From the NCBI RefSeq assembly GCF_022436675.1, contig NZ_JAKUJZ010000008.1:1-64000 (forward strand): a stretch of DNA of 64,000 nucleotides. The letters are read 5' to 3'. Shown here one piece after another: positions 1 through 64,000 of this stretch. A program made the translations under genes and the position numbers. The DNA is from Rheinheimera hassiensis. GTDB lineage: Bacteria > Pseudomonadota > Gammaproteobacteria > Enterobacterales > Alteromonadaceae. Within the stretch, counting starts at the first letter, position 1. The number at the start of each line of letters is the position of its first letter. The notes under the pieces were generated by a model. It saw nothing but the letters and a program-made list of their open reading frames with translations. It was not told where the DNA came from and did no database searches.

Positions 1-205
1 TTTCACAATGTCACACTGTTTCATAATTATGCGTTATGCAGGTGTTTTTATGGTGAATCTTTATTTTTAAATGACAATTTCTACGGCGTTATCGCTTGTT
101 CATGTAGAATAACTACACATCACAAGCTCTGCCTTGTATAAATACCAGCCACCCAGCTGCAAAAACAATCAACAAACGTCAACACGCCCTAATATTACTC
201 AGCTG
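1..205. other. left-edge non-coding stretch
   Basis: No convincing coding frame, RNA gene or repeat is visible. The sequence is AT-rich and may hold the promoter region of a gene beyond the left edge. Confidence 0.5.
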
Positions 206-237
206 AAAAAGCCAGTCCGGTTGCCGGACTGGCTTTT
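206..237. terminator. bidirectional rho-independent terminator
   Basis: A 10-bp GC-rich stem (GCCAGTCCGG / CCGGACTGGC, loop TTG) is flanked by an A run on the left and a T run on the right, so it can work in both directions. It lies a few bases past the stop codon of the minus-strand endo-arabinanase gene and ends that transcript. Confidence 0.9.
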
Positions 238-242
238 GCTTA

Positions 243-1784
243 CTACGGCAGTTTGCTGCCCCATACCGAAACACCCTGTGCCGACTGAGCGCTAAAGGTC
301 ACGACAAACTGTGCCGGGGTTTCATGCCACTGGCGTGATAATACACCTTCGTACAGGCCAGTATCACCGAGGTTCAGCGTGATCTGCTGCTCAGTGCCAA
401 AATGCCAGCTACCACTGATATCGCCTGCACCGCTGCTAACAGTGCCATCAGCAGCTAAGGTGATCAGCTGCGAGTTTTTAATACTGGCCGAGATATCTTT
501 ACCGTGATTAATAAACTTATACTGGCCAGCGACTTCATCTTCGCCAATAGTTGCGCTTAGCTCGGTGGGCGCCGTACTCAGCGGTGCATAGCGATGCGGC
601 GCCACCACCGGCCAGCCGTCTTTATTAATAAAAAACTGGTGCATCCTCAGCTGATGCTGCTCGCCCAGCCCCGGAAATCGGGTATGAAACAGCAAAAAGT
701 ACTGGCCTGTAGCCGCGTCAAAATAGGCTGAATTATGCCCCGGCGATACATAGCCGCTACCCGTCCCCGTGCCTGGCTCGTCACTACTGCGAACAAACAA
801 ATGGTTACCCATAATTTTCTGGCCAAAAGGCGCGATAGAAGCATCATCAAACAGCGGCAGCGCCGGATCTGACTTTACCGCCGCCATATCGTTACCCAGC
901 GCATCCAGATAAGGGCCATCCGGCGCACTGGCACGAGCCACCCGCATATTGTAGGCGCCGTTGGCATCCAGGCCGCCAAACGAGCTGAACAGGTAGTAGT
1001 AATCACTGTCAGGGCTGTACAGCACATAAGCGCCTTCAATCCGGCTGTGGTTGCCGCCCATCAGGTGCTTACCATAACCCTGCCCTGGCAGCGTTAAGCC
1101 GGTCGCGGGATCCATTTCCAGCATAAACAGGCCGCCGGAATAAGAGCCATACACCAGCCATAACTTGCCGTTTTTATCAAAAAAAGCTTGGGGGTCAACT
1201 ACATTTGGATGAATTTGCGCGTTATAAATCGTGCCGTCTTCACTAATTTCGTCCCACATGCCGGATTTAAGCAAAATCTGCTTATTAACATAAGGCCCCT
1301 CTATATTACCGGCCACCGCAACACCCAGCGCCGAACGGGGCGAGTCGCCCTTGCAGGCGTTGTAATACATATAAAATTTGCCATCAGCCAGTTGAATCAC
1401 ATCGGTAGCCCATAACGTATCGGTTTGCGCCCAGGCAAAGGTTTCCTGTAGCTCAATCAGCACATCGTCAAATAGTGGGTTATTGCTGTTTACGCCATCG
1501 GCGACTTGTTGCCAGTGCATCAGATCGGTCGATTTTGCCGCCGCCAGATGCGAGCCAAACACATAATAGGTGTCGGCCACTTTAATTACTGACGGATCGT
1601 GCACGCCAACATTAGTAAACGTTGGGCCGCCCTGCTGTGACGGTGGTGGTATTGGCGGAGCTGCCGATACCGGTGGGTAGGCCACCGCCGCCGGTGGTGA
1701 GTTATTGCCGTCGTTACAGGCACTGAGCAGCAGTGCCGTAGCTAAAATGCTGAAGGAAAAAATACCGCTGTTACGTTTTTGCAT
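243..1784 (-). CDS. GH43 endo-1,5-alpha-L-arabinanase-like lipoprotein
   Basis: Predicted outer-membrane lipoprotein hydrolysing the alpha-1,5-arabinan backbone. The start is placed at the ATG at 1784, which has an AGGGG ribosome site and begins a type II signal peptide with lipobox LLSAC (Cys23); a 20-residue upstream extension in the same frame lacks these. A Pro/Gln linker precedes the five-bladed GH43 domain. The expected GH43 acids are visible: Asp63 in HDPSVI, Asp197 in VDPQAF and Glu250 in IEGAY. A C-terminal beta domain (GxYxFxxHG motif, about residues 420-513) matches the extra domain seen in endo-arabinanases. It has its own promoter region with a GntR-type site near 1914, separate from the ten-gene operon upstream. 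Family call is firm; endo activity is inferred from the C-terminal domain. Confidence 0.85.
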   Translation of the reverse strand: MQKRNSGIFSFSILATALLLSACNDGNNSPPAAVAYPPVSAAPPIPPPSQQGGPTFTNVGVHDPSVIKVADTYYVFGSHLAAAKSTDLMHWQQVADGVNSNNPLFDDVLIELQETFAWAQTDTLWATDVIQLADGKFYMYYNACKGDSPRSALGVAVAGNIEGPYVNKQILLKSGMWDEISEDGTIYNAQIHPNVVDPQAFFDKNGKLWLVYGSYSGGLFMLEMDPATGLTLPGQGYGKHLMGGNHSRIEGAYVLYSPDSDYYYLFSSFGGLDANGAYNMRVARASAPDGPYLDALGNDMAAVKSDPALPLFDDASIAPFGQKIMGNHLFVRSSDEPGTGTGSGYVSPGHNSAYFDAATGQYFLLFHTRFPGLGEQHQLRMHQFFINKDGWPVVAPHRYAPLSTAPTELSATIGEDEVAGQYKFINHGKDISASIKNSQLITLAADGTVSSGAGDISGSWHFGTEQQITLNLGDTGLYEGVLSRQWHETPAQFVVTFSAQSAQGVSVWGSKLP

Positions 1785-1913
1785 CTTATACCCCTGTCGT
1801 TTGTTGTTATTGCGGGTAAGTTCTGCTGCCGTTAAATGGCACAAACAACTATGCGGCTAAAAACAACCTTATTTTGCTGCATCGGTTAGTGACAGAATCA
1901 CCCTCTTTCTCAC

Positions 1914-1932
1914 TAATATTATTGTATTACTT
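1914..1932 (+). promoter_or_regulatory. candidate GntR (FadR-type) operator before endo-arabinanase gene
   Basis: TAATATTATTGTATTACT at 1914-1931 is identical over 18 bp to a site at 14019-14036 before the dehydratase gene. Its core TTGTATTACTT fits 10 of 11 positions of the FadR-subfamily consensus TNGTNNNACNA. It is 130 bp upstream of the start codon, implying a long leader. The regulator is inferred to be the GntR protein encoded at 16283-17011. Confidence 0.7.
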
Positions 1933-2004
1933 TTTAAATTTAAGCGAAAAATCCCGCTTAAACCGCGATTACAGCGCGGCTATTGTCTTACTACTGGCAG
2001 CGAA

Positions 2005-3045
2005 TTAATCCGGTAGATGATCGTTAAATAACGGTAAGCCGTTAGCCGACCAGTGTATTTGCCGCCAGCGGGTATGGCGGTTGCCGTCGGTTAACGGCGA
2101 GCCTTGCAGTTGCTGAGTGTCGCGGGCGTGGTAAAACATCAGATCTTCACCGTTATCACCAACCACAAAGCTGTTATGCCCTGGGCCATAGCGGTTAAAT
2201 TCCGGCCGGGTCTGAAATACCGGCTCAGGCGCTTTATGCCAGCTTTGCGGGTCAAGCAAATCGGCATTTTCATCGGCCCACAGTAACCCCATGGCATAGC
2301 GGTGATCAGTCGCACTGGCTGAATACGCGATAAAGATTTTGCCATGGCGGAACAATACTGCGGCGCCTTCATTGACTTTATAACCCTGCTGCTCCCAGCT
2401 GAATTCCGGTTGGCTGATAATCACTTCCGGCGCCTCCAGCCGGGTTGGCGTGGCCATTTTTGCCAGCACTAAAGCACTGTTATAGCTGCGCGCGGCATCC
2501 TGCTGCGCCCATACCATATAATGCTGACCGCGGTGGCTGAATACGGTGGCGTCCAGTGAAAAACTGTCCAACGCGCTTTGCATCTGGCCCAGCTCCTGCC
2601 ATTGGCCCTGCATAGGATCGGCGGCGCTATTGGCCAGCACATACATTCTTATTTGAAACGGCCGCTCAGCCTCGCCGGCAGCGACATATAAATACCAGAC
2701 GCCGTCTATCCGATGCAGCTCTGGCGCCCAGATATTGGCGCTCATCGGCCCGCTGGCTTTTTTGCGCCAAACGGTTTTCGCCTGCGCGCTGGCCAGGCTG
2801 GCGATGTCGGGGCTAAAACGCAACTCTATCCGGTCAAACTCCGGCACCGAGGCGGTAAAGTAATAGCCATTGTCGGCTTTATACACCCAGGGATCGGCCC
2901 GGCGCGGAATAAAAGCCGCAGAAACCGCGTTATTTACTGCCAGTTGCTGCGCCGTAGTTAAGTTGCCAGGCGCCGTTTTTTCGCTCTGGCAGCCGCTTAG
3001 CCCTGCCAAGCTGGCTAATACGGCGAATAATGGTAAAAGCTTCAT
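2005..3045 (-). CDS. GH43 alpha-L-arabinofuranosidase-like lipoprotein
   Basis: Exported enzyme expected to release L-arabinose from arabino-oligosaccharides. It begins with a short lipoprotein signal (lipobox LSGC, Cys19; the next residue is not Asp, favouring the outer membrane). GH43 landmarks appear in order: ADPWVYK (base Asp), SLDATVF (second Asp) and VNEGAAVL (acid Glu). The compact single-domain layout of 346 residues resembles exo-acting GH43 subfamily 26 arabinofuranosidases; that subfamily is a judgement by eye. It is the last gene of the ten-gene minus-strand operon and overlaps the lactonase gene by 4 bases (ATGA type), so translation is probably coupled. Confidence 0.8.
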   Translation of the reverse strand: MKLLPLFAVLASLAGLSGCQSEKTAPGNLTTAQQLAVNNAVSAAFIPRRADPWVYKADNGYYFTASVPEFDRIELRFSPDIASLASAQAKTVWRKKASGPMSANIWAPELHRIDGVWYLYVAAGEAERPFQIRMYVLANSAADPMQGQWQELGQMQSALDSFSLDATVFSHRGQHYMVWAQQDAARSYNSALVLAKMATPTRLEAPEVIISQPEFSWEQQGYKVNEGAAVLFRHGKIFIAYSASATDHRYAMGLLWADENADLLDPQSWHKAPEPVFQTRPEFNRYGPGHNSFVVGDNGEDLMFYHARDTQQLQGSPLTDGNRHTRWRQIHWSANGLPLFNDHLPD

Positions 3046-3998
3046 TTAGCACCTCCGTGATAGCGCTGTGCCAGTTGCTGCCACGGTATTACCGCCAGTT
3101 GTGGCTCGGTTAGGCCCTGGTGCGGGTACTGATAAACCAATAAATTGCCCGCTTGTGGTTGCTGGCCAAGCTGCTCAGCACTTAAGCCCTCGGTTGCGGT
3201 GGTAACAAACAGAATATCCAGCTTGTCGCCACCGAGCGCAACACAGGTGGGTTGTGTTACCGGCAGTGGGTAAAGCGCCGCCAGGCTGCCATCGGCTGCA
3301 TAGCGGGCCAGCGCACTGCCGCCCCACAACGCGCAAAGCAGGTGATCATCGGCATCAATAATGGCGCCATCAGGTTCAGCACCAACCGGCGTTGTGGCAA
3401 AGCTTTCGGCAGCGCCAAGCTCACCGGTTATCGGGTTAAAACGGTACCGGTTGATTTGCTGCAATGGTGAATCGGCGTGGTACATCAGGTTGCTATCGTG
3501 GTTCCAGCACAGCGCATTAGGAATACGCAGGCCGCTCAGCATTTGCTGACAACCGTTTTGATCCAGCCGGTACAAGCTGCCGCTGGCAGCAGTATCTGCA
3601 GTTGGCTGCTCTACCATAGTACCGGCCCAGAACCGGCCCTGCCGGTCGACGCGGCCATCGTTAAAGCGGTTGCCGCTTAATTGCTGCTGGGGTTTTGCCA
3701 GCCACAAGATAGCGCCGCTATCGGGGTTATACAGTGCAAACCCGCTGGCAAAGGCCACCAGCAAGGGGTAGCGGGTTGCCATCGGATCGGTAGCATTTAA
3801 CAAGGTAAAACAGCTGATGCGCTCGGGCAATGGCCACTGCCGTAGCGTTTGCTCTGGCCAGCGCAGCTGAAACAAGGCTTTGCCGTGAATATCTGTCCAC
3901 CACACACTGTTGCTGGCCGCGTGCCAGAAAACACCTTCACCCAGGCGGTTTTTTACGTTGATACTGGCTAATAGTTGCAGGTTTTCGCTGTTAGCCAT
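3042..3998 (-). CDS. SMP-30/gluconolactonase family sugar lactonase (probable L-arabinonolactonase)
   Basis: Cytoplasmic six-bladed propeller of the SMP-30/regucalcin family, 318 residues, no signal peptide. Family landmarks are present: the N-terminal GEGVFWH segment with the metal-binding Glu, the NRFNDGRVDRQGRFWAGTM segment with Asn and Asp ligands, and EPDGA further on. In this context it would open L-arabino-1,4-lactone to L-arabonate, the second step of the non-phosphorylative route. It overlaps the upstream permease gene by 8 bases and the downstream glycosidase by 4. Substrate is inferred from the operon; related lactonases act on xylono- or gluconolactone. Confidence 0.8.
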   Translation of the reverse strand: MANSENLQLLASINVKNRLGEGVFWHAASNSVWWTDIHGKALFQLRWPEQTLRQWPLPERISCFTLLNATDPMATRYPLLVAFASGFALYNPDSGAILWLAKPQQQLSGNRFNDGRVDRQGRFWAGTMVEQPTADTAASGSLYRLDQNGCQQMLSGLRIPNALCWNHDSNLMYHADSPLQQINRYRFNPITGELGAAESFATTPVGAEPDGAIIDADDHLLCALWGGSALARYAADGSLAALYPLPVTQPTCVALGGDKLDILFVTTATEGLSAEQLGQQPQAGNLLVYQYPHQGLTEPQLAVIPWQQLAQRYHGGAK

Positions 3999-4977
3999 GA
4001 GCAGTACTCCGTGCCGCTGTCGTTAATGCAGTGCGCCGGCTGAGTAATTTTTGCAGCAAAATAAAACCGAACAACAGCAAGCCGATAACAATTTTGGTCC
4101 ACCAGCTGCTTAAACTGCCATCAAAAATAATATAGGTCTGGATCACGCCCATCAGCAGCACCCCCAACACTGTACCGATAACAAAACCACTACCGCCGGT
4201 TAGCAAAGTACCGCCAATAACTACGGCAGCAATCGCATCCAGCTCCATGCCTACGCCAGCCAGCGCATAGCCGGAGAAGGTATAAAAGGTAAACACTATG
4301 CCCGCCAGCGCCGCCAACACACTACTTAGTACGTAGATGGCGATAGTGGTACGCGCTACCGGCACGCCCATCAATTCGGCTGACTGACTATTACCGCCCA
4401 GCGCATAAACATAAGTACCAAAGCGGCTGTAGTGCATCAGCACAATAACCAGCAACAACAACACGATAAAGATCATGGTTGAAGCACCTACCCAGCCGCC
4501 GCCGGGCAGCACAAAGCCAAATTCAGCTATGGCATCGTAAAAGCTGTGGTCGATGGCTACCGATTCTTCACTTAATGTGGTCGCCAGGCCGCGCGCCAGA
4601 AACATTCCTGCCAGCGTAACAATAAACGGCTGTAGTTTATAAACGTGGATCAGCACGCCCATCAGCGCGCCAAATAATGCTGCCACCGGCAGGATCAGCG
4701 CAAAAGCCAGCAGCGGGTGCCACTGGTACTGGCTTATCAATAAACTGGCGGCCACGCCACTAAGAGCAATCACCGCACCGACCGACAAATCAATACCACC
4801 GGAGATAATCACCAGCGTCATGCCCAGGGCAACAATCAGCAAAAAAGCGTTATCACTAAACAAATTGCTCACCACAATCAGTGAGGCAAAGCCATCAAAC
4901 TGCCAGCCACCAATGCCAAACATCAGGCACAGCAACGCCGCCGTGATCCACAAGGGTAAATAGCGCACCGACATCAT
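3991..4977 (-). CDS. yjfF: sugar ABC transporter permease, YjfF-like
   Basis: Inner-membrane permease of the RbsC/AraH type (328 residues, about 9-10 hydrophobic segments). It carries the family signature SGGIDLSVGAVIAL and a second conserved segment GGTLLTGGSGFVIGT. The sequence is very like E. coli YjfF, one of two permeases of the galactofuranose importer YtfQRT-YjfF, and like the L-arabinofuranose importer GafABCD described in Shewanella. It would form a heterodimer with the permease just upstream, with which it overlaps by 4 bases. L-arabinofuranose is the likely substrate from context. Confidence 0.85.
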   Translation of the reverse strand: MMSVRYLPLWITAALLCLMFGIGGWQFDGFASLIVVSNLFSDNAFLLIVALGMTLVIISGGIDLSVGAVIALSGVAASLLISQYQWHPLLAFALILPVAALFGALMGVLIHVYKLQPFIVTLAGMFLARGLATTLSEESVAIDHSFYDAIAEFGFVLPGGGWVGASTMIFIVLLLLVIVLMHYSRFGTYVYALGGNSQSAELMGVPVARTTIAIYVLSSVLAALAGIVFTFYTFSGYALAGVGMELDAIAAVVIGGTLLTGGSGFVIGTVLGVLLMGVIQTYIIFDGSLSSWWTKIVIGLLLFGFILLQKLLSRRTALTTAARSTAHG

Positions 4978-6050
4978 ATCTGGCCTCCTTTACGCCACTT
5001 TCGCAACTTGGGTAACCAGCTGCTTAGCTGGCGGCGAAACTTATCTGACTGCAGCAACAGCACCAGCAGCACCACCAGGGCTTTAATCAATAAGTTAAAT
5101 TTGGCCGGTAAACCGCTGACAATAATAGTGGTGCTTAAACTTTGAATAATCAGCACGCCGATAACCGACAATAACAGTGAAAAACGCCCACCGCTCAGTG
5201 CCGCACCACCAATCACCACCGCCAGAATGGCATCCAGTTCCAGCCATAAACCGGCGTTATTGGCATCCGAGCCCTGAATATCGGCGGCGCTAATCATACC
5301 GGCCAACGCGGCGCAAAAGCCGGCAAAGGCATAGACAAACAGCTTTATCGCTTTATCGTTAATACCTAAATAACGGCTGGCGGTAGCATTGCAGCCTACC
5401 GCCTCAATAAACAGGCCCAGCGCGGTGCGCCGCAGCAGTAGCTGGCTTAAAGCAAACATGCCGATAACCAGCCAGATTGGCAGCGGCAGCCCTAGCCAAC
5501 TGCCAGTACCAAGCCAGGCAAAATCGGGCCGCTGAAATGTCACAATCTGGCCCTGGTTAATCAGCTGGGCGACACCGCGTCCGGCCACCATCAGCAATAA
5601 GGTAGCCACAATCGGCTGAATTTTCAGATAACTGACCAGAGTGCCATTAATCAGGCCGGCAGCAATACCTGTCGCCAGCCCGGCTGCAATCACCAGTGCC
5701 AACGGCAACGCTGTCTGCAATAATAAATTGGCGCATACTGCACCGGCAATGGCCATCACGGCCCCGACTGATAAATCAATACCGCCGGTAGCAATCACCA
5801 GGCTCATACCTATTGCCAGCAGTGCTACCGGCGCACTACGGTTTAAAATATCAATTAACGAGCCATACAAACGGCCATCCTGAAAACTGAGCTGAAAAAA
5901 GCTGGCATCCAACACCAGGTTTACCGCCAGCAGCAACATTAGCGCTGCCAGTGGCCATAAATAACGCGCCGACGCTTTAATACTGCCGGGGCTGTAACGT
6001 GCCAGCCGCGCCTGCTGTAAGCTGTCGGTGCAAGATTGAGTCTGTTTCAT
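4974..6050 (-). CDS. ytfT: sugar ABC transporter permease, YtfT-like
   Basis: Second RbsC/AraH-type permease, 358 residues, with a slightly long polar N-terminus before the first membrane segment. The motif ATGGIDLSVGAVMAIAG and the later VIGGAALSGGRFS segment are typical. Closest remembered relative is E. coli YtfT. Its start follows the ATPase stop directly, and its end overlaps the next permease gene by 4 bases, as expected for subunits made in fixed ratio. Transport role is firm; arabinofuranose specificity is inferred. Confidence 0.85.
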   Translation of the reverse strand: MKQTQSCTDSLQQARLARYSPGSIKASARYLWPLAALMLLLAVNLVLDASFFQLSFQDGRLYGSLIDILNRSAPVALLAIGMSLVIATGGIDLSVGAVMAIAGAVCANLLLQTALPLALVIAAGLATGIAAGLINGTLVSYLKIQPIVATLLLMVAGRGVAQLINQGQIVTFQRPDFAWLGTGSWLGLPLPIWLVIGMFALSQLLLRRTALGLFIEAVGCNATASRYLGINDKAIKLFVYAFAGFCAALAGMISAADIQGSDANNAGLWLELDAILAVVIGGAALSGGRFSLLLSVIGVLIIQSLSTTIIVSGLPAKFNLLIKALVVLLVLLLQSDKFRRQLSSWLPKLRKWRKGGQI

Positions 6051-7550
6051 TTATCCCTCTGCAATAGCCTGCATAATGTGCGGGGCAGTCATAGTGTCGC
6101 CGCTTAGCTCAGTCACTTTTTGCCGGTCGCGCAGCACCACCACTTTACCGGCAAAAGCGACCAGCTCCTCCAGCTCAGACGAGGTGACCAGTAGCGACAT
6201 ACCTTGCTGACACAGGCTTTTAATCAGTAATAAAATTTCGGCGTGGGCGCCAATATCAATGCCGCGGGTAGGTTCATCGAGGATCAGTAACTGCGGATTA
6301 ATGGCCAGCCAGCGCGCCAGGATCACCTTTTGCTGATTGCCACCGCTTAGTTGCTCGATAGGTTTTTCGGCATCCGGCGTGGCAATGTGCAATTTGTCGA
6401 TATAAAACGCCGCCAATTGCTGCTGTTGTTTAACCGGCAAATAGCGCCACCAGCCGCGGCGTGCCTGTAATGCCAGCATAATGTTTTCGCGAATGGATAA
6501 AGGGCCGATAATGCCCTCTGTTTTGCGCTCTTCCGGACACAGCGCAATACCGGCTTTTATCGCATCAGCAGGCTGCTGCAACCGCAAAGTTCTGCCGCCA
6601 AACTGAATCTCGCCCTGGCTTAAAGCATCAACACCATACACAGCACGACACACTTCGGTACGGCCAGAGCCAAGCAACCCGGCCAATCCGACAGCCTGGC
6701 CTTGTGCTACCGTTAGCGAAATACCACTAATTGAGCCCTTTACTGCAATATTATTCAGTACTAACAGCAGCTCAGCTGCGGCTGGCGTGGTGGTAGCAGC
6801 CTGATGTGTCAGCTGCTGCAACTCTTTGCCGAGCATGGCTTCAATCAGCCGGGCGCGCGGTAAATCAGCCGCCAGGTATTCGCCTACTTTGCTGCCGTTA
6901 CGCAGCACGGTAATGCGGTCACTTATCTGATACACCTGATCAAGAAAGTGGGTAATAAACACTATCGCCACACCCTGATCACGCAGCTGGCGCATTACGT
7001 CAAACAACATCTGCACTTCACTGCTATCGAGGCTGGCAGTCGGTTCGTCCAGCACCAGCACTTTAGCCGACATTGCTACGCCGCGGGCAATGGCAATCAG
7101 CTGCTGTACGGCGACAGAATATTGCGCTAACGGGGCGCTAACGTCGATATTAAGCTTAAAACGCAGCAATAACTGCTGCGCCTGCTGCTGCATTTTTTGG
7201 TGCTGAATTAAGCCGAAGCGGCGCGGTTCATGACCCAGAAACAGGTTTTGTGCCACGCTCAGGTTAGGCAGTAAATTCACCTCCTGATACACGGTACTAA
7301 TACCGGCTTGTTGTGCTGCAGCCGGGCTGGCAAAGCTGCAGTTTTGGCTGTTAAAGTAAATTTCACCGCTGCTTTTGGCCAACGCGCCGGTCATTACCTT
7401 AACCAGGGTAGACTTACCGGCACCGTTTTCGCCCAGCAAAGCATGCACTTCACCGGCAAATAAACGTAAATCGACATCTTGCAGCGCCTTAACGCCGGGA
7501 AAATGTTTACAGACCTGTTTCAGCTCTAATACCAGAGATGGCGTAGTCAT
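6051..7550 (-). CDS. ytfR: sugar ABC transporter ATP-binding protein, YtfR-like
   Basis: Tandem ATPase of 499 residues that powers import. The first domain has Walker A GENGAGKST (about residue 41) and Walker B VLVLDEPTAS, but its signature is degenerate (YSVAVQQ rather than LSGGQ). The second domain has a poor Walker A (GLLGSGRTEV) with a good signature LSGGNQQK and LLILDEPTRG. This split of features between the two halves is normal for the RbsA/AraG/MglA family. It lies 53 bases after the binding-protein gene and abuts the first permease gene. Confidence 0.88.
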   Translation of the reverse strand: MTTPSLVLELKQVCKHFPGVKALQDVDLRLFAGEVHALLGENGAGKSTLVKVMTGALAKSSGEIYFNSQNCSFASPAAAQQAGISTVYQEVNLLPNLSVAQNLFLGHEPRRFGLIQHQKMQQQAQQLLLRFKLNIDVSAPLAQYSVAVQQLIAIARGVAMSAKVLVLDEPTASLDSSEVQMLFDVMRQLRDQGVAIVFITHFLDQVYQISDRITVLRNGSKVGEYLAADLPRARLIEAMLGKELQQLTHQAATTTPAAAELLLVLNNIAVKGSISGISLTVAQGQAVGLAGLLGSGRTEVCRAVYGVDALSQGEIQFGGRTLRLQQPADAIKAGIALCPEERKTEGIIGPLSIRENIMLALQARRGWWRYLPVKQQQQLAAFYIDKLHIATPDAEKPIEQLSGGNQQKVILARWLAINPQLLILDEPTRGIDIGAHAEILLLIKSLCQQGMSLLVTSSELEELVAFAGKVVVLRDRQKVTELSGDTMTAPHIMQAIAEG

Positions 7551-7603
7551 AAATGGCTCCTGTACTTTGCGGCAGCGAAGGCCAAACCTGCACTGCCAGT
7601 CAG

Positions 7604-8563
7604 TTATTTATTGGTACGCTTCTGGTATTCAGCTGCTGCCGTATCCTGGCTGAATAGCTCCCCGGTGTTATTGATATATTTGGCAATATCTTTATCGCCA
7701 TTAAGGTAAGCCGCTATCACATCAAAGGCCGGGCCGCCCAGGTGCGGATCAAGCTCAACGGTGGCATTGGCTTCACCGTCGGCCATGGCTTTGAAGTAGT
7801 CCGGTACGCCGTCTACCGCCACTACCAAAATATCCTGGCCCGGTTTTAAGCCTGCTTCTTTAATGGCCTGAATCGCTCCCAGTGCCATTTCATCGTTATG
7901 CGCCCACAAAGCACAGATATTGCGGCCGCCCTGCTCAGCCTTAAGGAAGCTTTCCATCACTTCTTTACCTTTACTGCGGGTAAATTCAGCGGTCTGGCTG
8001 CGGATAATTTTTGCAGCGGGATACTCTGCCAATACTTCGTTAAAGCCTTTGGCGCGGTCAATGGCAGCCGTGGCCCCCACGGTGCCCTGTAGTTCAACTA
8101 TGGCGCAGTTACCGTCGGTTTTTTGCATCAGCCAGCGGGCAACTTTGCGGCCTTCCTCGGTAAAGTCTGAGGCAATACGGGTTAAAAATAATGAGTCGTC
8201 ATTTAGCTGCACATTACGATCGACAATCACCACCGGAATACGCGCCCGTTTGGCCTCACGCAGCACCGGCGCCCAGCCGGTTTCAACCACAGGCGCAATA
8301 ATAATGGCATCCACGCGCTGGGCAATAAAGCCACGTACGGCACGGATCTGGTTTTCCTGTTTTTGCTGCGCATCAGCAAATTTTAAGTCGATTTTACGCG
8401 CAGCCGCCTCTTGCTTAACCGACTCACTGAAACTGCTGCGCCAGCCGCTTTCTGAACCCACCTGCGAAAAGCCAATGGTAGTGGCCCTCGCCAAAGAAGA
8501 TAGTGCCAGCGAAGAAGACAGCACCAGCACAGCTGTGGCGCCTAACAGACGTTTAATTTTCAT
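7604..8563 (-). CDS. ytfQ: periplasmic sugar-binding protein, YtfQ-like
   Basis: Periplasmic substrate-binding protein of 319 residues. A Sec signal peptide (about residues 1-28, ending SLARA) is followed by GFSQVGSESGWR, the first strand and binding loop seen in E. coli YtfQ. Further close matches include QQKQENQIRAVRGF, PVVETGWAPVLREAK, VELQGTVGATAAIDRAKGF, TRSKGKEVMESF and HNDEMALGAIQAIKEAGL. YtfQ binds furanose sugars, which fits arabinofuranose released by the GH43 enzymes. The gene is preceded by an 88-bp gap with two hairpins, which may allow separate expression of this subunit. Confidence 0.88.
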   Translation of the reverse strand: MKIKRLLGATAVLVLSSSLALSSLARATTIGFSQVGSESGWRSSFSESVKQEAAARKIDLKFADAQQKQENQIRAVRGFIAQRVDAIIIAPVVETGWAPVLREAKRARIPVVIVDRNVQLNDDSLFLTRIASDFTEEGRKVARWLMQKTDGNCAIVELQGTVGATAAIDRAKGFNEVLAEYPAAKIIRSQTAEFTRSKGKEVMESFLKAEQGGRNICALWAHNDEMALGAIQAIKEAGLKPGQDILVVAVDGVPDYFKAMADGEANATVELDPHLGGPAFDVIAAYLNGDKDIAKYINNTGELFSQDTAAAEYQKRTNK

Positions 8564-8579
8564 ACCTTGTCCCCGTTGA

Positions 8580-8631
8580 CCGGGTTACCCCGGCAGTTTT
8601 ATAAGTTATGCGATGCGGGGTCTGTGCCCCG
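8580..8631. promoter_or_regulatory. paired hairpins in operon gap before binding-protein gene
   Basis: Two short GC-rich inverted repeats sit in the 88-bp gap between the epimerase and binding-protein genes: CCGGG/CCCGG at 8580-8593 and CGGGG/CCCCG at 8616-8631. Neither has a T run on the coding (minus) side, so they look like RNA-processing or stability elements rather than terminators. Confidence 0.5.
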
Positions 8632-8651
8632 TTGCTATCGCGCTTGGCGGT

Positions 8652-9761
8652 TTAGCTTATCCTCTGTGTATAAAAACGATGAATAGTGCGCTGCCGGTAG
8701 GGCTGCGCCGGTGTAATTAAAATCGATGGAAACTGCGGCAGATTAACTGCATTCGGGTAAGCATGGGTTTCCAGGCAAAGCCCGGCAAATTTGCTAAGCG
8801 GCAACCCATCGGCGCCGTTCAGGCTGCCATCGAGAAAATTGCCACTGTAAAACTGCATACCGGCCTCAGTGGTCAGAATGTCCATCACCCGGCCTGAGCC
8901 CGGATCAGACAGCACCGCCGCCAGTTGCGGTTGCGGTGTATTGGCATCGCTCTGCACAATATGGTTTTGCACAATATGGTTTTGCGCAAAATCGTTCAGC
9001 ACAAAAAAGTGATCGTAACCGTTAGGCAACTGCTGTATATCACGGCCGATAGTTTTGGCCTGCTGAAAATCAAAGGCCGTACCGGCAACCGCCAGCAAGT
9101 TACCGTTAGGCACCAGTTGCTCATTCACCTCTAAGGTATAGCCGGCGTTAAGCCATAATGTATGCCCCAGCACATCAGCACCGGGTTTAGCGGCCAGATT
9201 CCAGTAACAATGGTTAGTTAACGATAACGGCGTAAGCTTATCGGTAATGGCGTAATAGTCGATGCTAAGCTCATTATTCCGGTTAAGACGGTAGCAAACT
9301 TCAACCGCCACATTACCGGGGTAGCCCTGATCGCCATCGGCACTTTGGCAGCTGAAGATCACCGCTACGCTGTCGGCCTGTTGCTCTGTACGGTATTGCC
9401 AAAAACGACTGCCAAGCCCTTCTGGCCCGCCATGCAACTGGTTGGCGCCCTCGTTGGCGGCAAGTTTGACCTGCTTGCCATCAAGCTCAAACGTCGCAGC
9501 AGCAATGCGGTTGGCCACCCGGCCAATGGTGACGCCAAAATAATACCGGTTAGTGGCCCACTGCGCAGGGTCCTGATAGTTCAGCACCAGTTCGGCCGCT
9601 GTACCGCTTTCATCAAGCTGGGTAACCGACCAGATGCCGGCCCCCAGCGTCGACAGCGTAGCTGTTAAGCCATTGCCATTATCCAGCGTGATTAGCTGCA
9701 CTGTTTGCGCCAGCGCAGGATGCGCCAGCTCACGGCGGCTAACTGACATTGCCGCTGCCAT
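8652..9761 (-). CDS. galM: aldose 1-epimerase (mutarotase)
   Basis: Cytoplasmic GalM-type mutarotase, 369 residues, interconverting sugar anomers so that imported arabinose can meet the anomer-specific dehydrogenase. Typical motifs are NRIAAATFELDGK, ANEGANQLHGGPEGLGSRFW (catalytic His region), LTNHCYWNLA and the late Glu in LCLETHAYPNAVN. The start overlaps the upstream dehydrogenase stop (TAATG). A loop near residues 260-270 carries a perfect 15-bp tandem duplication giving QNHIVQNHIV. Confidence 0.88.
   Translation of the reverse strand: MAAAMSVSRRELAHPALAQTVQLITLDNGNGLTATLSTLGAGIWSVTQLDESGTAAELVLNYQDPAQWATNRYYFGVTIGRVANRIAAATFELDGKQVKLAANEGANQLHGGPEGLGSRFWQYRTEQQADSVAVIFSCQSADGDQGYPGNVAVEVCYRLNRNNELSIDYYAITDKLTPLSLTNHCYWNLAAKPGADVLGHTLWLNAGYTLEVNEQLVPNGNLLAVAGTAFDFQQAKTIGRDIQQLPNGYDHFFVLNDFAQNHIVQNHIVQSDANTPQPQLAAVLSDPGSGRVMDILTTEAGMQFYSGNFLDGSLNGADGLPLSKFAGLCLETHAYPNAVNLPQFPSILITPAQPYRQRTIHRFYTQRIS
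8953..8982. repeat. 15-bp tandem duplication inside mutarotase gene
   Basis: TGCACAATATGGTTT occurs twice in tandem (8953-8967 and 8968-8982), with a decayed third start after it. It preserves the reading frame and encodes a repeated five-residue loop. Confidence 0.9.
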
Positions 9762-11377
9762 TAGCTGGCGCTCGCAACCGCGGCGTCTACCGCAGCCGTG
9801 GTGCGCACACCATTTACCAACCGCGAGATCTGCAACGGATTGCTATCTTGCAGCTCTTGCGGCAACAGTGCCTGTGGGTAGTTCTGGAAACATATTGGCC
9901 GGATAAAACGGGCAATTGAGGCGGTACCTACCGAAGTGAAACGAGCATCGGTTGCTGCTGGGAAAGGCCCGCCATGCATCATCGCATCGCACACTTCCAC
10001 ACCAGTCGGGAAGTTATTAATCACCAACCGGCCCACTTTGCTGCGCAGCAACTGCACCAGTTTACTTTGTCCGGCCAGTTCCGGCTCTGTGCAGTGTATA
10101 GTGCCGGTTAGCTGGCCTTTAAGGCTGCTCACTACCTGGAGTAACTGATTGTTATCGTCACAGACCACAACCACCGAGGTGTGGCCAAACACTTCTTCCT
10201 GTAAATGCGGGTTCGCCAAAAAGGTAGCCGCAGCCACTTTAAATAACTGCGCCTGAGTATAAAAGCCCTGCTCTGCAGTAACGGCTGCGCCGCTGCCAGC
10301 GATACTCACGCCTGGCTGTGCTGCCAGCTCAGCCACACCTTTATTGTAGGCATCGGCAATATTGTCGTTCAGCATCACGCCGGCCGGTGTTTTCGCCAGC
10401 GCCTCAGCAGCGCTTTGCATAAAGCTGTCCAGCTCTGGCCCGGCTATAGCTATGGCCACGCCCGGGTTAACACAAAACTGACCACAGCCCAGGGTTAACG
10501 AGGCCACATAGCCCTGAGCCAGTGCTGCGCCAGACTGCTGTAGCGCCTGTGGCAGAAATACCACGGGGTTAACACTGCCCATTTCGGCAAATACCGGTAT
10601 CGGCTCCGGCCGGTTATTGGCCAGTTTGAACAGCGCCATACCACCGGCCAGTGAGCCGGTAAAACCGACTGCTTTTACGGCTGGTGCTACTACCAGCTCA
10701 GAGCCAATTTCCCGGCCAGAACCCATTAATAAAGAGAACACACCAGCGGGTAAACCACAGGCTTTAACGGCGTTATCCAGCGCCTGCGCTACCAACTCAC
10801 AGCTGCCGGGGTGCGAGTTATGGCCTTTTACCAGCACCGGGCAGCCTGCTGCCAGCGCCGCTGCCGTATCGCCACCGGCGACAGAAAACGCCAGTGGAAA
10901 ATTGCTGGCACCAAATACCACAACCGGCCCCAGCGGCTGGTTCATAAAACGTATATCCGGCCTTGGCAGTGGCTGGCGCTCTGGTAACGCCTTATCAATA
11001 CGGATATTGAGATAATCACCCGTGCGAATGGAGCTGGCAAATAAGCGCAGCTGATGACAAATACGACCACGCTCACCTTCAACCCGGCCGCGCGGATAGC
11101 CGGTCTCCTGCATTACCCGTTCAATTAGCTCGTCCCCCAACGCCATTACTTCTTCGGCGCAGCGCTGTAAAAACTCAGCCCGCTGTGCCGCACTGGTGTT
11201 TGCATACAAGGGCGCTGCAGCTTCTGCTGCCGCTACAGCTGAGGCAACCTGGGCCTTGCTGGCATAGCTTAATGCTGGGGCTATTTTCTGGCCGGTTGCC
11301 GGGTTAACGGCCTGATATTGCCCTGCTTCACCTGCCAGCCATTGGCCGTTAATCAGTTGTTTGCCGGTAATACGCAT
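9761..11377 (-). CDS. 2-oxoglutarate semialdehyde dehydrogenase (KGSADH)
   Basis: NAD(P)-dependent aldehyde dehydrogenase, 538 residues, expected to oxidise 2-oxoglutarate semialdehyde to 2-oxoglutarate, the last step of the pathway. Landmarks are GASNFPLAFSVAGGDTAAALA (cofactor fold), GFTGS near 238-242, general base Glu265 in FAEMGSVNP and nucleophile Cys302 in GCGQFCVNPG. The FAEMGSVNP and GQFC wording is characteristic of the KGSADH subgroup. It lies 31 bases after the SDR gene and overlaps the epimerase start. Alternative substrates such as other short aldehydes are less likely given the complete pathway around it. Confidence 0.88.
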   Translation of the reverse strand: MRITGKQLINGQWLAGEAGQYQAVNPATGQKIAPALSYASKAQVASAVAAAEAAAPLYANTSAAQRAEFLQRCAEEVMALGDELIERVMQETGYPRGRVEGERGRICHQLRLFASSIRTGDYLNIRIDKALPERQPLPRPDIRFMNQPLGPVVVFGASNFPLAFSVAGGDTAAALAAGCPVLVKGHNSHPGSCELVAQALDNAVKACGLPAGVFSLLMGSGREIGSELVVAPAVKAVGFTGSLAGGMALFKLANNRPEPIPVFAEMGSVNPVVFLPQALQQSGAALAQGYVASLTLGCGQFCVNPGVAIAIAGPELDSFMQSAAEALAKTPAGVMLNDNIADAYNKGVAELAAQPGVSIAGSGAAVTAEQGFYTQAQLFKVAAATFLANPHLQEEVFGHTSVVVVCDDNNQLLQVVSSLKGQLTGTIHCTEPELAGQSKLVQLLRSKVGRLVINNFPTGVEVCDAMMHGGPFPAATDARFTSVGTASIARFIRPICFQNYPQALLPQELQDSNPLQISRLVNGVRTTAAVDAAVASAS

Positions 11378-11408
11378 AATCTTGGTCCTGTTAAGTTAGC
11401 GCAGCTGG

Positions 11409-12191
11409 TTAAATCCAGCCGCCGTCTACAATAAAGTTCTGTGCTGTACAAAGCCTGCTGTCATCAGAGGCGAGAAACAGCGCCATAGCTGCGACATCTT
11501 CCGGCATCACGCTGTCTTTAAGGCACTGGTTTTTCTCTATATCCAGGGCAGTTTCCGGTGTCACCCAGTGGGTTAACTGGCGCTCGGTCATTACCCAGCC
11601 TGGTGTTAACGTATTAACGCGGATTTTATCCGGACCTAGATCCCGAGCTAAACCCCGGGTTAAACCCAATACGGCAGCTTTGGCACTGGTATAGCCCGGC
11701 ATGCCGCCCTGGCTTTCATACCAGCTCATCGAGCCAAGGTTAATCACTGAGCCACCACCGAGGTGTTTCATCTGCGGATACACTGCCTGAATAGCAAAAA
11801 ACTGATGGCGCAGGTTAATTTGCATGCGCTGATCCCAGTACTCCTCTGTTACATCCAAAAAGTGATGCCGGGTGTCACTGGCCGCGTTATTAATAAGCAC
11901 CGCAATGGCACCTAAATCCTGCTCAGTCTGGCCGATAACCTGCTTTAAGCGCTCGATATTAGTCAGATCGCAACTGTAAAAGCGCACTGCACCATGTTGC
12001 CGGTTGTCATCCGCTAACACCTGTAACCGACTAACCAACGCCTGGGATTCTGCTTCAAGGATATCAACAAACGCCACTTTGGCGCCCTGGCGATAAAAGG
12101 CTTCAACCAGGCAAGCACCAATGCCGGAACCGCCACCGGAGATAAATACGGTTTTATCCCGCAAGCTGGGATAATTGTTACTTAACTTCAT
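11409..12191 (-). CDS. SDR sugar 1-dehydrogenase, XylB-like (probable L-arabinose 1-dehydrogenase)
   Basis: Classical short-chain dehydrogenase, 260 residues. The cofactor glycine motif GGGSGIG is at 19-25, NNAAS at about 101-105, and the catalytic Ser154, Tyr167 and Lys171 are in place. An acidic residue (FVDI, Asp43) after the second strand points to NAD+ over NADP+. The sequence closely follows Caulobacter D-xylose 1-dehydrogenase XylB (YPSL start, CDLTN, WDQRMQINLRH, DGGWI end). In this locus it most likely oxidises L-arabinose, the C4 epimer of D-xylose, to the lactone. Sugar preference cannot be read from sequence alone. Confidence 0.82.
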   Translation of the reverse strand: MKLSNNYPSLRDKTVFISGGGSGIGACLVEAFYRQGAKVAFVDILEAESQALVSRLQVLADDNRQHGAVRFYSCDLTNIERLKQVIGQTEQDLGAIAVLINNAASDTRHHFLDVTEEYWDQRMQINLRHQFFAIQAVYPQMKHLGGGSVINLGSMSWYESQGGMPGYTSAKAAVLGLTRGLARDLGPDKIRVNTLTPGWVMTERQLTHWVTPETALDIEKNQCLKDSVMPEDVAAMALFLASDDSRLCTAQNFIVDGGWI

Positions 12192-12241
12192 AGCTAACCC
12201 TGTTTAACCGCCTGCTGTAGCAGGCGCCATTTTTATTATGT

Positions 12242-13993
12242 TTAATGCGAATGTGCCGGCACCGCTGCACCGCGACAGCCCACCAGAAAATCAAAGTCGC
12301 AGCCTTCATCGGCCTGCAATACCCGTTCGCGATACATTTCCATATAACCACCGGTACGCAGAATGACCTGGGTAGATTTTAGTTTTTCCAGCCGTGCCGC
12401 CAGTTCAGCATCCGACACTTCCAGTTGCAACAGGCCATTTTCGGCATCCAGCTGAATGTAATCGCCTTCCTGCACGGCGGCCAGCGGGCCCAGTTCCATC
12501 GCTTCGGGGGTGACATGCAGTACTACTGTGCCAAAGGCAGTACCACTCATCCGCGCATCAGATATACGCACCATATCTTTAATGCCTTTTTTCAGCACCT
12601 TAGGTGGCAGGCCCATATTGCCAACTTCGGCCATGCCGGGGTAGCCTTTGGGGCCACAGTTTTTCAATACCATTACGCTGTTTTCGTCGATATCCAGCTC
12701 AGGATCGTTAATTCGCGCTTTGTATTGGTCAAAGTTTTCAAATACTACCGCTTTACCACGATGTTTCATCAGGTGCGGGCTGGCGGCAGAGGGCTTTAAT
12801 ACCGCGCCGCGCGGTGCCAGATTACCGCGTAAGATACAGATGCCGCCGTTAGCCACCAGCGGGTTATCCAGCGGGCGAATGACATCATCGTTATGACACT
12901 GCGCGTCTTTAACGTTGTCCCAGATAGTTTTGCCGTTTACCGTCAGCGCGTCTTTTGTCAGCACACCCAGCTCACCCAGCCGGCGATGCACGGCCGGTAA
13001 GCCACCGGCATAATAAAACTCTTCCATCAGATATTTACCGGATGGCTGTAAATTCACAATGGTGGGCACACCGCGGCCGTGTTCCCAGTCGTCCAGGCTT
13101 AAATCCACGCCGATGCGTCCGGCGATAGCTTTTAAGTGGATCACGGCGTTAGTCGAGCCACCAATGGCAGCATTGGTGCGGATAGCATTTAAAAACGCAT
13201 CTTTGGTCAGAATTTTCGACAGGCGCAAATCCTCATGCACCATCTCAACAATGCGCATCCCGGACAAATGTGCCAGCACGTAACGGCGGGAATCCACCGC
13301 CGGAATAGCCGCATTATGTGGCAAACTGGTACCGAGCGATTCCGCCATACAGGCCATAGTAGAGGCGGTGCCCATGGTATTACAGGTACCTGCCGAGCGT
13401 GACATACCGGCTTCGGCGCTTAGAAATTCGTTCATATCAATATTGCCGGCTTTTAAATCTTCGTGCATCCGCCACACCAAAGTACCGGAGCCAACATCCT
13501 GGCCTTTATGTTTACCATTTAACATCGGGCCACCGGTCACAACTATGGTAGGCAAATCGCAGCTGGCTGCCCCCATTAGTAATGCAGGTGTGGTCTTATC
13601 ACAGCCCACCAGCAGCACTACGCCGTCTATCGGATTACCGCGGATAGACTCTTCAGTATCCATCGCAGCCAGGTTGCGGGTTAACATTGCAGTAGGGCGT
13701 AAATTCGATTCGCCATTAGAGAACACCGGAAACTCAACCGGAATACCACCGGCTTCACGAATACCATTTTTTACCCGCTCGGCAATTTCCCGAAAATGAG
13801 CATTGCACGGCGTTAACTCTGACCAGGTATTGCACACACCGATAACCGGCCTGCCCTGAAAGTGGTGATCCGGAATACCCTGATTTTTCATCCAACTACG
13901 GTACATAAAACCGTTTTTGTCATTAGTGCCGAACCAGCTTGCTGAGCGCAATACTGTCTTGTTGCCACTCTTTTTGTCGTCGTTATCTGCCAT
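12242..13993 (-). CDS. IlvD/Edd-family sugar-acid dehydratase (probable L-arabonate dehydratase)
   Basis: [Fe-S] and Mg-dependent dehydratase converting L-arabonate to 2-keto-3-deoxy-L-arabonate. ATG at 13993 (MADNDD) is preferred over an upstream in-frame TTG. Three cluster Cys are seen in PCN (63), GCDKTT (131) and GTCNTMG (204); the spacings of 68 and 73 match pentonate dehydratases that carry a [2Fe-2S] cluster. Length of 583 residues suits the pentonate branch rather than IlvD. It is the first gene of the ten-gene operon and sits directly behind the operator at 14019. D-xylonate is the main alternative substrate. Confidence 0.85.
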   Translation of the reverse strand: MADNDDKKSGNKTVLRSASWFGTNDKNGFMYRSWMKNQGIPDHHFQGRPVIGVCNTWSELTPCNAHFREIAERVKNGIREAGGIPVEFPVFSNGESNLRPTAMLTRNLAAMDTEESIRGNPIDGVVLLVGCDKTTPALLMGAASCDLPTIVVTGGPMLNGKHKGQDVGSGTLVWRMHEDLKAGNIDMNEFLSAEAGMSRSAGTCNTMGTASTMACMAESLGTSLPHNAAIPAVDSRRYVLAHLSGMRIVEMVHEDLRLSKILTKDAFLNAIRTNAAIGGSTNAVIHLKAIAGRIGVDLSLDDWEHGRGVPTIVNLQPSGKYLMEEFYYAGGLPAVHRRLGELGVLTKDALTVNGKTIWDNVKDAQCHNDDVIRPLDNPLVANGGICILRGNLAPRGAVLKPSAASPHLMKHRGKAVVFENFDQYKARINDPELDIDENSVMVLKNCGPKGYPGMAEVGNMGLPPKVLKKGIKDMVRISDARMSGTAFGTVVLHVTPEAMELGPLAAVQEGDYIQLDAENGLLQLEVSDAELAARLEKLKSTQVILRTGGYMEMYRERVLQADEGCDFDFLVGCRGAAVPAHSH

Positions 13994-14018
13994 GGTTGCA
14001 TCTCGCAATAGCTTAATT

Positions 14019-14037
14019 TAATATTATTGTATTACTA
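14019..14037 (+). promoter_or_regulatory. candidate GntR (FadR-type) operator before dehydratase operon
   Basis: The core TTGTATTACTA at 14027-14037 fits TNGTNNNACNA exactly. The preceding bases make it identical over 18 bp to the site at 1914. It lies 26 bp upstream of the dehydratase start codon, where a bound repressor would block transcription of the whole ten-gene operon. Confidence 0.75.
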
Positions 14038-14134
14038 ATACTAAAACCTTGGAAAGGTTACAAGTGATTTTTTTTCTCCGGCAGCAAAATCGGCAGCGTG
14101 CCAATGGGGTAAAACAGCTGTCAAAGCAGCTAAT

Positions 14135-14149
14135 TAGTAATACTATAAT
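14135..14149 (+). promoter_or_regulatory. operator overlapping -10 box of plus-strand GH43 gene
   Basis: TAGTAATACTA at 14135-14145 is a near-perfect palindrome that fits TNGTNNNACNA on both strands. It overlaps a perfect -10 hexamer TATAAT at 14144-14149; the -35 is poor. On the minus strand, the bases around it match the 14019 site at 15 of 16 positions. This arrangement fits repression of the GH43 gene starting at 14186. Confidence 0.75.
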
Positions 14150-14185
14150 TCAAATATGGCAATTACAAATATCGACAGGGGACTT

Positions 14186-15121
14186 ATGAAAACACTACTA
14201 CTGCTACTGGGCTTAAGCTGGGCACTGGCTGCCAGCGCTAACCCGATTTTTAAGGACATACGCACTGCTGATCCAGCTGCGATAGTGCACAACGACACCG
14301 TATACCTGTACACCGGCCATGATGAAGCGCCAGACAACAAAGGCTTTTTCGTCATGCATAACTGGCTGGTGTTTTCGTCGACCGATATGCTGAACTGGCA
14401 GCGCCATGGTCCTAAACTCAGCACCAAAGACTTTAAATGGGCCAAAGGCGATGCCTGGGCTTCACATGTGATTGAAAAAAATGGCAAATTTTATTGGTTT
14501 GTTACCGTGCGCCACGCCACTATTAATGGCTTTGCTATTGGCGTTGCGGTAGCCGACAACCCATTGGGGCCGTTTAAAGATGCGCTAGGCAAGGCACTTA
14601 TTACCAATGATATGACCACCGACACCGAGATTGACTGGGACGACATAGACCCGGCCGTGTTTACCGACGATGATGGCCAGTCTTATCTGTTCTGGGGTAA
14701 TACCAAAGCACGCTACGCCAAACTGAAAGACAATATGATTGAGCTTGATGGCCCTATTAAGACTATTGATATACCTGATTTTACTGAAGCCTTGTGGGTG
14801 CATAAACGTGGCGACATTTACTATCTGTCCTATGCATCCGGCTTCCCGGAGAAAATTGCCTATGCCACCAGCAAAAGTATTCATGGCCCCTGGCAGTATC
14901 GCGGAATTCTAAACGAAGTAGCCGGCAACTCGCCGACTAACCATCAGTCGATTATCGAGTTTAAAGATAAATGGTTCTTTATCTACCACACCGGTGCATC
15001 ACAACCTGACGGCGGTGAATTCCGCCGTGCGGTGGCAATAGATCCACTGTACTACAACGAAGATGGCAGCATTAAACGCATCATTATGACATCTGAAGGT
15101 ATCACCGAAGCGGTGAAATAA
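14186..15121 (+). CDS. GH43 family glycoside hydrolase, periplasmic
   Basis: Third family-43 enzyme of the locus, 311 residues. The start is the ATG at 14186, which has an AGGGG site and begins a Sec signal peptide (cut near ALAASA); the longer frame from 14156 has neither. There is no lipobox, so it should be soluble in the periplasm. Expected acids lie in TADPAAIV, IDPAVF and FTEALWV. It probably trims arabinose-containing oligosaccharides; specificity (arabinofuranosidase or xylosidase-like) is unclear. It is followed after 73 bases by the FAH-family gene on the same strand. Confidence 0.82.
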   Translation: MKTLLLLLGLSWALAASANPIFKDIRTADPAAIVHNDTVYLYTGHDEAPDNKGFFVMHNWLVFSSTDMLNWQRHGPKLSTKDFKWAKGDAWASHVIEKNGKFYWFVTVRHATINGFAIGVAVADNPLGPFKDALGKALITNDMTTDTEIDWDDIDPAVFTDDDGQSYLFWGNTKARYAKLKDNMIELDGPIKTIDIPDFTEALWVHKRGDIYYLSYASGFPEKIAYATSKSIHGPWQYRGILNEVAGNSPTNHQSIIEFKDKWFFIYHTGASQPDGGEFRRAVAIDPLYYNEDGSIKRIIMTSEGITEAVK

Positions 15122-15194
15122 CTTATTTGCCGGCTGCAAGCTAATATGCCGCGGCCGGTTCTTTTGCACTATTTTTTGTAATAAGAGGAACACC

Positions 15195-16193
15195 ATGCGT
15201 CTTATTCAGTTTTATACATCAGACAAACAGCGCGCTGTAGCTATTGTTAATTCAACCGACAGCGTTACAGTGCTGCATAGCATCAGTTCGGTTTATCAGT
15301 TGGCACAACTGGCGCTAAGCAACCAACTGTCATTGCAACAGCAAAGTCTGGCCCTGAAAAGCGACACCACGTTAAGCTATGCCGACATTATTCAGCAACA
15401 ACGCTTGCTGCCGCCCTATGACCACCCGGACGATGCCGCCCATATGCTGGTAACGGGCACCGGCCTGACCCACTTAGGCAGCGCCGACACCCGCGCCACT
15501 ATGCATGCGCAGACATCCGGCAAAGCCGACTCTGAGCTGACCGATACCATGAAAATGTTTAAGCTGGGAGTCGAAGGCGGCAAGCCTGCAGCTGGCCAGC
15601 AAGGCGTGCAGCCGGAATGGTTTTACAAAGGCGATGGCAGCATTGTCGTCGCACCAGGGGCAGCGTTAACCTCCCCTGCATTTGCGTTAGATGGCGGCGA
15701 AGAGCCGGAAATTGCCGGTTTGTACCTGATTGGCCCGCAAGGACAACCTTACCGGCTTGGCTTTGCTATTGGTAATGAGTTCTCTGATCATAAAACCGAG
15801 CGGCAGAACTACCTGTATCTGGCGCATTCCAAACTACGGCCATGCTCGTTCGGCCCTGAGCTGCTGGTAGGCGAGTTACCGGCTGATATTCGCGGCCACT
15901 CGCGGATTATCCGTAACGGCGAAACTGTGTGGCAAAAACCTTTTGTCAGTGGCGAGCAGAATATGTCGCACAGCATTGCCAACCTTGAGGCGCACCATTT
16001 TAAATACCGCCAGTTCTGCCGCCCGGGCGATGCCCATGTGCATTTCTTTGGCACCGCAACTTTAAGCTTTGGCGATGGCTTTGAAACGCAGGCAGGTGAT
16101 GTGTTTGAAATTGGCGCAGCGCCATTTGGCCAGCCACTGCAAAATATGCTGGCTGTCAATAATGATGTCAGTATGCAGGTTAAAGCGCTGTAA
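15195..16193 (+). CDS. FAH-family enzyme, AraD1/GguC type (probable 2-keto-3-deoxy-L-arabonate dehydratase)
   Basis: Cytoplasmic fumarylacetoacetate hydrolase-fold protein of 332 residues. The metal-binding core is recognisable: GGEEPEIAGLYLIG (acidic ligands), IGNEFSDH and KLRPCSFGPELLVG. The overall sequence resembles the AraD1/GguC family found with bacterial arabinose and galactose transport genes. It supplies the one step otherwise missing here, dehydration of 2-keto-3-deoxy-L-arabonate to 2-oxoglutarate semialdehyde; in many bacteria that step is done by an unrelated DHDPS-fold enzyme. Role is inferred from family and from pathway completeness. Confidence 0.78.
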   Translation: MRLIQFYTSDKQRAVAIVNSTDSVTVLHSISSVYQLAQLALSNQLSLQQQSLALKSDTTLSYADIIQQQRLLPPYDHPDDAAHMLVTGTGLTHLGSADTRATMHAQTSGKADSELTDTMKMFKLGVEGGKPAAGQQGVQPEWFYKGDGSIVVAPGAALTSPAFALDGGEEPEIAGLYLIGPQGQPYRLGFAIGNEFSDHKTERQNYLYLAHSKLRPCSFGPELLVGELPADIRGHSRIIRNGETVWQKPFVSGEQNMSHSIANLEAHHFKYRQFCRPGDAHVHFFGTATLSFGDGFETQAGDVFEIGAAPFGQPLQNMLAVNNDVSMQVKAL

Positions 16194-16214
16194 CTTTAGC
16201 GCAGAGATAGCAAG

Positions 16215-16264
16215 GCAGTAAGCCAAAAGTGTAGTTAACAACTATTGGTTTACTGCTTATTTTT
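16215..16264 (+). terminator. long hairpin terminator after FAH-family gene
   Basis: A 12-bp stem (GCAGTAAGCCAA at 16215-16226 with TTGGTTTACTGC at 16245-16256, one G-U pair) encloses a further short inverted repeat and is followed by TTATTTTT. It lies between two converging genes and should end the plus-strand transcript. Confidence 0.75.
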
Positions 16265-16282
16265 AGCGCACCGCTTAGTGTT

Positions 16283-17011
16283 TTATGCGCCGCTGCCGGT
16301 AAAATTGGTCAGGGCGTAATCGAGGTTTTCTTTTGACCGGCTGAGTAAACGCGACATGGCTTGTTTGGCGCCTTGCGCATCGCCTACGGCTATCGCCTCA
16401 TACACCGCTTTGTGCGCCGGCAGGGCTTCGGTATATTCATCACCAATTGAACTGCTCAGACGGAATAACCCCATCAACGCCGTTTGAATGGTCATGCCCA
16501 GCGAAATCATAAATTCATTGTTAGTGGAATTCAGCACACAGAGGTGGAAATTCAGATCGCTGGAGAATACTTCATCAGTGCCCAGCTTAGCTTTTTCCAT
16601 ATCTTTATAAGCTTTAGCCAGCAATTTTATCTGCTCAGCAGTGCTGTTTTTCGCAGCCAGCTCTGCAGAGGCCGGTTCAAAAATTTCCCGTACTTCAAAC
16701 AACGAAACAAAAAACTTTGGCGTAGGCTTAGACTCAAAACACCAACTGAGTATTTCGGTATCGAACATATTCCAATACTGCCGCGGCCGCACGCGGGTGC
16801 CCAGCTTGGGACGCGCCTCAATTAAGCCTTTGGCAGTGAGAATTTTAAAGGCTTCACGCAGCGCGGTACGCGATACATCCAGTTCTGCACCAATGGCAGC
16901 TTCGTTCGGAATATACTCACCCGGCGTATAAACCCCACTAACAATGCGGGTTCCCAGCTCTTCGGCCACCCAACCATGGATACTTTGCGGACGATTTCTG
17001 CCTGCAGCCAT
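16283..17011 (-). CDS. GntR-family (FadR subfamily) transcriptional regulator
   Basis: DNA-binding regulator of 242 residues. The N-terminal winged helix (about 10-80) has the GntR pattern: LGTRIVSGVYTPGEYIPNE, DVSRTALREAFKILTAKGLI, RPKLGTRVRPR. The C-terminal all-helical FCD domain (about 95-230) has LFEVREIFEPASAELAA, DLNFH and HKAVYEAI, with Asp/His residues suited to a metal-dependent effector site. FadR-type regulators bind TNGTNNNACNA, the pattern found before the neighbouring units, so it is the obvious local controller. Sugar acid such as L-arabonate or its keto-deoxy product is a likely inducer, as inference only. Confidence 0.85.
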   Translation of the reverse strand: MAAGRNRPQSIHGWVAEELGTRIVSGVYTPGEYIPNEAAIGAELDVSRTALREAFKILTAKGLIEARPKLGTRVRPRQYWNMFDTEILSWCFESKPTPKFFVSLFEVREIFEPASAELAAKNSTAEQIKLLAKAYKDMEKAKLGTDEVFSSDLNFHLCVLNSTNNEFMISLGMTIQTALMGLFRLSSSIGDEYTEALPAHKAVYEAIAVGDAQGAKQAMSRLLSRSKENLDYALTNFTGSGA

Positions 17012-17069
17012 TCAGTTTCCCCTTGCTCACACCTGTACTATCAACCGTAACCGCTTAACTGTGCCAATA

Positions 17070-17090
17070 CTACTACAATAATATATATCC
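17070..17090 (-). promoter_or_regulatory. weak operator-like site before the gntR-type gene
   Basis: On the minus strand, ATATTATTGTA (17084-17074) repeats 11 bases of the operator before the dehydratase, but the second half (GTAGTA in place of TTACTA) departs from the consensus. It lies about 60 bp upstream of the regulator start and could mediate autoregulation. Confidence 0.4.
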
Positions 17091-17138
17091 TATCGTATTA
17101 ATGCAGAAAAACCCATAATCTAAGCCAACTTAGCAACA

Positions 17139-18143
17139 TTATGGCAGCACAAAACCCACAGCATCATTCACTTTTGCCAGTGTCGCTGCGGCGCGCGAAC
17201 GGGCTTTCTCTGCTCCGGCGCGCATTACTGCGGTTAAGGTAGTTTGATCAGCACGCAGCTCGGTAAAGGTTTTTTGTACCGGCTCCAGCAAAGCAATGAC
17301 TGCATCAGCAACATCGCCTTTTAAATGGCCGTACATTTTTCCTTCGTATTCGGCTTCCAGCGCGGCGATGGTTTTGCCGGTAACACCGCTTAGAATGCTT
17401 AGCAAGTTGGCTACACCCGGTTTGGCGTCCAGATCAAAACGTACCCGTGGCGGATCTTCTGAATCCGTCATCGCCTTTTTAAATTTTTTGCTGATCATTT
17501 TCGGATCCTCAAGCAAACCGACGAAATTCCACGGATTTTCATCCGATTTAGACATCTTCTTCGTGGGGTCTTGCAAACTCATTACCCGCGCTGCCACCGG
17601 CGGGATAAAAGGCTGTGGTACAGTAAAAATGTCGCCGTGCACCGCGTTAAAGCGTGTTGCTATATCACGGGCTAATTCTAAATGCTGCTTTTGATCATGC
17701 CCTACCGGAATTTGATTCGCCTGATACAATAAAATGTCGGCTGCCATCAATACCGGGTAAGTAAATAAACCGGCATTAACGTTGTGCGTATGGCGCTCAG
17801 ATTTATCTTTAAACTGCGTCATCCGGCTAAGCTCACCAAACTGGGTGTAGCAGTTCAGCACCCAGGCCAGTTGGCTGTGCTCCGGCACGTGCGACTGCAG
17901 AAACACGGCAGAGCGCTTTGGATCGATACCACAGGCCAGATACAACGCCAGGCTGTCGAGCGAGGCATTGCGTAATGCTGCCGGCTCTTGCCTTACAGTA
18001 ATAGCATGCAAATCAACGATACAATACAAGCAATCATAGTCATCCTGCATTTTGTCCCATTGGCGCAGCGCCCCGAGATAATTACCGATGGTAAGTTGTC
18101 CGGATGGCTGTGCACCACTTAGCACAATTGGCTTATTGCTCAT
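17139..18143 (-). CDS. trpS: tryptophanyl-tRNA synthetase
   Basis: Class I synthetase charging tRNA-Trp, 334 residues. The start is the ATG at 18143 ([15 protein letters not shown]), matching E. coli TrpS; a GTG four codons earlier is disfavoured. The TIGN segment replaces HIGH as usual, and KMSKSDEN (about residue 195-202) is the second signature. It lies 95 bases after rpe on the same strand. In many gammaproteobacteria gph separates these two genes, but no such gene is present here. Confidence 0.95.
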
Positions 18144-18250
18144 AGTTGTATCCACTTTAAAGGCTGTATTGTTATTGATAGGCCGGTGCAGACCGGTTTG
18201 AAGAGCAGCATTATAACCATATCAGCGCATTGCAACAGTAAAAAAGCCGC

Positions 18251-18925
18251 TTAACGCAGTACTTTTGCCAGTTGCTGGCGCATCTTAGTAATCACGTCGG
18301 CATAATCCGCGGCATTAAAAATGGCCGAACCGGCAACAAACATATCAGCGCCGGCTGCAGCGATATTAGCAATGTTATCCAGGTTTACACCACCATCAAT
18401 TTCCAACCGGATGGGCAAGCCGCTGGCATCGATAATATTGCGGGCTGCCGCCAGTTTCTCCAGCGTGGCCGGAATAAACTTTTGCCCGCCAAAGCCCGGG
18501 TTAACCGACATCAACAAAATAACGTCGACTTTGTCTAACACATAGTCGAGATAACTCAGTGGCGTAGCCGGATTAAATACCAAACCAGCCTGACAACCGT
18601 GGCTTTTAATTAGCTGTAAGGTACGGTCGATATGCCGCGATGCCTCAGGATGAAAAGTAATAATGCTGGCACCCGCCTCGGCAAATTGCGGCACCAGCGC
18701 ATCAACCGGCTCTACCATTAAATGCACATCTATCGGTGCAGTAATGCCGTAATTTCTCAGCGCCTGGCACACCATAGGCCCCATGGTCAGGTTTGGCACA
18801 TAATGATTGTCCATCACATCAAAGTGCACCACATCGGCACCAGCCTTTAATACCGCCGCCACATCATCTCCGAGGCGGGCAAAATCAGCAGATAAAATAG
18901 AAGGCGCAATCAAATAAGGTTGCAT
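18251..18925 (-). CDS. rpe: ribulose-phosphate 3-epimerase
   Basis: TIM-barrel enzyme interconverting ribulose-5-phosphate and xylulose-5-phosphate in the pentose phosphate pathway. The start is the ATG at 18925 ([19 protein letters not shown]), as in E. coli; an upstream GTG would add seven residues. Metal and catalytic motifs are [31 protein letters not shown] and LEIDGGV. Length is 224 residues, normal for the family. The arabinose route here bypasses pentose phosphates, so this gene is part of the dam neighbourhood rather than of the arabinose locus. Confidence 0.95.
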
Positions 18926-19158
18926 AGCAGGTTTCCGTTTAAACACAGTGTGCGAACTTTACTGAATTTGGCATAAAAATGCACGGTTATGCCGAAGTGC
19001 GTTAGCGCCCAAAAAACGAGCAACAGCGCACCAATTTAGCACAAGCTGTTACATAAGTTAAAACCAGACTAACTTATCCACATGAATTAAAACAATAAAA
19101 CTACATGGCATATATCTTGGAACCCCAAATCGAGGGAACAGAGAAAAGGGCGAATAAA

Positions 19159-19839
19159 ATGAAAACAGCAACAAAAATGACGACGTTAGCAACTAGCATG
19201 ATTTTACTGGGATTATCGGCCAGCAGTTTTTGTGCCAGCGCGGTAGAACTGAGCGGAGATATTACTTTCGCGTCAGACTATGCCTTTCGTGGTATTTCAC
19301 AAACGGAAGAAGCACCAGCCTTGCAAGGTGGGCTATCACTCACTGACGAGTCCGGCTTTTATGTTTCAGTTTGGGGTTCAAACGTTGATTTTCTGACCGA
19401 AGGTACCTTAGAACTGGATGTGATGTTGGGTTGGAGTGGTGCCATCAATGATGACTGGTCAACCGACGTTGGTATTATGCGCTACGGTTATCCGAATACC
19501 GCAATTGATGGTTCAAATTTCTGGGAGATTTATGGCTCCTTATCATACAAAGATTTAACCTTTGGCCTGGCATACAGTGATGATTACTATATGAACAGTG
19601 GTAACTTCTATTATGTGTATGCTAATTACAGTTATGCCTTAACTGAAAATTTCAGTTTAGACTTACATGTCGGCCAGAACGAATATGATGATAGCAGTGC
19701 CAGCTATCTTGACTGGAGCGTGGGTGTCAGCACTGAAGTTATGGGTGCGGGGCTAAGCCTGGCGTATGTTGACACTGATGTTGACGGCTCATATCTGGCA
19801 GATAGCCGGGTGATATTTTCTATTTCAAAAAGCTTTTAA
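19159..19839 (+). CDS. TorF-family putative outer-membrane porin
   Basis: Predicted outer-membrane beta-barrel of 226 residues. The start at 19159 (MKTATKM) begins a clear Sec signal peptide (cut after CASA); a start 54 bases earlier would bury it. The mature protein opens with VELSGDITFASDYAFRGISQTEE, typical of the TorF/TIGR02001 proteobacterial family, then alternates short beta strands rich in Tyr/Trp/Gly and ends in aromatic Phe, as outer-membrane proteins do. Substrate is unknown. It is isolated on the plus strand between rpe and dam. Confidence 0.78.
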   Translation: MKTATKMTTLATSMILLGLSASSFCASAVELSGDITFASDYAFRGISQTEEAPALQGGLSLTDESGFYVSVWGSNVDFLTEGTLELDVMLGWSGAINDDWSTDVGIMRYGYPNTAIDGSNFWEIYGSLSYKDLTFGLAYSDDYYMNSGNFYYVYANYSYALTENFSLDLHVGQNEYDDSSASYLDWSVGVSTEVMGAGLSLAYVDTDVDGSYLADSRVIFSISKSF

Positions 19840-19994
19840 TACTACTGTTAAGCTGCCGGTGTAGTTGTACCGGTAGCTCCCCCCCATTTAAATCATATTG
19901 TTCGGCCGATAAAATGGTGAAGAAATAATCAGCTTGAATCAAAAAGCCAGATGCTTTATTATCTGAACTGTTTACAAGAGCAAATGGAATTAAC

Positions 19995-20246
19995 ATGAAA
20001 TTCACCACCCCGTTAAAAGCGGCTGTAATTTCAGCTGGCATTATTGCCGGAGCTCTGAGCCTTGCCTTACCTGATTGGGTTGCCAATCAGCACTGCCAGC
20101 CACTGATTCAGTCAGCTATGCCCTGTACTGAAGTTGATCAACAAAACTGGCTAAGCTGGTTTACCGGTAAAAGCCGCTCGACTCAGTTTCACTTTGTTGA
20201 TTTACTTGAACTGCTAAGCCGGTTTGCTCCGGTACAAAAGTCTTGA
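19995..20246 (+). CDS. small protein of unknown function with N-terminal hydrophobic segment
   Basis: Unrecognised 83-residue protein. Residues 8-28 form a hydrophobic, Ala/Gly-rich helix that may be an uncleaved anchor or a signal peptide. The rest carries two Cys (QHCQPL and AMPC), which could form a disulphide if exported, and a Trp/Phe-rich tail. A purine-rich stretch precedes the ATG. Its stop codon overlaps the TTG start of the DUF2970 gene, which suggests translational coupling and a shared membrane role. No function is proposed. Confidence 0.55.
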   Translation: MKFTTPLKAAVISAGIIAGALSLALPDWVANQHCQPLIQSAMPCTEVDQQNWLSWFTGKSRSTQFHFVDLLELLSRFAPVQKS

Positions 20247-20437
20247 TAAACCAAAAGCCCTCTCTATTGCAAGTCATTAAAGCTGTGTTAGGTGCTTTGG
20301 TCGGCGTTCAGTCAGAGCAGCAACGCCAACAAGATTTCAGCGCAAGTAGCCCACTACCTTATATTATTGTAGGTATTATTGTTACCCTGCTTTTTGTGGT
20401 AACACTGCTACTTGTAGTGTCCTGGGTGCTCGCTTAG
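20243..20437 (+). CDS. DUF2970 family small membrane protein
   Basis: 64-residue protein with the DUF2970 pattern: an N-terminal amphipathic LLQVIKAVLGALVGVQSEQQRQQDF segment, then PLPYIIVGII leading into one long membrane helix (about 36-63). The start is a TTG overlapping the previous stop. Family members are small inner-membrane proteins of unknown function in Alteromonas- and Pseudomonas-like bacteria. Its last 56 bases overlap the 3' end of convergent dam. Part of the hydrophobic C-terminus is therefore encoded antisense to dam codons. Confidence 0.7.
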   Translation: MINQKPSLLQVIKAVLGALVGVQSEQQRQQDFSASSPLPYIIVGIIVTLLFVVTLLLVVSWVLA

Positions 20438-21257
20438 GTTGATACACCGCAAATAGCTCAGCTACCTTACCGCGCGTTGCCCCATTTTGGCTAATCGAAC
20501 GCGCTACCTGCAAGCTATGCAATTGTGCCTGCTGATAAATTTTTCGTGTCCACGTCGTATCATGGTTACTGATCACCACTGTAATGCCACGCTGTTGTGC
20601 TTGCTCGGCTAAATTAGCCAGCTCAGCCTGATCATTTAAATCAAAGCCTTGCGTAGCATAGCTGGTGAAACTGGCCGTTTTGCTCAACGGCACATAAGGC
20701 GGATCACAATAAACCACCGCCCCAACAGGCGCTTGCAGCATGAGTTGCTGGTAACTGGCACAGCTAAATTCAGCACGTTGCGCTTTCTCTGCGAAAAAAT
20801 ACAACTCAGCCTCAGGAAAGTACGGCTTTTTATAACTGCCAAAAGGCACATTAAACTTACCTGAAAGATTGTAACGGCACAGGCCATTGTAGCCATGCCG
20901 GTTCAGATACAGAAATAACTGCGCCCGCTCATAGGCATCGTCACTGAGGTTAAATTGCTGGCGTAACCGCAGATAAACCTCACGCTGGTTAGTGAGCTGC
21001 GTAAACAAGGTTTTTGCATCAGCTATAAAGCGCTCGGGCTGAGTTTTTACCAGTTGATACAAGTTAATTAGATCTGCGTTGATATCGTTCAGTTTATAGC
21101 TTGGATAATCAGTATTAAGGAATACTGAGCCGGCGCCAACGAAAGGTTCTATCAGAGTATCACTGTCTGGCAGATGCTGTTGTATTGCATCTACCAGGTT
21201 GTATTTCCCGCCCGCCCACTTAAGAAATGCCCGGCTTTTTTGCCTGCTTTTAACCAT
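20382..21257 (-). CDS. dam: DNA adenine methyltransferase (GATC)
   Basis: Orphan N6-adenine methylase acting on GATC for mismatch repair and replication control, 291 residues. The AdoMet site is FLKWAGGKYNL near the start and EPFVGAGSVF (about 38-47), and the catalytic motif is DPPYVPLS (about 186-193). The target-recognition segment NRHGYNGLCRYNLSGKFNVPFG matches Dam of E. coli. It lies 6 bases after damX. The C-terminus is about a dozen residues longer than E. coli Dam and overlaps the convergent DUF2970 gene. Confidence 0.93.
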   Translation of the reverse strand: MVKSRQKSRAFLKWAGGKYNLVDAIQQHLPDSDTLIEPFVGAGSVFLNTDYPSYKLNDINADLINLYQLVKTQPERFIADAKTLFTQLTNQREVYLRLRQQFNLSDDAYERAQLFLYLNRHGYNGLCRYNLSGKFNVPFGSYKKPYFPEAELYFFAEKAQRAEFSCASYQQLMLQAPVGAVVYCDPPYVPLSKTASFTSYATQGFDLNDQAELANLAEQAQQRGITVVISNHDTTWTRKIYQQAQLHSLQVARSISQNGATRGKVAELFAVYQPKRAPRTLQVAVLPQKAG

Positions 21258-21263
21258 AGGTTG

Positions 21264-22553
21264 TTATTCCGGCACGCTTTGTTGGTTGCGGCGCAAGGCG
21301 TTAATCTCTGTCTGTACGGCCTGTAATCTTTTAACAAAAGGCCCGCCAGTCCGCAGCGCCTCAGGCAACTGTGCCAGTTGTTGATTAGCAGCAGCGGCAT
21401 TGCTAAACGGTGCCAATAATATTACCCGTTGTGTTTTACCCTGCCAGTTACGCTGATAAACCAGGCTGCCCAGCTGTGGATAAGTCTTATTAAAGCGCTG
21501 TAAGGACGCATCACTGGACAATACGGCAAGCTGCAGTGCTACCTGTTGTTTGTCCATGCCGAGCAGTTCGGTTTCATCATACTTAAACGATTCTACTATA
21601 AGCGGTTCCTCAACATCTGCTGCAGCAGGTTCTGGTACGGCTTGGTCTGCCGGCACGGTTGCATTTTCAGCTTCAATCGCACTCTCATCTGTAACGATCT
21701 GCTCTGGCGCGGCAGGTGGGATTGTCGGGATCAATTCTGGCTCAGAAACAGGCTCCACAACAGCGGTGTCTTGTTCTGCGATAACGTCTTCTGGCTCTGA
21801 CGTAACTGCTGGTATCGGCACCGGTATACGCACTGGCGTATCAGGTGTTTCGCTTTCAGGCCAGAAAAAATAAAGCAACATGGCCACCAAAACTGCCGCT
21901 ATCACAATATATACCGCTTTAAACGGCGGCATAGTAGGCTTAGTGTATTCTGGTATTATTGCAGCAGACCTGGCTTGCGCCGCGGGACGCAATAACAGGT
22001 GCAGGTTGCCATTGGCATCAGCCAGACGGGTGGTTATTTCCAGTGGATTAAGTTGTTCTGCTAGCAGCAAGGATTCTGCATCGGCGGATGTAGGCCGATT
22101 GATGGTAAGCGTTAAGCCGTCGTCCAATAGTGGTTTGCCGGAAAAGCTGAACAGCAAACAGGGTAAATTCTGTAACTGTGGCAACACAGCGCTAAATTGC
22201 TCGGTATTATCAATGATAAGCAGCAACGGCATTGTGCCGGCCTGAGCCGCTATTTGTTCCGACAACGCGACACCAGCCTGGGCTGGCAAACCAAACCATT
22301 GCTGCATTAACTGGCCTGCAACCTGGTCATCACCTGCTGCTGTATTGAGCAAGGCAACGTTATATTGCTCGGAAAACAGCTCAGCCAATGTCAATGCCAG
22401 TGTTGACTTACCGCTGCCAGCTGCACCAACAGCCTCAATATGATCAACATCATTAAACGCCAGTTGGAACAGCAACCGTTCTGCCCATTCCCGCTGCGAC
22501 GGCAGCAAGTGGTCAAACGATGCTAACTTTGCCTGCAGTTCAGTTGTTTCCAT
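21264..22553 (-). CDS. damX: DamX-like cell-division protein (AAA + SPOR)
   Basis: Membrane protein linked to the division septum. ATG at 22553 is preferred over a TTG two codons upstream. The N-terminal cytoplasmic ATPase-like domain has Walker A GAAGSGKST (about 43-51). One membrane segment (about 213-232, AVYIVIAAVLVAMLLYFFWP) is followed by a Pro/Glu-rich acidic linker of about 100 residues and a C-terminal SPOR domain (about 340-415) that should bind denuded peptidoglycan. The start overlaps aroB by 14 bases. Domain order matches DamX from aroKB-damX-dam clusters. Confidence 0.88.
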   Translation of the reverse strand: METTELQAKLASFDHLLPSQREWAERLLFQLAFNDVDHIEAVGAAGSGKSTLALTLAELFSEQYNVALLNTAAGDDQVAGQLMQQWFGLPAQAGVALSEQIAAQAGTMPLLLIIDNTEQFSAVLPQLQNLPCLLFSFSGKPLLDDGLTLTINRPTSADAESLLLAEQLNPLEITTRLADANGNLHLLLRPAAQARSAAIIPEYTKPTMPPFKAVYIVIAAVLVAMLLYFFWPESETPDTPVRIPVPIPAVTSEPEDVIAEQDTAVVEPVSEPELIPTIPPAAPEQIVTDESAIEAENATVPADQAVPEPAAADVEEPLIVESFKYDETELLGMDKQQVALQLAVLSSDASLQRFNKTYPQLGSLVYQRNWQGKTQRVILLAPFSNAAAANQQLAQLPEALRTGGPFVKRLQAVQTEINALRRNQQSVPE

Positions 22554-23610
22554 CAGCAAATACCCTGAAAAGTTCCGTTTCGGTTACGTTATCTACCACA
22601 GCTGTGGCGCCAAACGCGGTTGGTAACACAAAACGCATACTGCCGTTTTTAACTTTTTTATCCGTTTTCATGTAAGGCATAAAATCGTGAATATGCATAC
22701 CTTCCGGAGGTTTAACCGGCAATGAAAATGCCAGCAGCAATGCGTTAATACGTGTTAAGTCTGCTGCTTGCAAATCGCCCCGGCTTAAAGCCAGTTCGGC
22801 AGCCATCACCATACCGACAGCAACGGCTTCACCATGCAGCCATTCGCCATAACCCAGATAAGCCTCTATTGCGTGGCCAAAAGTATGGCCTAAATTAAGC
22901 AGTGCTCTTTCGCCTTGCTCTGTTTCATCGCGGCTGACAATATCTGCTTTCATCTGACAACAGTAGCGAATCATCTCTGCCAGTGTAGCAGCATGCTGTT
23001 GTTGAATAAGTTGTTGTTTCTGTTCCAGCCAGCTGAAAAACTCAGCGTCAGCTATCAGGGCATACTTAATCACTTCTGCCATACCGGCGGCAAACTCCCG
23101 CGCTGGCAACGTTGATAACACTGCAGTATTAATCAGAACCTGAGCAGGTTGTTTAAAAGCGCCGATCATATTCTTGCCAAGCGGATGGTTTACTGCTGTT
23201 TTACCCCCTACAGAAGAATCAACCTGAGATAATAACGTAGTAGGAATTTGTAAAAAGGGCACTCCGCGCTGATAGCAGGCAGCAACAAAACCGGTAAGAT
23301 CGCCAATTACTCCACCACCCAGTGCAACTAACAGTACGTCCCGTGACATACGCTGTTCCAGCAAAAAGCCCATAACCTGTTCAAACGAATTTAAGGTTTT
23401 ATAGGCTTCACCATCAGGCAGTAAAAAATGTAGCGTTGTGCAGCCGGTAAACAATTGCTGCACAGACTGCAGATAAAGTGGCGCCACGGTGGGGTTAGAG
23501 ATAATAACAACCTGACGGCAGTTCGCCAGCGTAGGTTCTAGCCCTTGAAAATTATCCGCGATAGAGATGGTGTAGCTGCGTTCGCCAAGTTGGACTTCAA
23601 CTTTCTGCAT
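22540..23610 (-). CDS. aroB: 3-dehydroquinate synthase
   Basis: Second step of the shikimate pathway, converting DAHP to 3-dehydroquinate with NAD and a divalent metal; 356 residues. Motifs include GGGVIGDLTGFVA, QIPTTLLSQVDSSVGGKTAVN, the metal-binding Glu in GMAEVIKYALI and His pair in LNLGHTFGHAIE and HGEAVAVGM. A GGAG site precedes the ATG. It follows aroK by 24 bases and overlaps damX. Confidence 0.96.
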   Translation of the reverse strand: MQKVEVQLGERSYTISIADNFQGLEPTLANCRQVVIISNPTVAPLYLQSVQQLFTGCTTLHFLLPDGEAYKTLNSFEQVMGFLLEQRMSRDVLLVALGGGVIGDLTGFVAACYQRGVPFLQIPTTLLSQVDSSVGGKTAVNHPLGKNMIGAFKQPAQVLINTAVLSTLPAREFAAGMAEVIKYALIADAEFFSWLEQKQQLIQQQHAATLAEMIRYCCQMKADIVSRDETEQGERALLNLGHTFGHAIEAYLGYGEWLHGEAVAVGMVMAAELALSRGDLQAADLTRINALLLAFSLPVKPPEGMHIHDFMPYMKTDKKVKNGSMRFVLPTAFGATAVVDNVTETELFRVFADGNN

Positions 23611-23634
23611 CAGCAGCTCCCCGGTAGATGTTGG

Positions 23635-24153
23635 CTAGAAACCCAGTTGTTCTATAATCTGACTGGCTACAGCACGAGCGCTTTGCTCATCCGTGCGCAC
23701 TGTAAAGTCAGCAATTTCTGCATAAAGCGGGTTACGTTCAGCCGCCAAACGCTCCAGAACCTCTTTGGGTGCCTCTTCAGTTTGCAGCAACGGCCTGCGT
23801 TTATCACGCTGAGTGCGGGCAACCTGCTTTTCAATTGGTGTCTCAAGATACACTACAATACCGCGCGCAGACAAGCGGTTACGGGTCTCTTTACTCAGTA
23901 CGGAGCCACCGCCTGTAGCCAGCACAATGCCCTGTAGTTCGGTCAGATCCTGAATGACAGTTTCTTCACGTACGCGGAAACCTTCTTCACCTTCCAGATC
24001 AAATACCCAGGCAATATCTGCACCGGTGCGGCGCTCGATTTCCTGATCCGAATCGTAGAACTCAAGATGAAGCATGTCTGCTAAGTGACGTCCAATTGTG
24101 CTTTTGCCTGCACCCATTGGGCCAACAAGGAAGATATTACGTTTTTCTGCCAT
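23635..24153 (-). CDS. aroK: shikimate kinase
   Basis: P-loop kinase phosphorylating shikimate, 172 residues, normal length for AroK. Walker A is GPMGAGKST (about 11-19); shikimate-binding [11 protein letters not shown] and the GGGSVL loop are in place, and the lid RDKRRPLL is present. It is separated by 173 bases from pilQ upstream, so it may have its own promoter, and continues into aroB. Confidence 0.96.
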
Positions 24154-24326
24154 AGGTAGTATTACTAATCAGCTAACTCAGTGAAAAGTTGAATTCAAGG
24201 ACCAAAAGGCTCCCACGAAAATTTGAAGCGCTGAATTATGTCAGGAATAGCCTTTTGTTGGCAAGCTAATTCTCAAACCTCCAGCACCGCTGCCAGCGCA
24301 GCTAAAGCATTGCTTGTATTGTCAGC

Positions 24327-26393
24327 TCACAGGCCGTCAGTAATAATTTTCGGTGTTACGAAAATTAGTAACTCATTCTTTTCATTAACTTCACGGGTTG
24401 ATCTGAACAAAACACCGACATAAGGAATATCTCCGAATAACGGTACCTTATTTACTGTCGATAGAATTTGCTGCTGGTAAATACCACCTAGAACGATGGT
24501 TTCACCATTATCAACCAAGACCTGGGTTTGTATTTGTTGTGTATCAATGGCTGTTGCTGGCCCGGTTGGGGTTTGCACCGTTTCACCACGGGTATTCTGG
24601 GTAATAATCAGATCCAGGATGATTTTATTGTCCGGGGTGATCTGGGGCGTTACGGTTAAACTTAATACCGCTTTCTTAAATTCCACGGTGGTAGCACCGC
24701 TGGATGCAGCCTGTACATAGGGGATTTCAACACCCTGCTCTATTCTGGCTTCTTTCTGGTTTGCCGTAGTAATACGTGGGCTGGCGATAATTTCACCTTT
24801 GTTTTCCTGCTCAAGAGCTGAAAGTTCAAGATCCAGTAAGGTGCCATCTGCCAGGCGAGCGATATGAAAAGCAATACTACCTGCCGGGTTGCTGGCCGGT
24901 AAGTTCACATTCCAGCGATTATCAAGTGAAGGGATCACACCATTAGCAATACTGTTGGCACCACCTGCAGAGCCTGATGTACCCTGATTAGAGCTGCCGC
25001 TGCTTTGCTGGTCGCTAAAGCCCCAGCGAATACCCAACTCATCAGTAACACTGTCACGCACGGTTACCATGCGCGATTCAATCAGTACCTGCCGTACCGG
25101 AATATCCAGCCGCTCTATTAACTTACGTACGCTTTCAATATTACGGGCGGTATCTTTAATTAAGATGGTATTGGTACGCTCATCCACATTAACAGAACCG
25201 CGGGATGACAGCATGGTTGCATCTTTGTTTGATAATAACCCGGCTAAATCAGCTGCTTTGGCGTAATTAATTGACAGGAAATCGGAGTACAAAGGCTCCA
25301 GATCAGCCACTGTTTGTCTGGCTTCAAGTTCTCTGGCCTCACGCGCTGCTAACTCATCGGTAGGCGCTACCATCAGGATATTGCCTTCCATCCGCTTATC
25401 CAAGCCTTTAACCCTAAGCACAATATCCAGAGCCTGATCCCAGGGCGTACCGTCTAAACGCAACGTAATATTGCCAGTTACAGAGTCACTGGTTACCAGA
25501 TTAAAGCCGTTATAATCAGCAATAATCTGTAATACGGTACGCACCGGGATATCCTGAAAATTCAATGAAATTGCCCGGCCTTTATACTCTTTTCCGCCAC
25601 CAAGAATGCTGCGGTTGGTGGTATCGCTTTCCACATTCAGCGTGAAAATGTTATCTATTTGCTGATAGGTGAAGGTAAACTCTGCAGTAGTATCTACCAC
25701 CAGACGCGTAGAGCTACCTTCTTTAAAAGTTTCTATACCTTTTACAATAGTACCAAAATCAACTACATCCAACTGATATAACAACTCGTCGAGAATATCG
25801 GTGTTATGAAACTCAACTTCCAGTTTCCCTAAACGCTCAGCTACATCAACAGCGGCGGTATTATCGCGTAAAAACACCAATACGCGGCCTTCGCCTTTAT
25901 CACCGCGGCGAAAATCAATTGCATTGACCCGGTTAATATAAGTGGGGGTAACATCGGCCACTGAACCAACATTATCTGAAGTAGGGTTGTCAGAAATATG
26001 AATATGAAAAACATTACCTCTGACCCGGGTACGATAAATCTTTAGATAATCCAGATATATAACAGTTTTAACCCCTTCACCGACAAATTCAGACGTAACA
26101 CGTTTTACCCCGGCTTTATCAATTAGTACTTCGTTTAATTTTTCTTCGTAATCTGAGTTATCAAAAAACAATTCAATACGAGCAGGTTCATTGAACACCT
26201 GAATACTCGGATCTGCGTACAACTCTTCATCAAAAATAAACTCAATTTCTGTTTCACCTGTCAGCAACGGGTTGTATCTGACATCATATAACAGGGGCAC
26301 AGCTGCAGCGGGCAACGACAGTAATATTAAGGCTGCAAAGCACATAGCTGTGCACTGGAGTCTGCCAGACATTGTTTTGATTATTTTATCCAT
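24327..26393 (-). CDS. pilQ: type IV pilus secretin
   Basis: Outer-membrane secretin through which the type IV pilus exits, 688 residues. A signal peptide (about 1-32) is followed by two AMIN-type peptidoglycan-binding beta domains (about 35-240), a secretin/TonB short N-terminal domain (ISLNFQDIPVRTVLQIIADY), an N-domain and the secretin channel with VPLFGDIPYVGVLFRS near the C-terminus. A Ser/Gly/Asn-rich insert lies near 460-485. It is the last gene of pilMNOPQ, 18 bases after pilP. Confidence 0.95.
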   Translation of the reverse strand: MDKIIKTMSGRLQCTAMCFAALILLSLPAAAVPLLYDVRYNPLLTGETEIEFIFDEELYADPSIQVFNEPARIELFFDNSDYEEKLNEVLIDKAGVKRVTSEFVGEGVKTVIYLDYLKIYRTRVRGNVFHIHISDNPTSDNVGSVADVTPTYINRVNAIDFRRGDKGEGRVLVFLRDNTAAVDVAERLGKLEVEFHNTDILDELLYQLDVVDFGTIVKGIETFKEGSSTRLVVDTTAEFTFTYQQIDNIFTLNVESDTTNRSILGGGKEYKGRAISLNFQDIPVRTVLQIIADYNGFNLVTSDSVTGNITLRLDGTPWDQALDIVLRVKGLDKRMEGNILMVAPTDELAAREARELEARQTVADLEPLYSDFLSINYAKAADLAGLLSNKDATMLSSRGSVNVDERTNTILIKDTARNIESVRKLIERLDIPVRQVLIESRMVTVRDSVTDELGIRWGFSDQQSSGSSNQGTSGSAGGANSIANGVIPSLDNRWNVNLPASNPAGSIAFHIARLADGTLLDLELSALEQENKGEIIASPRITTANQKEARIEQGVEIPYVQAASSGATTVEFKKAVLSLTVTPQITPDNKIILDLIITQNTRGETVQTPTGPATAIDTQQIQTQVLVDNGETIVLGGIYQQQILSTVNKVPLFGDIPYVGVLFRSTREVNEKNELLIFVTPKIITDGL

Positions 26394-26411
26394 GATTTAC
26401 TCGCATACCTG

Positions 26412-26948
26412 TCAATTACTCGCCGCAGATGACAAATCCGTCATCTGTAACATGGTCGTCCGTTCTTTCCAGCAGCCCGCGCCATCGGGGATCAATTCCA
26501 GCAACTCTATGTGAGTAGGCTCTACATTAATCACCCGGCCATGAAACAATCCCACGTGGTTGCTCAGGGTTACCCGGTGCAATGTTTTGTCAGAGGCCTC
26601 AATCAGCGCCCAGATATTACCTGTATCGCCCAAGGTGCCACGCATCTTTAAGTTGTCCAGCGCGTATTTTTCTAATGGTTCTTTCCTGCGCCTCGGGTCT
26701 GGATGCAAACAGTCTTGCACCTGAAGAAACTTATCCTGCACAGCCTCTGGCCTTGGTGCGGCAAAAGGGCTACGTACGTCCTGAGAGCGATAAGGAATAT
26801 GAACAAACTCCTTAACTTCTGGCAACGGTTCTACACGGGCTTTGGTGTTGGCTTTTACCTCGGCAATGTACTGCTGCACACCGCTCAAATCATTAAAACA
26901 ACCGCTCAGTAGTAAGCTCAACCCAACAACCGACATTGGTTTTATCAT
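26412..26948 (-). CDS. pilP: type IV pilus lipoprotein
   Basis: Inner-membrane lipoprotein of the alignment complex, 178 residues. The lipobox LLSGC (Cys17) is followed by an extended linker and a small beta domain (about 75-170) that links PilNO to the PilQ secretin. Typical PilP wording includes PYRSQDVRSPFAAPRPE, DNLKMRGTLGDTGNIWALIEA and VINVEPTHIELLELIPDGAGCW. It overlaps pilO by 4 bases. Confidence 0.95.
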   Translation of the reverse strand: MIKPMSVVGLSLLLSGCFNDLSGVQQYIAEVKANTKARVEPLPEVKEFVHIPYRSQDVRSPFAAPRPEAVQDKFLQVQDCLHPDPRRRKEPLEKYALDNLKMRGTLGDTGNIWALIEASDKTLHRVTLSNHVGLFHGRVINVEPTHIELLELIPDGAGCWKERTTMLQMTDLSSAASN

Positions 26949-27538
26949 GGCTGAACCTCCTTATAACGGTAGGTTTTTGCCACTACATTAAAACGCAGCC
27001 TTTCGTTGGGTTCGGTTTGAATAGAAAAGTCATGCAAACTCACGATACGCGGCAGTTTAGCGACTTCACTGACGAAATTACCAAACTGGTGGTAGTCACC
27101 TACTACTTCTATTTTTATCGGCAACTCAGTATAAAATTCTTTTTCTATTTCCGGTTCCCAGTTAATGCGAATAAAAGTTAACCCGCTGGTGGTTCCAACA
27201 TAGGTAATGTCATCCAGCAGGCCTGGTGTTTCATGCGTTGTTGGCAACTGTTTTAGCAAAAACGAAAACGTTTGTTCCATTTCAACCATTTGCTGCTTAT
27301 ATAAATCCAGATTTACTGCAGATGCATATTTGCTGCGGTAAAGCTGGCGTAACTCAACTTCCTTTTTTTGTGCAAAAGCCAACTCATCAATCTTGCTGTC
27401 AACCAGCAGGAAATAACTTAATACCGATACTAAAAGTGCAAGTATTACAGCAAAGATGATCTTTGCGGCAACAGGCCAGGAACCCATGTTCTGAAAATCC
27501 AGATCATTGATATCAATCTCAGATAGATTCAGATTCAT
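26945..27538 (-). CDS. pilO: type IV pilus inner-membrane protein PilO
   Basis: Bitopic inner-membrane protein, 197 residues, partner of PilN. A short cytoplasmic N-terminus opening with NLNLSEIDINDLDFQNMGSW is followed by a membrane helix (about 25-47), a periplasmic coiled coil (about 55-95) and a ferredoxin-like domain ending in the PilO pattern VVAKTYRYKE. It overlaps pilN and pilP by 4 bases each, consistent with a stoichiometric complex. Confidence 0.95.
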   Translation of the reverse strand: MNLNLSEIDINDLDFQNMGSWPVAAKIIFAVILALLVSVLSYFLLVDSKIDELAFAQKKEVELRQLYRSKYASAVNLDLYKQQMVEMEQTFSFLLKQLPTTHETPGLLDDITYVGTTSGLTFIRINWEPEIEKEFYTELPIKIEVVGDYHQFGNFVSEVAKLPRIVSLHDFSIQTEPNERLRFNVVAKTYRYKEVQP

Positions 27539-28131
27539 TTAGCACCACCTTTTACCGGAGTTGCAGGGGCGTCAGAGCCCTGCACCGCTTCGTAACCTTC
27601 AACTTTGAGGTGCATCTTAAAATTACTTAATAAGCTGGTATTATCTTTACCAGCCTCAATAAATTCCAACAATGGGCTGGAGAGCAATTCTGACTCTTCT
27701 GCTTCGCGTAATAAATTAGATAAACGGTTGTTAGATTCGCTTTTACCAATTAATAGCAAAGCCGTACCTTTTTTATCCAGCTGAGTTAGGTAAACCCCGG
27801 CAGGCACTGACTGGGCGATAGCGTCCATAATTTGCGTCCCCAGATTACGGCTGCCTTGCAGCTGCTCGATCAGTGACATACGCTGTTGTAAATTTTTCTT
27901 CGTGTCATTTAGCGTACGGATCTCCGCTATGCGTTGATCCAGCACCTTAATTTCATTTTCCAGATAGCGGTTGCGCTGAGTTTGCCCGTCAATACGGGCG
28001 TTATAGGTTATGTTTACCAGAAATATAAGTAAAAAACTCATTACCGCTGTTGCCGTAAGCACTGTAAGGTATTGTTTCTGGTGTTCTTTACGCGCCGCTT
28101 CCCGCCACGGCAACAGGTTTATATATGCCAT
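27535..28131 (-). CDS. pilN: type IV pilus inner-membrane protein PilN
   Basis: Bitopic protein of 198 residues. The N-terminal INLLPWREAARKEHQ is the conserved tail that docks on PilM; it is followed by a membrane helix (about 23-45), coiled coil and a periplasmic ferredoxin-like fold. The start overlaps pilM by 13 bases and the end overlaps pilO by 4. Confidence 0.95.
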   Translation of the reverse strand: MAYINLLPWREAARKEHQKQYLTVLTATAVMSFLLIFLVNITYNARIDGQTQRNRYLENEIKVLDQRIAEIRTLNDTKKNLQQRMSLIEQLQGSRNLGTQIMDAIAQSVPAGVYLTQLDKKGTALLLIGKSESNNRLSNLLREAEESELLSSPLLEFIEAGKDNTSLLSNFKMHLKVEGYEAVQGSDAPATPVKGGAK

Positions 28132-29198
28132 GATGAAAAGCTCCTTAACGCCAGACCGCTGGCAACCATTAACTGCGATGAATGACGGTTAAGATGATCA
28201 CGGTCAACAGACGTGGCTACTTCCATGGCTTTAAAAGGATTCGCCACCACGGTATGAATGCCCAACTCATCAATCAACAGCTTATCAATACCTTCTATAA
28301 GCGCAGTGCCTCCAGACAACACCAGGTAATCCACAGTGTCTCTACCACTGCTGGTAAGGTACATCTGAATACCGCGGCGTACCTGTTGTAGCAGCATAGT
28401 CTGAAATGGCGCCAAAACTTCAAAAGTGTAATTTGGTGGCAAATCGCTGTTTACTTTGGCTTGTTCTGCTTCGTCGTAGCTTTTATTGTAATAAGATAAA
28501 ATACTTCGGGTGTATTGATCGCCACCAAATACCTGATCGCGGGTATACAGAGTTTTGCCATTCTCCATAATGCTAAGTAAGGTCATGGTGGCGCCTATGT
28601 CCACCATAGCAACCACTTTTTTATGCGCATCATCTGGTAATTGTTTCAAACATAGTTGTGCAGCGCGGCTTAAAGCATAGCTTTCAATATCCACCACCTT
28701 TGCCGTGAATCCGCTATTGTCCAATGCAGCAACACGCGCCTCAATGCTTTCTGTGCGAGCAGCACTTAACAGCACATTAACTTTGGAAGGATCAGCTTCG
28801 TTCACATCCAGCTTTTCAAAGTCCAGGCTGACTTCATTTAATGGGTAAGGAATTAAAGTATCTGCTTCTACTTCAATCTGGCTTTCCAGTTCAGCATCCG
28901 TTAAGGACACATCCATGAAAATGACCTTGCTGATCACGGTAGATCCGGAAACGGCGGCAGCAGCAAACTTAACTGAACGGGGGATCTTTTTGCGGATCTT
29001 GCTAAGCACATTGCCTACGGCCTCTATGTCCTGTATCTCACGATCAGACATAGCACCTTTCGCCATTGGCTCAACTGCAACGGCTTCCACTTTGTAAACA
29101 CCATTATGCTGGCTAAGTAACACCGCTTTGACGGAGTGTGCACCAACGTCAATCCCAACCATCATGGGCGTTTGTTTACTAAACAGGCGATTTATCAT
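28119..29198 (-). CDS. pilM: type IV pilus assembly ATPase-like protein PilM
   Basis: Cytoplasmic actin-like protein of 359 residues binding the PilN tail. Phosphate-binding motifs are VGIDVGAHSVKAVLL near the N-terminus and MVDIGATMTLL about midway; the ending GLALRSF is typical. First gene of pilMNOPQ, with a 154-bp divergent gap to mrcA, the common arrangement in gammaproteobacteria. The gap must hold promoters for both directions; none is outstanding by eye. Confidence 0.95.
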   Translation of the reverse strand: MINRLFSKQTPMMVGIDVGAHSVKAVLLSQHNGVYKVEAVAVEPMAKGAMSDREIQDIEAVGNVLSKIRKKIPRSVKFAAAAVSGSTVISKVIFMDVSLTDAELESQIEVEADTLIPYPLNEVSLDFEKLDVNEADPSKVNVLLSAARTESIEARVAALDNSGFTAKVVDIESYALSRAAQLCLKQLPDDAHKKVVAMVDIGATMTLLSIMENGKTLYTRDQVFGGDQYTRSILSYYNKSYDEAEQAKVNSDLPPNYTFEVLAPFQTMLLQQVRRGIQMYLTSSGRDTVDYLVLSGGTALIEGIDKLLIDELGIHTVVANPFKAMEVATSVDRDHLNRHSSQLMVASGLALRSFSSWHI

Positions 29199-29352
29199 AG
29201 CACCCTGCGACCAATTTATAGTTATGATTATAATTGTCTCAATTGATAGCTTAGTCGCTAATTTTTGGCAAGAAAAAGCGTTTAATCTAATGCTAATAAA
29301 TATATACTAGCAGCGTTGTAAAAGAATTGGGAGTAAAAATTGGGGCTATTCA

Positions 29353-31962
29353 GTGTCTTGGGTTAAAAAGCTTTTAATTCTTAGCCTGCTAATGATCGTC
29401 TTTGGCATCATTTCGATCGCGGGGATCTACTTTTATCTTAAAGATGATCTTCCAGACGTCACAACCTTGCAGGATGTAAGACTACAAACGCCGATGCAGG
29501 TATTTACTGCAGACGGAGAACTAATTTCGCAATTTGGTGAAAAACGCCGTATTCCACTTAAATTGGAAGAAATGCCGCCTTTGTTAATAGAGGCATTCTT
29601 AGCTGTTGAGGATACAAGGTTTTATGAACACCCCGGTATAGATATCATCGGTATTTTCCGTGCTGTTACGGTAGTGGCCTCATCTGGCGATTTCAGCCAG
29701 GGTGCCAGCACTATTACCCAACAGCTGGCGCGGAACTTCTTTTTAAGCCGCGAAAAGAAAATAGTTCGTAAAGTCAAAGAAATTTTTCTAGCTATTCATA
29801 TAGAGCAGCTACTAACAAAAGATCAGATCCTCGAGCTTTATCTAAATAAGATAGAGCTGGGCCAGCGGTCTTTCGGTGTAGGTGCTGCGGCCCAGGTGTA
29901 TTTTGGTAAAACGGTGCACGAATTAACTGTCGATGAAATTGCTATTATTGCCGGTTTACCTAAAGCCCCCTCTGCGCTCAACCCTGTGCGCTCGGCATCT
30001 AATGCCAGAGCACGCCGTAATGTTGTGCTTGGCCGTATGCTGGAAACACGCGTAATCGACAAAGCCGCTTACGACCTGGCCATTGCTGCACCGGTTACCA
30101 GCCGCTTGCACGGTGCCCAAATTACCGCCTCTGCACCTTATATCGCTGAAATGGTGCGTCAGGACATGGTCAATCGCTTTGGTGAAGAGACGGCCTATTC
30201 TGCAGGCTTACAAGTGTTTACCACTATTCAAAGCAAGCAGCAGGCAGAAGCAAAAAACGCATTGCAGCAAAACCTGTATGACTACGACGAACGCCATGGC
30301 TACAGAGGGCCAGTAGCAGAGTTATGGCAGTCGACTCTGGTTGAAGCAGAAAACACAGAGCATAAGTTTGAACAGGAAGATCCGCTAAGCGCAGAAGAAA
30401 TTCTTGCCTACCTTGATAAACAAAGCAGTATTGAAGACTTACGTTCAGCCATTATTACAGCAGTACATGAACAAAGTGCCGATGCGATTATTGCCGGTGG
30501 TCAGGAAGTCACATTGCAATGGGACGGCCTGAAGTGGGCTCGTACTTTTCAGACTGATGAACGTCAGGGCGTCGCACCAAAAACGGCTTTTGCTATTGTT
30601 AAGCCCGGACAGCATGTTTTGCTGCGCCAACAGAGCGGCCAATGGCGCCTCAGCCAGGTACCTCAGGCCAGTAGTGCCATAGTAGCAATTGATCCGCATA
30701 ATGGTGCTATCCGCTCGCTTGTTGGTGGCTACAGCTTTAGCCAAAGCCAGTTTAATCGGGTTACTCAGGCAAAACGGCAGGTAGGTTCAAACATAAAACC
30801 CTTTATCTATTCTGCCGCCCTGGAGCACGGCCATACGCTGGCAACCATTATGAATGATGCTCCTATTCATCAGTGGGACAGCAATGCCGGTATAGCCTGG
30901 CGGCCGAAAAACTCTCCGGCAGTTTACGACGGCCCAATCCGCGTGCGTGAAGCGCTGGCCAAATCAAAAAACGTCGTGTCAGTTCGTCTGCTCAGAGCCG
31001 TGGGTATAGATAACATTATTACCCACATGCAACGCTTTGGTTTTACGCCCAGTGATTTACCGCGCAATGAAACCCTTTCATTAGGTTCAGCCTCTTTAAC
31101 GCCGCTGGAACTGGTAACAGGCTATGCAGTATTTGCTAATGGCGGCTATTTGGTAACACCTTACGTTATTGAGAAAATACTCAGTGAAGAAGGTGAGTTA
31201 TTGTACCAGCACAACCCTGTCACCGCCTGCCAGGGCTGCGACACAACGCCTGCAGAACAGCAAACAGCCGAACAGGCTGGTGATGCTGAAGCCCAGATGG
31301 ATCAGTTATTTAATACGTTGTCACTTGATACGCCATTAGACCAGCAAAACATCGCAGAGCAATCGGTAAAGCAGGCTGAGCAGGTTATTTCTGAGCAAAA
31401 CAGCTTTCTTATTGCCGATGCGCTAAAAAGCAGTGTTTGGGGTGGTGGCAGCTGGCAACATGGCACAGGCTGGAATGGCACGGCCTGGCGCGTGCAGCGC
31501 CTGAAAAGACGCGATATTTCGGCAAAAACCGGTACTACCAATGACTCTAAAGATACCTGGTTCTCTGGTTTTACCCCGGATCTGGCTGTAACAGTGTGGG
31601 TGGGTTTTGACGACGCTAACCGCAGCCTGGGCCGTGCTTTATGGCATGCCAATATGGGCCAGCAGCAAAGCGCAGGTACTGAATCCGGCGCCCGTACTGC
31701 ACTACCCGCCTGGCTTACTTATATGGAAACGGCTTTACCGCAATATCCGGAGCAGCCAGCTAACGCACCTGTCGGTTTATCATCTGTACGTATCGACTTA
31801 CAAACCGGCCTGCTGACCAACCGTACCGACTACACCAGTGCTTTTGAATACTTTAAACCCGGTACAGAGCCTAAGCAGTATGCTACGGCTAATATTCAGC
31901 AAATCAGTTTTGATAAAGCACAGGATAAAAAGCAGGACGAAGAGGAAGTTGAGTTGTTCTGA
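29353..31962 (+). CDS. mrcA: penicillin-binding protein 1A (class A)
   Basis: Bifunctional peptidoglycan synthase, 869 residues. The chosen start is GTG at 29353, giving the same length N-terminus as E. coli PBP1a. One membrane anchor (about 7-29) precedes the transglycosylase domain (catalytic Glu86 in VEDTRFYEHPG, then GASTITQQLARNFFLS). The transpeptidase domain has SxxK in GSNIKPF, SKN and KTG in SAKTGTTND. The Gln-rich insert between about residues 635 and 685 (linker between SLGSASL region and active-site KTG) is variable in the family. It is transcribed divergently from pilM. Confidence 0.95.
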   Translation: MSWVKKLLILSLLMIVFGIISIAGIYFYLKDDLPDVTTLQDVRLQTPMQVFTADGELISQFGEKRRIPLKLEEMPPLLIEAFLAVEDTRFYEHPGIDIIGIFRAVTVVASSGDFSQGASTITQQLARNFFLSREKKIVRKVKEIFLAIHIEQLLTKDQILELYLNKIELGQRSFGVGAAAQVYFGKTVHELTVDEIAIIAGLPKAPSALNPVRSASNARARRNVVLGRMLETRVIDKAAYDLAIAAPVTSRLHGAQITASAPYIAEMVRQDMVNRFGEETAYSAGLQVFTTIQSKQQAEAKNALQQNLYDYDERHGYRGPVAELWQSTLVEAENTEHKFEQEDPLSAEEILAYLDKQSSIEDLRSAIITAVHEQSADAIIAGGQEVTLQWDGLKWARTFQTDERQGVAPKTAFAIVKPGQHVLLRQQSGQWRLSQVPQASSAIVAIDPHNGAIRSLVGGYSFSQSQFNRVTQAKRQVGSNIKPFIYSAALEHGHTLATIMNDAPIHQWDSNAGIAWRPKNSPAVYDGPIRVREALAKSKNVVSVRLLRAVGIDNIITHMQRFGFTPSDLPRNETLSLGSASLTPLELVTGYAVFANGGYLVTPYVIEKILSEEGELLYQHNPVTACQGCDTTPAEQQTAEQAGDAEAQMDQLFNTLSLDTPLDQQNIAEQSVKQAEQVISEQNSFLIADALKSSVWGGGSWQHGTGWNGTAWRVQRLKRRDISAKTGTTNDSKDTWFSGFTPDLAVTVWVGFDDANRSLGRALWHANMGQQQSAGTESGARTALPAWLTYMETALPQYPEQPANAPVGLSSVRIDLQTGLLTNRTDYTSAFEYFKPGTEPKQYATANIQQISFDKAQDKKQDEEEVELF

Positions 31963-31987
31963 CTTTCTGTATTGCTTGCAGATAATT

Positions 31988-32012
31988 AAAAAGCCCGCAT
32001 CGCGGGCTTTTT
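31988..32012. terminator. bidirectional terminator between mrcA and argH
   Basis: Perfect stem AAAAAGCCCGC / GCGGGCTTTTT with a three-base loop, flanked by A and T runs, sits 25 bases past the mrcA stop and 23 bases past the argH stop on the other strand. It serves both converging transcripts. Confidence 0.95.
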
Positions 32013-32035
32013 AATACTTATCAATATGCTAAGAA

Positions 32036-33415
32036 TCAGGCTAATTCAAACCACTGCTTTGCCTGTGCCAACGCCGCCAACACTTGCTGCGGTGCTGTAC
32101 CGCCCAGGGCTGCGCGTTTTTGCAAACCGGCTTCCAGTTGCAGCGCCGGATAAACATCATCGCCTATCAATGTACTGAACTGCTTCAGCTCATTTAGCGG
32201 TAAAGCTTCCAGCGCCAGCTGCTGCTTAGCCGCATGCACTACCAGCTCGCCTACGACCTCGTGTGCATCACGAAACGGCATACCTTTACTAACTAAGTAA
32301 TCGGCTAAGTCAGTCGCGTTGCTGTAGCCCAGCTCAGCCGCCTGACGGCACTGCGCTTCGTTAACACTTAAGTGTGGCAATACGGTGGCCAGTACCAGCA
32401 AAGATTGTTGCCACGTCGCCATCAAGTCAAAAAAGCCCTGCTTGTCTTCCTGCATATCTTTGTTGTAAGCCAGCGGCAAGCCTTTGAGTACATGTAAAAT
32501 AGCGACTAAATGGCCCAGCACCCGGCCGGTTTTACCGCGCAGCAACTCAAACACATCGGGGTTTTTCTTTTGCGGCATTAACGATGAGCCGGAGCTTATC
32601 GCATCGCCGAGTTTGAAAAAGCCGGCTTCGCCGGAGCAGAAGAAAATCACGTCTTCAGATAAACGCGATAAATGCGTCATACAAATGCTGGCAGCGGCTG
32701 ATAGCTCCACTACGTAGTCACGGTCTGATACCGCATCCAGGCTATTCAGCGCAGCGCTGCTAAAACCAAGACGCTGCGCCAATTGCTCACGGTCGACCGC
32801 AACGCCGGTGCCGGCTAAAGCACCGCAACCGAGCGGACACACATCCATCCGCGTGAGCGCATCGTCTAAGCGGCTGACATCGCGTTTAAACATCTCGACA
32901 TAAGCCAGTGCCCAGTGCGCCACCAATACCGGCTGTGCCCGCTGTAAGTGGGTAAAACCGGGCATTACCGCCGTACCGGCACGCTCTGCAAAGGTTAGCA
33001 AGGCCGCTATGGCACCCAGCAAGGACTGACGCACGCTTTGTGCATTCAGTTTGCTCCACAAGCGCAAGTCAGTTGCTACCAAATCATTGCGGCTGCGGCC
33101 GGTGTGCAGCTTTTTCGCCACAGCCCCCAGCTTTGCGGTTAGCTGCGCTTCTACCCAGCTGTGAATATCTTCTTCGCTGGTTTGCAGCGGCAGCTTAGGG
33201 TCGGCATCTATCGCCACGGCTAAATCGGCCAGCCCGGCATCGAGCTGCGCCGCTTCATCGCTGCTGATAATACCGGCCTGCGCCAGTTGCTGCGCCCAGG
33301 CGCGCGAGGCCTGAATGTCTTGTTGCGCCAGCAAATAATCAAAGCTTAGCGAGTCGTTAAAATCGCGAAACTCTGCCAGGGTTGCTTCCTGAAATCGTCC
33401 GCCCCACATAGCCAT
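32036..33415 (-). CDS. argH: argininosuccinate lyase
   Basis: Last step of arginine synthesis, splitting argininosuccinate into arginine and fumarate; 459 residues. It has the superfamily signature GSSLMPQKKNPD (catalytic Ser loop) and HTGRSRNDLVATDLRLW. There is no C-terminal acetyltransferase extension, so this is plain ArgH, not the ArgH(A) fusion found in some marine relatives. It follows argG by 5 bases and ends the arg operon. Confidence 0.96.
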   Translation of the reverse strand: MAMWGGRFQEATLAEFRDFNDSLSFDYLLAQQDIQASRAWAQQLAQAGIISSDEAAQLDAGLADLAVAIDADPKLPLQTSEEDIHSWVEAQLTAKLGAVAKKLHTGRSRNDLVATDLRLWSKLNAQSVRQSLLGAIAALLTFAERAGTAVMPGFTHLQRAQPVLVAHWALAYVEMFKRDVSRLDDALTRMDVCPLGCGALAGTGVAVDREQLAQRLGFSSAALNSLDAVSDRDYVVELSAAASICMTHLSRLSEDVIFFCSGEAGFFKLGDAISSGSSLMPQKKNPDVFELLRGKTGRVLGHLVAILHVLKGLPLAYNKDMQEDKQGFFDLMATWQQSLLVLATVLPHLSVNEAQCRQAAELGYSNATDLADYLVSKGMPFRDAHEVVGELVVHAAKQQLALEALPLNELKQFSTLIGDDVYPALQLEAGLQKRAALGGTAPQQVLAALAQAKQWFELA

Positions 33416-33420
33416 AATAA

Positions 33421-34629
33421 TTAACCCTTTTCTTGCTGGTGCAGCGCACGGATACGGCTGGCCAGGCTGTACAAACGGATAAAGCCGGCAGCGTCTTTCT
33501 GGTTGTACACTTCATCGCCCTCAAAGGTGGCAAAAGCTTCAGAGTACAGCGAGTTTGGCGAGCGGCGTTTGGCCACAGTAACATTACCTTTGTACAGCTT
33601 GATTACCACATCGCCGGTTAACTGTTCGGCCAGCGAAGTTGCTGCCGCTAACAGTGCATCTTTTAACGGTGTAAACCAACGACCGTCATATACCAGTTGA
33701 GCAAATTCCTGGCCGACTTCTTCACGGTATTTCAGTGAAGTGCGGTCATACACCAACGCTTCCAGACCCTTTAACGCCGCCATTAAAATGGTGCCGCCCG
33801 GTGTTTCATAACAGCCGCGGGACTTCATACCCACTAAACGGTTTTCGACAATATCAATACGGCCAATACCGTGCTCAGAGCCAATTTCGTTTAGTAACTC
33901 GATTGCCGCAACCGGTGCGACAGCATGGCCGTTAATCTGGCTCAGCTCACCTTTATCAAAGCTCAGCTCAACATAAGCAGCATGATCCGGCGCCTGCTCC
34001 GGTGACTTGGTCCACATCCACACCTGGTCTGACGGCTCACACCAGGGGTTTTCCAGCTCGCCGCCCTCATGCGAGATATGCCATAAGTTAGCATCGCGGC
34101 TGTAAATTTTGGTAGCAGAGGCCGTGGTTGGCACTTTCTTTTCAGCCAGGTAATCCAGCAGTGACTGGCGGGAGTTAAATTGCCACTCGCGCCATGGTGC
34201 GATAACGGTTAATTGCGGTGCCAGCGCAGCAAAGGCGCCTTCAAAGCGTACCTGGTCATTACCTTTACCGGTACAGCCATGACACAGTGCATCGGCGCCC
34301 AGTTCCAGTGCCAGTTTTACCTGGGCACGGGCAATTACCGGCCGGGCCATAGAAGTACCCAGCAGATACTGGCCTTCGTATACTGCGCCGGTTTTCAGTG
34401 TCGGGTAAATCACTTCTTTTACCAATTCTTCACGTAAATCAACGATATGACAACTGCTGGCACCGGAGTTAATGGCTTTTTGCTCAACACCAGCCAGTTC
34501 CTCATCGCCCTGACCTACGTTGGCGACAAAGGCGATAACTTCACAGTTATAGTTGTCTTTTAACCAAGGCACGATAGCCGAAGTGTCCAGACCGCCGGAA
34601 TAGGCTAAAACGACTTTTTTGATACTCAT
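33421..34629 (-). CDS. argG: argininosuccinate synthase
   Basis: ATP-dependent joining of citrulline and aspartate, 402 residues. The start is the ATG at 34629 with a GAGGAC ribosome site; an in-frame TTG five codons upstream is disfavoured. N-type ATP-pyrophosphatase motif AYSGGLDTS is at about 10-18. Further marks are [14 protein letters not shown] and [10 protein letters not shown]. It begins 7 bases after argF. Confidence 0.96.
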
Positions 34630-34636
34630 AGTGTCC

Positions 34637-35551
34637 TCACGCAAATAAACTGATTAATACGGCATTCTGGGCATGCATGCGGTTTTCCGCCTGCAGTAAT
34701 ACAAGTGACGCTTCGCTGTCGAGTACCTCGCTGGTAACTTCGTGCTCACGATGCGCCGGTAAACAGTGCATAAAATATTTCACCGCCAGCCGTTGCATTA
34801 CGGCGGTGTTGATTTGATAAGGTTTAAATACCCGTTCAATCTGCTCAGGGTCTGCTTTATCGCCCATCGACAGCCAGGTATCAGTATAGATAGCATCGGC
34901 GCCGGCAGCGGCAGATAGATGCGGGCTCAGCTCCAGCACAGCACCGGTGTCGGCGGCAATTTTCTGCACATTCAGCAGCACCTGTGCATCGGGTGAAAAA
35001 CCCTGTGGCGTTACCACTGTCATCTTCATACCGCTAAGCGCGGCGCCAATCATTAGCGAATGACAGACATTGTTGCCATCGCCAACATAGGCCAGATGCA
35101 CTTTGCTCAGATCGCCAAAGCGCTCTTTTAACGCCAGTAAATCGGCCAGTGCCTGGCACGGGTGATATAAATCGCTCAGCGCATTAATCACCGGTTTATG
35201 GCTGGCCTGTGCCAGCTGCTCCAGCGTTTGCTGCGAGAATACCCGCGCCACTATGGCGTCGGTCCAGCAGGCCAGATTACGGCCAAAATCGGCGACGGTT
35301 TCGCGTTTACCCATAGCGCCGTTTTGCTGATCCAGATACACACTGTGGCCACCGAGCTTATAAATACCCACATCAAAACTAACGCGGGTACGCAGCGATG
35401 GCTTCTCAAAAATCAGCGCAATGCTTTTGCCCGCCAGCGCCTGAGTGTATTTTTCCGGTTGCTGCTTTACATTCAGCGCTAAATTCAGCAAATCGTTAAG
35501 CGTTGCCGGGCTTAATTCAGCCAGACTCAATAGTTGTTTCAGTTTACTCAT
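34637..35551 (-). CDS. argF: ornithine carbamoyltransferase
   Basis: Makes citrulline from ornithine and carbamoyl phosphate, 304 residues. Carbamoyl-phosphate loop is [12 protein letters not shown] (Leu in place of the common Thr in STRTR), with [12 protein letters not shown] and the late HCLPAHR ornithine loop. The unusual SLRTR and the relaxed tail after HCLPAHR resemble the Shewanella-type enzyme; an acetylornithine variant was considered but the HCLPAHR loop favours OTC. Confidence 0.92.
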
Positions 35552-35594
35552 TTTCAGCTGACCTGCCGCCGGTGCGGCATCCTTGTTTAAGGGA

Positions 35595-36365
35595 CTAACA
35601 GACGATGCGCGTGCCTACTGCTTGCTGTCGCATCAGATTTAACAGATCTTGCGGGTGTTGCCAGCCCGCGACGGTGATACTTCGTCGCAGTGCCTGAGCG
35701 GTGTCTAAAGCGGCATCCAGTTTTACTTTCATGCCACCTTTGATAATACCCTGGGTGACTAATTCTGCCGCCTGAGCTCCGTTAAGCTCACTAATAAGCT
35801 TACCTTCGCCATCTAAAATACCCGGTACGTCGGTCAGCAACACCAGTTGCCCCTGTACCAGCTGACAAATAGCGGCAGCAGCTAAATCGGCATTAACATT
35901 TAATAATTGCCCTTGCTCGCCGTGGCCAATTGAGCTGAATACCGGCGTAAAGCCGGCAGACAATAAATTTTGTAATAAGCTGCCGTCTTGCGGTTTAGCC
36001 AAGCCAACTGCACCCAGTTTAGTATTTAATTCAAAGCGGCAGCTGTTACCGGCAGACAGCGTTAAACCGACCGGTTTTAAGCCCTGCAGTGCCGAACGCG
36101 CCACCATATGCGCATTGACCGCGCCGGCTAAGGCACCGGCGATCACCGGCATTTGTTCGGCCGGTGATATACGCTGGCCATCCAGTTTTTCAGTGTGAAA
36201 ACCAAACTTTGCCAGCCATTGATCAACCTGGTCGCCGCCGCCGTGTACCAGCACCAGCGGATACTGTTGCTTTAATTCGGCGCAAACTGCCAGTAAAGCA
36301 TCCAGCGCTTTGTCATCTTGCAGCAACCGGCCACCCATTTTCAGTACCAGAGGAGTATTATTCAT
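35595..36365 (-). CDS. argB: acetylglutamate kinase
   Basis: Second step of arginine synthesis, 256 residues. Motifs are VLKMGGRLLQDD (phosphate binding), VLVHGGGDQVDQWL, the substrate segment VNVNADLAAAAICQ and GGMKVKLDAA. There is no N-terminal helix typical of arginine-inhibited hexameric kinases, so it should be the short, feedback-insensitive type (inference). The start overlaps argC by 8 bases. Confidence 0.95.
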   Translation of the reverse strand: MNNTPLVLKMGGRLLQDDKALDALLAVCAELKQQYPLVLVHGGGDQVDQWLAKFGFHTEKLDGQRISPAEQMPVIAGALAGAVNAHMVARSALQGLKPVGLTLSAGNSCRFELNTKLGAVGLAKPQDGSLLQNLLSAGFTPVFSSIGHGEQGQLLNVNADLAAAAICQLVQGQLVLLTDVPGILDGEGKLISELNGAQAAELVTQGIIKGGMKVKLDAALDTAQALRRSITVAGWQHPQDLLNLMRQQAVGTRIVC

Positions 36366-37398
36366 GGCTCACTCCAGCAAATAGTCCTGCGGTTTCCGGC
36401 TTGCCAAAGCGCACATTTGCCGCCTGCATCGCCTGCGCTGCCGCACCTTTTAATAAATTATCAATCGCCGACACCACTACCAGTTGTTCACCATCCTGCT
36501 GCCAGTGAATGTCGCAATACGGCGTACCGGCGACATCAGCCACATTCGGCGAATGCGCAACTAACCGCGCTAACGGTTTACCGCTATAGGCGTTAGTGAA
36601 GGCAGCACTTACCTGCTCAGCTGTAACGCCTGCTTTTAGCGTTACTACGCTGGTGGCCAGAATACCGCGCTTAAAGTTACCTAAATGTGGTATAAATACC
36701 ACTTTTCGGCCAAGGTTTTGCTCTATTTCCGGCCGGTGGCGGTGTTTAAAAAAGCCATAAGCATTTAAGCCGACTTCACAAAATGAGGTGCTAAGCGCGG
36801 CCTTACGGCCTGCACCGGAAACACCGCTGGTAGCGTTGATTACAGGAATACAGTTATCTGCCACCAAACCGGCTTTAATCAACGGCAACAGCGCTAAAGT
36901 ACAGGCGGTTGGATAACAGCCAGGCACAGAAATTAACCGCGGTAATGGCGTGCTCTGCCATTCCATTAAGGAATAAACCGCTTCCGCTAACAGCTCAGGA
37001 TGCTGATGCTCATAACCATAATACTGCGGATACAGCTGTGGCTGCTTTAACCGGAAAGCACCGGATAAATCCACCACATCGATACCTTGCGCTAGCAATA
37101 GCGGCGTTACGGCTTCGCTGGCTTCATGCGGCAGAGCTAAAAAAGCCACATCAATTTTACCGTTTAAGCCTGTAGCCAGCTCATCCGTCCATGGTTGAAC
37201 CATAATATCCAACTGCTGTTTATAACGCGGATACAAAGAAGAAAACGGCTCTGCACTGCGCCCGGCAGAAGCATAGGCACCACACAGTTCAAAATAGGGA
37301 TTGCGCGCTAAAATCACTGCCAGTTCAGCACCGCTATAACCGGCAGCACCTAATACAATGCTGCGTACTAAAGAAGAAGATTTGTCAGTTGATAACAT
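36358..37398 (-). CDS. argC: N-acetyl-gamma-glutamyl-phosphate reductase
   Basis: Third step of arginine synthesis, 346 residues. Start ATG at 37398 (MLSTDK): the longer frame from a TTG at 37482 would begin inside the -35 box and is rejected. NADP fold GAAGYSGAELAVIL, catalytic Cys in SVPGCYPTA and HLGNFKRGIL are present. First gene of argCBFGH; the argE gene that lies divergently upstream in Vibrio and Shewanella is not here. Confidence 0.95.
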   Translation of the reverse strand: MLSTDKSSSLVRSIVLGAAGYSGAELAVILARNPYFELCGAYASAGRSAEPFSSLYPRYKQQLDIMVQPWTDELATGLNGKIDVAFLALPHEASEAVTPLLLAQGIDVVDLSGAFRLKQPQLYPQYYGYEHQHPELLAEAVYSLMEWQSTPLPRLISVPGCYPTACTLALLPLIKAGLVADNCIPVINATSGVSGAGRKAALSTSFCEVGLNAYGFFKHRHRPEIEQNLGRKVVFIPHLGNFKRGILATSVVTLKAGVTAEQVSAAFTNAYSGKPLARLVAHSPNVADVAGTPYCDIHWQQDGEQLVVVSAIDNLLKGAAAQAMQAANVRFGKPETAGLFAGVSHE

Positions 37399-37453
37399 CG
37401 GATACGGCTCTCGAACAGTAAATAACGTATAGGTATAGCACGAAACAGCCGCT

Positions 37454-37482
37454 AGTGTAGAACGGTCGCCATGCAGTTTCAA
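37454..37482 (-). promoter_or_regulatory. sigma-70 promoter of argCBFGH
   Basis: On the minus strand a -35 TTGAAA (37482-37477) and a -10 TACACT (37459-37454) are separated by exactly 17 bases. Transcription would start near 37447, leaving about 50 bases before the argC ATG. Confidence 0.8.
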
Positions 37483-37518
37483 GAATTATTATTCTGTTTT
37501 TGTGAATTTTTATACAAA
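37480..37518 (-). promoter_or_regulatory. argR box: tandem ArgR boxes
   Basis: Two 18-bp boxes, TTTGTATAAAAATTCACA (37518-37501) and ACAGAATAATAATTCTTG (37497-37480), match the ARG box core TGAATWWWWATTCA with one to two changes each and are separated by exactly 3 bases, the canonical hexamer spacing. The proximal box touches the -35 element, as expected for arginine repression. Confidence 0.88.
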
Positions 37519-37538
37519 ACAGTTCATGGTAATAATGT

Positions 37539-40529
37539 CTAAACAGCAACATCTACCCTGTTACGGCCATTTTGCTTTGCCCGGTACAACGCACTGTCAG
37601 AACGTGACAATAACTTATCATAGTGCGCTTCTCCGGCAAACTCAGCAATGCCCATACTCACTGTAATACGCAGGTTTGCTGCAAAAACTGCACAGTCAAT
37701 CTGCATAATCGCCTGGCGCATACGTTCGCAAATATCCTGCGCCACCTTTACTGTGGTATTAGGCAGCAATATGGCAAACTCTTCCCCACCCCAACGCGCT
37801 ACGGTATCGTCAGCCCGGCATTGGCTGCTAATTTCAGCGGCCACCAGCTTGAGTATTTCATCGCCAATACTGTGGCTGTAACTGTCGTTTACCTGTTTAA
37901 AATGATCGATATCCAACAGTACCAGGCAAAGTGGCAAATTATTACGCCGTGAGCGCGCGCACTCACGCGCCAGTGCTTCATCAAACGCCCGCCGGTTCGC
38001 CAGCCCCGTTAACGCATCACGCCGAGCCTGCTGTTCAAATTTTTCGGCCTGGCGTTTTAATTGTACCAGCAGCGCAGAGCGCTCCTGATCTATCGCTTTT
38101 AAATGATCGGCCTGCTGCTGTAATTCAACGGTTTTTTCCGCTACCTGCCAACGTAATAATTCCTCACGCCGGCGCAATACATTCAGCCGTAAGCGCAACA
38201 TTACCAGGCCCAGTACCGTTACTAAACCAGCAATCCCCAGCCAGAAACCCGGCCTTTGCCAGATGTAAGGGAAAATGGTAAAACTTAAGCTGGCTTCGTG
38301 TTCACTCCATCCCCCTTGCGGATAAGCTGCACTCACTAAAAAGCGGTATTCACCTGGTGGCAGATTGGTGTATTCAGCTATGTTTTGTGAACCCCGCTCC
38401 ACCCAGTCAGAATCAAACCCCTGCAATCTGGTACGATATTGAATACGCTGCGGCATAACAAAACCCAAACCGGCAAAAGCAAACTCCAGCCGGTTAACCC
38501 CCGCAGCTAACTGAATTGAAGAGGTTAACTGCCTTTCAGTGCCATTAACTTTCAGGCTTTCGATCACTATCGGCGGAATATTTGCCGCAAAGCGTTTTAA
38601 CACCTGAGGCTGCACCATACTGGCGCCTTTGGAGGTAGCAAACCAGACAGCACCATCCTGTGCCAATGTAGCGGCGGGCATAGAACCTCCATTGGCCTGA
38701 GCACTTTGCATGCCATCACCTTCACCAAATAACTCATAGTCAAGTTGATGCCGCTCACCACTTAGTACTGCAGCAATATGCTCTCGTTCCAGCCGTAGTA
38801 TGCCCCTGTTACTGCTGATCCATAGGTGCTGTTGTCTGTCGATCACCACCTGAAATAACTTATCAAACGGCAAACCGACATTTCGGCCCAACATTTTTAA
38901 CTCGCCGCTGCTCAATGAGTAGTGAACCAGGCCGCGGTCGGTTGTCATCCAAATAGCATCAGCACCGGTATCCAATGCAAAACCAAAAGCGTATTCCGCC
39001 CCGTCCAGATTGCTGAAATCAACCGGCATTATGCTGCCATCTGGCTGCATAATAGCCACACCAGCCCCGGTACCAATAAACAACCTGCCATCGCTGTGCT
39101 GGTACAACGCCATAATAAACGGTGCCGGTAATCCCTCTTTGGTGGTAAAGTTTTTGATGCCGTCAGTGCCGACATAGTTAAGCCCCTGCGCTGTTCCTAC
39201 CCAGAGCCCGCCGTCTTTTGCCGCTAACAGCGCACGGATTTCATTCGCCAACAAACCACTTTGCCGATCCAGCCGCCGGACAATTTTACCGTCCTGCCAC
39301 AGCAGCACGCCGTCGGTGTAGGTACCAATCCACACCGAGCCATCTGTAGCCTCGGCCAGGCTTAATACCGACTGGCCGCGGCTGGCAGCAGACAAATCGA
39401 GTGTTTTTAGCTGCCGCCCGGCCAACCGGCTAACGCCCTGGCTGCTGCCAATCCAAACTGAGCCATCGCTGTGCGCCATTACACTGCGCACATAGTCACC
39501 GGCAAGCCCAAGTTCGGCGGTGTAAGTAATAAAAGGTGCGTCACGTAAACGGAATAAACCACCGTTAGTGCCTACCCACACGCTTTGCTCGCGATCCAGA
39601 TACAACGATAAAATACGGTTATTTGGCAAGCCACCGGCGATAGTTAGTTGCTCCAGCCCCAATTCACTGTAACGCAGCAAACCACGGTCGGTAGTGCCAA
39701 TCCAGATTTGTTCATTGCTTAACAACAATGATGAAACCGGTAAATCGGCTAAGGCATCATCGAGCAATGCACTTTGACCATTTTGCCAACTGAATAAACC
39801 ACGCTCGGTTCCTGCCAACACTTTGTCGTTATACTGAGCTAACACAAATACCGGCACGGCAGGCAGATCTTTTACTACCACTATTTGCGGCTCTGGCTGT
39901 GTTGTATCCAGCCAGGCCAGACCACGGCCGGACCCCATCCACAGCCGGCCATTACTATCAACCATTAAGCTGTGTACAACATTACTGGGTAAACCATCAG
40001 CCTGGGTATATTGCTTGCGGCTGCCATCCGGTGCCTGGCGGAACAAACCTTCCCCCTCGCTGGCCAGCCAGAACATGCCGTGCTTGTCTTCAACTACGGC
40101 ATTTAGTAAAACATTAAACGCTGGCCAGCTTTGCCAGCTGTTATCCACACGCCGGGTAAAACCGCCGCGCGCCCCCACTACCAACAGGTTGCCCGCATTA
40201 TCTTTACGCAGCGCTCTGATACCGGAATCAGGCAGGCCTGTCAGCGGCCCACGGCCTAAAATACTAAACTCCCTGCCATTAAAGCGGGCAATACCTTCCC
40301 AGGTGGCTATCCAAAGATAACCGTCTTCGCTTTGGCTGATACTGTTTATGGTGTTGTGCGGCAGGCCGTCGCTGGTGGTCCAGCTTTCCTGAAAATAATT
40401 GCTTAATTTGGCCGGGCTGGCACTGGCAAAAAGGCTTGCGCAGCTGCACAACAACATCAGCAGTGCCAGCCAGCTATGGCGCATTAATGAGTGTCTGGCA
40501 ACACAGCGCCAGCTGAGAACTTCAGACAT
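37539..40529 (-). CDS. periplasmic propeller sensor diguanylate cyclase
   Basis: Membrane-bound c-di-GMP synthase of 996 residues. An N-terminal signal/anchor (about 16-40) leads into a large two-component-regulator-type beta propeller (about 45-690; repeats of the form GxLWIGTxxGL) and a Y_Y_Y domain. One membrane helix (about 760-785), a coiled coil and a C-terminal GGDEF domain follow. The active site is intact (GGEEF near 912) and an inhibitory RxxD site (RADD) lies five residues before it. It should sense a periplasmic, possibly carbohydrate-type, signal; ligand unknown. It sits between met and arg operons with no terminator before the arg promoter. Confidence 0.9.
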   Translation of the reverse strand: MSEVLSWRCVARHSLMRHSWLALLMLLCSCASLFASASPAKLSNYFQESWTTSDGLPHNTINSISQSEDGYLWIATWEGIARFNGREFSILGRGPLTGLPDSGIRALRKDNAGNLLVVGARGGFTRRVDNSWQSWPAFNVLLNAVVEDKHGMFWLASEGEGLFRQAPDGSRKQYTQADGLPSNVVHSLMVDSNGRLWMGSGRGLAWLDTTQPEPQIVVVKDLPAVPVFVLAQYNDKVLAGTERGLFSWQNGQSALLDDALADLPVSSLLLSNEQIWIGTTDRGLLRYSELGLEQLTIAGGLPNNRILSLYLDREQSVWVGTNGGLFRLRDAPFITYTAELGLAGDYVRSVMAHSDGSVWIGSSQGVSRLAGRQLKTLDLSAASRGQSVLSLAEATDGSVWIGTYTDGVLLWQDGKIVRRLDRQSGLLANEIRALLAAKDGGLWVGTAQGLNYVGTDGIKNFTTKEGLPAPFIMALYQHSDGRLFIGTGAGVAIMQPDGSIMPVDFSNLDGAEYAFGFALDTGADAIWMTTDRGLVHYSLSSGELKMLGRNVGLPFDKLFQVVIDRQQHLWISSNRGILRLEREHIAAVLSGERHQLDYELFGEGDGMQSAQANGGSMPAATLAQDGAVWFATSKGASMVQPQVLKRFAANIPPIVIESLKVNGTERQLTSSIQLAAGVNRLEFAFAGLGFVMPQRIQYRTRLQGFDSDWVERGSQNIAEYTNLPPGEYRFLVSAAYPQGGWSEHEASLSFTIFPYIWQRPGFWLGIAGLVTVLGLVMLRLRLNVLRRREELLRWQVAEKTVELQQQADHLKAIDQERSALLVQLKRQAEKFEQQARRDALTGLANRRAFDEALARECARSRRNNLPLCLVLLDIDHFKQVNDSYSHSIGDEILKLVAAEISSQCRADDTVARWGGEEFAILLPNTTVKVAQDICERMRQAIMQIDCAVFAANLRITVSMGIAEFAGEAHYDKLLSRSDSALYRAKQNGRNRVDVAV

Positions 40530-40633
40530 TACTACTCATCCCTGTTCATTAAGCAATTGCTAAAGCAATAATGCTGCTCAGGTTACCCCAATTTTCAGAT
40601 GGCGCCAACCCGGCAACAGTCCATTTGTTAATG

Positions 40634-40657
40634 AAAAAAGCCCGCTTAATCACGGGC
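40634..40657 (-). terminator. metF operon terminator
   Basis: On the minus strand GCCCG / CGGGC with an 8-base loop is followed by a run of six T. It lies 20 bases past the metF stop codon. Confidence 0.8.
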
Positions 40658-40676
40658 ACAGGTGTGTCAGAGCAGG

Positions 40677-43992
<3,316 letters not shown>

Positions 43993-44014
43993 TATGTATT
44001 ACCAAAAGCATGTC

Positions 44015-45289
44015 TTACCAAAAAGCGCTGAGTGCCGGGTTAAGCCGGAACTGCTGCTGTTGCTGTTCATTCTGTTGCTTTAACCTGTCAGTCTGCTGGT
44101 TAAGTTGTTGCTGATGGTTCTGCTGATTATGTTGCGCCACAGCGTTAAAGGCCTGTTGTAGATCGGCCAGTAAATCATCAACGTTTTCAATACCTACCGA
44201 CAGACGGATTAACGTTGCGCCGATACCGGCAGTTCTCTGTGCGGCGGCATCCATTGATGCATGCGTCATCGTTCCCGGATGGCACACCAGACTTTCAATA
44301 CCCCCCAATGACTGGGCTAGGGTAAATAAACGCAGGGCAGAGAAAAACACCGGCAGTAAGGCTTCGTCAGCGGCCAAATCAAAACTGCACATCGCACCAA
44401 AGCCGCTTTGCTGAGCTTTAGCAATAGCGTGACCCGGATGCTGCGGCAGCCCAGGGTAATACACTTTAGCCACCAGTGGCTGCTTTGCCAGAAAATCGAC
44501 TACCCGTGCAGTATTATCCTGCTGCAAACGCAACCGTGGTTCCAATGTACGCAGACCGCGCAGCGTCATATAGCTGTCGAAGGGGGCGCCGGTAATACCC
44601 AGGCAGTTGGCCCACCACTTTAATTCATCACCCAGTTGCTGCGATTTTGCAATCAATACACCACCGACAATGTCGCTGTGACCGTTAATATATTTGGTGG
44701 TGGAATGCACTACAATATCGGCACCCAGCGCCAGAGGTTGCTGCAATACCGGCGATAAAAAGGTGTTATCCACCACCACCAGTGCTTGTAATACTTTGGC
44801 TAAATCACATACTGCGCGCACATCAGTAATTTGCAATAACGGGTTAGACGGCGTTTCCAGCCAGATCATTTTCGGTTTAACAGCCCGGATTTGCTCTGCC
44901 CAGCCAGTTTGTTGAAAATTTACCACCAGCAGGTTAAAAGCCCGCTTACGCTGTGCCAGGTTAACAAACAACCGGTAACTACCGCCGTAGCAGTCATGCG
45001 GGATCACCAGCGTATCATCCGGAGTCAGCAGTTGCAGTGCCAGCAAGCAGGCAGACATGCCGGTGCTGGTCACTATGGCTTTTACCCCACCTTCGAGCTC
45101 AGCCAGCGTTTCGGCCAGTAAATCCCGCGTCGGGTTATTCGAGCGTGAATAATCGTACGGGCCGGGTTGTTTAAAAGCTTTTAATTCATAAGTTGAGGTT
45201 AAATACAGCGGTGGTGTAACCGCTGCATGAGCAGAGTCCTGAGCGATACCGGCCCGGGCAGCGATAGTCGCGGCGTGGCGCTTTGACAT
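44015..45289 (-). CDS. metB: cystathionine gamma-synthase with glutamine-rich tail
   Basis: PLP enzyme joining O-succinylhomoserine and cysteine. Start ATG at 45289 has an AGG site 6 bases away; an ATG four codons upstream lacks one. PLP Lys is in HSTTKYINGHSDIVGG. At 424 residues it is about 40 longer than E. coli MetB; the extra C-terminus (about 385-420) is a Gln/Asn-rich tract with repeated QQ. First gene of metBLF and preceded by Met boxes. A cystathionine beta-lyase is less likely in this position. Confidence 0.93.
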   Translation of the reverse strand: MSKRHAATIAARAGIAQDSAHAAVTPPLYLTSTYELKAFKQPGPYDYSRSNNPTRDLLAETLAELEGGVKAIVTSTGMSACLLALQLLTPDDTLVIPHDCYGGSYRLFVNLAQRKRAFNLLVVNFQQTGWAEQIRAVKPKMIWLETPSNPLLQITDVRAVCDLAKVLQALVVVDNTFLSPVLQQPLALGADIVVHSTTKYINGHSDIVGGVLIAKSQQLGDELKWWANCLGITGAPFDSYMTLRGLRTLEPRLRLQQDNTARVVDFLAKQPLVAKVYYPGLPQHPGHAIAKAQQSGFGAMCSFDLAADEALLPVFFSALRLFTLAQSLGGIESLVCHPGTMTHASMDAAAQRTAGIGATLIRLSVGIENVDDLLADLQQAFNAVAQHNQQNHQQQLNQQTDRLKQQNEQQQQQFRLNPALSAFW

Positions 45290-45303
45290 GGGAAACCTCA
45301 TTT

Positions 45304-45365
45304 AGATGTTTAGACGTCTAAAAGTATAATGATAGAAATAAAGATGTCAAACCATTTAGCCGTCT
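45304..45365. promoter_or_regulatory. met box: MetJ operator (two clusters of Met boxes)
   Basis: Tandem 8-mers related to AGACGTCT: AGATGTTT, AGACGTCT (perfect) and AAAAGTAT at 45304-45327, then AGATGTCA, AACCATTT and AGCCGTCT at 45342-45365. They fill the gap between divergent metB and metJ and should let MetJ repress metBLF and itself. Confidence 0.92.
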
Positions 45366-45470
45366 ATAATCATTATTTGTTGTACACTATTTGACTGCGC
45401 GGCATAACAAGATAGAATTTCGCCACTTGCGTAAAGCAATACAACATAATGACTAATACAAGGTAACCAT

Positions 45471-45806
45471 ATGGCTAAGTGGAATGGGGAATATATTCAC
45501 CCGTACGCGGAACACGGTAAAAAATCAGAACTCGTAAAAAAAATCACCGTATCTATTCCGCTGAACGTATTAAAAGTGCTGACAGATGAGCGCACCCGCC
45601 GCCAGGTAAACAACCTGCGACATGCAACCAACAGTGAATTATTATGCGAAGCGTTTCTGCATGCATTTACCGGCCAGCCACTGCCAGCCGATGAAGATTT
45701 ACGTAAAGACAACCCGCACCAGATCCCAACAGAAGTACGGCAGATCTTAACCAGCATGGGCAAACCCATCCCGGTTATTATTGAAGCTGACAGCGACGAA
45801 GAATAA
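45471..45806 (+). CDS. metJ: methionine repressor
   Basis: Ribbon-helix-helix repressor using S-adenosylmethionine as corepressor, 111 residues. The DNA-binding strand KKITVSIP and helices with [22 protein letters not shown] match E. coli MetJ closely. A strong AAGGTAA site precedes the ATG. It is divergent from metB, with the Met boxes between them. Confidence 0.97.
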
Positions 45807-45807
45807 C

Positions 45808-45843
45808 AAATAAAACACCCGCCAGTTGGCGGGTGTTTTATTT
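45808..45843. terminator. bidirectional terminator after metJ
   Basis: A 16-bp perfect stem (AAATAAAACACCCGCC and its complement, loop AGTT) begins one base past the metJ stop. A and T flanks allow use from either side, although maeB on the other strand stops about 50 bases away. Confidence 0.93.
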
Positions 45844-45892
45844 CTGCAGCATGTTAACTGCGCTGGTTAGCTATGGCAGTTAACGATAGCAA

Positions 45893-47134
45893 TTAACTAT
45901 AGTAGTGATCCGGCAACGGTAACCTTGCCACCCCAGATGCAACCGCAGCTTGCGCAACCGCCAGAGCGACACGCGGCAACAGGCGCGGATCCATAGGTTT
46001 GGGAATAATATAGGTTTTACCAAAACTAAGCTGGTCAACCTTAGCGGCAGTTAACACTTCCGGCGGCACAGCCTCTTTCGCAATAGCCCGAATCGCATTT
46101 ACCGCCGCCAGCTTCATTTCATCGTTAATAACACTGGCGCGTACATCTAAAGCACCACGGAAAATAAACGGAAAACACAGCACGTTATTTACCTGGTTCG
46201 GATAATCTGAACGGCCGGTAGCCATAATAATATCGTCGCGCATCGCATGGGCCAGCTCAGGCTTAATTTCCGGATCCGGATTCGAGCAGGCAAAAATAAC
46301 AGGCTTGTCGGCCATCAGCTTCAACGCCTCTGGCGGCAATACGTCCGGGCCAGATACCCCGACAAATACATCAGCACCGTTTAATGCATCTTCTAATGTG
46401 CGTTTATCAGTATTGTTGGCAAACAGCAGCTTGTACTGGTTTAGGTCATCACGGCGGGTGTGAATAACACCTTTAGTATCCAGCATATAAATATGTTCGC
46501 GCTGTGCACCGCATTTAATCAGCAGTTCCATACAGGCAATAGCTGCTGCGCCGGCGCCCATACAGACAATAATCGCGTTTTTTATATCTTTACCCTGAAT
46601 TTCCAGTGCGTTTAACATGCCAGCAGCTGTCACAATAGCAGTACCGTGCTGATCGTCATGAAATACCGGAATTTTACAGCGTTTAATCAGCTCTTTTTCA
46701 ATTTCAAAGCACTCCGGCGCTTTGATATCCTCAAGGTTTATGCCGCCAAAGGTGTCGGCAATATTGGCGACGGTATTAATAAACTCTTCTGTGGTGCGGT
46801 GTGTTACTTCAATATCAATCGAATCAAGGTTAGCAAAACGCTTAAACAGCAGTGCCTTACCTTCCATTACCGGCTTCGAGGCCATAGGCCCTAAATTACC
46901 CAGGCCTAAAATAGCCGTGCCATTAGTTATTACAGCCACCAAATTGCCTTTGGCGGTGTACTTGTACACATTGTCGATATCAGCGGCTATTTCGCGTACC
47001 GGCTCAGCCACACCGGGGCTGTAGGCCAGAGCCAGATCAGTAACGGTTTCGGCCGGTTTGCTGATCTCAATACTGATTTTGCCGGGTTTGGGTTCTGCGT
47101 GGTAACGCAGTGCTTGTTCTCTGAAATCTGACAT
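45893..47134 (-). CDS. maeB: malic enzyme, short form
   Basis: Oxidative decarboxylation of malate to pyruvate; 413 residues. It contains the whole malic-enzyme core: LAYSPGVAEPVREI, GNLVAVITNGTAILGLGNLGP, the metal-binding HDDQHGTAIV and the NAD(P) fold VCMGAGAAAIACMELL. The phosphotransacetylase-like C-terminal half found in E. coli MaeB is absent, so this is the stand-alone type. Cofactor choice is not certain. Two palindromic sites upstream suggest specific control. Confidence 0.9.
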   Translation of the reverse strand: MSDFREQALRYHAEPKPGKISIEISKPAETVTDLALAYSPGVAEPVREIAADIDNVYKYTAKGNLVAVITNGTAILGLGNLGPMASKPVMEGKALLFKRFANLDSIDIEVTHRTTEEFINTVANIADTFGGINLEDIKAPECFEIEKELIKRCKIPVFHDDQHGTAIVTAAGMLNALEIQGKDIKNAIIVCMGAGAAAIACMELLIKCGAQREHIYMLDTKGVIHTRRDDLNQYKLLFANNTDKRTLEDALNGADVFVGVSGPDVLPPEALKLMADKPVIFACSNPDPEIKPELAHAMRDDIIMATGRSDYPNQVNNVLCFPFIFRGALDVRASVINDEMKLAAVNAIRAIAKEAVPPEVLTAAKVDQLSFGKTYIIPKPMDPRLLPRVALAVAQAAVASGVARLPLPDHYYS

Positions 47135-47166
47135 CTGTTTATCCTGCCGTTTGTTGTAGGGCTTAG

Positions 47167-47192
47167 CGTAAAGTTATTGTTATACAGTTACG
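47167..47192. promoter_or_regulatory. candidate operator, proximal, before maeB
   Basis: An imperfect palindrome beginning CGTAA and ending TTACG, with TTGTTATA at its centre, lies 33 bp upstream of the maeB start codon. It shares its ends and core with the larger palindrome at 47301. Confidence 0.4.
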
Positions 47193-47300
47193 TCTGAGGG
47201 AGGCTTATTCTAAAGAGCTGCCAGCGGTAAGAGAACCCTAATCAGTCTGATCGTACCAGCGCAAAATGGTTTCTCTGGCTATACCACTTTAGTCGCACCC

Positions 47301-47322
47301 CGTAGTTGTTATAACAATTACG
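47301..47322. promoter_or_regulatory. 22-bp near-perfect palindrome before maeB
   Basis: Symmetric site with core TTGTTATAACAA (47306-47317) and CGTA/TACG arms; only one base pair breaks symmetry. It sits in the 306-bp gap between maeB and rpmE, 167 bp from the maeB ATG. The form (TTGT..ACAA) is typical of GntR-type operators, but no regulator is identified. Confidence 0.55.
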
Positions 47323-47390
47323 ACAGCCAAACGACATTTCTTTTAGCAATATTGAATATAAATTCCTCATCTGACACAAATTGCAGGCAC

Positions 47391-47417
47391 AAAAAAAGCA
47401 CCCGCAGGTGCTTTTTT
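47391..47417. terminator. rpmE terminator
   Basis: Stem GCACC / GGTGC with loop CGCA is flanked by a seven-A run and a six-T run, so it is active on the minus strand 24 bases past the rpmE stop. Confidence 0.85.
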
Positions 47418-47440
47418 CTGTTTTGCTGTAACAGAACCGA

Positions 47441-47653
47441 TTAACGGTTGCCCAGTACAGAGAAACGTTTTTTGAAGCGATCTACACGGCCGCCTACGTC
47501 TAACACTTTTTGCTTACCGGTATAAAACGGGTGGCAAGCTGAGCAAACGTCCAGGTGGATGTCTTTGCACAGTGCTGATTTAGTTTTGAATGCATTACCG
47601 CAAGTACAAGTTGCAGTAATCTCTTTATATTCTGGGTGAATACCTGGCTTCAT
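47441..47653 (-). CDS. rpmE: ribosomal protein L31 (zinc-binding form)
   Basis: 70-residue large-subunit protein. All four zinc ligands are present (Cys16, Cys18, Cys37, Cys40), marking the C+ primary form used under zinc-sufficient conditions. A strong GAGGTAA site precedes the ATG. It is divergent from priA, the standard order in gammaproteobacteria. Confidence 0.97.
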
Positions 47654-47858
47654 GGGTTACCTCGTTAGGCCGTATCGCTATCTGGTCAAATTTGTTGCCA
47701 GACACCATACGTAATTACAGTTAATTAAGGGCGCGTAGCTTAATAGATAGCCACAAAAGTTGCAACAGCTTATGCACCGGTGCAATAAATTTTGTTTTAC
47801 TTGGCATTTAACCGGGCTGTCCTTACACTTGAAGGCTGCTTTTTAACAGGACCCTGTT

Positions 47859-50033
47859 GTGACTGTAGTACGCGTGGCTCTGCCGGTGCCGCTAAGACAA
47901 CACTTTGACTACCTTATTGCCTCTGATCAACCCTGTCAGATTGGCTGTCGTGTACTTGTGCCTTTTGGAAACCGCCAGTTGGTAGGCATTATCTGGCAAC
48001 TTGCACCCGACGATGGCTTTGACGCTGGCAAACTAAAAACCGTACTGCAACTGCTCGACACCACGCCGGTGCTGCCACCGTTACTGTGCCAGTTGCTAAG
48101 CTTTGCGGCTGAATATTACCATTACCCGCTTGGTGAAGTGTTAATCAGCGCCCTGCCCGCTTTGCTGCGCGAAGGCCGTAACTTAACAGACTACCAACCT
48201 AAAGCCTATCGCCTTACCACTGCAGGCCAGCAGCTAAGTAGTACAGCATTAAAGCGCTCGGCCAAACAAAGTGCGCTGTGGCAGGCGCTGCAAAGCCATC
48301 AATTAACTGAGTCAGTGCTGTTGCAGCAACATAGCCGCGCCACCTTAAAGCAGTTACAGGATAAACAGCTGGCAGAGGAACTTATAGTGCCGCCGGTGCC
48401 TTTTACTGCACCGCTAAAACCCGCGACAGGCCTTAAACTTACCAGCGCCCAGGCATTGGCGGTTACAGCAGTTGACCAGGCCTGCGGCCGCTTTGAACGC
48501 TTATTGCTCGAAGGTGTTACCGGCTCGGGGAAAACTGAAGTGTACCTGCAAAGTATTGCCGGTTTGCTTAATCAGCAACAGCAGGTGCTGGTGATAGTGC
48601 CGGAAATTGGCTTAACGCCGCAGACACTGGCACGGTTTCAGGCGCGGTTTGATGTCCCGGTGCTATGCTGGCACTCTGCACTTAGCGATAGCGAGCGCTT
48701 ACATTGCTGGTTACAGGCCAACACCGGCGCCGCGGCCATAATTATCGGCACCCGTTCAGCATTGTTTTTACCCTTTTTCCGCCTGGGGCTGATTATTATT
48801 GATGAAGAGCATGATCAATCATTAAAACAGCAGGACGGCTTTCGCTATCACGCCCGCGATTTAGCCATTAAGCGCGCGGCGCTGCAGCACTGCCCTATTC
48901 TGCTGGGCTCTGCTACCCCCAGCCTGGAAAGTCTGCACAACGCACTGAATAAACGTTTTATTCACTTACCACTGCCGGACCGCGCAGCAGGCCAAGCCCT
49001 ACCGGTGTTTGAACTGGTCGATTTAAAACAGCAGGTATTGCAGTTTGGCCTGGCCAGCCAAACACTGGCACAGATAAAAAAACAATTAGATTTAGGCCTG
49101 CAGGTGATGTTGTTTTTAAACCGGCGCGGCTTTGCCCCGGCACTAAGCTGCCAGGAATGCGGCTGGCTAACCGAGTGCCATCGCTGCAGCGCTTTTACTA
49201 CCTACCATAAACAAAGCCGCCAGCTAGTGTGCCACCATTGTGGCGCCAGCAAAGCTGTGCCGCGCCAGTGCGGCAGTTGCGGCAGCACCCAGCTAAAACC
49301 GCTGGGCCAGGGCACAGAACAATTAGAAGAAAACCTGCAGCAGCTGTTTGCCGGTGTGGCCATTACCCGGCTTGACCGCGACAGCACACGCCGCAAAGGC
49401 GCGCTGCACCAGGCACTGGACGATATTCATCAAAGCGGTGCCAGGCTGATTGTCGGCACCCAGATGCTGGCCAAGGGACATCATTTTCCTAACGTCAGCC
49501 TGGTGGTGATTGTTGACGTTGACGGCGCGCTGTACAGCAGCGATTTTCGTGCCCCCGAACAACTGGCGCAGTTACTTACGCAAGTAGCTGGCCGCGCAGG
49601 CCGTGGCAGCAGTGGCGGTAAAGTGCTGCTGCAAACCCATTACCCGGAACATGTTTTACTGCAGGATATTATTAATAACGGTTATGCGTCTTTTGCCCGC
49701 AGTGCGCTGAAAGAGCGCGAGCAAACCCGTTTGCCGCCCTTTCAGCATCTGGCACTGTTTCGTGCCGAGGCGCATCAGTCTGATCTTTGCCAGCAGTGGC
49801 TGCAGCAACTGGCCGACTACAGCCGTCAGTTTAGCGGCTTACAACTACTGGGGCCTATACCAGCACCGCTGGAGCGCCGGGCCGGTAAATACCGCTGGCA
49901 ATTACAGTTGTACAGCACAGGCAGGCCACAGCTGCACAGTGCGCTGGATAATATGCTGCAACAGCTGCACAGCTGGCCATTAAGCCGCAAAGTAAAATGG
50001 CAACTGGACGTTGACCCCACCGATCTTACCTGA
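47859..50033 (+). CDS. priA: primosomal helicase PriA
   Basis: Replication-restart helicase, 724 residues, starting at a GTG with a CAGGA site. N-terminal fork-binding domain (about 1-190), then SF2 helicase with Walker A GVTGSGKTE (about 223) and DEEH box. Eight Cys in CxxC pairs (about 430-475, from CQECG to CGSCG) bind two zinc ions. C-terminal lobe follows. Length and motifs match E. coli PriA. Confidence 0.96.
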   Translation: MTVVRVALPVPLRQHFDYLIASDQPCQIGCRVLVPFGNRQLVGIIWQLAPDDGFDAGKLKTVLQLLDTTPVLPPLLCQLLSFAAEYYHYPLGEVLISALPALLREGRNLTDYQPKAYRLTTAGQQLSSTALKRSAKQSALWQALQSHQLTESVLLQQHSRATLKQLQDKQLAEELIVPPVPFTAPLKPATGLKLTSAQALAVTAVDQACGRFERLLLEGVTGSGKTEVYLQSIAGLLNQQQQVLVIVPEIGLTPQTLARFQARFDVPVLCWHSALSDSERLHCWLQANTGAAAIIIGTRSALFLPFFRLGLIIIDEEHDQSLKQQDGFRYHARDLAIKRAALQHCPILLGSATPSLESLHNALNKRFIHLPLPDRAAGQALPVFELVDLKQQVLQFGLASQTLAQIKKQLDLGLQVMLFLNRRGFAPALSCQECGWLTECHRCSAFTTYHKQSRQLVCHHCGASKAVPRQCGSCGSTQLKPLGQGTEQLEENLQQLFAGVAITRLDRDSTRRKGALHQALDDIHQSGARLIVGTQMLAKGHHFPNVSLVVIVDVDGALYSSDFRAPEQLAQLLTQVAGRAGRGSSGGKVLLQTHYPEHVLLQDIINNGYASFARSALKEREQTRLPPFQHLALFRAEAHQSDLCQQWLQQLADYSRQFSGLQLLGPIPAPLERRAGKYRWQLQLYSTGRPQLHSALDNMLQQLHSWPLSRKVKWQLDVDPTDLT

Positions 50034-50114
50034 AGCCGCACTGTTGTTTCTTTTTCTGCTTAACCTAGTAGAATAGCGCCAAGCCCCCGAAGTTTGAGCA
50101 AATTACCTGACCTT

Positions 50115-50675
50115 ATGCCACAAAAAGATTACGTCAAAGCCAGCCGGCCTAAAGCCAAAACCGCCAGCCGCCGTCCGGCCAGAGCTAACAGTAAAGCCGC
50201 CGCGCCAAAAAAACCCTGGTTGTTAATTCTGGTTACCCTCACACTGGTCAGTGGTTTTATTTATTTTCTCTGGTACTTAAATCAACAACCCGCTGCACCG
50301 GTAACGCCGGTGGCTAAAAAACAGCAAGCTGTAAAAAAAGATGAGTTGCCGGCCAAACCTACTGAAGAGCCATACCAGTACATTAAAGAACTGGAAAACA
50401 AAGAAGTGATTGTAGAGGTGCCGGTACAGCAGAAATCTAACGGCCCTTATCAGATGCAGTGCGGCTCGTTCCGCCAGGAGCAACAGGCTGAAGCGATGAA
50501 AGCACAGATCGCCTTTGTTGGTTTTGCCTCTACCGTGCGCCGAACTGAAGGCACTAATGGCGTTTGGTTTCGGGTGGTATTAGGCCCTTATGAATCTAAG
50601 CGCAAGGCCACTTCAGACATGAACCGCTTGCGCCAGCAAAATATCAATACCTGCCGCGTCTGGAACTGGACTTGA
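50115..50675 (+). CDS. ftsN: cell-division protein FtsN
   Basis: Septal activator, 186 residues from the ATG at 50115 ([10 protein letters not shown], matching the start of E. coli FtsN); a TTG seven codons upstream is disfavoured. A Lys/Arg-rich cytoplasmic tail precedes one membrane helix (about 34-53), a Pro/Lys/Glu-rich linker and a C-terminal SPOR domain (about 110-186). It is much shorter than E. coli FtsN because the linker is short. It lies between priA and hslV as usual. Confidence 0.9.
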
Positions 50676-50733
50676 AAAGCGCCCGGCGCAACCACACTTA
50701 AGCCTTAAGTTAATCACGCCACAGGGCTTATTC

Positions 50734-51252
50734 ATGACCACTATTGTTTCTGTTCGCCGCGATGGCCACGTTGCCATCGGCGGTGACGGCCAGGTTTCGC
50801 TTGGCAACACCGTAATGAAGGGCAACGCCCGCAAAGTTCGCCGTTTGTACAACAACAAAGTTATTGCCGGTTTTGCCGGCGGCACAGCCGATGCCTTTAC
50901 CTTATTTGAACGCTTTGAAGCCAAACTTGAAGTGCATCAGGGCCATTTAATGCGCGCCGCGGTTGAACTGGCCAAAGACTGGCGCACTGATCGCATGCTG
51001 CGCAAGCTTGAAGCACTGCTTGCTGTAGCCGATGCCAATACCTCACTGATTATTACCGGTAACGGTGACGTAGTGCAGCCCGAGCATGACCTTATCGCCA
51101 TTGGCAGCGGCGGCCCGTATGCGCAAGCGGCAGCTACTGCGCTGCTACAAAATACCCAGTTAAGTGCGCGCGATATTGTTGAGAAAAGTCTGACTATTGC
51201 CGGTGATATCTGTGTTTACACCAATCACCACCAGACCATTGAAGAATTATAA
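50734..51252 (+). CDS. hslV: ATP-dependent protease subunit HslV
   Basis: Proteasome-like peptidase of the HslUV complex, 172 residues. After Met removal the nucleophile is Thr2 (MTTIVSVRR). Other marks are [21 protein letters not shown] and the [15 protein letters not shown] loop. It is 11 bases before hslU in the same operon. Confidence 0.97.
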
Positions 51253-51263
51253 GCAGGTATTTT

Positions 51264-52598
51264 ATGTCTGATATGACCCCAAGAGAAATTGTGCACGAAC
51301 TGGACCGCCACATTATCGGCCAGAATAAAGCCAAACGCGCAGTAGCTATAGCCCTGCGTAACCGCTGGCGCCGTATGCAGCTGGAACCGGCACTGCGCCA
51401 GGAAGTTACGCCGAAAAACATTCTGATGATAGGCCCCACTGGTGTAGGTAAAACTGAAATTGCCCGCCGTCTGGCCAAACTGGCCAATGCCCCCTTTATT
51501 AAAGTAGAAGCCACCAAATTTACTGAAGTAGGCTATGTTGGCAAAGAGGTAGAAAGCATTATCCGCGATCTGGCCGACAGTGCGGTAAAAATGTTCCGCG
51601 AGCAGGCGATTGAGAAAAACCGCTTTCGTGCTGAAGAAGCCGCTGAAGAGCGTATTTTAGATGTACTGCTGCCACCGGCCCGCGACAGCTGGAGCGATGC
51701 CGATAACAAACCTGCAGCAGACAGCAATACCCGCCAGGTATTTCGCAAAAAACTGCGCGAAGGCCAGTTAGACGATAAAGAAATTGAACTGGAACTATCG
51801 CAAGGCCCTATCGGTGTTGAAATTATGGCACCGCCAGGTATGGAAGAAATGACTTCGCAACTGCAAAGCATGTTTCAAAGCCTGGGCAGTGAGAAAAAGA
51901 AAAAGCGTAAACTGAAAATCAAAGATGCTTTTAAACAACTGATCGAAGAAGAAGCCGCCAAACTGGTGAACCCGGAAGAGCTAAAGGCACAGGCGCTGGA
52001 AGCTGTAGAGCAAAACGGCATAGTATTTCTTGATGAAATTGACAAGATATGTAAGCGCGGTGAAACCAGCGGGCCAGACGTTTCGCGCGAAGGCGTACAA
52101 CGCGATTTACTGCCGCTTATTGAAGGCTGTACCGTCAATACCAAACACGGCATGGTAAAAACCGACCATATTCTGTTTATTGCCTCAGGCGCATTTCAGA
52201 TGAGCAAACCATCAGATTTAGTGCCGGAATTACAAGGCCGCCTGCCGATCCGGGTAGAACTGGAAGCCTTAAGTGCTGCTGATTTTGAGCGCATACTAAC
52301 AGAGCCTAAAGCCTCACTGACCGAGCAGTCTATTGCGATGCTGGCCACCGAAGGCGTTAAGCTGAGTTTTGATGCTGAAGGTATTAAAAGCCTGGCTGCA
52401 GCGGCATGGCAGGTAAACGAAACCACTGAAAACATCGGTGCCCGCCGCCTGTACACCGTAATGGAGCGGCTGCTGGAAGAGATCTCCTATGACGCTGCCG
52501 ACCACGCCGGTGAACATATTGAGGTTGACGCCGCTTATGTTGAAAAGCATCTGGGCGCCCTGGTAAAAGACGACGACTTAAGCCGGTTTATTCTGTAA
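51264..52598 (+). CDS. hslU: ATP-dependent protease ATPase subunit HslU
   Basis: AAA+ unfoldase of HslUV, 444 residues. Walker [10 protein letters not shown] (about 56-64), the pore-loop region [10 protein letters not shown], an I-domain (about 110-235) rich in Glu/Lys and Walker B FLDEIDKI (about 253-260) are seen. The C-terminal sensor [11 protein letters not shown] and tail ending SRFIL, which inserts into HslV, are present. Confidence 0.97.
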
Positions 52599-52600
52599 CG

Positions 52601-53005
52601 ATGGCCAACACAGAGCACAGCGCACAAACTACTCAGCTGCAGGTTAGCCGCCTGCACTACCACCGCCAAAGCCGGACACTGAACATCACGTTCAGCGATA
52701 GCACTGTGGCGGGTTTTAGTGCAGAGTTTTTGCGCGTGTTCTCGCCATCGGCTGAAGTACGTGGCCACGGCAAGCCCAAGCTGGTAAGTAATAAAAAATT
52801 GGTTAACATCAGCAAGCTGCAGCCGGTTGGCCATTATGCGGTAAAGCTGGTGTTTGACGATGGCCACGACAGCGGCATCTACAGCTGGCAATATCTTAAA
52901 CAGCTCGGTGAGCAGCAAACCGAGCTATGGCAACAGTATCTGGCACAACTGGATCAGGCCAACGCCAACCGCGACGGTTTAATTGCCGTTAATGTGCGTT
53001 ATTAG
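52601..53005 (+). CDS. DUF971 family protein
   Basis: 134-residue protein with a single DUF971 domain, the fold also found at the N-terminus of gamma-butyrobetaine hydroxylase. Typical segments are LHYHRQSRTLNITFSD, LRVFSPSAEVRGHG, VGHYAVKLVFDDGHDSGIYSW and YLKQLG. It starts two bases after hslU and is probably co-transcribed. Function is unknown; proposed roles in iron-sulphur metabolism of relatives are not tested by this sequence. Confidence 0.88.
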   Translation: MANTEHSAQTTQLQVSRLHYHRQSRTLNITFSDSTVAGFSAEFLRVFSPSAEVRGHGKPKLVSNKKLVNISKLQPVGHYAVKLVFDDGHDSGIYSWQYLKQLGEQQTELWQQYLAQLDQANANRDGLIAVNVRY

Positions 53006-53131
53006 CCAGATTAGCATTCCCACTTACCGCTATCAGAAACAAAAGCAAATGCGACATAAGGCTGCTAAACAGCAAGTTGGCTGCGAACACGGCCAGTAGA
53101 GCTAAGTTTACTTATATACTCCTACAAGCTG

Positions 53132-53473
53132 TTAAGCTGATACTTCAATGCTCTCTTTCTGCTCTGCCCAGTTTAACAGCGCGTCCAAAGCAGGGCATAA
53201 TGCCTGCCCCCAGGCAGTCAACCGGTACTCAACCTTAGGTGGCACCTGCGGGTATACCTTGCGCTGCACAATGCCATCGGCTTCAAGCTTTCTCAGCTGC
53301 TGAGCCAGCATCTTTTGCGAAATATCAGGAATAAGTTTCTCAAAATCAGAATAACGCTGCACTTTTCCGTCGAACAAATGAAACAGGATCACCAGCTTCC
53401 AGCGCCCTTCCAGAAATTTAATTGCTTCAAGCGTTTCAGCCGCAGCGCTAGCAGGCGTATAAATCTTTCTCAT
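53132..53473 (-). CDS. HxlR-family transcriptional regulator
   Basis: Winged-helix regulator of 113 residues. The HxlR pattern is clear: FLEGRWKLVILFHLFDG, then RYSDFEKLIPDISQKMLAQQL (recognition helix), LEADGIVQRKVYPQVPPKVEY and YRLTAWGQALCPALDAL. The N-terminal Cys sometimes used for redox sensing is absent. It is divergent from the small NTF2-like gene with a 93-bp gap, so it probably controls that gene. Confidence 0.9.
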   Translation of the reverse strand: MRKIYTPASAAAETLEAIKFLEGRWKLVILFHLFDGKVQRYSDFEKLIPDISQKMLAQQLRKLEADGIVQRKVYPQVPPKVEYRLTAWGQALCPALDALLNWAEQKESIEVSA

Positions 53474-53566
53474 AGGTATGTCACTTACTTTTTCGTGCGT
53501 TCTTGATTATTGGTAAGCCTAAGCAGAAACTTCCTGCTCAGCAACAGTGCAGCAGGAGAAATTTAA

Positions 53567-53893
53567 ATGAATATTCAGGTAGCTAAATCCATCAATAATT
53601 ATTTTGCCATCGGCAACGGCACAGGCTCGGTCCGGGTACAGGATTGTTTCACGCCCGAGGCCGTTGTACTTGATGAAGGTGGCACTTATCAGGGCCAGGC
53701 GGCTATTGATTCCTGGCTGCAGCAAACCCGGCAAAAGTATCAGTTCAGCGCCAAGCCCATCAGCGTTACATCGAAGGAACAGCAAGAAATCGTGGTTGCA
53801 GAAGTCAGTGGCAATTTCCCTGGCAGCCCAATACAGCTGAGCTATGTCTTTGTCCTTAACGGCGACAAGATCCAATCGCTGGAGATTTCCTGA
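53567..53893 (+). CDS. NTF2/SnoaL-like protein
   Basis: 108-residue single-domain protein with the alpha+beta cone fold pattern of SnoaL-like proteins: helix AKSINNYFAIGNGT, FTPEAVVLDEGGTYQGQAAIDSWL, then strands ending VFVLNGDKIQSLEI. Members act as small-molecule isomerases, hydrolases or binding proteins; no catalytic pair can be assigned. A GGAG site precedes the ATG. Its only clear partner is the divergent HxlR regulator. Confidence 0.82.
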   Translation: MNIQVAKSINNYFAIGNGTGSVRVQDCFTPEAVVLDEGGTYQGQAAIDSWLQQTRQKYQFSAKPISVTSKEQQEIVVAEVSGNFPGSPIQLSYVFVLNGDKIQSLEIS

Positions 53894-53982
53894 TGGTTAC
53901 GAATTCTCAGCGGAAAATAGCAACCGCCAGCGAATTGTTTTCCGGTGCAGAACAGCATTCATGCTGTTACAACTAACATTAT

Positions 53983-54006
53983 AAAAAACCCGTCTGATAA
54001 GACGGG
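53983..54006 (-). terminator. terminator of chemoreceptor gene
   Basis: CCCGTCT / AGACGGG with a GATA loop, followed on the minus strand by six T. It lies 35 bases past the chemoreceptor stop codon. Confidence 0.88.
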
Positions 54007-54040
54007 CTTGGGTTTACGTATTGTTTATATTGCTGCAGGC

Positions 54041-55900
54041 TCAGGCGTGGAACCGGTCTACCGTTTGATGCAACCGTGCTGCCTGCTGGGCGACTTCTTC
54101 GCTGATCGACGCATTTTGTCTGGCGTGAGCGTAGGTTTCATCTGAAAGGTCCCGAATTTTAACCACGTTCTTATTTACCTCTGCTGCCACATGGCTTTGC
54201 TGCTCAATTGCTGCGGCTATTTGCGTGGTCATATCCATAATATTGCTAACGTCTGCAGTGATTTCACCCAGCAAACGCATGGCCACATTGGCCTGGCTGG
54301 CGCTTTCGCTGCCCTGTTCGCGGCAACTTAGCATTACTTTGACAATTTCATTAGTACGCCCCTGCAGGCCGCCTACTATGGCTTCAATCTGCCGGGTTGA
54401 TTCCTGCGTGCGCATAGCGAGGTTACGTACTTCGTCTGCCACTACGGCAAAACCACGGCCCTGTTCGCCTGCTCTGGCTGCCTCAATGGCAGCATTAAGT
54501 GCCAGTAAGTTTGTTTGTTCGGCAATGCCGCGAATAACGTCCAGCACTGAGCCTATGGTTTTGCTGTCCTGCTCAAGCTCTGATACTACCCCGGCGGCAT
54601 TTTGCAGCCGGTCAGACAACAGCTGAATACGTTGCACGGTTTGCTGCACTTCCATTCTGCCGGTCTGGGCATTCTGGTTAGTGGCTTCTGCCCTGGCGGC
54701 GGTGTTTTCCGTATTACTGGCGATTTCGTTTATGGTAGCGCCCATTTCCGTTACCGCCGTGGCAACCATGTCGGTTTCACTTTGCTGTTGTTGCATGCCG
54801 CGACTGGTATCGGCGGTAGACTGCGCCAGTTCATTGGTGGCCTGATCGAGCATTTCCAGCGCCTGATTAACCGTTTTAATTAAATCCTGAAAATCACCCA
54901 GCATGGCATTGAAGTCTGTGGCTAAGGTGCTCATTTCATCTTTACCGGCAACATCAACCCGCATACGAAAATCGTTACTGCTGCGAATAAGGCCAATGGT
55001 TTTACATACATCCAGCACCGGGCGCAATATGCTGCGGCTGGTCATCGCTACCAGCAGCAACACTACCGCCAGCACCAAAACAAAAATACCTACCGCCAAC
55101 CGTTGCACTGAGGTAACCGCAGTGGCTATAGCTTCACTGGTTTGCGCAGACAACTCGCTAAGGCTGGCTTCAGTATTTTGAATAGCGCTGCGCATTTGTC
55201 CGGTTAACCCTTGAGTTTCGTCCAGGCCACTTTGCTGAATTGAGCTGACCAGCTCGGTAAAGGTTTGCTGATAACTGTCCAACAAGCTCTTGTTGCTTGT
55301 GTCATCGGCTACTAATTGCTGTAGCTGCAACACTACCTGATTAAACTGCTGCTGATAGGCTAAATCCCGGCGCAGCAGAAAATCTTTTTCGGCGCGGCGT
55401 AATTGCAGCAAAAGTATACTGAGGTTGTCACGTCCCAGTTGTTCATAGCGGCTTTCAAGCTGCTGCCCCGCTTGGCGCAGCTCTCCCATCATACCGGTGT
55501 CAGGGGTGAGGCCAACAACCTGCTGCTGCGCCACTAACTGATTAAATGCCTGCTGGTACTGTGCTGTTAAACCAAGAAACTGCTGCAATGGTTTTTCATC
55601 AATATTGTGCTGCACCAGCAACTGCTGCAGCTCTGTTGCGCGTTGCTGCATCTGGCTGTAGTGATCATTCAGCCGCTGCTGATACTTAAGATCGGTGCGC
55701 ATAGCAAAGTCTTTTTCATGGCGGCGAAACATCAGTACGTCAGTACTTATTTGTTCTACCAATTGCTGTGTTCTGGCCAGAGACGTTAACTGCGCACTTT
55801 GATAAAACAGGATCAGCAACATTACTGCCATTGCCACTACCAAGGCCCCGCCGTTAATAAATAACCGCTGTTTTATCGATAACTGTCGTAACTGATTCAT
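54041..55900 (-). CDS. methyl-accepting chemotaxis protein with HBM-type sensor
   Basis: Transmembrane chemoreceptor of 619 residues; ATG at 55900 with an AGG site is preferred over a longer frame from 55924. TM1 (about 12-34) and TM2 (about 270-292) flank a long all-helical periplasmic domain carrying two RRxEKDF-type motifs (FRRHEKDFAMR and LRRAEKDFLLR), the mark of the helical bimodular (HBM) sensor that binds organic acids in McpS. HAMP and signalling domain follow; the hairpin tip is EQTNLLALNAAIEAARAGEQ. No C-terminal CheR pentapeptide is seen. Confidence 0.9.
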   Translation of the reverse strand: MNQLRQLSIKQRLFINGGALVVAMAVMLLILFYQSAQLTSLARTQQLVEQISTDVLMFRRHEKDFAMRTDLKYQQRLNDHYSQMQQRATELQQLLVQHNIDEKPLQQFLGLTAQYQQAFNQLVAQQQVVGLTPDTGMMGELRQAGQQLESRYEQLGRDNLSILLLQLRRAEKDFLLRRDLAYQQQFNQVVLQLQQLVADDTSNKSLLDSYQQTFTELVSSIQQSGLDETQGLTGQMRSAIQNTEASLSELSAQTSEAIATAVTSVQRLAVGIFVLVLAVVLLLVAMTSRSILRPVLDVCKTIGLIRSSNDFRMRVDVAGKDEMSTLATDFNAMLGDFQDLIKTVNQALEMLDQATNELAQSTADTSRGMQQQQSETDMVATAVTEMGATINEIASNTENTAARAEATNQNAQTGRMEVQQTVQRIQLLSDRLQNAAGVVSELEQDSKTIGSVLDVIRGIAEQTNLLALNAAIEAARAGEQGRGFAVVADEVRNLAMRTQESTRQIEAIVGGLQGRTNEIVKVMLSCREQGSESASQANVAMRLLGEITADVSNIMDMTTQIAAAIEQQSHVAAEVNKNVVKIRDLSDETYAHARQNASISEEVAQQAARLHQTVDRFHA

Positions 55901-55979
55901 ACTGCCTGCCTGAGTTATTAACAACTCAGTTGAGCATAGCGCAGCCAGATAAAAGTGCGGGCTATTTTTCGGCTAAACA

Positions 55980-56504
55980 CTAGTTGTATATAACATAGGC
56001 ACTTAAACTGCATAAAGTGCCAAGAGTAGCACCGGCGATAACATCAAGCGGAAAATGTACGCCCAGCATAATGCGTGACAAGCCCACACTGCAGGCCCAG
56101 ATCAGTGCTAAAACTGCCAGCGCCGGAAAATAAATGGCCAGTGTAGTTGCGACCACAAAGGCACCGGCCGTGTGGCCGGACGGCAGGCTAAAGCGGTCAG
56201 AAGGGGTAATATGGGCATAACCAAACACCGTTAAGATATCTGCCGGCCGCGCCCGTTTAATGCAATTTTTCAGCACCAGATACAACGGTAATTCCAGCGC
56301 AAAAGCCAGCAACAGTATCGTAGTTAACTCTGTAGCATCGGTATGGTTAAACAGATATAAAATGCCGCAAAGCAGCAGGTATAACGGGCCGTCGGCCGTT
56401 TTAGACAAAAAGTAGCTGGCGACAAATGCCTGCCGGGACGAGCTTCGGCTGAACAAGCTGCAAAATGAGTGGTGATCCCATTGCTCCAGACGTTTAAGTA
56501 ACAT
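55980..56504 (-). CDS. PAP2-family membrane phosphatase
   Basis: Integral membrane phosphatase of 174 residues with about five hydrophobic segments. The three PAP2 motifs are intact: KRARPAD (motif 1, preceded by KNCI), PSGHTAG (motif 2) and SRIMLGVHFPLDV (motif 3). It may recycle undecaprenyl pyrophosphate or dephosphorylate lipids; the substrate cannot be read. It stands alone between the chemoreceptor and a GGDEF-EAL gene on the same strand. Confidence 0.88.
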   Translation of the reverse strand: MLLKRLEQWDHHSFCSLFSRSSSRQAFVASYFLSKTADGPLYLLLCGILYLFNHTDATELTTILLLAFALELPLYLVLKNCIKRARPADILTVFGYAHITPSDRFSLPSGHTAGAFVVATTLAIYFPALAVLALIWACSVGLSRIMLGVHFPLDVIAGATLGTLCSLSAYVIYN

Positions 56505-56559
56505 AACTGCGCCCTGTCATTTATCCTGACTAAACGCAGCCTAACGGCTTTTTATGACG

Positions 56560-58629
56560 TTATAATGACATTTTACTGCGATAAAACGCGATGGCATCGG
56601 CTTCTGTCAGCGGTTTGGCCAGGTAATAGCCCTGCACCGCATCACAAGACATATTTTGCAGCAGTTGCAATTGCACGGCCGTTTCAACGCCTTCAGCCAG
56701 AATACGTTTGCCCAAACCATGTGCCAGCTTAATCATGGTTTTAACAATCATCATATCGGAATCGTTACCGGCCATATCCATCACAAAACTGCGGTCTATC
56801 TTAATTTTGTCTATTGGCATACGCCGTAAATAGGCCAGTGAAGAATAACCGGTACCAAAATCGTCAATAGATACGCGGATACCTAACTGTTGCAGTTCCA
56901 TCACGTAATTTGAGCCTTTTTCCATATCATGCATGGCGGTGTTTTCGGTGATCTCAAGCTCCAGCAGATCCGGTGATACTTTGTACTGTAATAATAACCG
57001 CTGGATTTCACGTTTCAGGCCGTCAAGCTGAAAATTTACCGGCGACATATTTACCGCCAACGGAATATGTAAGTGCTGCTGTTTCCACTGGCTGATTGTG
57101 AGCACCGCCTTGCGCAGCACCCACAAATCCAGTTGCCGGTTTAGCCCCAACTGCTCCACAAAGGGTAAAAACTGCCCCGGCATCAAAAAGCCTTTTTGTG
57201 GATGCTGCCAGCGTAACAGCACTTCAAAGGCCTCTATTCTGTTGCTCCGTGCACAGCACTGTGGCTGGAAGTAAAACACAAACTGGTTATGTTCCATCGC
57301 TGCCAGCAATTCTGTTTCCCAGCTGATCAGGCGGCTGGTTTCATCTTCCATACCGGGCTGATACTCCAGCCAGCGGCTTTGCATACGTTTGGCCTGATGA
57401 AAAGCGATATTGGCTTTTTGTACCAGTTGCTCGGCGTTGGTGGCATGCTGAGGAAACCTTGCCAAGCCAATGCTGCAGCTTAATTTCAGCGAACCACAAT
57501 CGAGCACAAAGCTTTTTTCTACCAACTGCTGTAAATGCCGGATAGTAAACTGCAACTGGGTATCATTGTGTATATCGGTGATAACCAGAGTAAAAATATC
57601 ACCACCGGTGCGGGCAATTAATGCCGGTTTTAACACACTTTGTTCAAAACGCCGGATCAGCTGGCGTAAAATCTCATCACCCTGTTTCAGGCCAACCGAC
57701 TCATTGACGGTTTTAAATTTATCTAAACCCAGCATCAGCAAATGTAACGGTGCTGCCTTTTCCTGCCGCAACTGGTCGTTTAGTACAGATAACAGCGCAT
57801 CGCGGTTTAACGCACCGGTCAGTTGATCGTAGCGGTTAAGGTAGTGGGCTTTTTCGGTCAGCTGTGCGTTGGTATTGCGTTCATGCTCTTGCAGCCACAT
57901 AATCAGGCTTAGCCCGAGGCAACAAAGCAAAAACAATTCGGCACTTTTATACAACAGGATCCAGTAGCTCCACTCCTCCTGGCGTTCTGCCAGCATCAGC
58001 CAGATACCGTTGCCAACATACAATAAGCCCCAGAGTATCAGTGTAAGCACGGCCAGCCGCTGCCCCAATGTGGGTGACATTCTCTGCCATAACCCTACAG
58101 CAGCTGTCAGCAACACAATACCCATCAATAACAGCCTGATATACAACTGAAAATATAACTGCCAACCGGCGAAGGCGTCGGTTACTGCAAATGGCACTAC
58201 GCTTAGCAGCGCAATAACAGCCAGCAATAGCAGAGTAGGCAGCAATTTTACTCTTAACAACAAATGCTGCCTGTCATGCCTTGTCATTACCATGCCGCGT
58301 AGCAGTAGCATGGCAAAAGCATAGCTGCTGAAGATCAGTAAAAACTGAAATACAGAGGGGATTATCGCGGTTTCAGCCCCCAGCCCCACAGCGCCCTGGA
58401 CCAAAATTGCCGACTGATATACGGCAAAGCAAAGCAAAGCGGCAAACCAGCACTTGATGTATTCCTGCCGGTATATCCGGCTGAAATGCCATAGCAAATA
58501 ACACAATAATAATGCTATGCCCAGCTGGGTAAAGTACAAAACAAACCTGGCAAATAATTCGGAGGTCACTACGGGCAGCCGGTAAATTTGGTTACCATCA
58601 CCATAGCAAACAACCTGCCAAAACGACAA
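56560..58629 (-). CDS. seven-TM GGDEF-EAL protein
   Basis: c-di-GMP protein of up to 689 residues. Seven hydrophobic segments fill residues 20-250, then GGDEF and EAL domains. The GGDEF site reads GGDIF, losing the catalytic Glu, so cyclase activity is doubtful. The EAL domain keeps key residues ([39 protein letters not shown]), so phosphodiesterase activity is likely. The start is uncertain: the longest frame begins at a TTG without a good ribosome site, and a GTG at 58569 overlaps the stop of a short upstream frame. Confidence 0.85.
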
Positions 58630-58738
58630 CTATGCGACATGCTACAGGCTACGAAAAACCAATAATAATAATAGTTTGAGCTTACTCCAGTCAGCGCTAT
58701 ACTGTGGGCTCAGTACCTTCTCTCAACCGGAGCTTCTT

Positions 58739-59224
58739 ATGGAATACAACACTTCTGAATTATGTGATCTTTATGCCGATTTAGTTGATGTAGTAGAGCC
58801 GCTGTTTGCCAGCTACGGTGGCAGACGTTCTTTTGGTGGTAAAATTCATACCATCAAATGTTTTGAAGACAACGGCCTGGTACGGCAGATGCTAACTGAT
58901 CCTGGCATTGGCAAAGTGCTGCTGATAGATGCAGGCGGCTCTGCCCGTCGCGCTATCATTGACGCTGAACTGGCGTCACTGGCGGCGGTTAATGGCTGGG
59001 AAGGCATAGTATGTTATGGCAGTGTGCGCGATTTAGACCTGCTGGAAGATTTCGATATCGGTATTCATGCTGTTAATGCCATCCCGGTGGGTGCTGATGA
59101 TAAAGGCTTCGGTGAAACCGATGTGCCGGTCAATTTTGCCGGTGTCACCTTTTTACCGGGCGATCATCTGTATGCCGACAGCACTGGCATTATTATGTCG
59201 CCAGATGCACTGGATATTGAATAA
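58739..59224 (+). CDS. rraA: regulator of ribonuclease E activity A
   Basis: 161-residue trimeric protein that binds and inhibits RNase E. The start is ATG at 58739 ([21 protein letters not shown]) with a GGAG site; the longer frame from 58676 lacks support. Conserved segments are [41 protein letters not shown] and [13 protein letters not shown]. It lies 12 bases before hutG on the same strand. Confidence 0.95.
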
Positions 59225-59236
59225 AACGGCACTGGC

Positions 59237-60295
59237 ATGCTGAATTTCTTTACCCGCGACCAACTTAACCAGTACTGCAGCATCCGTGATGGTGAGCAGC
59301 GCCTAGGGCAGGCACTAAACCTGCCTGATCCGGCGCTAAACCTGGCTGAACAACTGGCACAAAGCAAAGCTGAAGGCTGCCGTTTTGTGCTGCTGGGTGT
59401 ACCGGAAGATATCGGCCCCCGGGCAAATCTTGGCCAGGGCGGAGCAGACAAAGGCTGGACAGCGTTTTTAAGCAAATTTGTAAACCTGCAAAGTAATCAT
59501 TTTATTGCCGCCGGGCAAATTTTACTGCTGGGCGGGATACAGTGTGCCGACTTGCAACAGCAAGCCAGTACTTTTGATGTCTCACAACCACAGCAGCTTA
59601 GCCAGTTACGGCAGTTGGTTGAGGTTCTCGACCACAGAGTTGCAACCGTGGTGCAGACAATATTTGACGCCGGCCTATTACCTGTTGTCATCGGCGGTGG
59701 CCACAATAATAGTTACCCGATAATAAAAGCGTTAAGCCAGGCCAGCGGCCAACAGGTTAATTGCGCAAATTTAGACCCCCACTCAGATTTTCGGCCGCTT
59801 GAAGGCCGCCACAGCGGCAACGGCTTTAGCTATGCCTGGCAAGACGGTATGCTAAAACATTACTTTGTGCTGGGTTTGCATGAGCTGAAAAATTCAGCCG
59901 CAACACTGGCGCAATTACAACAAGCTGGCGGGGAATTTTGCAGTTATCAGCGAATTTTTGTCCGTCAGGAATTAAATTATCAGCAGGCGTTGGATCAGTG
60001 TATCGACAATGTTGTACTGGGCAATGGCGACATTGGTATTGAAGTAGACACCGACAGCATCAGTCTGATGCCGGTAAGCGCCTTTACTAACTGCGGCATC
60101 AGTGTGCAGGCCGCCGAGCTATTTGTTTATCAACTGGCTAAATTACCCCGCAGCCGGTATTTGCATCTGGCAGAAGCGGCTCCGGTACAACATCCGGCTG
60201 GTTTGGCCGCTGGCATTAACGAAGCCGGACAAGTGCTGTCGGCGCTGGTATTGGCGTTTATGCAGGGTAAAAAAGATCAGGCTATTGCAATTTAA
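59237..60295 (+). CDS. hutG: formimidoylglutamase (arginase family)
   Basis: Manganese ureohydrolase-fold enzyme of 352 residues, predicted to split N-formimino-L-glutamate into glutamate and formamide. Metal sites are GGGHNNSYP, the ANLDPHSDFRPLEG segment and EVDTDSIS. HSDFRPLEGRHSGNGFSYA is the wording seen in formimidoylglutamases rather than arginases. It lies in a hut neighbourhood with hutI, hutC and hutU. Its end overlaps the convergent GGDEF-EAL gene by 14 bases. Confidence 0.88.
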   Translation: MLNFFTRDQLNQYCSIRDGEQRLGQALNLPDPALNLAEQLAQSKAEGCRFVLLGVPEDIGPRANLGQGGADKGWTAFLSKFVNLQSNHFIAAGQILLLGGIQCADLQQQASTFDVSQPQQLSQLRQLVEVLDHRVATVVQTIFDAGLLPVVIGGGHNNSYPIIKALSQASGQQVNCANLDPHSDFRPLEGRHSGNGFSYAWQDGMLKHYFVLGLHELKNSAATLAQLQQAGGEFCSYQRIFVRQELNYQQALDQCIDNVVLGNGDIGIEVDTDSISLMPVSAFTNCGISVQAAELFVYQLAKLPRSRYLHLAEAAPVQHPAGLAAGINEAGQVLSALVLAFMQGKKDQAIAI

Positions 60296-61811
60296 TCTTG
60301 TCTGGCTGCCACTGCTTTAACCATACGGCAAAACCACTGAGTTCAAACGGCCGTGAGTAAAAAAAGCCCTGCCCACGGCTGCAGCCCATACGCAACAATT
60401 TTTGCTCTACTTCTGCTTCTTCCACGCCTTCGGCTATCACACCCAGATCCAGATTACGCGCCATATCAATAATGGCGCCGGTAATGGCAGCATTCATATC
60501 AGATTTATGCAGATCACTGATAAAAGAGCAGTCAACTTTAACGTACTGCACAGGGAGTTGCCTGATATATGCCAGCGACGACAAGCCGGTACCAAAATCA
60601 TCCAGCGCCAGCTCTACACCCAACTGATGTAAACGCTGCAGCATTGTCATGGCTTTTACCGGCTCAGCTACCAGCGCACTTTCTTTTAGCTCCAGTATCA
60701 GTTGCCCCGGCGCTACCTGATATTTGTCAAATAACTGCTCCAGCGCTTCAACCAGCTCGTCATGCAATAAATCTTTGCTGGAAATATTTACCGCAATTTT
60801 ACTGACCAACCCAGCCTGTTTCAGTTTGGCGATCATGGCAACCGCTTCATTTAATACCCATTGGGTCAGCGGGTAAATAACCCCCATTTCTTCTGCCAGT
60901 GCCAGAAAACTGTCTGGCGTCAGCAAACCCCGCGTCGGGTGGCGCCAGCGAATGTAAACCTCACCGGCTAATACCTCATGGCTGCGCATATCTACCTGCG
61001 GCTGAATATATAACGCCAGTTGTTGCTCGGTAATAGCCTGACGCAGCTCTGCCATCAGCGTTAATTTGTCGTTGGTGTAGTGCAGCATGTCGGTGCTAAA
61101 CACCTGGCTGCTGCCCTGCAACGAGCTGTGATATTGCAGTGCAAGATGGGCGCGCTCCAGCAACTCATTTAGCTGAGTGCCATGCTCAGGGTAATGTGCA
61201 ATTCCCGACTGTAGCTGGTAATCAACAGCACAGCCATGCACTATCATCGGTTCAGGAATAGCACGCTCCAGTGTATCTGCCAGATACTCGGCTATATGTT
61301 CTTTGTCGTCACTGTCTACCCAGATAGCAAAATCAACACCGCCTAAGTGGCATACACGGGTGGGCTTTTGCTGACGAAATTCAAACGTCAGTGCTTTATC
61401 TTCAGCGGCCAGGTGGTCATTAATGCGCTGCGCTATCTGCGCCAGAATAAGGTTGCTATTACTGTGCCCCAGTAACTTATTCACTTGTTCAAACTGCGTT
61501 ATTTTTATCAGTAACAATGAATAATGCTGCTCAGGCGCCCGTTTTAGCAATTCGTCCAGTTGTTGCTGTAAAAAGAATTTGTTTGGAAAACCGCTGATAT
61601 CGTCATGTAGTGAATAGAAGCCAAGCCGGCTGCCTTTTTTGGTCGTTTTGGCTTTCTGTAGCTTGTTGATGTCCAGCTTCAGTTTAAACATGTAAACAAA
61701 TGCCAGCAGCAAAAAGCCACTAAGCAAACTGACAATTGGCAACGAAGACTCTGATGTCTGCGCTGCCAGCGGACAACTGAGCAGGCCAGTAACAAGCAGC
61801 CGGTAAGACAA
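60282..61811 (-). CDS. GGDEF-EAL protein with degenerate cyclase site
   Basis: 509-residue signalling protein. The TTG start at 61811 has a good GGAG site seven bases away and yields a signal-like segment plus a membrane helix (about 24-42). The GGDEF site reads GGVDF and is probably inactive. The EAL domain keeps the catalytic Glu (GEVYIRW, with Tyr in place of Leu), NISSKDLL, ELKES, DDFGTGLSSL and EGVEE, so it may hydrolyse c-di-GMP or only bind it. It is inserted between hutG and hutI in reverse to hutG. Confidence 0.83.
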   Translation of the reverse strand: MSYRLLVTGLLSCPLAAQTSESSLPIVSLLSGFLLLAFVYMFKLKLDINKLQKAKTTKKGSRLGFYSLHDDISGFPNKFFLQQQLDELLKRAPEQHYSLLLIKITQFEQVNKLLGHSNSNLILAQIAQRINDHLAAEDKALTFEFRQQKPTRVCHLGGVDFAIWVDSDDKEHIAEYLADTLERAIPEPMIVHGCAVDYQLQSGIAHYPEHGTQLNELLERAHLALQYHSSLQGSSQVFSTDMLHYTNDKLTLMAELRQAITEQQLALYIQPQVDMRSHEVLAGEVYIRWRHPTRGLLTPDSFLALAEEMGVIYPLTQWVLNEAVAMIAKLKQAGLVSKIAVNISSKDLLHDELVEALEQLFDKYQVAPGQLILELKESALVAEPVKAMTMLQRLHQLGVELALDDFGTGLSSLAYIRQLPVQYVKVDCSFISDLHKSDMNAAITGAIIDMARNLDLGVIAEGVEEAEVEQKLLRMGCSRGQGFFYSRPFELSGFAVWLKQWQPDKIKLQ

Positions 61812-61873
61812 AGCGATACTCCAGCAAAAATAGTGCTATTAGCTTAAGCTAAAATACCAGCTTGTAAAGCAGA

Positions 61874-63100
61874 TTAACGCCGGTGATTTATCTCTTTACC
61901 ATTAATAATCAGCTGTTTAAGTGAGTTCACACCAAATTGGTAGCATAACTCTGCCGGGCGGCTTATGGCATGACAGGCAAAATCAGCCCGTTGCCCTACC
62001 GCCAGAGTACCGCGATCTGTTAAGCCAAGCGCTTTGGCTGCATGCCGGGTTACGCCCAGCAAAGCTTCTTCCGGGGTTAAACGAAACAGCGTGCAGGCCA
62101 TATTCAGCATTAACGGTAAGGAACACAGCGGCGAGGTGCCGGGGTTTAAATCGGTGGCAACTGCCATCGGCACGCCGTATTGGCGCAGCAGTGCAATCGG
62201 CGGCAGCTGAGTTTCGCGCAAAAAGTAAAACGCGCCGGGTAGCAGTACCGCAACGCTGCCGGCTTTGGCCATCGCGGCAACACCTGCTTCATCCAAAAAC
62301 TCGATATGATCAGCCGACAAACCGCCAAACTGTGCCACTAAGGCGCTGCCACCCAGGTTAGATAATTGCTCGGCGTGGGCTTTAACCGGCAACCCCAGTG
62401 CAGTAGCGGCAGTAAATACTTTGCGTGTTTGTTCAAGGCTAAAACCTATGCCCTCGCAAAATACGTCCACGGCGTCGACCAGCCCAAGTGCGTGCAGCTG
62501 CGGCAGCATCCGGCACACAGCCTCAATGTAGCCATCAGCATCATTGCTAAATTCCGGCGGCAAGGCATGGGCGCCTAAAAAGGTTTTTTGTACGCTGGCA
62601 GGGTGGTGCTTATCCAGCTCAGCTGCAACTTCAAGGATTTTTTGCTCGCTGGTTAAATCGAGGCCATAGCCGGATTTTATTTCTACCGTGGTGACGCCTT
62701 GTGCCAGCAAGGTATTAAGCCGGTCCTTGGCCAGCACGAATAAATCTTCATGGCTGGCGGTTCGGGTTGCTGCCACCGTAGCTTTAATACCGCCACCGGC
62801 TGCAGCAATATCCTGATAGCTGGCGCCGTTCAGGCGCATTTCAAACTCATTGGCACGGTTACCGGCGTATACCAAATGCGTATGGCAATCAATAAAACCC
62901 GGCAGCAGCCACTGCCCCTGTGCGTCATACAGCGGGGTAGCCGGGGCATCAAATGACGGCAAATCCGCTTTAGTGCCAACAAAAACAATTACGCCATCTT
63001 TAATAGCCAGGGCGCCGTTTTCAATGGCGCCATAGGCGCTGCCGTTGTCAGTCATGGTGGCGATATTGGCGTTAATCCAGATAGCATCAAACTGCTGCAT
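61874..63100 (-). CDS. hutI: imidazolonepropionase
   Basis: Third step of histidine breakdown, converting imidazolonepropionate to formiminoglutamate; 408 residues. It is an amidohydrolase-fold enzyme with metal motif [12 protein letters not shown] (about 72-83), [20 protein letters not shown] and the later [10 protein letters not shown]. An AGGATG site precedes the ATG. It is divergent from hutC across a 99-bp gap with a HutC operator. Confidence 0.96.
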
Positions 63101-63145
63101 AAGGGCATCCTGTAAGTGGTTTTAAAATAATTTTACACCAACAAC

Positions 63146-63157
63146 TTGTATATACAA
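63146..63157. promoter_or_regulatory. HutC operator
   Basis: Perfect 12-bp palindrome TTGTATATACAA in the gap between divergent hutI and hutC, very close to the known HutC recognition pattern CTTGTATxxACAAG. It should allow urocanate-responsive repression of both directions. Confidence 0.9.
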
Positions 63158-63199
63158 CCAAATTAGCTTATTTTTTATTTAGTAAAACCAGGGGGTGTT

Positions 63200-63928
63200 A
63201 TGGCTGTTGCCAAATTTGCCGAAATTAAAGAGTACATGCTCAGCCAGATTGAAATTTCCGCCTGGCCGGAGCACAGCCGTGTACCATCAGAAAACGAGCT
63301 GGCAGTGCAGTTTAGTGTCAGCCGGATGACAGCACGGCGCGCGCTGCAGGAGCTGACCGAACAAGGCATTTTGTATCGCACCCAGGGCGTAGGCAGCTTT
63401 GTTGCGGCACTTAAGTCGCAGTCGTCGTTACTGGAAATCCGCAATATTGCTGACGAGATAAACAGCCGTGGCCATGCCTACAGTGCGCGTTTGTTACAGC
63501 TGACCGAACTGCCCTGCCCTACCATTATTGCTGCCGCGCTGGGATTAAAGCGCAATGAAGCGGTGTATTTCTCCCTGATAGTGCATTTAGAGAACAACCA
63601 GCCGCTGCAGTTGGAGGCTCGTTACGTAAGCCCGCAACTGGTGCCTGACTACGTAAAACAAGACTTTAACCAACAAACACCACACCAGTACTTAAGCATT
63701 ATTGCACCGCTGACTGAAGCCGAACACACCGTTGAGGCCATTTGGCCGGACGATTTTACCTGTAAGCATTTAGTGCTGAAAAAAGCCGAACCCTGCCTGC
63801 GTTTGACCCGCCGTACCTTTAGCCGTGAAGGCGCGGTCAGCCTGGCGTATTTAACTTCACCAGGTAGCCGCTATCGTTTAGGCGGCCATCTGAACTTTTC
63901 CTTACCCAGCAGCAGAGAGACTATCTGA
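63200..63928 (+). CDS. hutC: histidine utilisation repressor (GntR/HutC)
   Basis: Repressor of the hut genes, 242 residues. N-terminal winged helix has WPEHSRVPSENELAVQFSVSRMTARRALQELTEQGILYRTQG split across residues 20-62, typical of GntR/HutC; a C-terminal UTRA domain (about 90-235) binds urocanate. An AGGGGG site precedes the ATG. The stop overlaps the hutU start (ATGA). Confidence 0.94.
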   Translation: MAVAKFAEIKEYMLSQIEISAWPEHSRVPSENELAVQFSVSRMTARRALQELTEQGILYRTQGVGSFVAALKSQSSLLEIRNIADEINSRGHAYSARLLQLTELPCPTIIAAALGLKRNEAVYFSLIVHLENNQPLQLEARYVSPQLVPDYVKQDFNQQTPHQYLSIIAPLTEAEHTVEAIWPDDFTCKHLVLKKAEPCLRLTRRTFSREGAVSLAYLTSPGSRYRLGGHLNFSLPSSRETI

Positions 63929-64000
63929 TGACAGACCCACGTATTGATAACAGCCGGGTGATCCGCGCTGATCGCGGCAGCAAGATCACCGCTAAAAGCT
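63928..64000 (+). CDS. hutU: urocanate hydratase, N-terminal fragment at window edge
   Basis: Only the first 24 codons are visible. The segment IDNSRVIRADRGSKI matches the N-terminus of urocanate hydratase, and the ATG overlaps the hutC stop by one base. This fits a hutC-hutU transcript continuing to the right, probably into hutH. Confidence 0.85.
   Translation, partial: MTDPRIDNSRVIRADRGSKITAKS

Follow-up and report, generated by a model that had tools for sequence, protein, structure and literature searches.

A gene block in Rheinheimera hassiensis very probably encodes a route from arabinan to 2-oxoglutarate in which L-arabinose is used oxidatively and without phosphorylation. The block lies within the 64,000 nucleotides of contig NZ_JAKUJZ010000008.1 that were analysed (the window), and all of its named genes are open reading frames of this Rheinheimera-type genome. 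The initial annotation held that every step from L-arabinose to 2-oxoglutarate is accounted for, and a candidate for each of the five steps is indeed present, with steps assigned by family, structural relatives and a predicted fold. The locus is real and correctly read, and it is a new example of a pathway known from other bacteria rather than a surprise. Any suggestion that it is rare in kind is not supported: published accounts cover this route, in full or in part, for Shewanella, Halomonas, Herbaspirillum and Pseudomonas putida.

In the proposed scheme, the GH43 enzymes of the window, together with GH43 and GH127 enzymes, a TonB receptor and a GPH transporter encoded outside it, would set free and take up L-arabinose and small arabinosides. 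Import of L-arabinose, probably as the furanose, would be through an ABC importer of the GafABCD type, and a mutarotase would balance the anomers. A short-chain dehydrogenase (SDR) would then convert L-arabinose to its lactone, an SMP-30 enzyme would yield L-arabinonate, and an IlvD/EDD enzyme would form 2-keto-3-deoxy-L-arabinonate. The GguC/AraD1 enzyme would convert this to 2-oxoglutarate semialdehyde, which an NADP-type aldehyde dehydrogenase would pass on as 2-oxoglutarate to the citric acid cycle.

Gene arrangement and extent of the locus

The genes, their order and their families were read directly, and from these we infer the transcription units. Genes of the minus-strand run, which ends with the GH43 gene at 2005-3045, overlap or are separated by gaps of at most 88 bases, suggesting one transcript that would include the four importer genes (3991-8563) and the mutarotase gene. 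To this extent the proposal of a single transcript stands, but the FAH-type gene is on the plus strand and so falls outside the transcript of the remaining pathway genes.

Table 1. Features of the locus, in window coordinates
Feature	Position	Strand	Basis
GH43 endo-arabinanase, AbnB-like; lipoprotein-type start (read from sequence)	243-1844	-	Pfam GH43 + GH43_C
Putative operator AGTAATACAATAAT, upstream of 243-1844 gene	1918-1931	-	
GH43 glycosidase; lipoprotein-type start (read from sequence)	2005-3045	-	Pfam PF04616, 210 bits
SMP-30/gluconolactonase family, candidate L-arabinolactonase	3042-3998	-	Pfam SGL, 232 bits
ABC permease, YjfF/GafD type	3991-4977	-	NCBIfam PRK11618
ABC permease, YtfT/GafC type	4974-6050	-	YtfT model
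ABC ATPase, YtfR/GafB type	6051-7550	-	YtfR model
Sugar-binding protein, GafA type	7604-8563	-	best PDB chain 5ocp
GalM-type aldose 1-epimerase, candidate L-arabinose mutarotase AraM	8652-9761	-	PRK11055
NADP-type aldehyde dehydrogenase, candidate 2-oxoglutarate semialdehyde dehydrogenase	9761-11377	-	PDB chains 3v4c, 1eyy
SDR, candidate L-arabinose 1-dehydrogenase AraY	11409-12191	-	best PDB chain 7wwx
IlvD/EDD sugar-acid dehydratase, candidate L-arabinonate dehydratase AraC	12242-14008	-	5j83
Putative operator overlapping -10-like TACAAT, upstream of 12242-14008 gene	14023-14036	-	
Putative operator AGTAATACTATAAT, upstream of 14156-15121 gene	14136-14149	+	
GH43 glycosidase, divergent transcript	14156-15121	+	Pfam PF04616, 155 bits
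FAH-type enzyme, GguC/AraD1	15195-16193	+	NF040903, predicted fold
GntR-family (FCD) regulator, candidate AraR	16283-17011	-	Pfam GntR + FCD
Weak operator-like site, two mismatches, upstream of regulator gene	17069-17082	+	

All genes named in the initial annotation (2005-16193) are present, but that range covers only part of the locus. A further GH43 gene precedes it, bringing those in the window to three, and the gene for the GntR-family regulator lies just beyond its other end. The product of the first GH43 gene scores 705 bits against the AbnB model NF053746, below the cut-off of 750. Moreover, the locus extends beyond the left edge of the window: in Rheinheimera sp. EpRS3, the counterpart of the end of another R. 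hassiensis contig (C60) directly adjoins that of window base 190. The C60 end carries genes for a TonB receptor, three GH43 enzymes, a GPH transporter and a GH127 enzyme; GH43 and GH127 glycosidases, AbnA- and AbnB-like ones included, lie within and adjoining the locus. As a gammaproteobacterial example the locus is self-contained: a single block holds the genes for breaking down the polysaccharide, for import and catabolism, and probably for regulation.

Further to the right, a ribulose-phosphate 3-epimerase-like gene (18251-18946) was read near a tryptophanyl-tRNA synthetase-like gene, and looks like a housekeeping gene.

Candidate enzymes for the five steps

The substrate of each enzyme we infer from family, nearest relatives and gene context. 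The SDR matches its best PDB chain at 292 bits; the databank name of this chain is generic, and we take it to be the L-arabinose dehydrogenase of Herbaspirillum huttiense. The best named NCBI model is that of D-xylose 1-dehydrogenase (NF053674, 331 bits, below the cut-off of 400), while the candidate lactonase matches no NCBIfam model at E 0.001. L-Arabinose is the candidate sugar for both enzymes, a choice that sequence alone cannot fix.

The dehydratase matches L-arabinonate dehydratase (5j83) at 856 bits versus 460 bits for D-xylonate dehydratase (5oyn). Its score against the L-arabinonate dehydratase model NF009559 falls just below the cut-off (839 versus 882 bits), and that against the wider subfamily NF004784 passes (950 versus 539 bits). 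The nearest structure, from Rhizobium leguminosarum, belongs to an L-arabinonate dehydratase reported to have its peak efficiency on D-fuconate (PMC9795676). The other two IlvD/EDD proteins of the genome are IlvD and Edd, in a count that covers this dehydratase family.

The same five families can also serve the Weimberg pathway for D-xylose, as the best named model of the SDR would suggest. We regard this assignment of the cluster as highly improbable, given the closer match of the dehydratase to the L-arabinonate enzyme, the arabinan-type glycosidases, and a binding protein whose nearest relative binds L-arabinofuranose (see below). The type of the fourth-step enzyme can be argued either way: in one study the D-specific enzymes were all of the FAH type and the L-specific ones all of the DHDPS type (PMC7374468), but an FAH/MhpD-type enzyme strictly specific for the L-isomer is also reported (PMC6336799).

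The FAH-type gene has no Pfam family at E 0.001 and no solved relative by phmmer at E 1e-5, and it was placed because its product matches the GguC/AraD1 model NF040903 over its whole length (533.5 bits versus a cut-off of 340) and because of its predicted fold. The predicted model has an FAH fold, and its best fold match, 2q1a (Z 29.4), is a dehydratase. Five residues (E141, E170, E172, D198 and K213), candidates for the catalytic Glu/Lys and the three acidic metal ligands of this enzyme type, are invariant in an alignment of 34 sequences. Matched by spacing, without residue-by-residue superposition, E141-E170-E172 corresponds to Glu114-Glu143-Glu145 of the Sulfolobus enzyme, residues named in section 12 of PMC9795676.

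FAH-fold hydrolases also operate in Route III, in which the 2-keto-3-deoxy acid is oxidized and cleaved to pyruvate and glycolate without dehydration (PMC6336799), and the fold matches include the diketo-deoxyrhamnonate hydrolase 8gsr. Nevertheless, Route III is an exceedingly improbable reading here. The dehydratase 2q1a ranks first among the fold matches, the open reading frames read in the locus include one SDR and one FAH-fold gene and thus no separate 4-dehydrogenase, and an aldehyde dehydrogenase is present.

This last enzyme is a candidate 2-oxoglutarate semialdehyde dehydrogenase whose role is given by gene context. Its best PDB chains, 3v4c (497 bits) and 1eyy (443 bits), carry generic databank names and are presumably relatives of type III semialdehyde dehydrogenases. 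Scores against NF052305 (126.5 bits) and NF042993 (102.3 bits) are far below the cut-offs of 750 and 770, respectively. A cysteine lies within a GQFCVN motif that starts at residue 299.

Importer and mutarotase

Among the models for the galactofuranose importer YtfQRT-YjfF, only that of the permease YjfF is matched above its curated cut-off (PRK11618, 469.6 versus 363 bits). The other three subunits fall below: 421 versus 535 bits for the permease YtfT, 730.6 versus 850 for the ATPase YtfR, and 457.9 versus 510 for the binding protein YtfQ. The binding protein instead matches 5ocp at 505.8 bits versus 361 for YtfQ (2vk2), and by sequence is nearest to the L-arabinofuranose-specific GafA of Shewanella. 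Its Phe45 is taken as the counterpart of Phe40 of GafASw, a phenylalanine proposed as the basis of L-arabinofuranose selectivity through exclusion of the galactose form (PMC10191376). The mutarotase passes PRK11055 (287 versus 240 bits) and falls below TIGR02636 (309 versus 398 bits).

These features bear on whether the locus might serve a broad range of arabino-configured sugars (L-arabinose, D-galactose and D-fucose) and use D-galactose or D-galactofuranose on a par with L-arabinose. Galactofuranose transporters do occur in this importer family, and the SDR and dehydratase of such pathways are reported to use D-galactose or D-galactonate as well (PMC6336799, PMC9795676). Such breadth is nonetheless very unlikely, because the binding protein retains the phenylalanine proposed to confer selectivity, three of the four subunits miss the galactofuranose cut-offs, and the GguC and semialdehyde steps, from general knowledge of the pathway, suit five-carbon intermediates.

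A variant of the preferred L-arabinose route, which we consider rather unlikely, would keep one ring form throughout: L-arabinofuranose released from arabinan by the glycosidases would be imported by GafABCD and oxidized by the SDR as the furanose to the 1,4-lactone, with the mutarotase serving spill-over only. If true, it would explain why a furanose importer stands beside an oxidative route and how the isomerase route became dispensable.

Absence of AraBAD from the genome

The initial annotation noted that araA and araB are missing from the locus, and a family search extends this to the whole genome (99.98% complete, 78 contigs). There is no AraA domain (AraA_N), no FGGY kinase except the xylulokinase XylB, and no class-II aldolase (Aldolase_II) except MtnB. 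A working araBAD elsewhere, which would have argued against the oxidative route, was looked for in this way, and none of the AraBAD families was found. Single-gene tests of the route should therefore be clean. The xylB gene adjoins the xylose isomerase gene xylA on contig C42, so D-xylose has an isomerase route of its own, which weakens D-xylose as the main rival substrate.

Putative operators

The GntR-family regulator probably represses the locus through a AGTAATAC(A/T)ATAAT-like promoter site. Exact sites number three in the genome and all are at this locus, although the pattern was derived from the same sites later found with it. A one-mismatch site lies between a GH43 gene and the GPH transporter gene in the block that is contiguous with the locus in the relative, and points to this GH43/GPH-transporter/GH127 block as part of the locus. 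With up to one mismatch the pattern gives six matches, versus four for a reversed-pattern control, and promoter-like matches are not commoner than in shuffles. The genome has three remote one-mismatch sites in all; the two besides that at the GPH transporter gene, near genes read as ExbB/ExbD-like and TyrS/M23-peptidase-like, have no visible link to arabinose and were dismissed as chance. The weak site upstream of the regulator gene may also be chance. No such operator site was found in three loci that carry all five enzymes (L010, L011 and L013).

Distribution and comparison with known systems

The gene block is conserved in relatives. Rheinheimera pacifica DSM 17616 carries this locus too, with a counterpart of the 12242-14008 dehydratase gene. 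All five enzymes are encoded in 11 of the 80 loci kept, nine of which also have gafABCD, and AraA is absent from all ten genomes searched from among these 11. In a sample of 147 genomes of the family, AraA occurs in 13 and GguC in six at E 0.001 (four above the cut-off). No genome has both AraA and an above-cut-off GguC, which as a test of mutual exclusion has no power because only ∼0.35 would be expected by chance. Among 274 genomes drawn evenly across the class (222 genera), three have GguC above the cut-off and none has AraA; these counts are uninformative as to the statement in the initial annotation that most characterised gammaproteobacteria take the phosphorylative route. Our literature search found no paper on Rheinheimera with a non-phosphorylative arabinose pathway or with arabinan and arabinose.

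The ara locus of Shewanella is similar in its Gaf-type importer (AraUVWZ), AraM, predicted dehydrogenase AraY, arabonate dehydratase AraC and lactonase AraL (PMC2996990, PMC10191376), as well as in its GntR-type regulator, GPH-family transporter, TonB-type receptor and arabinosidases (PMC2996990). However, Shewanella has araBAD and is reported to be missing other oxidative-route genes (PMC2996990), whereas R. hassiensis has a full candidate set and no araBAD. Azospirillum brasilense, as described in PMC9795676, shares the five reactions to 2-oxoglutarate and the IlvD/EDD dehydratase, but its dehydrogenase is of the Gfo/Idh/MocA family and its fourth-step enzyme of the DHDPS type, in place of the SDR and FAH-fold enzymes.

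By description, an SDR L-arabinose dehydrogenase, an IlvD/EDD dehydratase and an FAH/MhpD-type 2-keto-3-deoxy-L-pentonate dehydratase also occur in clusters of H. huttiense and Paraburkholderia mimosarum, where these enzymes were assayed (PMC6336799); unlike Rheinheimera, both are Betaproteobacteria. Oxidative use of L-arabinose in Gammaproteobacteria is described for the ara locus of Halomonas HL-48 and HL-93, which differs in its AraFGH-type importer and its LysR and GntR regulators (PMC5507952), and for araDXA of Pseudomonas putida M2, where the glucose dehydrogenase Gcd carries out the first oxidation (PMC10107873).

Gene content and layout of the locus

The initial annotation reported that genes for a non-phosphorylative L-arabinose route are gathered in one locus lacking araBAD. 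Our analysis confirms the observation, since IlvD/EDD dehydratase, SDR, aldehyde dehydrogenase, SMP-30 lactonase and FAH-type genes are all present, and it supports the interpretation. The proposed single transcript is likely for the importer and mutarotase genes, which belong to a minus-strand run whose neighbouring reading frames overlap or lie at most 88 bases apart, but not for the FAH-type gene, which is on the plus strand. A GC-rich hairpin separates the dehydratase and SDR genes. The run of T residues belongs to the plus strand, so the hairpin is not read as a terminator of the minus-strand operon; perhaps it sets the relative expression of the genes.

Coordinates of the locus and associated features (window positions unless stated)
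Feature	Position	Strand	Remark
AbnB-like endo-arabinanase	243-1844	minus	flanks cluster
Run: IlvD/EDD dehydratase, SDR, aldehyde dehydrogenase, aldose epimerase, importer genes (four, YtfQRT-YjfF-type ABC), SMP-30 lactonase, GH43 glycosidase	14008 down to 2005	minus	
Binding protein (GafA type)	7604-8563	minus	in run
Aldehyde dehydrogenase	9761-11377	minus	in run
SDR	11409-12191	minus	in run
Hairpin	12209-12226		
Dehydratase	12242-14008	minus	in run
GH43 and FAH-type enzyme genes	14156-16193	plus	
GntR/FCD regulator	16283-17011	minus	flanks cluster
L31 leader	47659-47711	minus	
priA	47859-50033		
xylB-xylA pair	L084 9906-12940		contig C42
Outer half of arabinan locus	L100 5965-16895		contig C60, outside window
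Segments missing from EpRS3 site	1-189; L100 16892-17125		contig ends
Inverted repeat	173-191		19 bases

Absence of araBAD from the genome

The genome (4,698,363 bases, 78 contigs, 99.98% complete) was searched for araBAD. No AraA_N domain was found on any contig by a search that does detect the domain in five of 14 control genomes, among them those of E. coli and B. subtilis. The sole FGGY kinase is a xylulokinase (TIGR01312, 585 bits, cut-off 380) whose gene adjoins a xylose isomerase gene on contig C42, so that the same genome pairs an isomerase route for D-xylose with a predicted oxidative route for L-arabinose. The sole class-II aldolase domain, on contig C2, is that of a methylthioribulose-1-phosphate dehydratase (256 bits, cut-off 226), and thus no AraD epimerase was found in the genome. 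The two remaining IlvD/EDD proteins are IlvD and Edd, which leaves the dehydratase in the window as the family's one candidate for a pentonate dehydratase.

Assignment of the enzymes and the importer

The FAH-type protein matches no Pfam family and passes the NCBIfam GguC/AraD1 model (533.5 bits, cut-off 340). In an alignment of 34 sequences, comprising the window's own and 33 of 54 other homologues found, E141, E170 and E172 are invariant, as are D198 and K213, and the three glutamates are spaced like Glu114, Glu143 and Glu145 of the Sulfolobus enzyme (PMC9795676). A structure model built from this alignment has the dehydratase 2q1a as its best fold match (Z 29.4). A strictly L-isomer-specific FAH/MhpD-type enzyme has been published (PMC6336799), whereas another study describes its D-specific enzymes as all FAH-type and its L-specific ones as all DHDPS-type (PMC7374468). 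For the present enzyme, stereospecificity is accordingly inferred from its context.

The other four enzymes are assigned by position and pathway completeness. The best named model for the SDR is D-xylose 1-dehydrogenase, which it does not pass (331 against 400). The dehydratase passes a wider-subfamily model and not that for L-arabinonate dehydratase (839, cut-off 882); its nearest solved structure is 5j83 (856 bits), followed by dihydroxyacid dehydratase 8ej0 (812) and D-xylonate dehydratase 5oyn (460). The lactonase is placed at family level only. The aldehyde dehydrogenase, whose nearest solved structures are 3v4c and 1eyy, differs from the named 2-oxoglutarate semialdehyde dehydrogenases and falls far below passing their models.

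For the binding protein, the match to 5ocp reaches 505.8 bits and that to E. coli YtfQ 361. PMC10191376 reports that 5OCP is GafASw in complex with L-arabinofuranose, which the protein prefers to D-galactose, and that Phe40 may account for this selectivity. As we read the alignment, Phe40 would be the Phe of GWRTSF, with Phe45 of the window protein as its counterpart, a position occupied by Glu in the E. coli protein.

A putative operator

The pattern AGTAATAC(A/T)ATAAT is common to the regions upstream of the endo-arabinanase gene, the dehydratase gene and the gene at 14156-15121. Its three exact matches genome-wide all lie in this locus, a count that is not independent because the pattern was derived from them. 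With at most one mismatch there are six matches in the genome versus four for the reversed pattern, and with at most three there are 18 in the window versus 9.6 expected (18 was reached in 1 of 100 shuffles). More telling is where one of the three one-mismatch sites outside the locus falls: C60:417058 is flanked by a GPH symporter gene and a GH43 gene of the AbnA-like type, and in Rheinheimera sp. EpRS3 and R. pacifica an identical site stands about 6.6 kb from the first putative operator.

Sites with at most one mismatch were sought in the first 13 SDR loci (L001-L013). In L001-L006, L008 and L009 such a site immediately precedes the dehydratase gene, and in L007 one precedes the GguC gene; L012 has a single site distant from the cluster, and L010, L011 and L013 have none. 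At one of the window's sites there is an overlap with a -10-like TACAAT, so part of this conservation may be that of a promoter.

Conservation and known systems

The nearest named relatives of the SDR gene are in EpRS3 (99%) and R. pacifica (95%), which marks the genome as of Rheinheimera type. Among the best 80 of 567 SDR loci, the dehydratase occurs in 55, GguC in 49 and both in 48; the aldehyde dehydrogenase occurs in 13 (L001-L013). Matches had to cover at least half of the protein at 60%, 45% and at least 50% identity, respectively. All five enzymes are present in 11 loci, nine of which, including those of Rheinheimera, Idiomarina, Aliidiomarina and Saccharophagus sp. K07, also carry the whole importer. 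AraA was absent from all 10 genomes searched of these 11. The pathway is unevenly spread within the window's genus, with GguC above the cut-off in two of six sampled genomes and AraA in none; in genus g45 of the same family, one genome has AraA and a different one GguC.

Loci of this kind are already known, and the one described here is a complete form. For L-arabinose, enzymes of the SDR, IlvD/EDD and FAH types from Herbaspirillum and Paraburkholderia have been assayed (PMC6336799). The oxidative route has been described in Halomonas (PMC5507952) and Pseudomonas putida M2 (PMC10107873), and gaf clusters are reported to be linked to it in some cases (PMC10191376). The Shewanella locus, as described in PMC2996990, comprises AraUVWZ, AraM, AraY, AraC, AraL and a GntR-type AraR-II, and the clusters most similar to it are in Saccharophagus degradans and Cellvibrio japonicus; unlike the present locus, it has araBAD and is missing other oxidative-route genes. 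No paper on such a locus in Rheinheimera was found in the literature collection searched.

Extension beyond the window edge

By alignment, the counterparts of the end of contig C60 and of window base 190 onward are adjacent in EpRS3. The C60 part, the outer half of the arabinan locus, encodes a TonB receptor, a GH43 protein with a ricin-type lectin domain, a second GH43, a GPH transporter, a third GH43 and a GH127 protein of the beta-L-arabinofuranosidase family. A 19-base stretch at one contig end recurs in inverted orientation at the other, with TA alongside. Judged from these sequences, the contig ends look like the termini of an insertion element that lies between the genes for the GH127 protein and the endo-arabinanase, which would explain the contig break.

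Elsewhere in the window, a ribosomal protein L31 leader of the Gammaproteobacteria type (Rfam RF03157, 55.8 bits) lies near the divergent priA gene.
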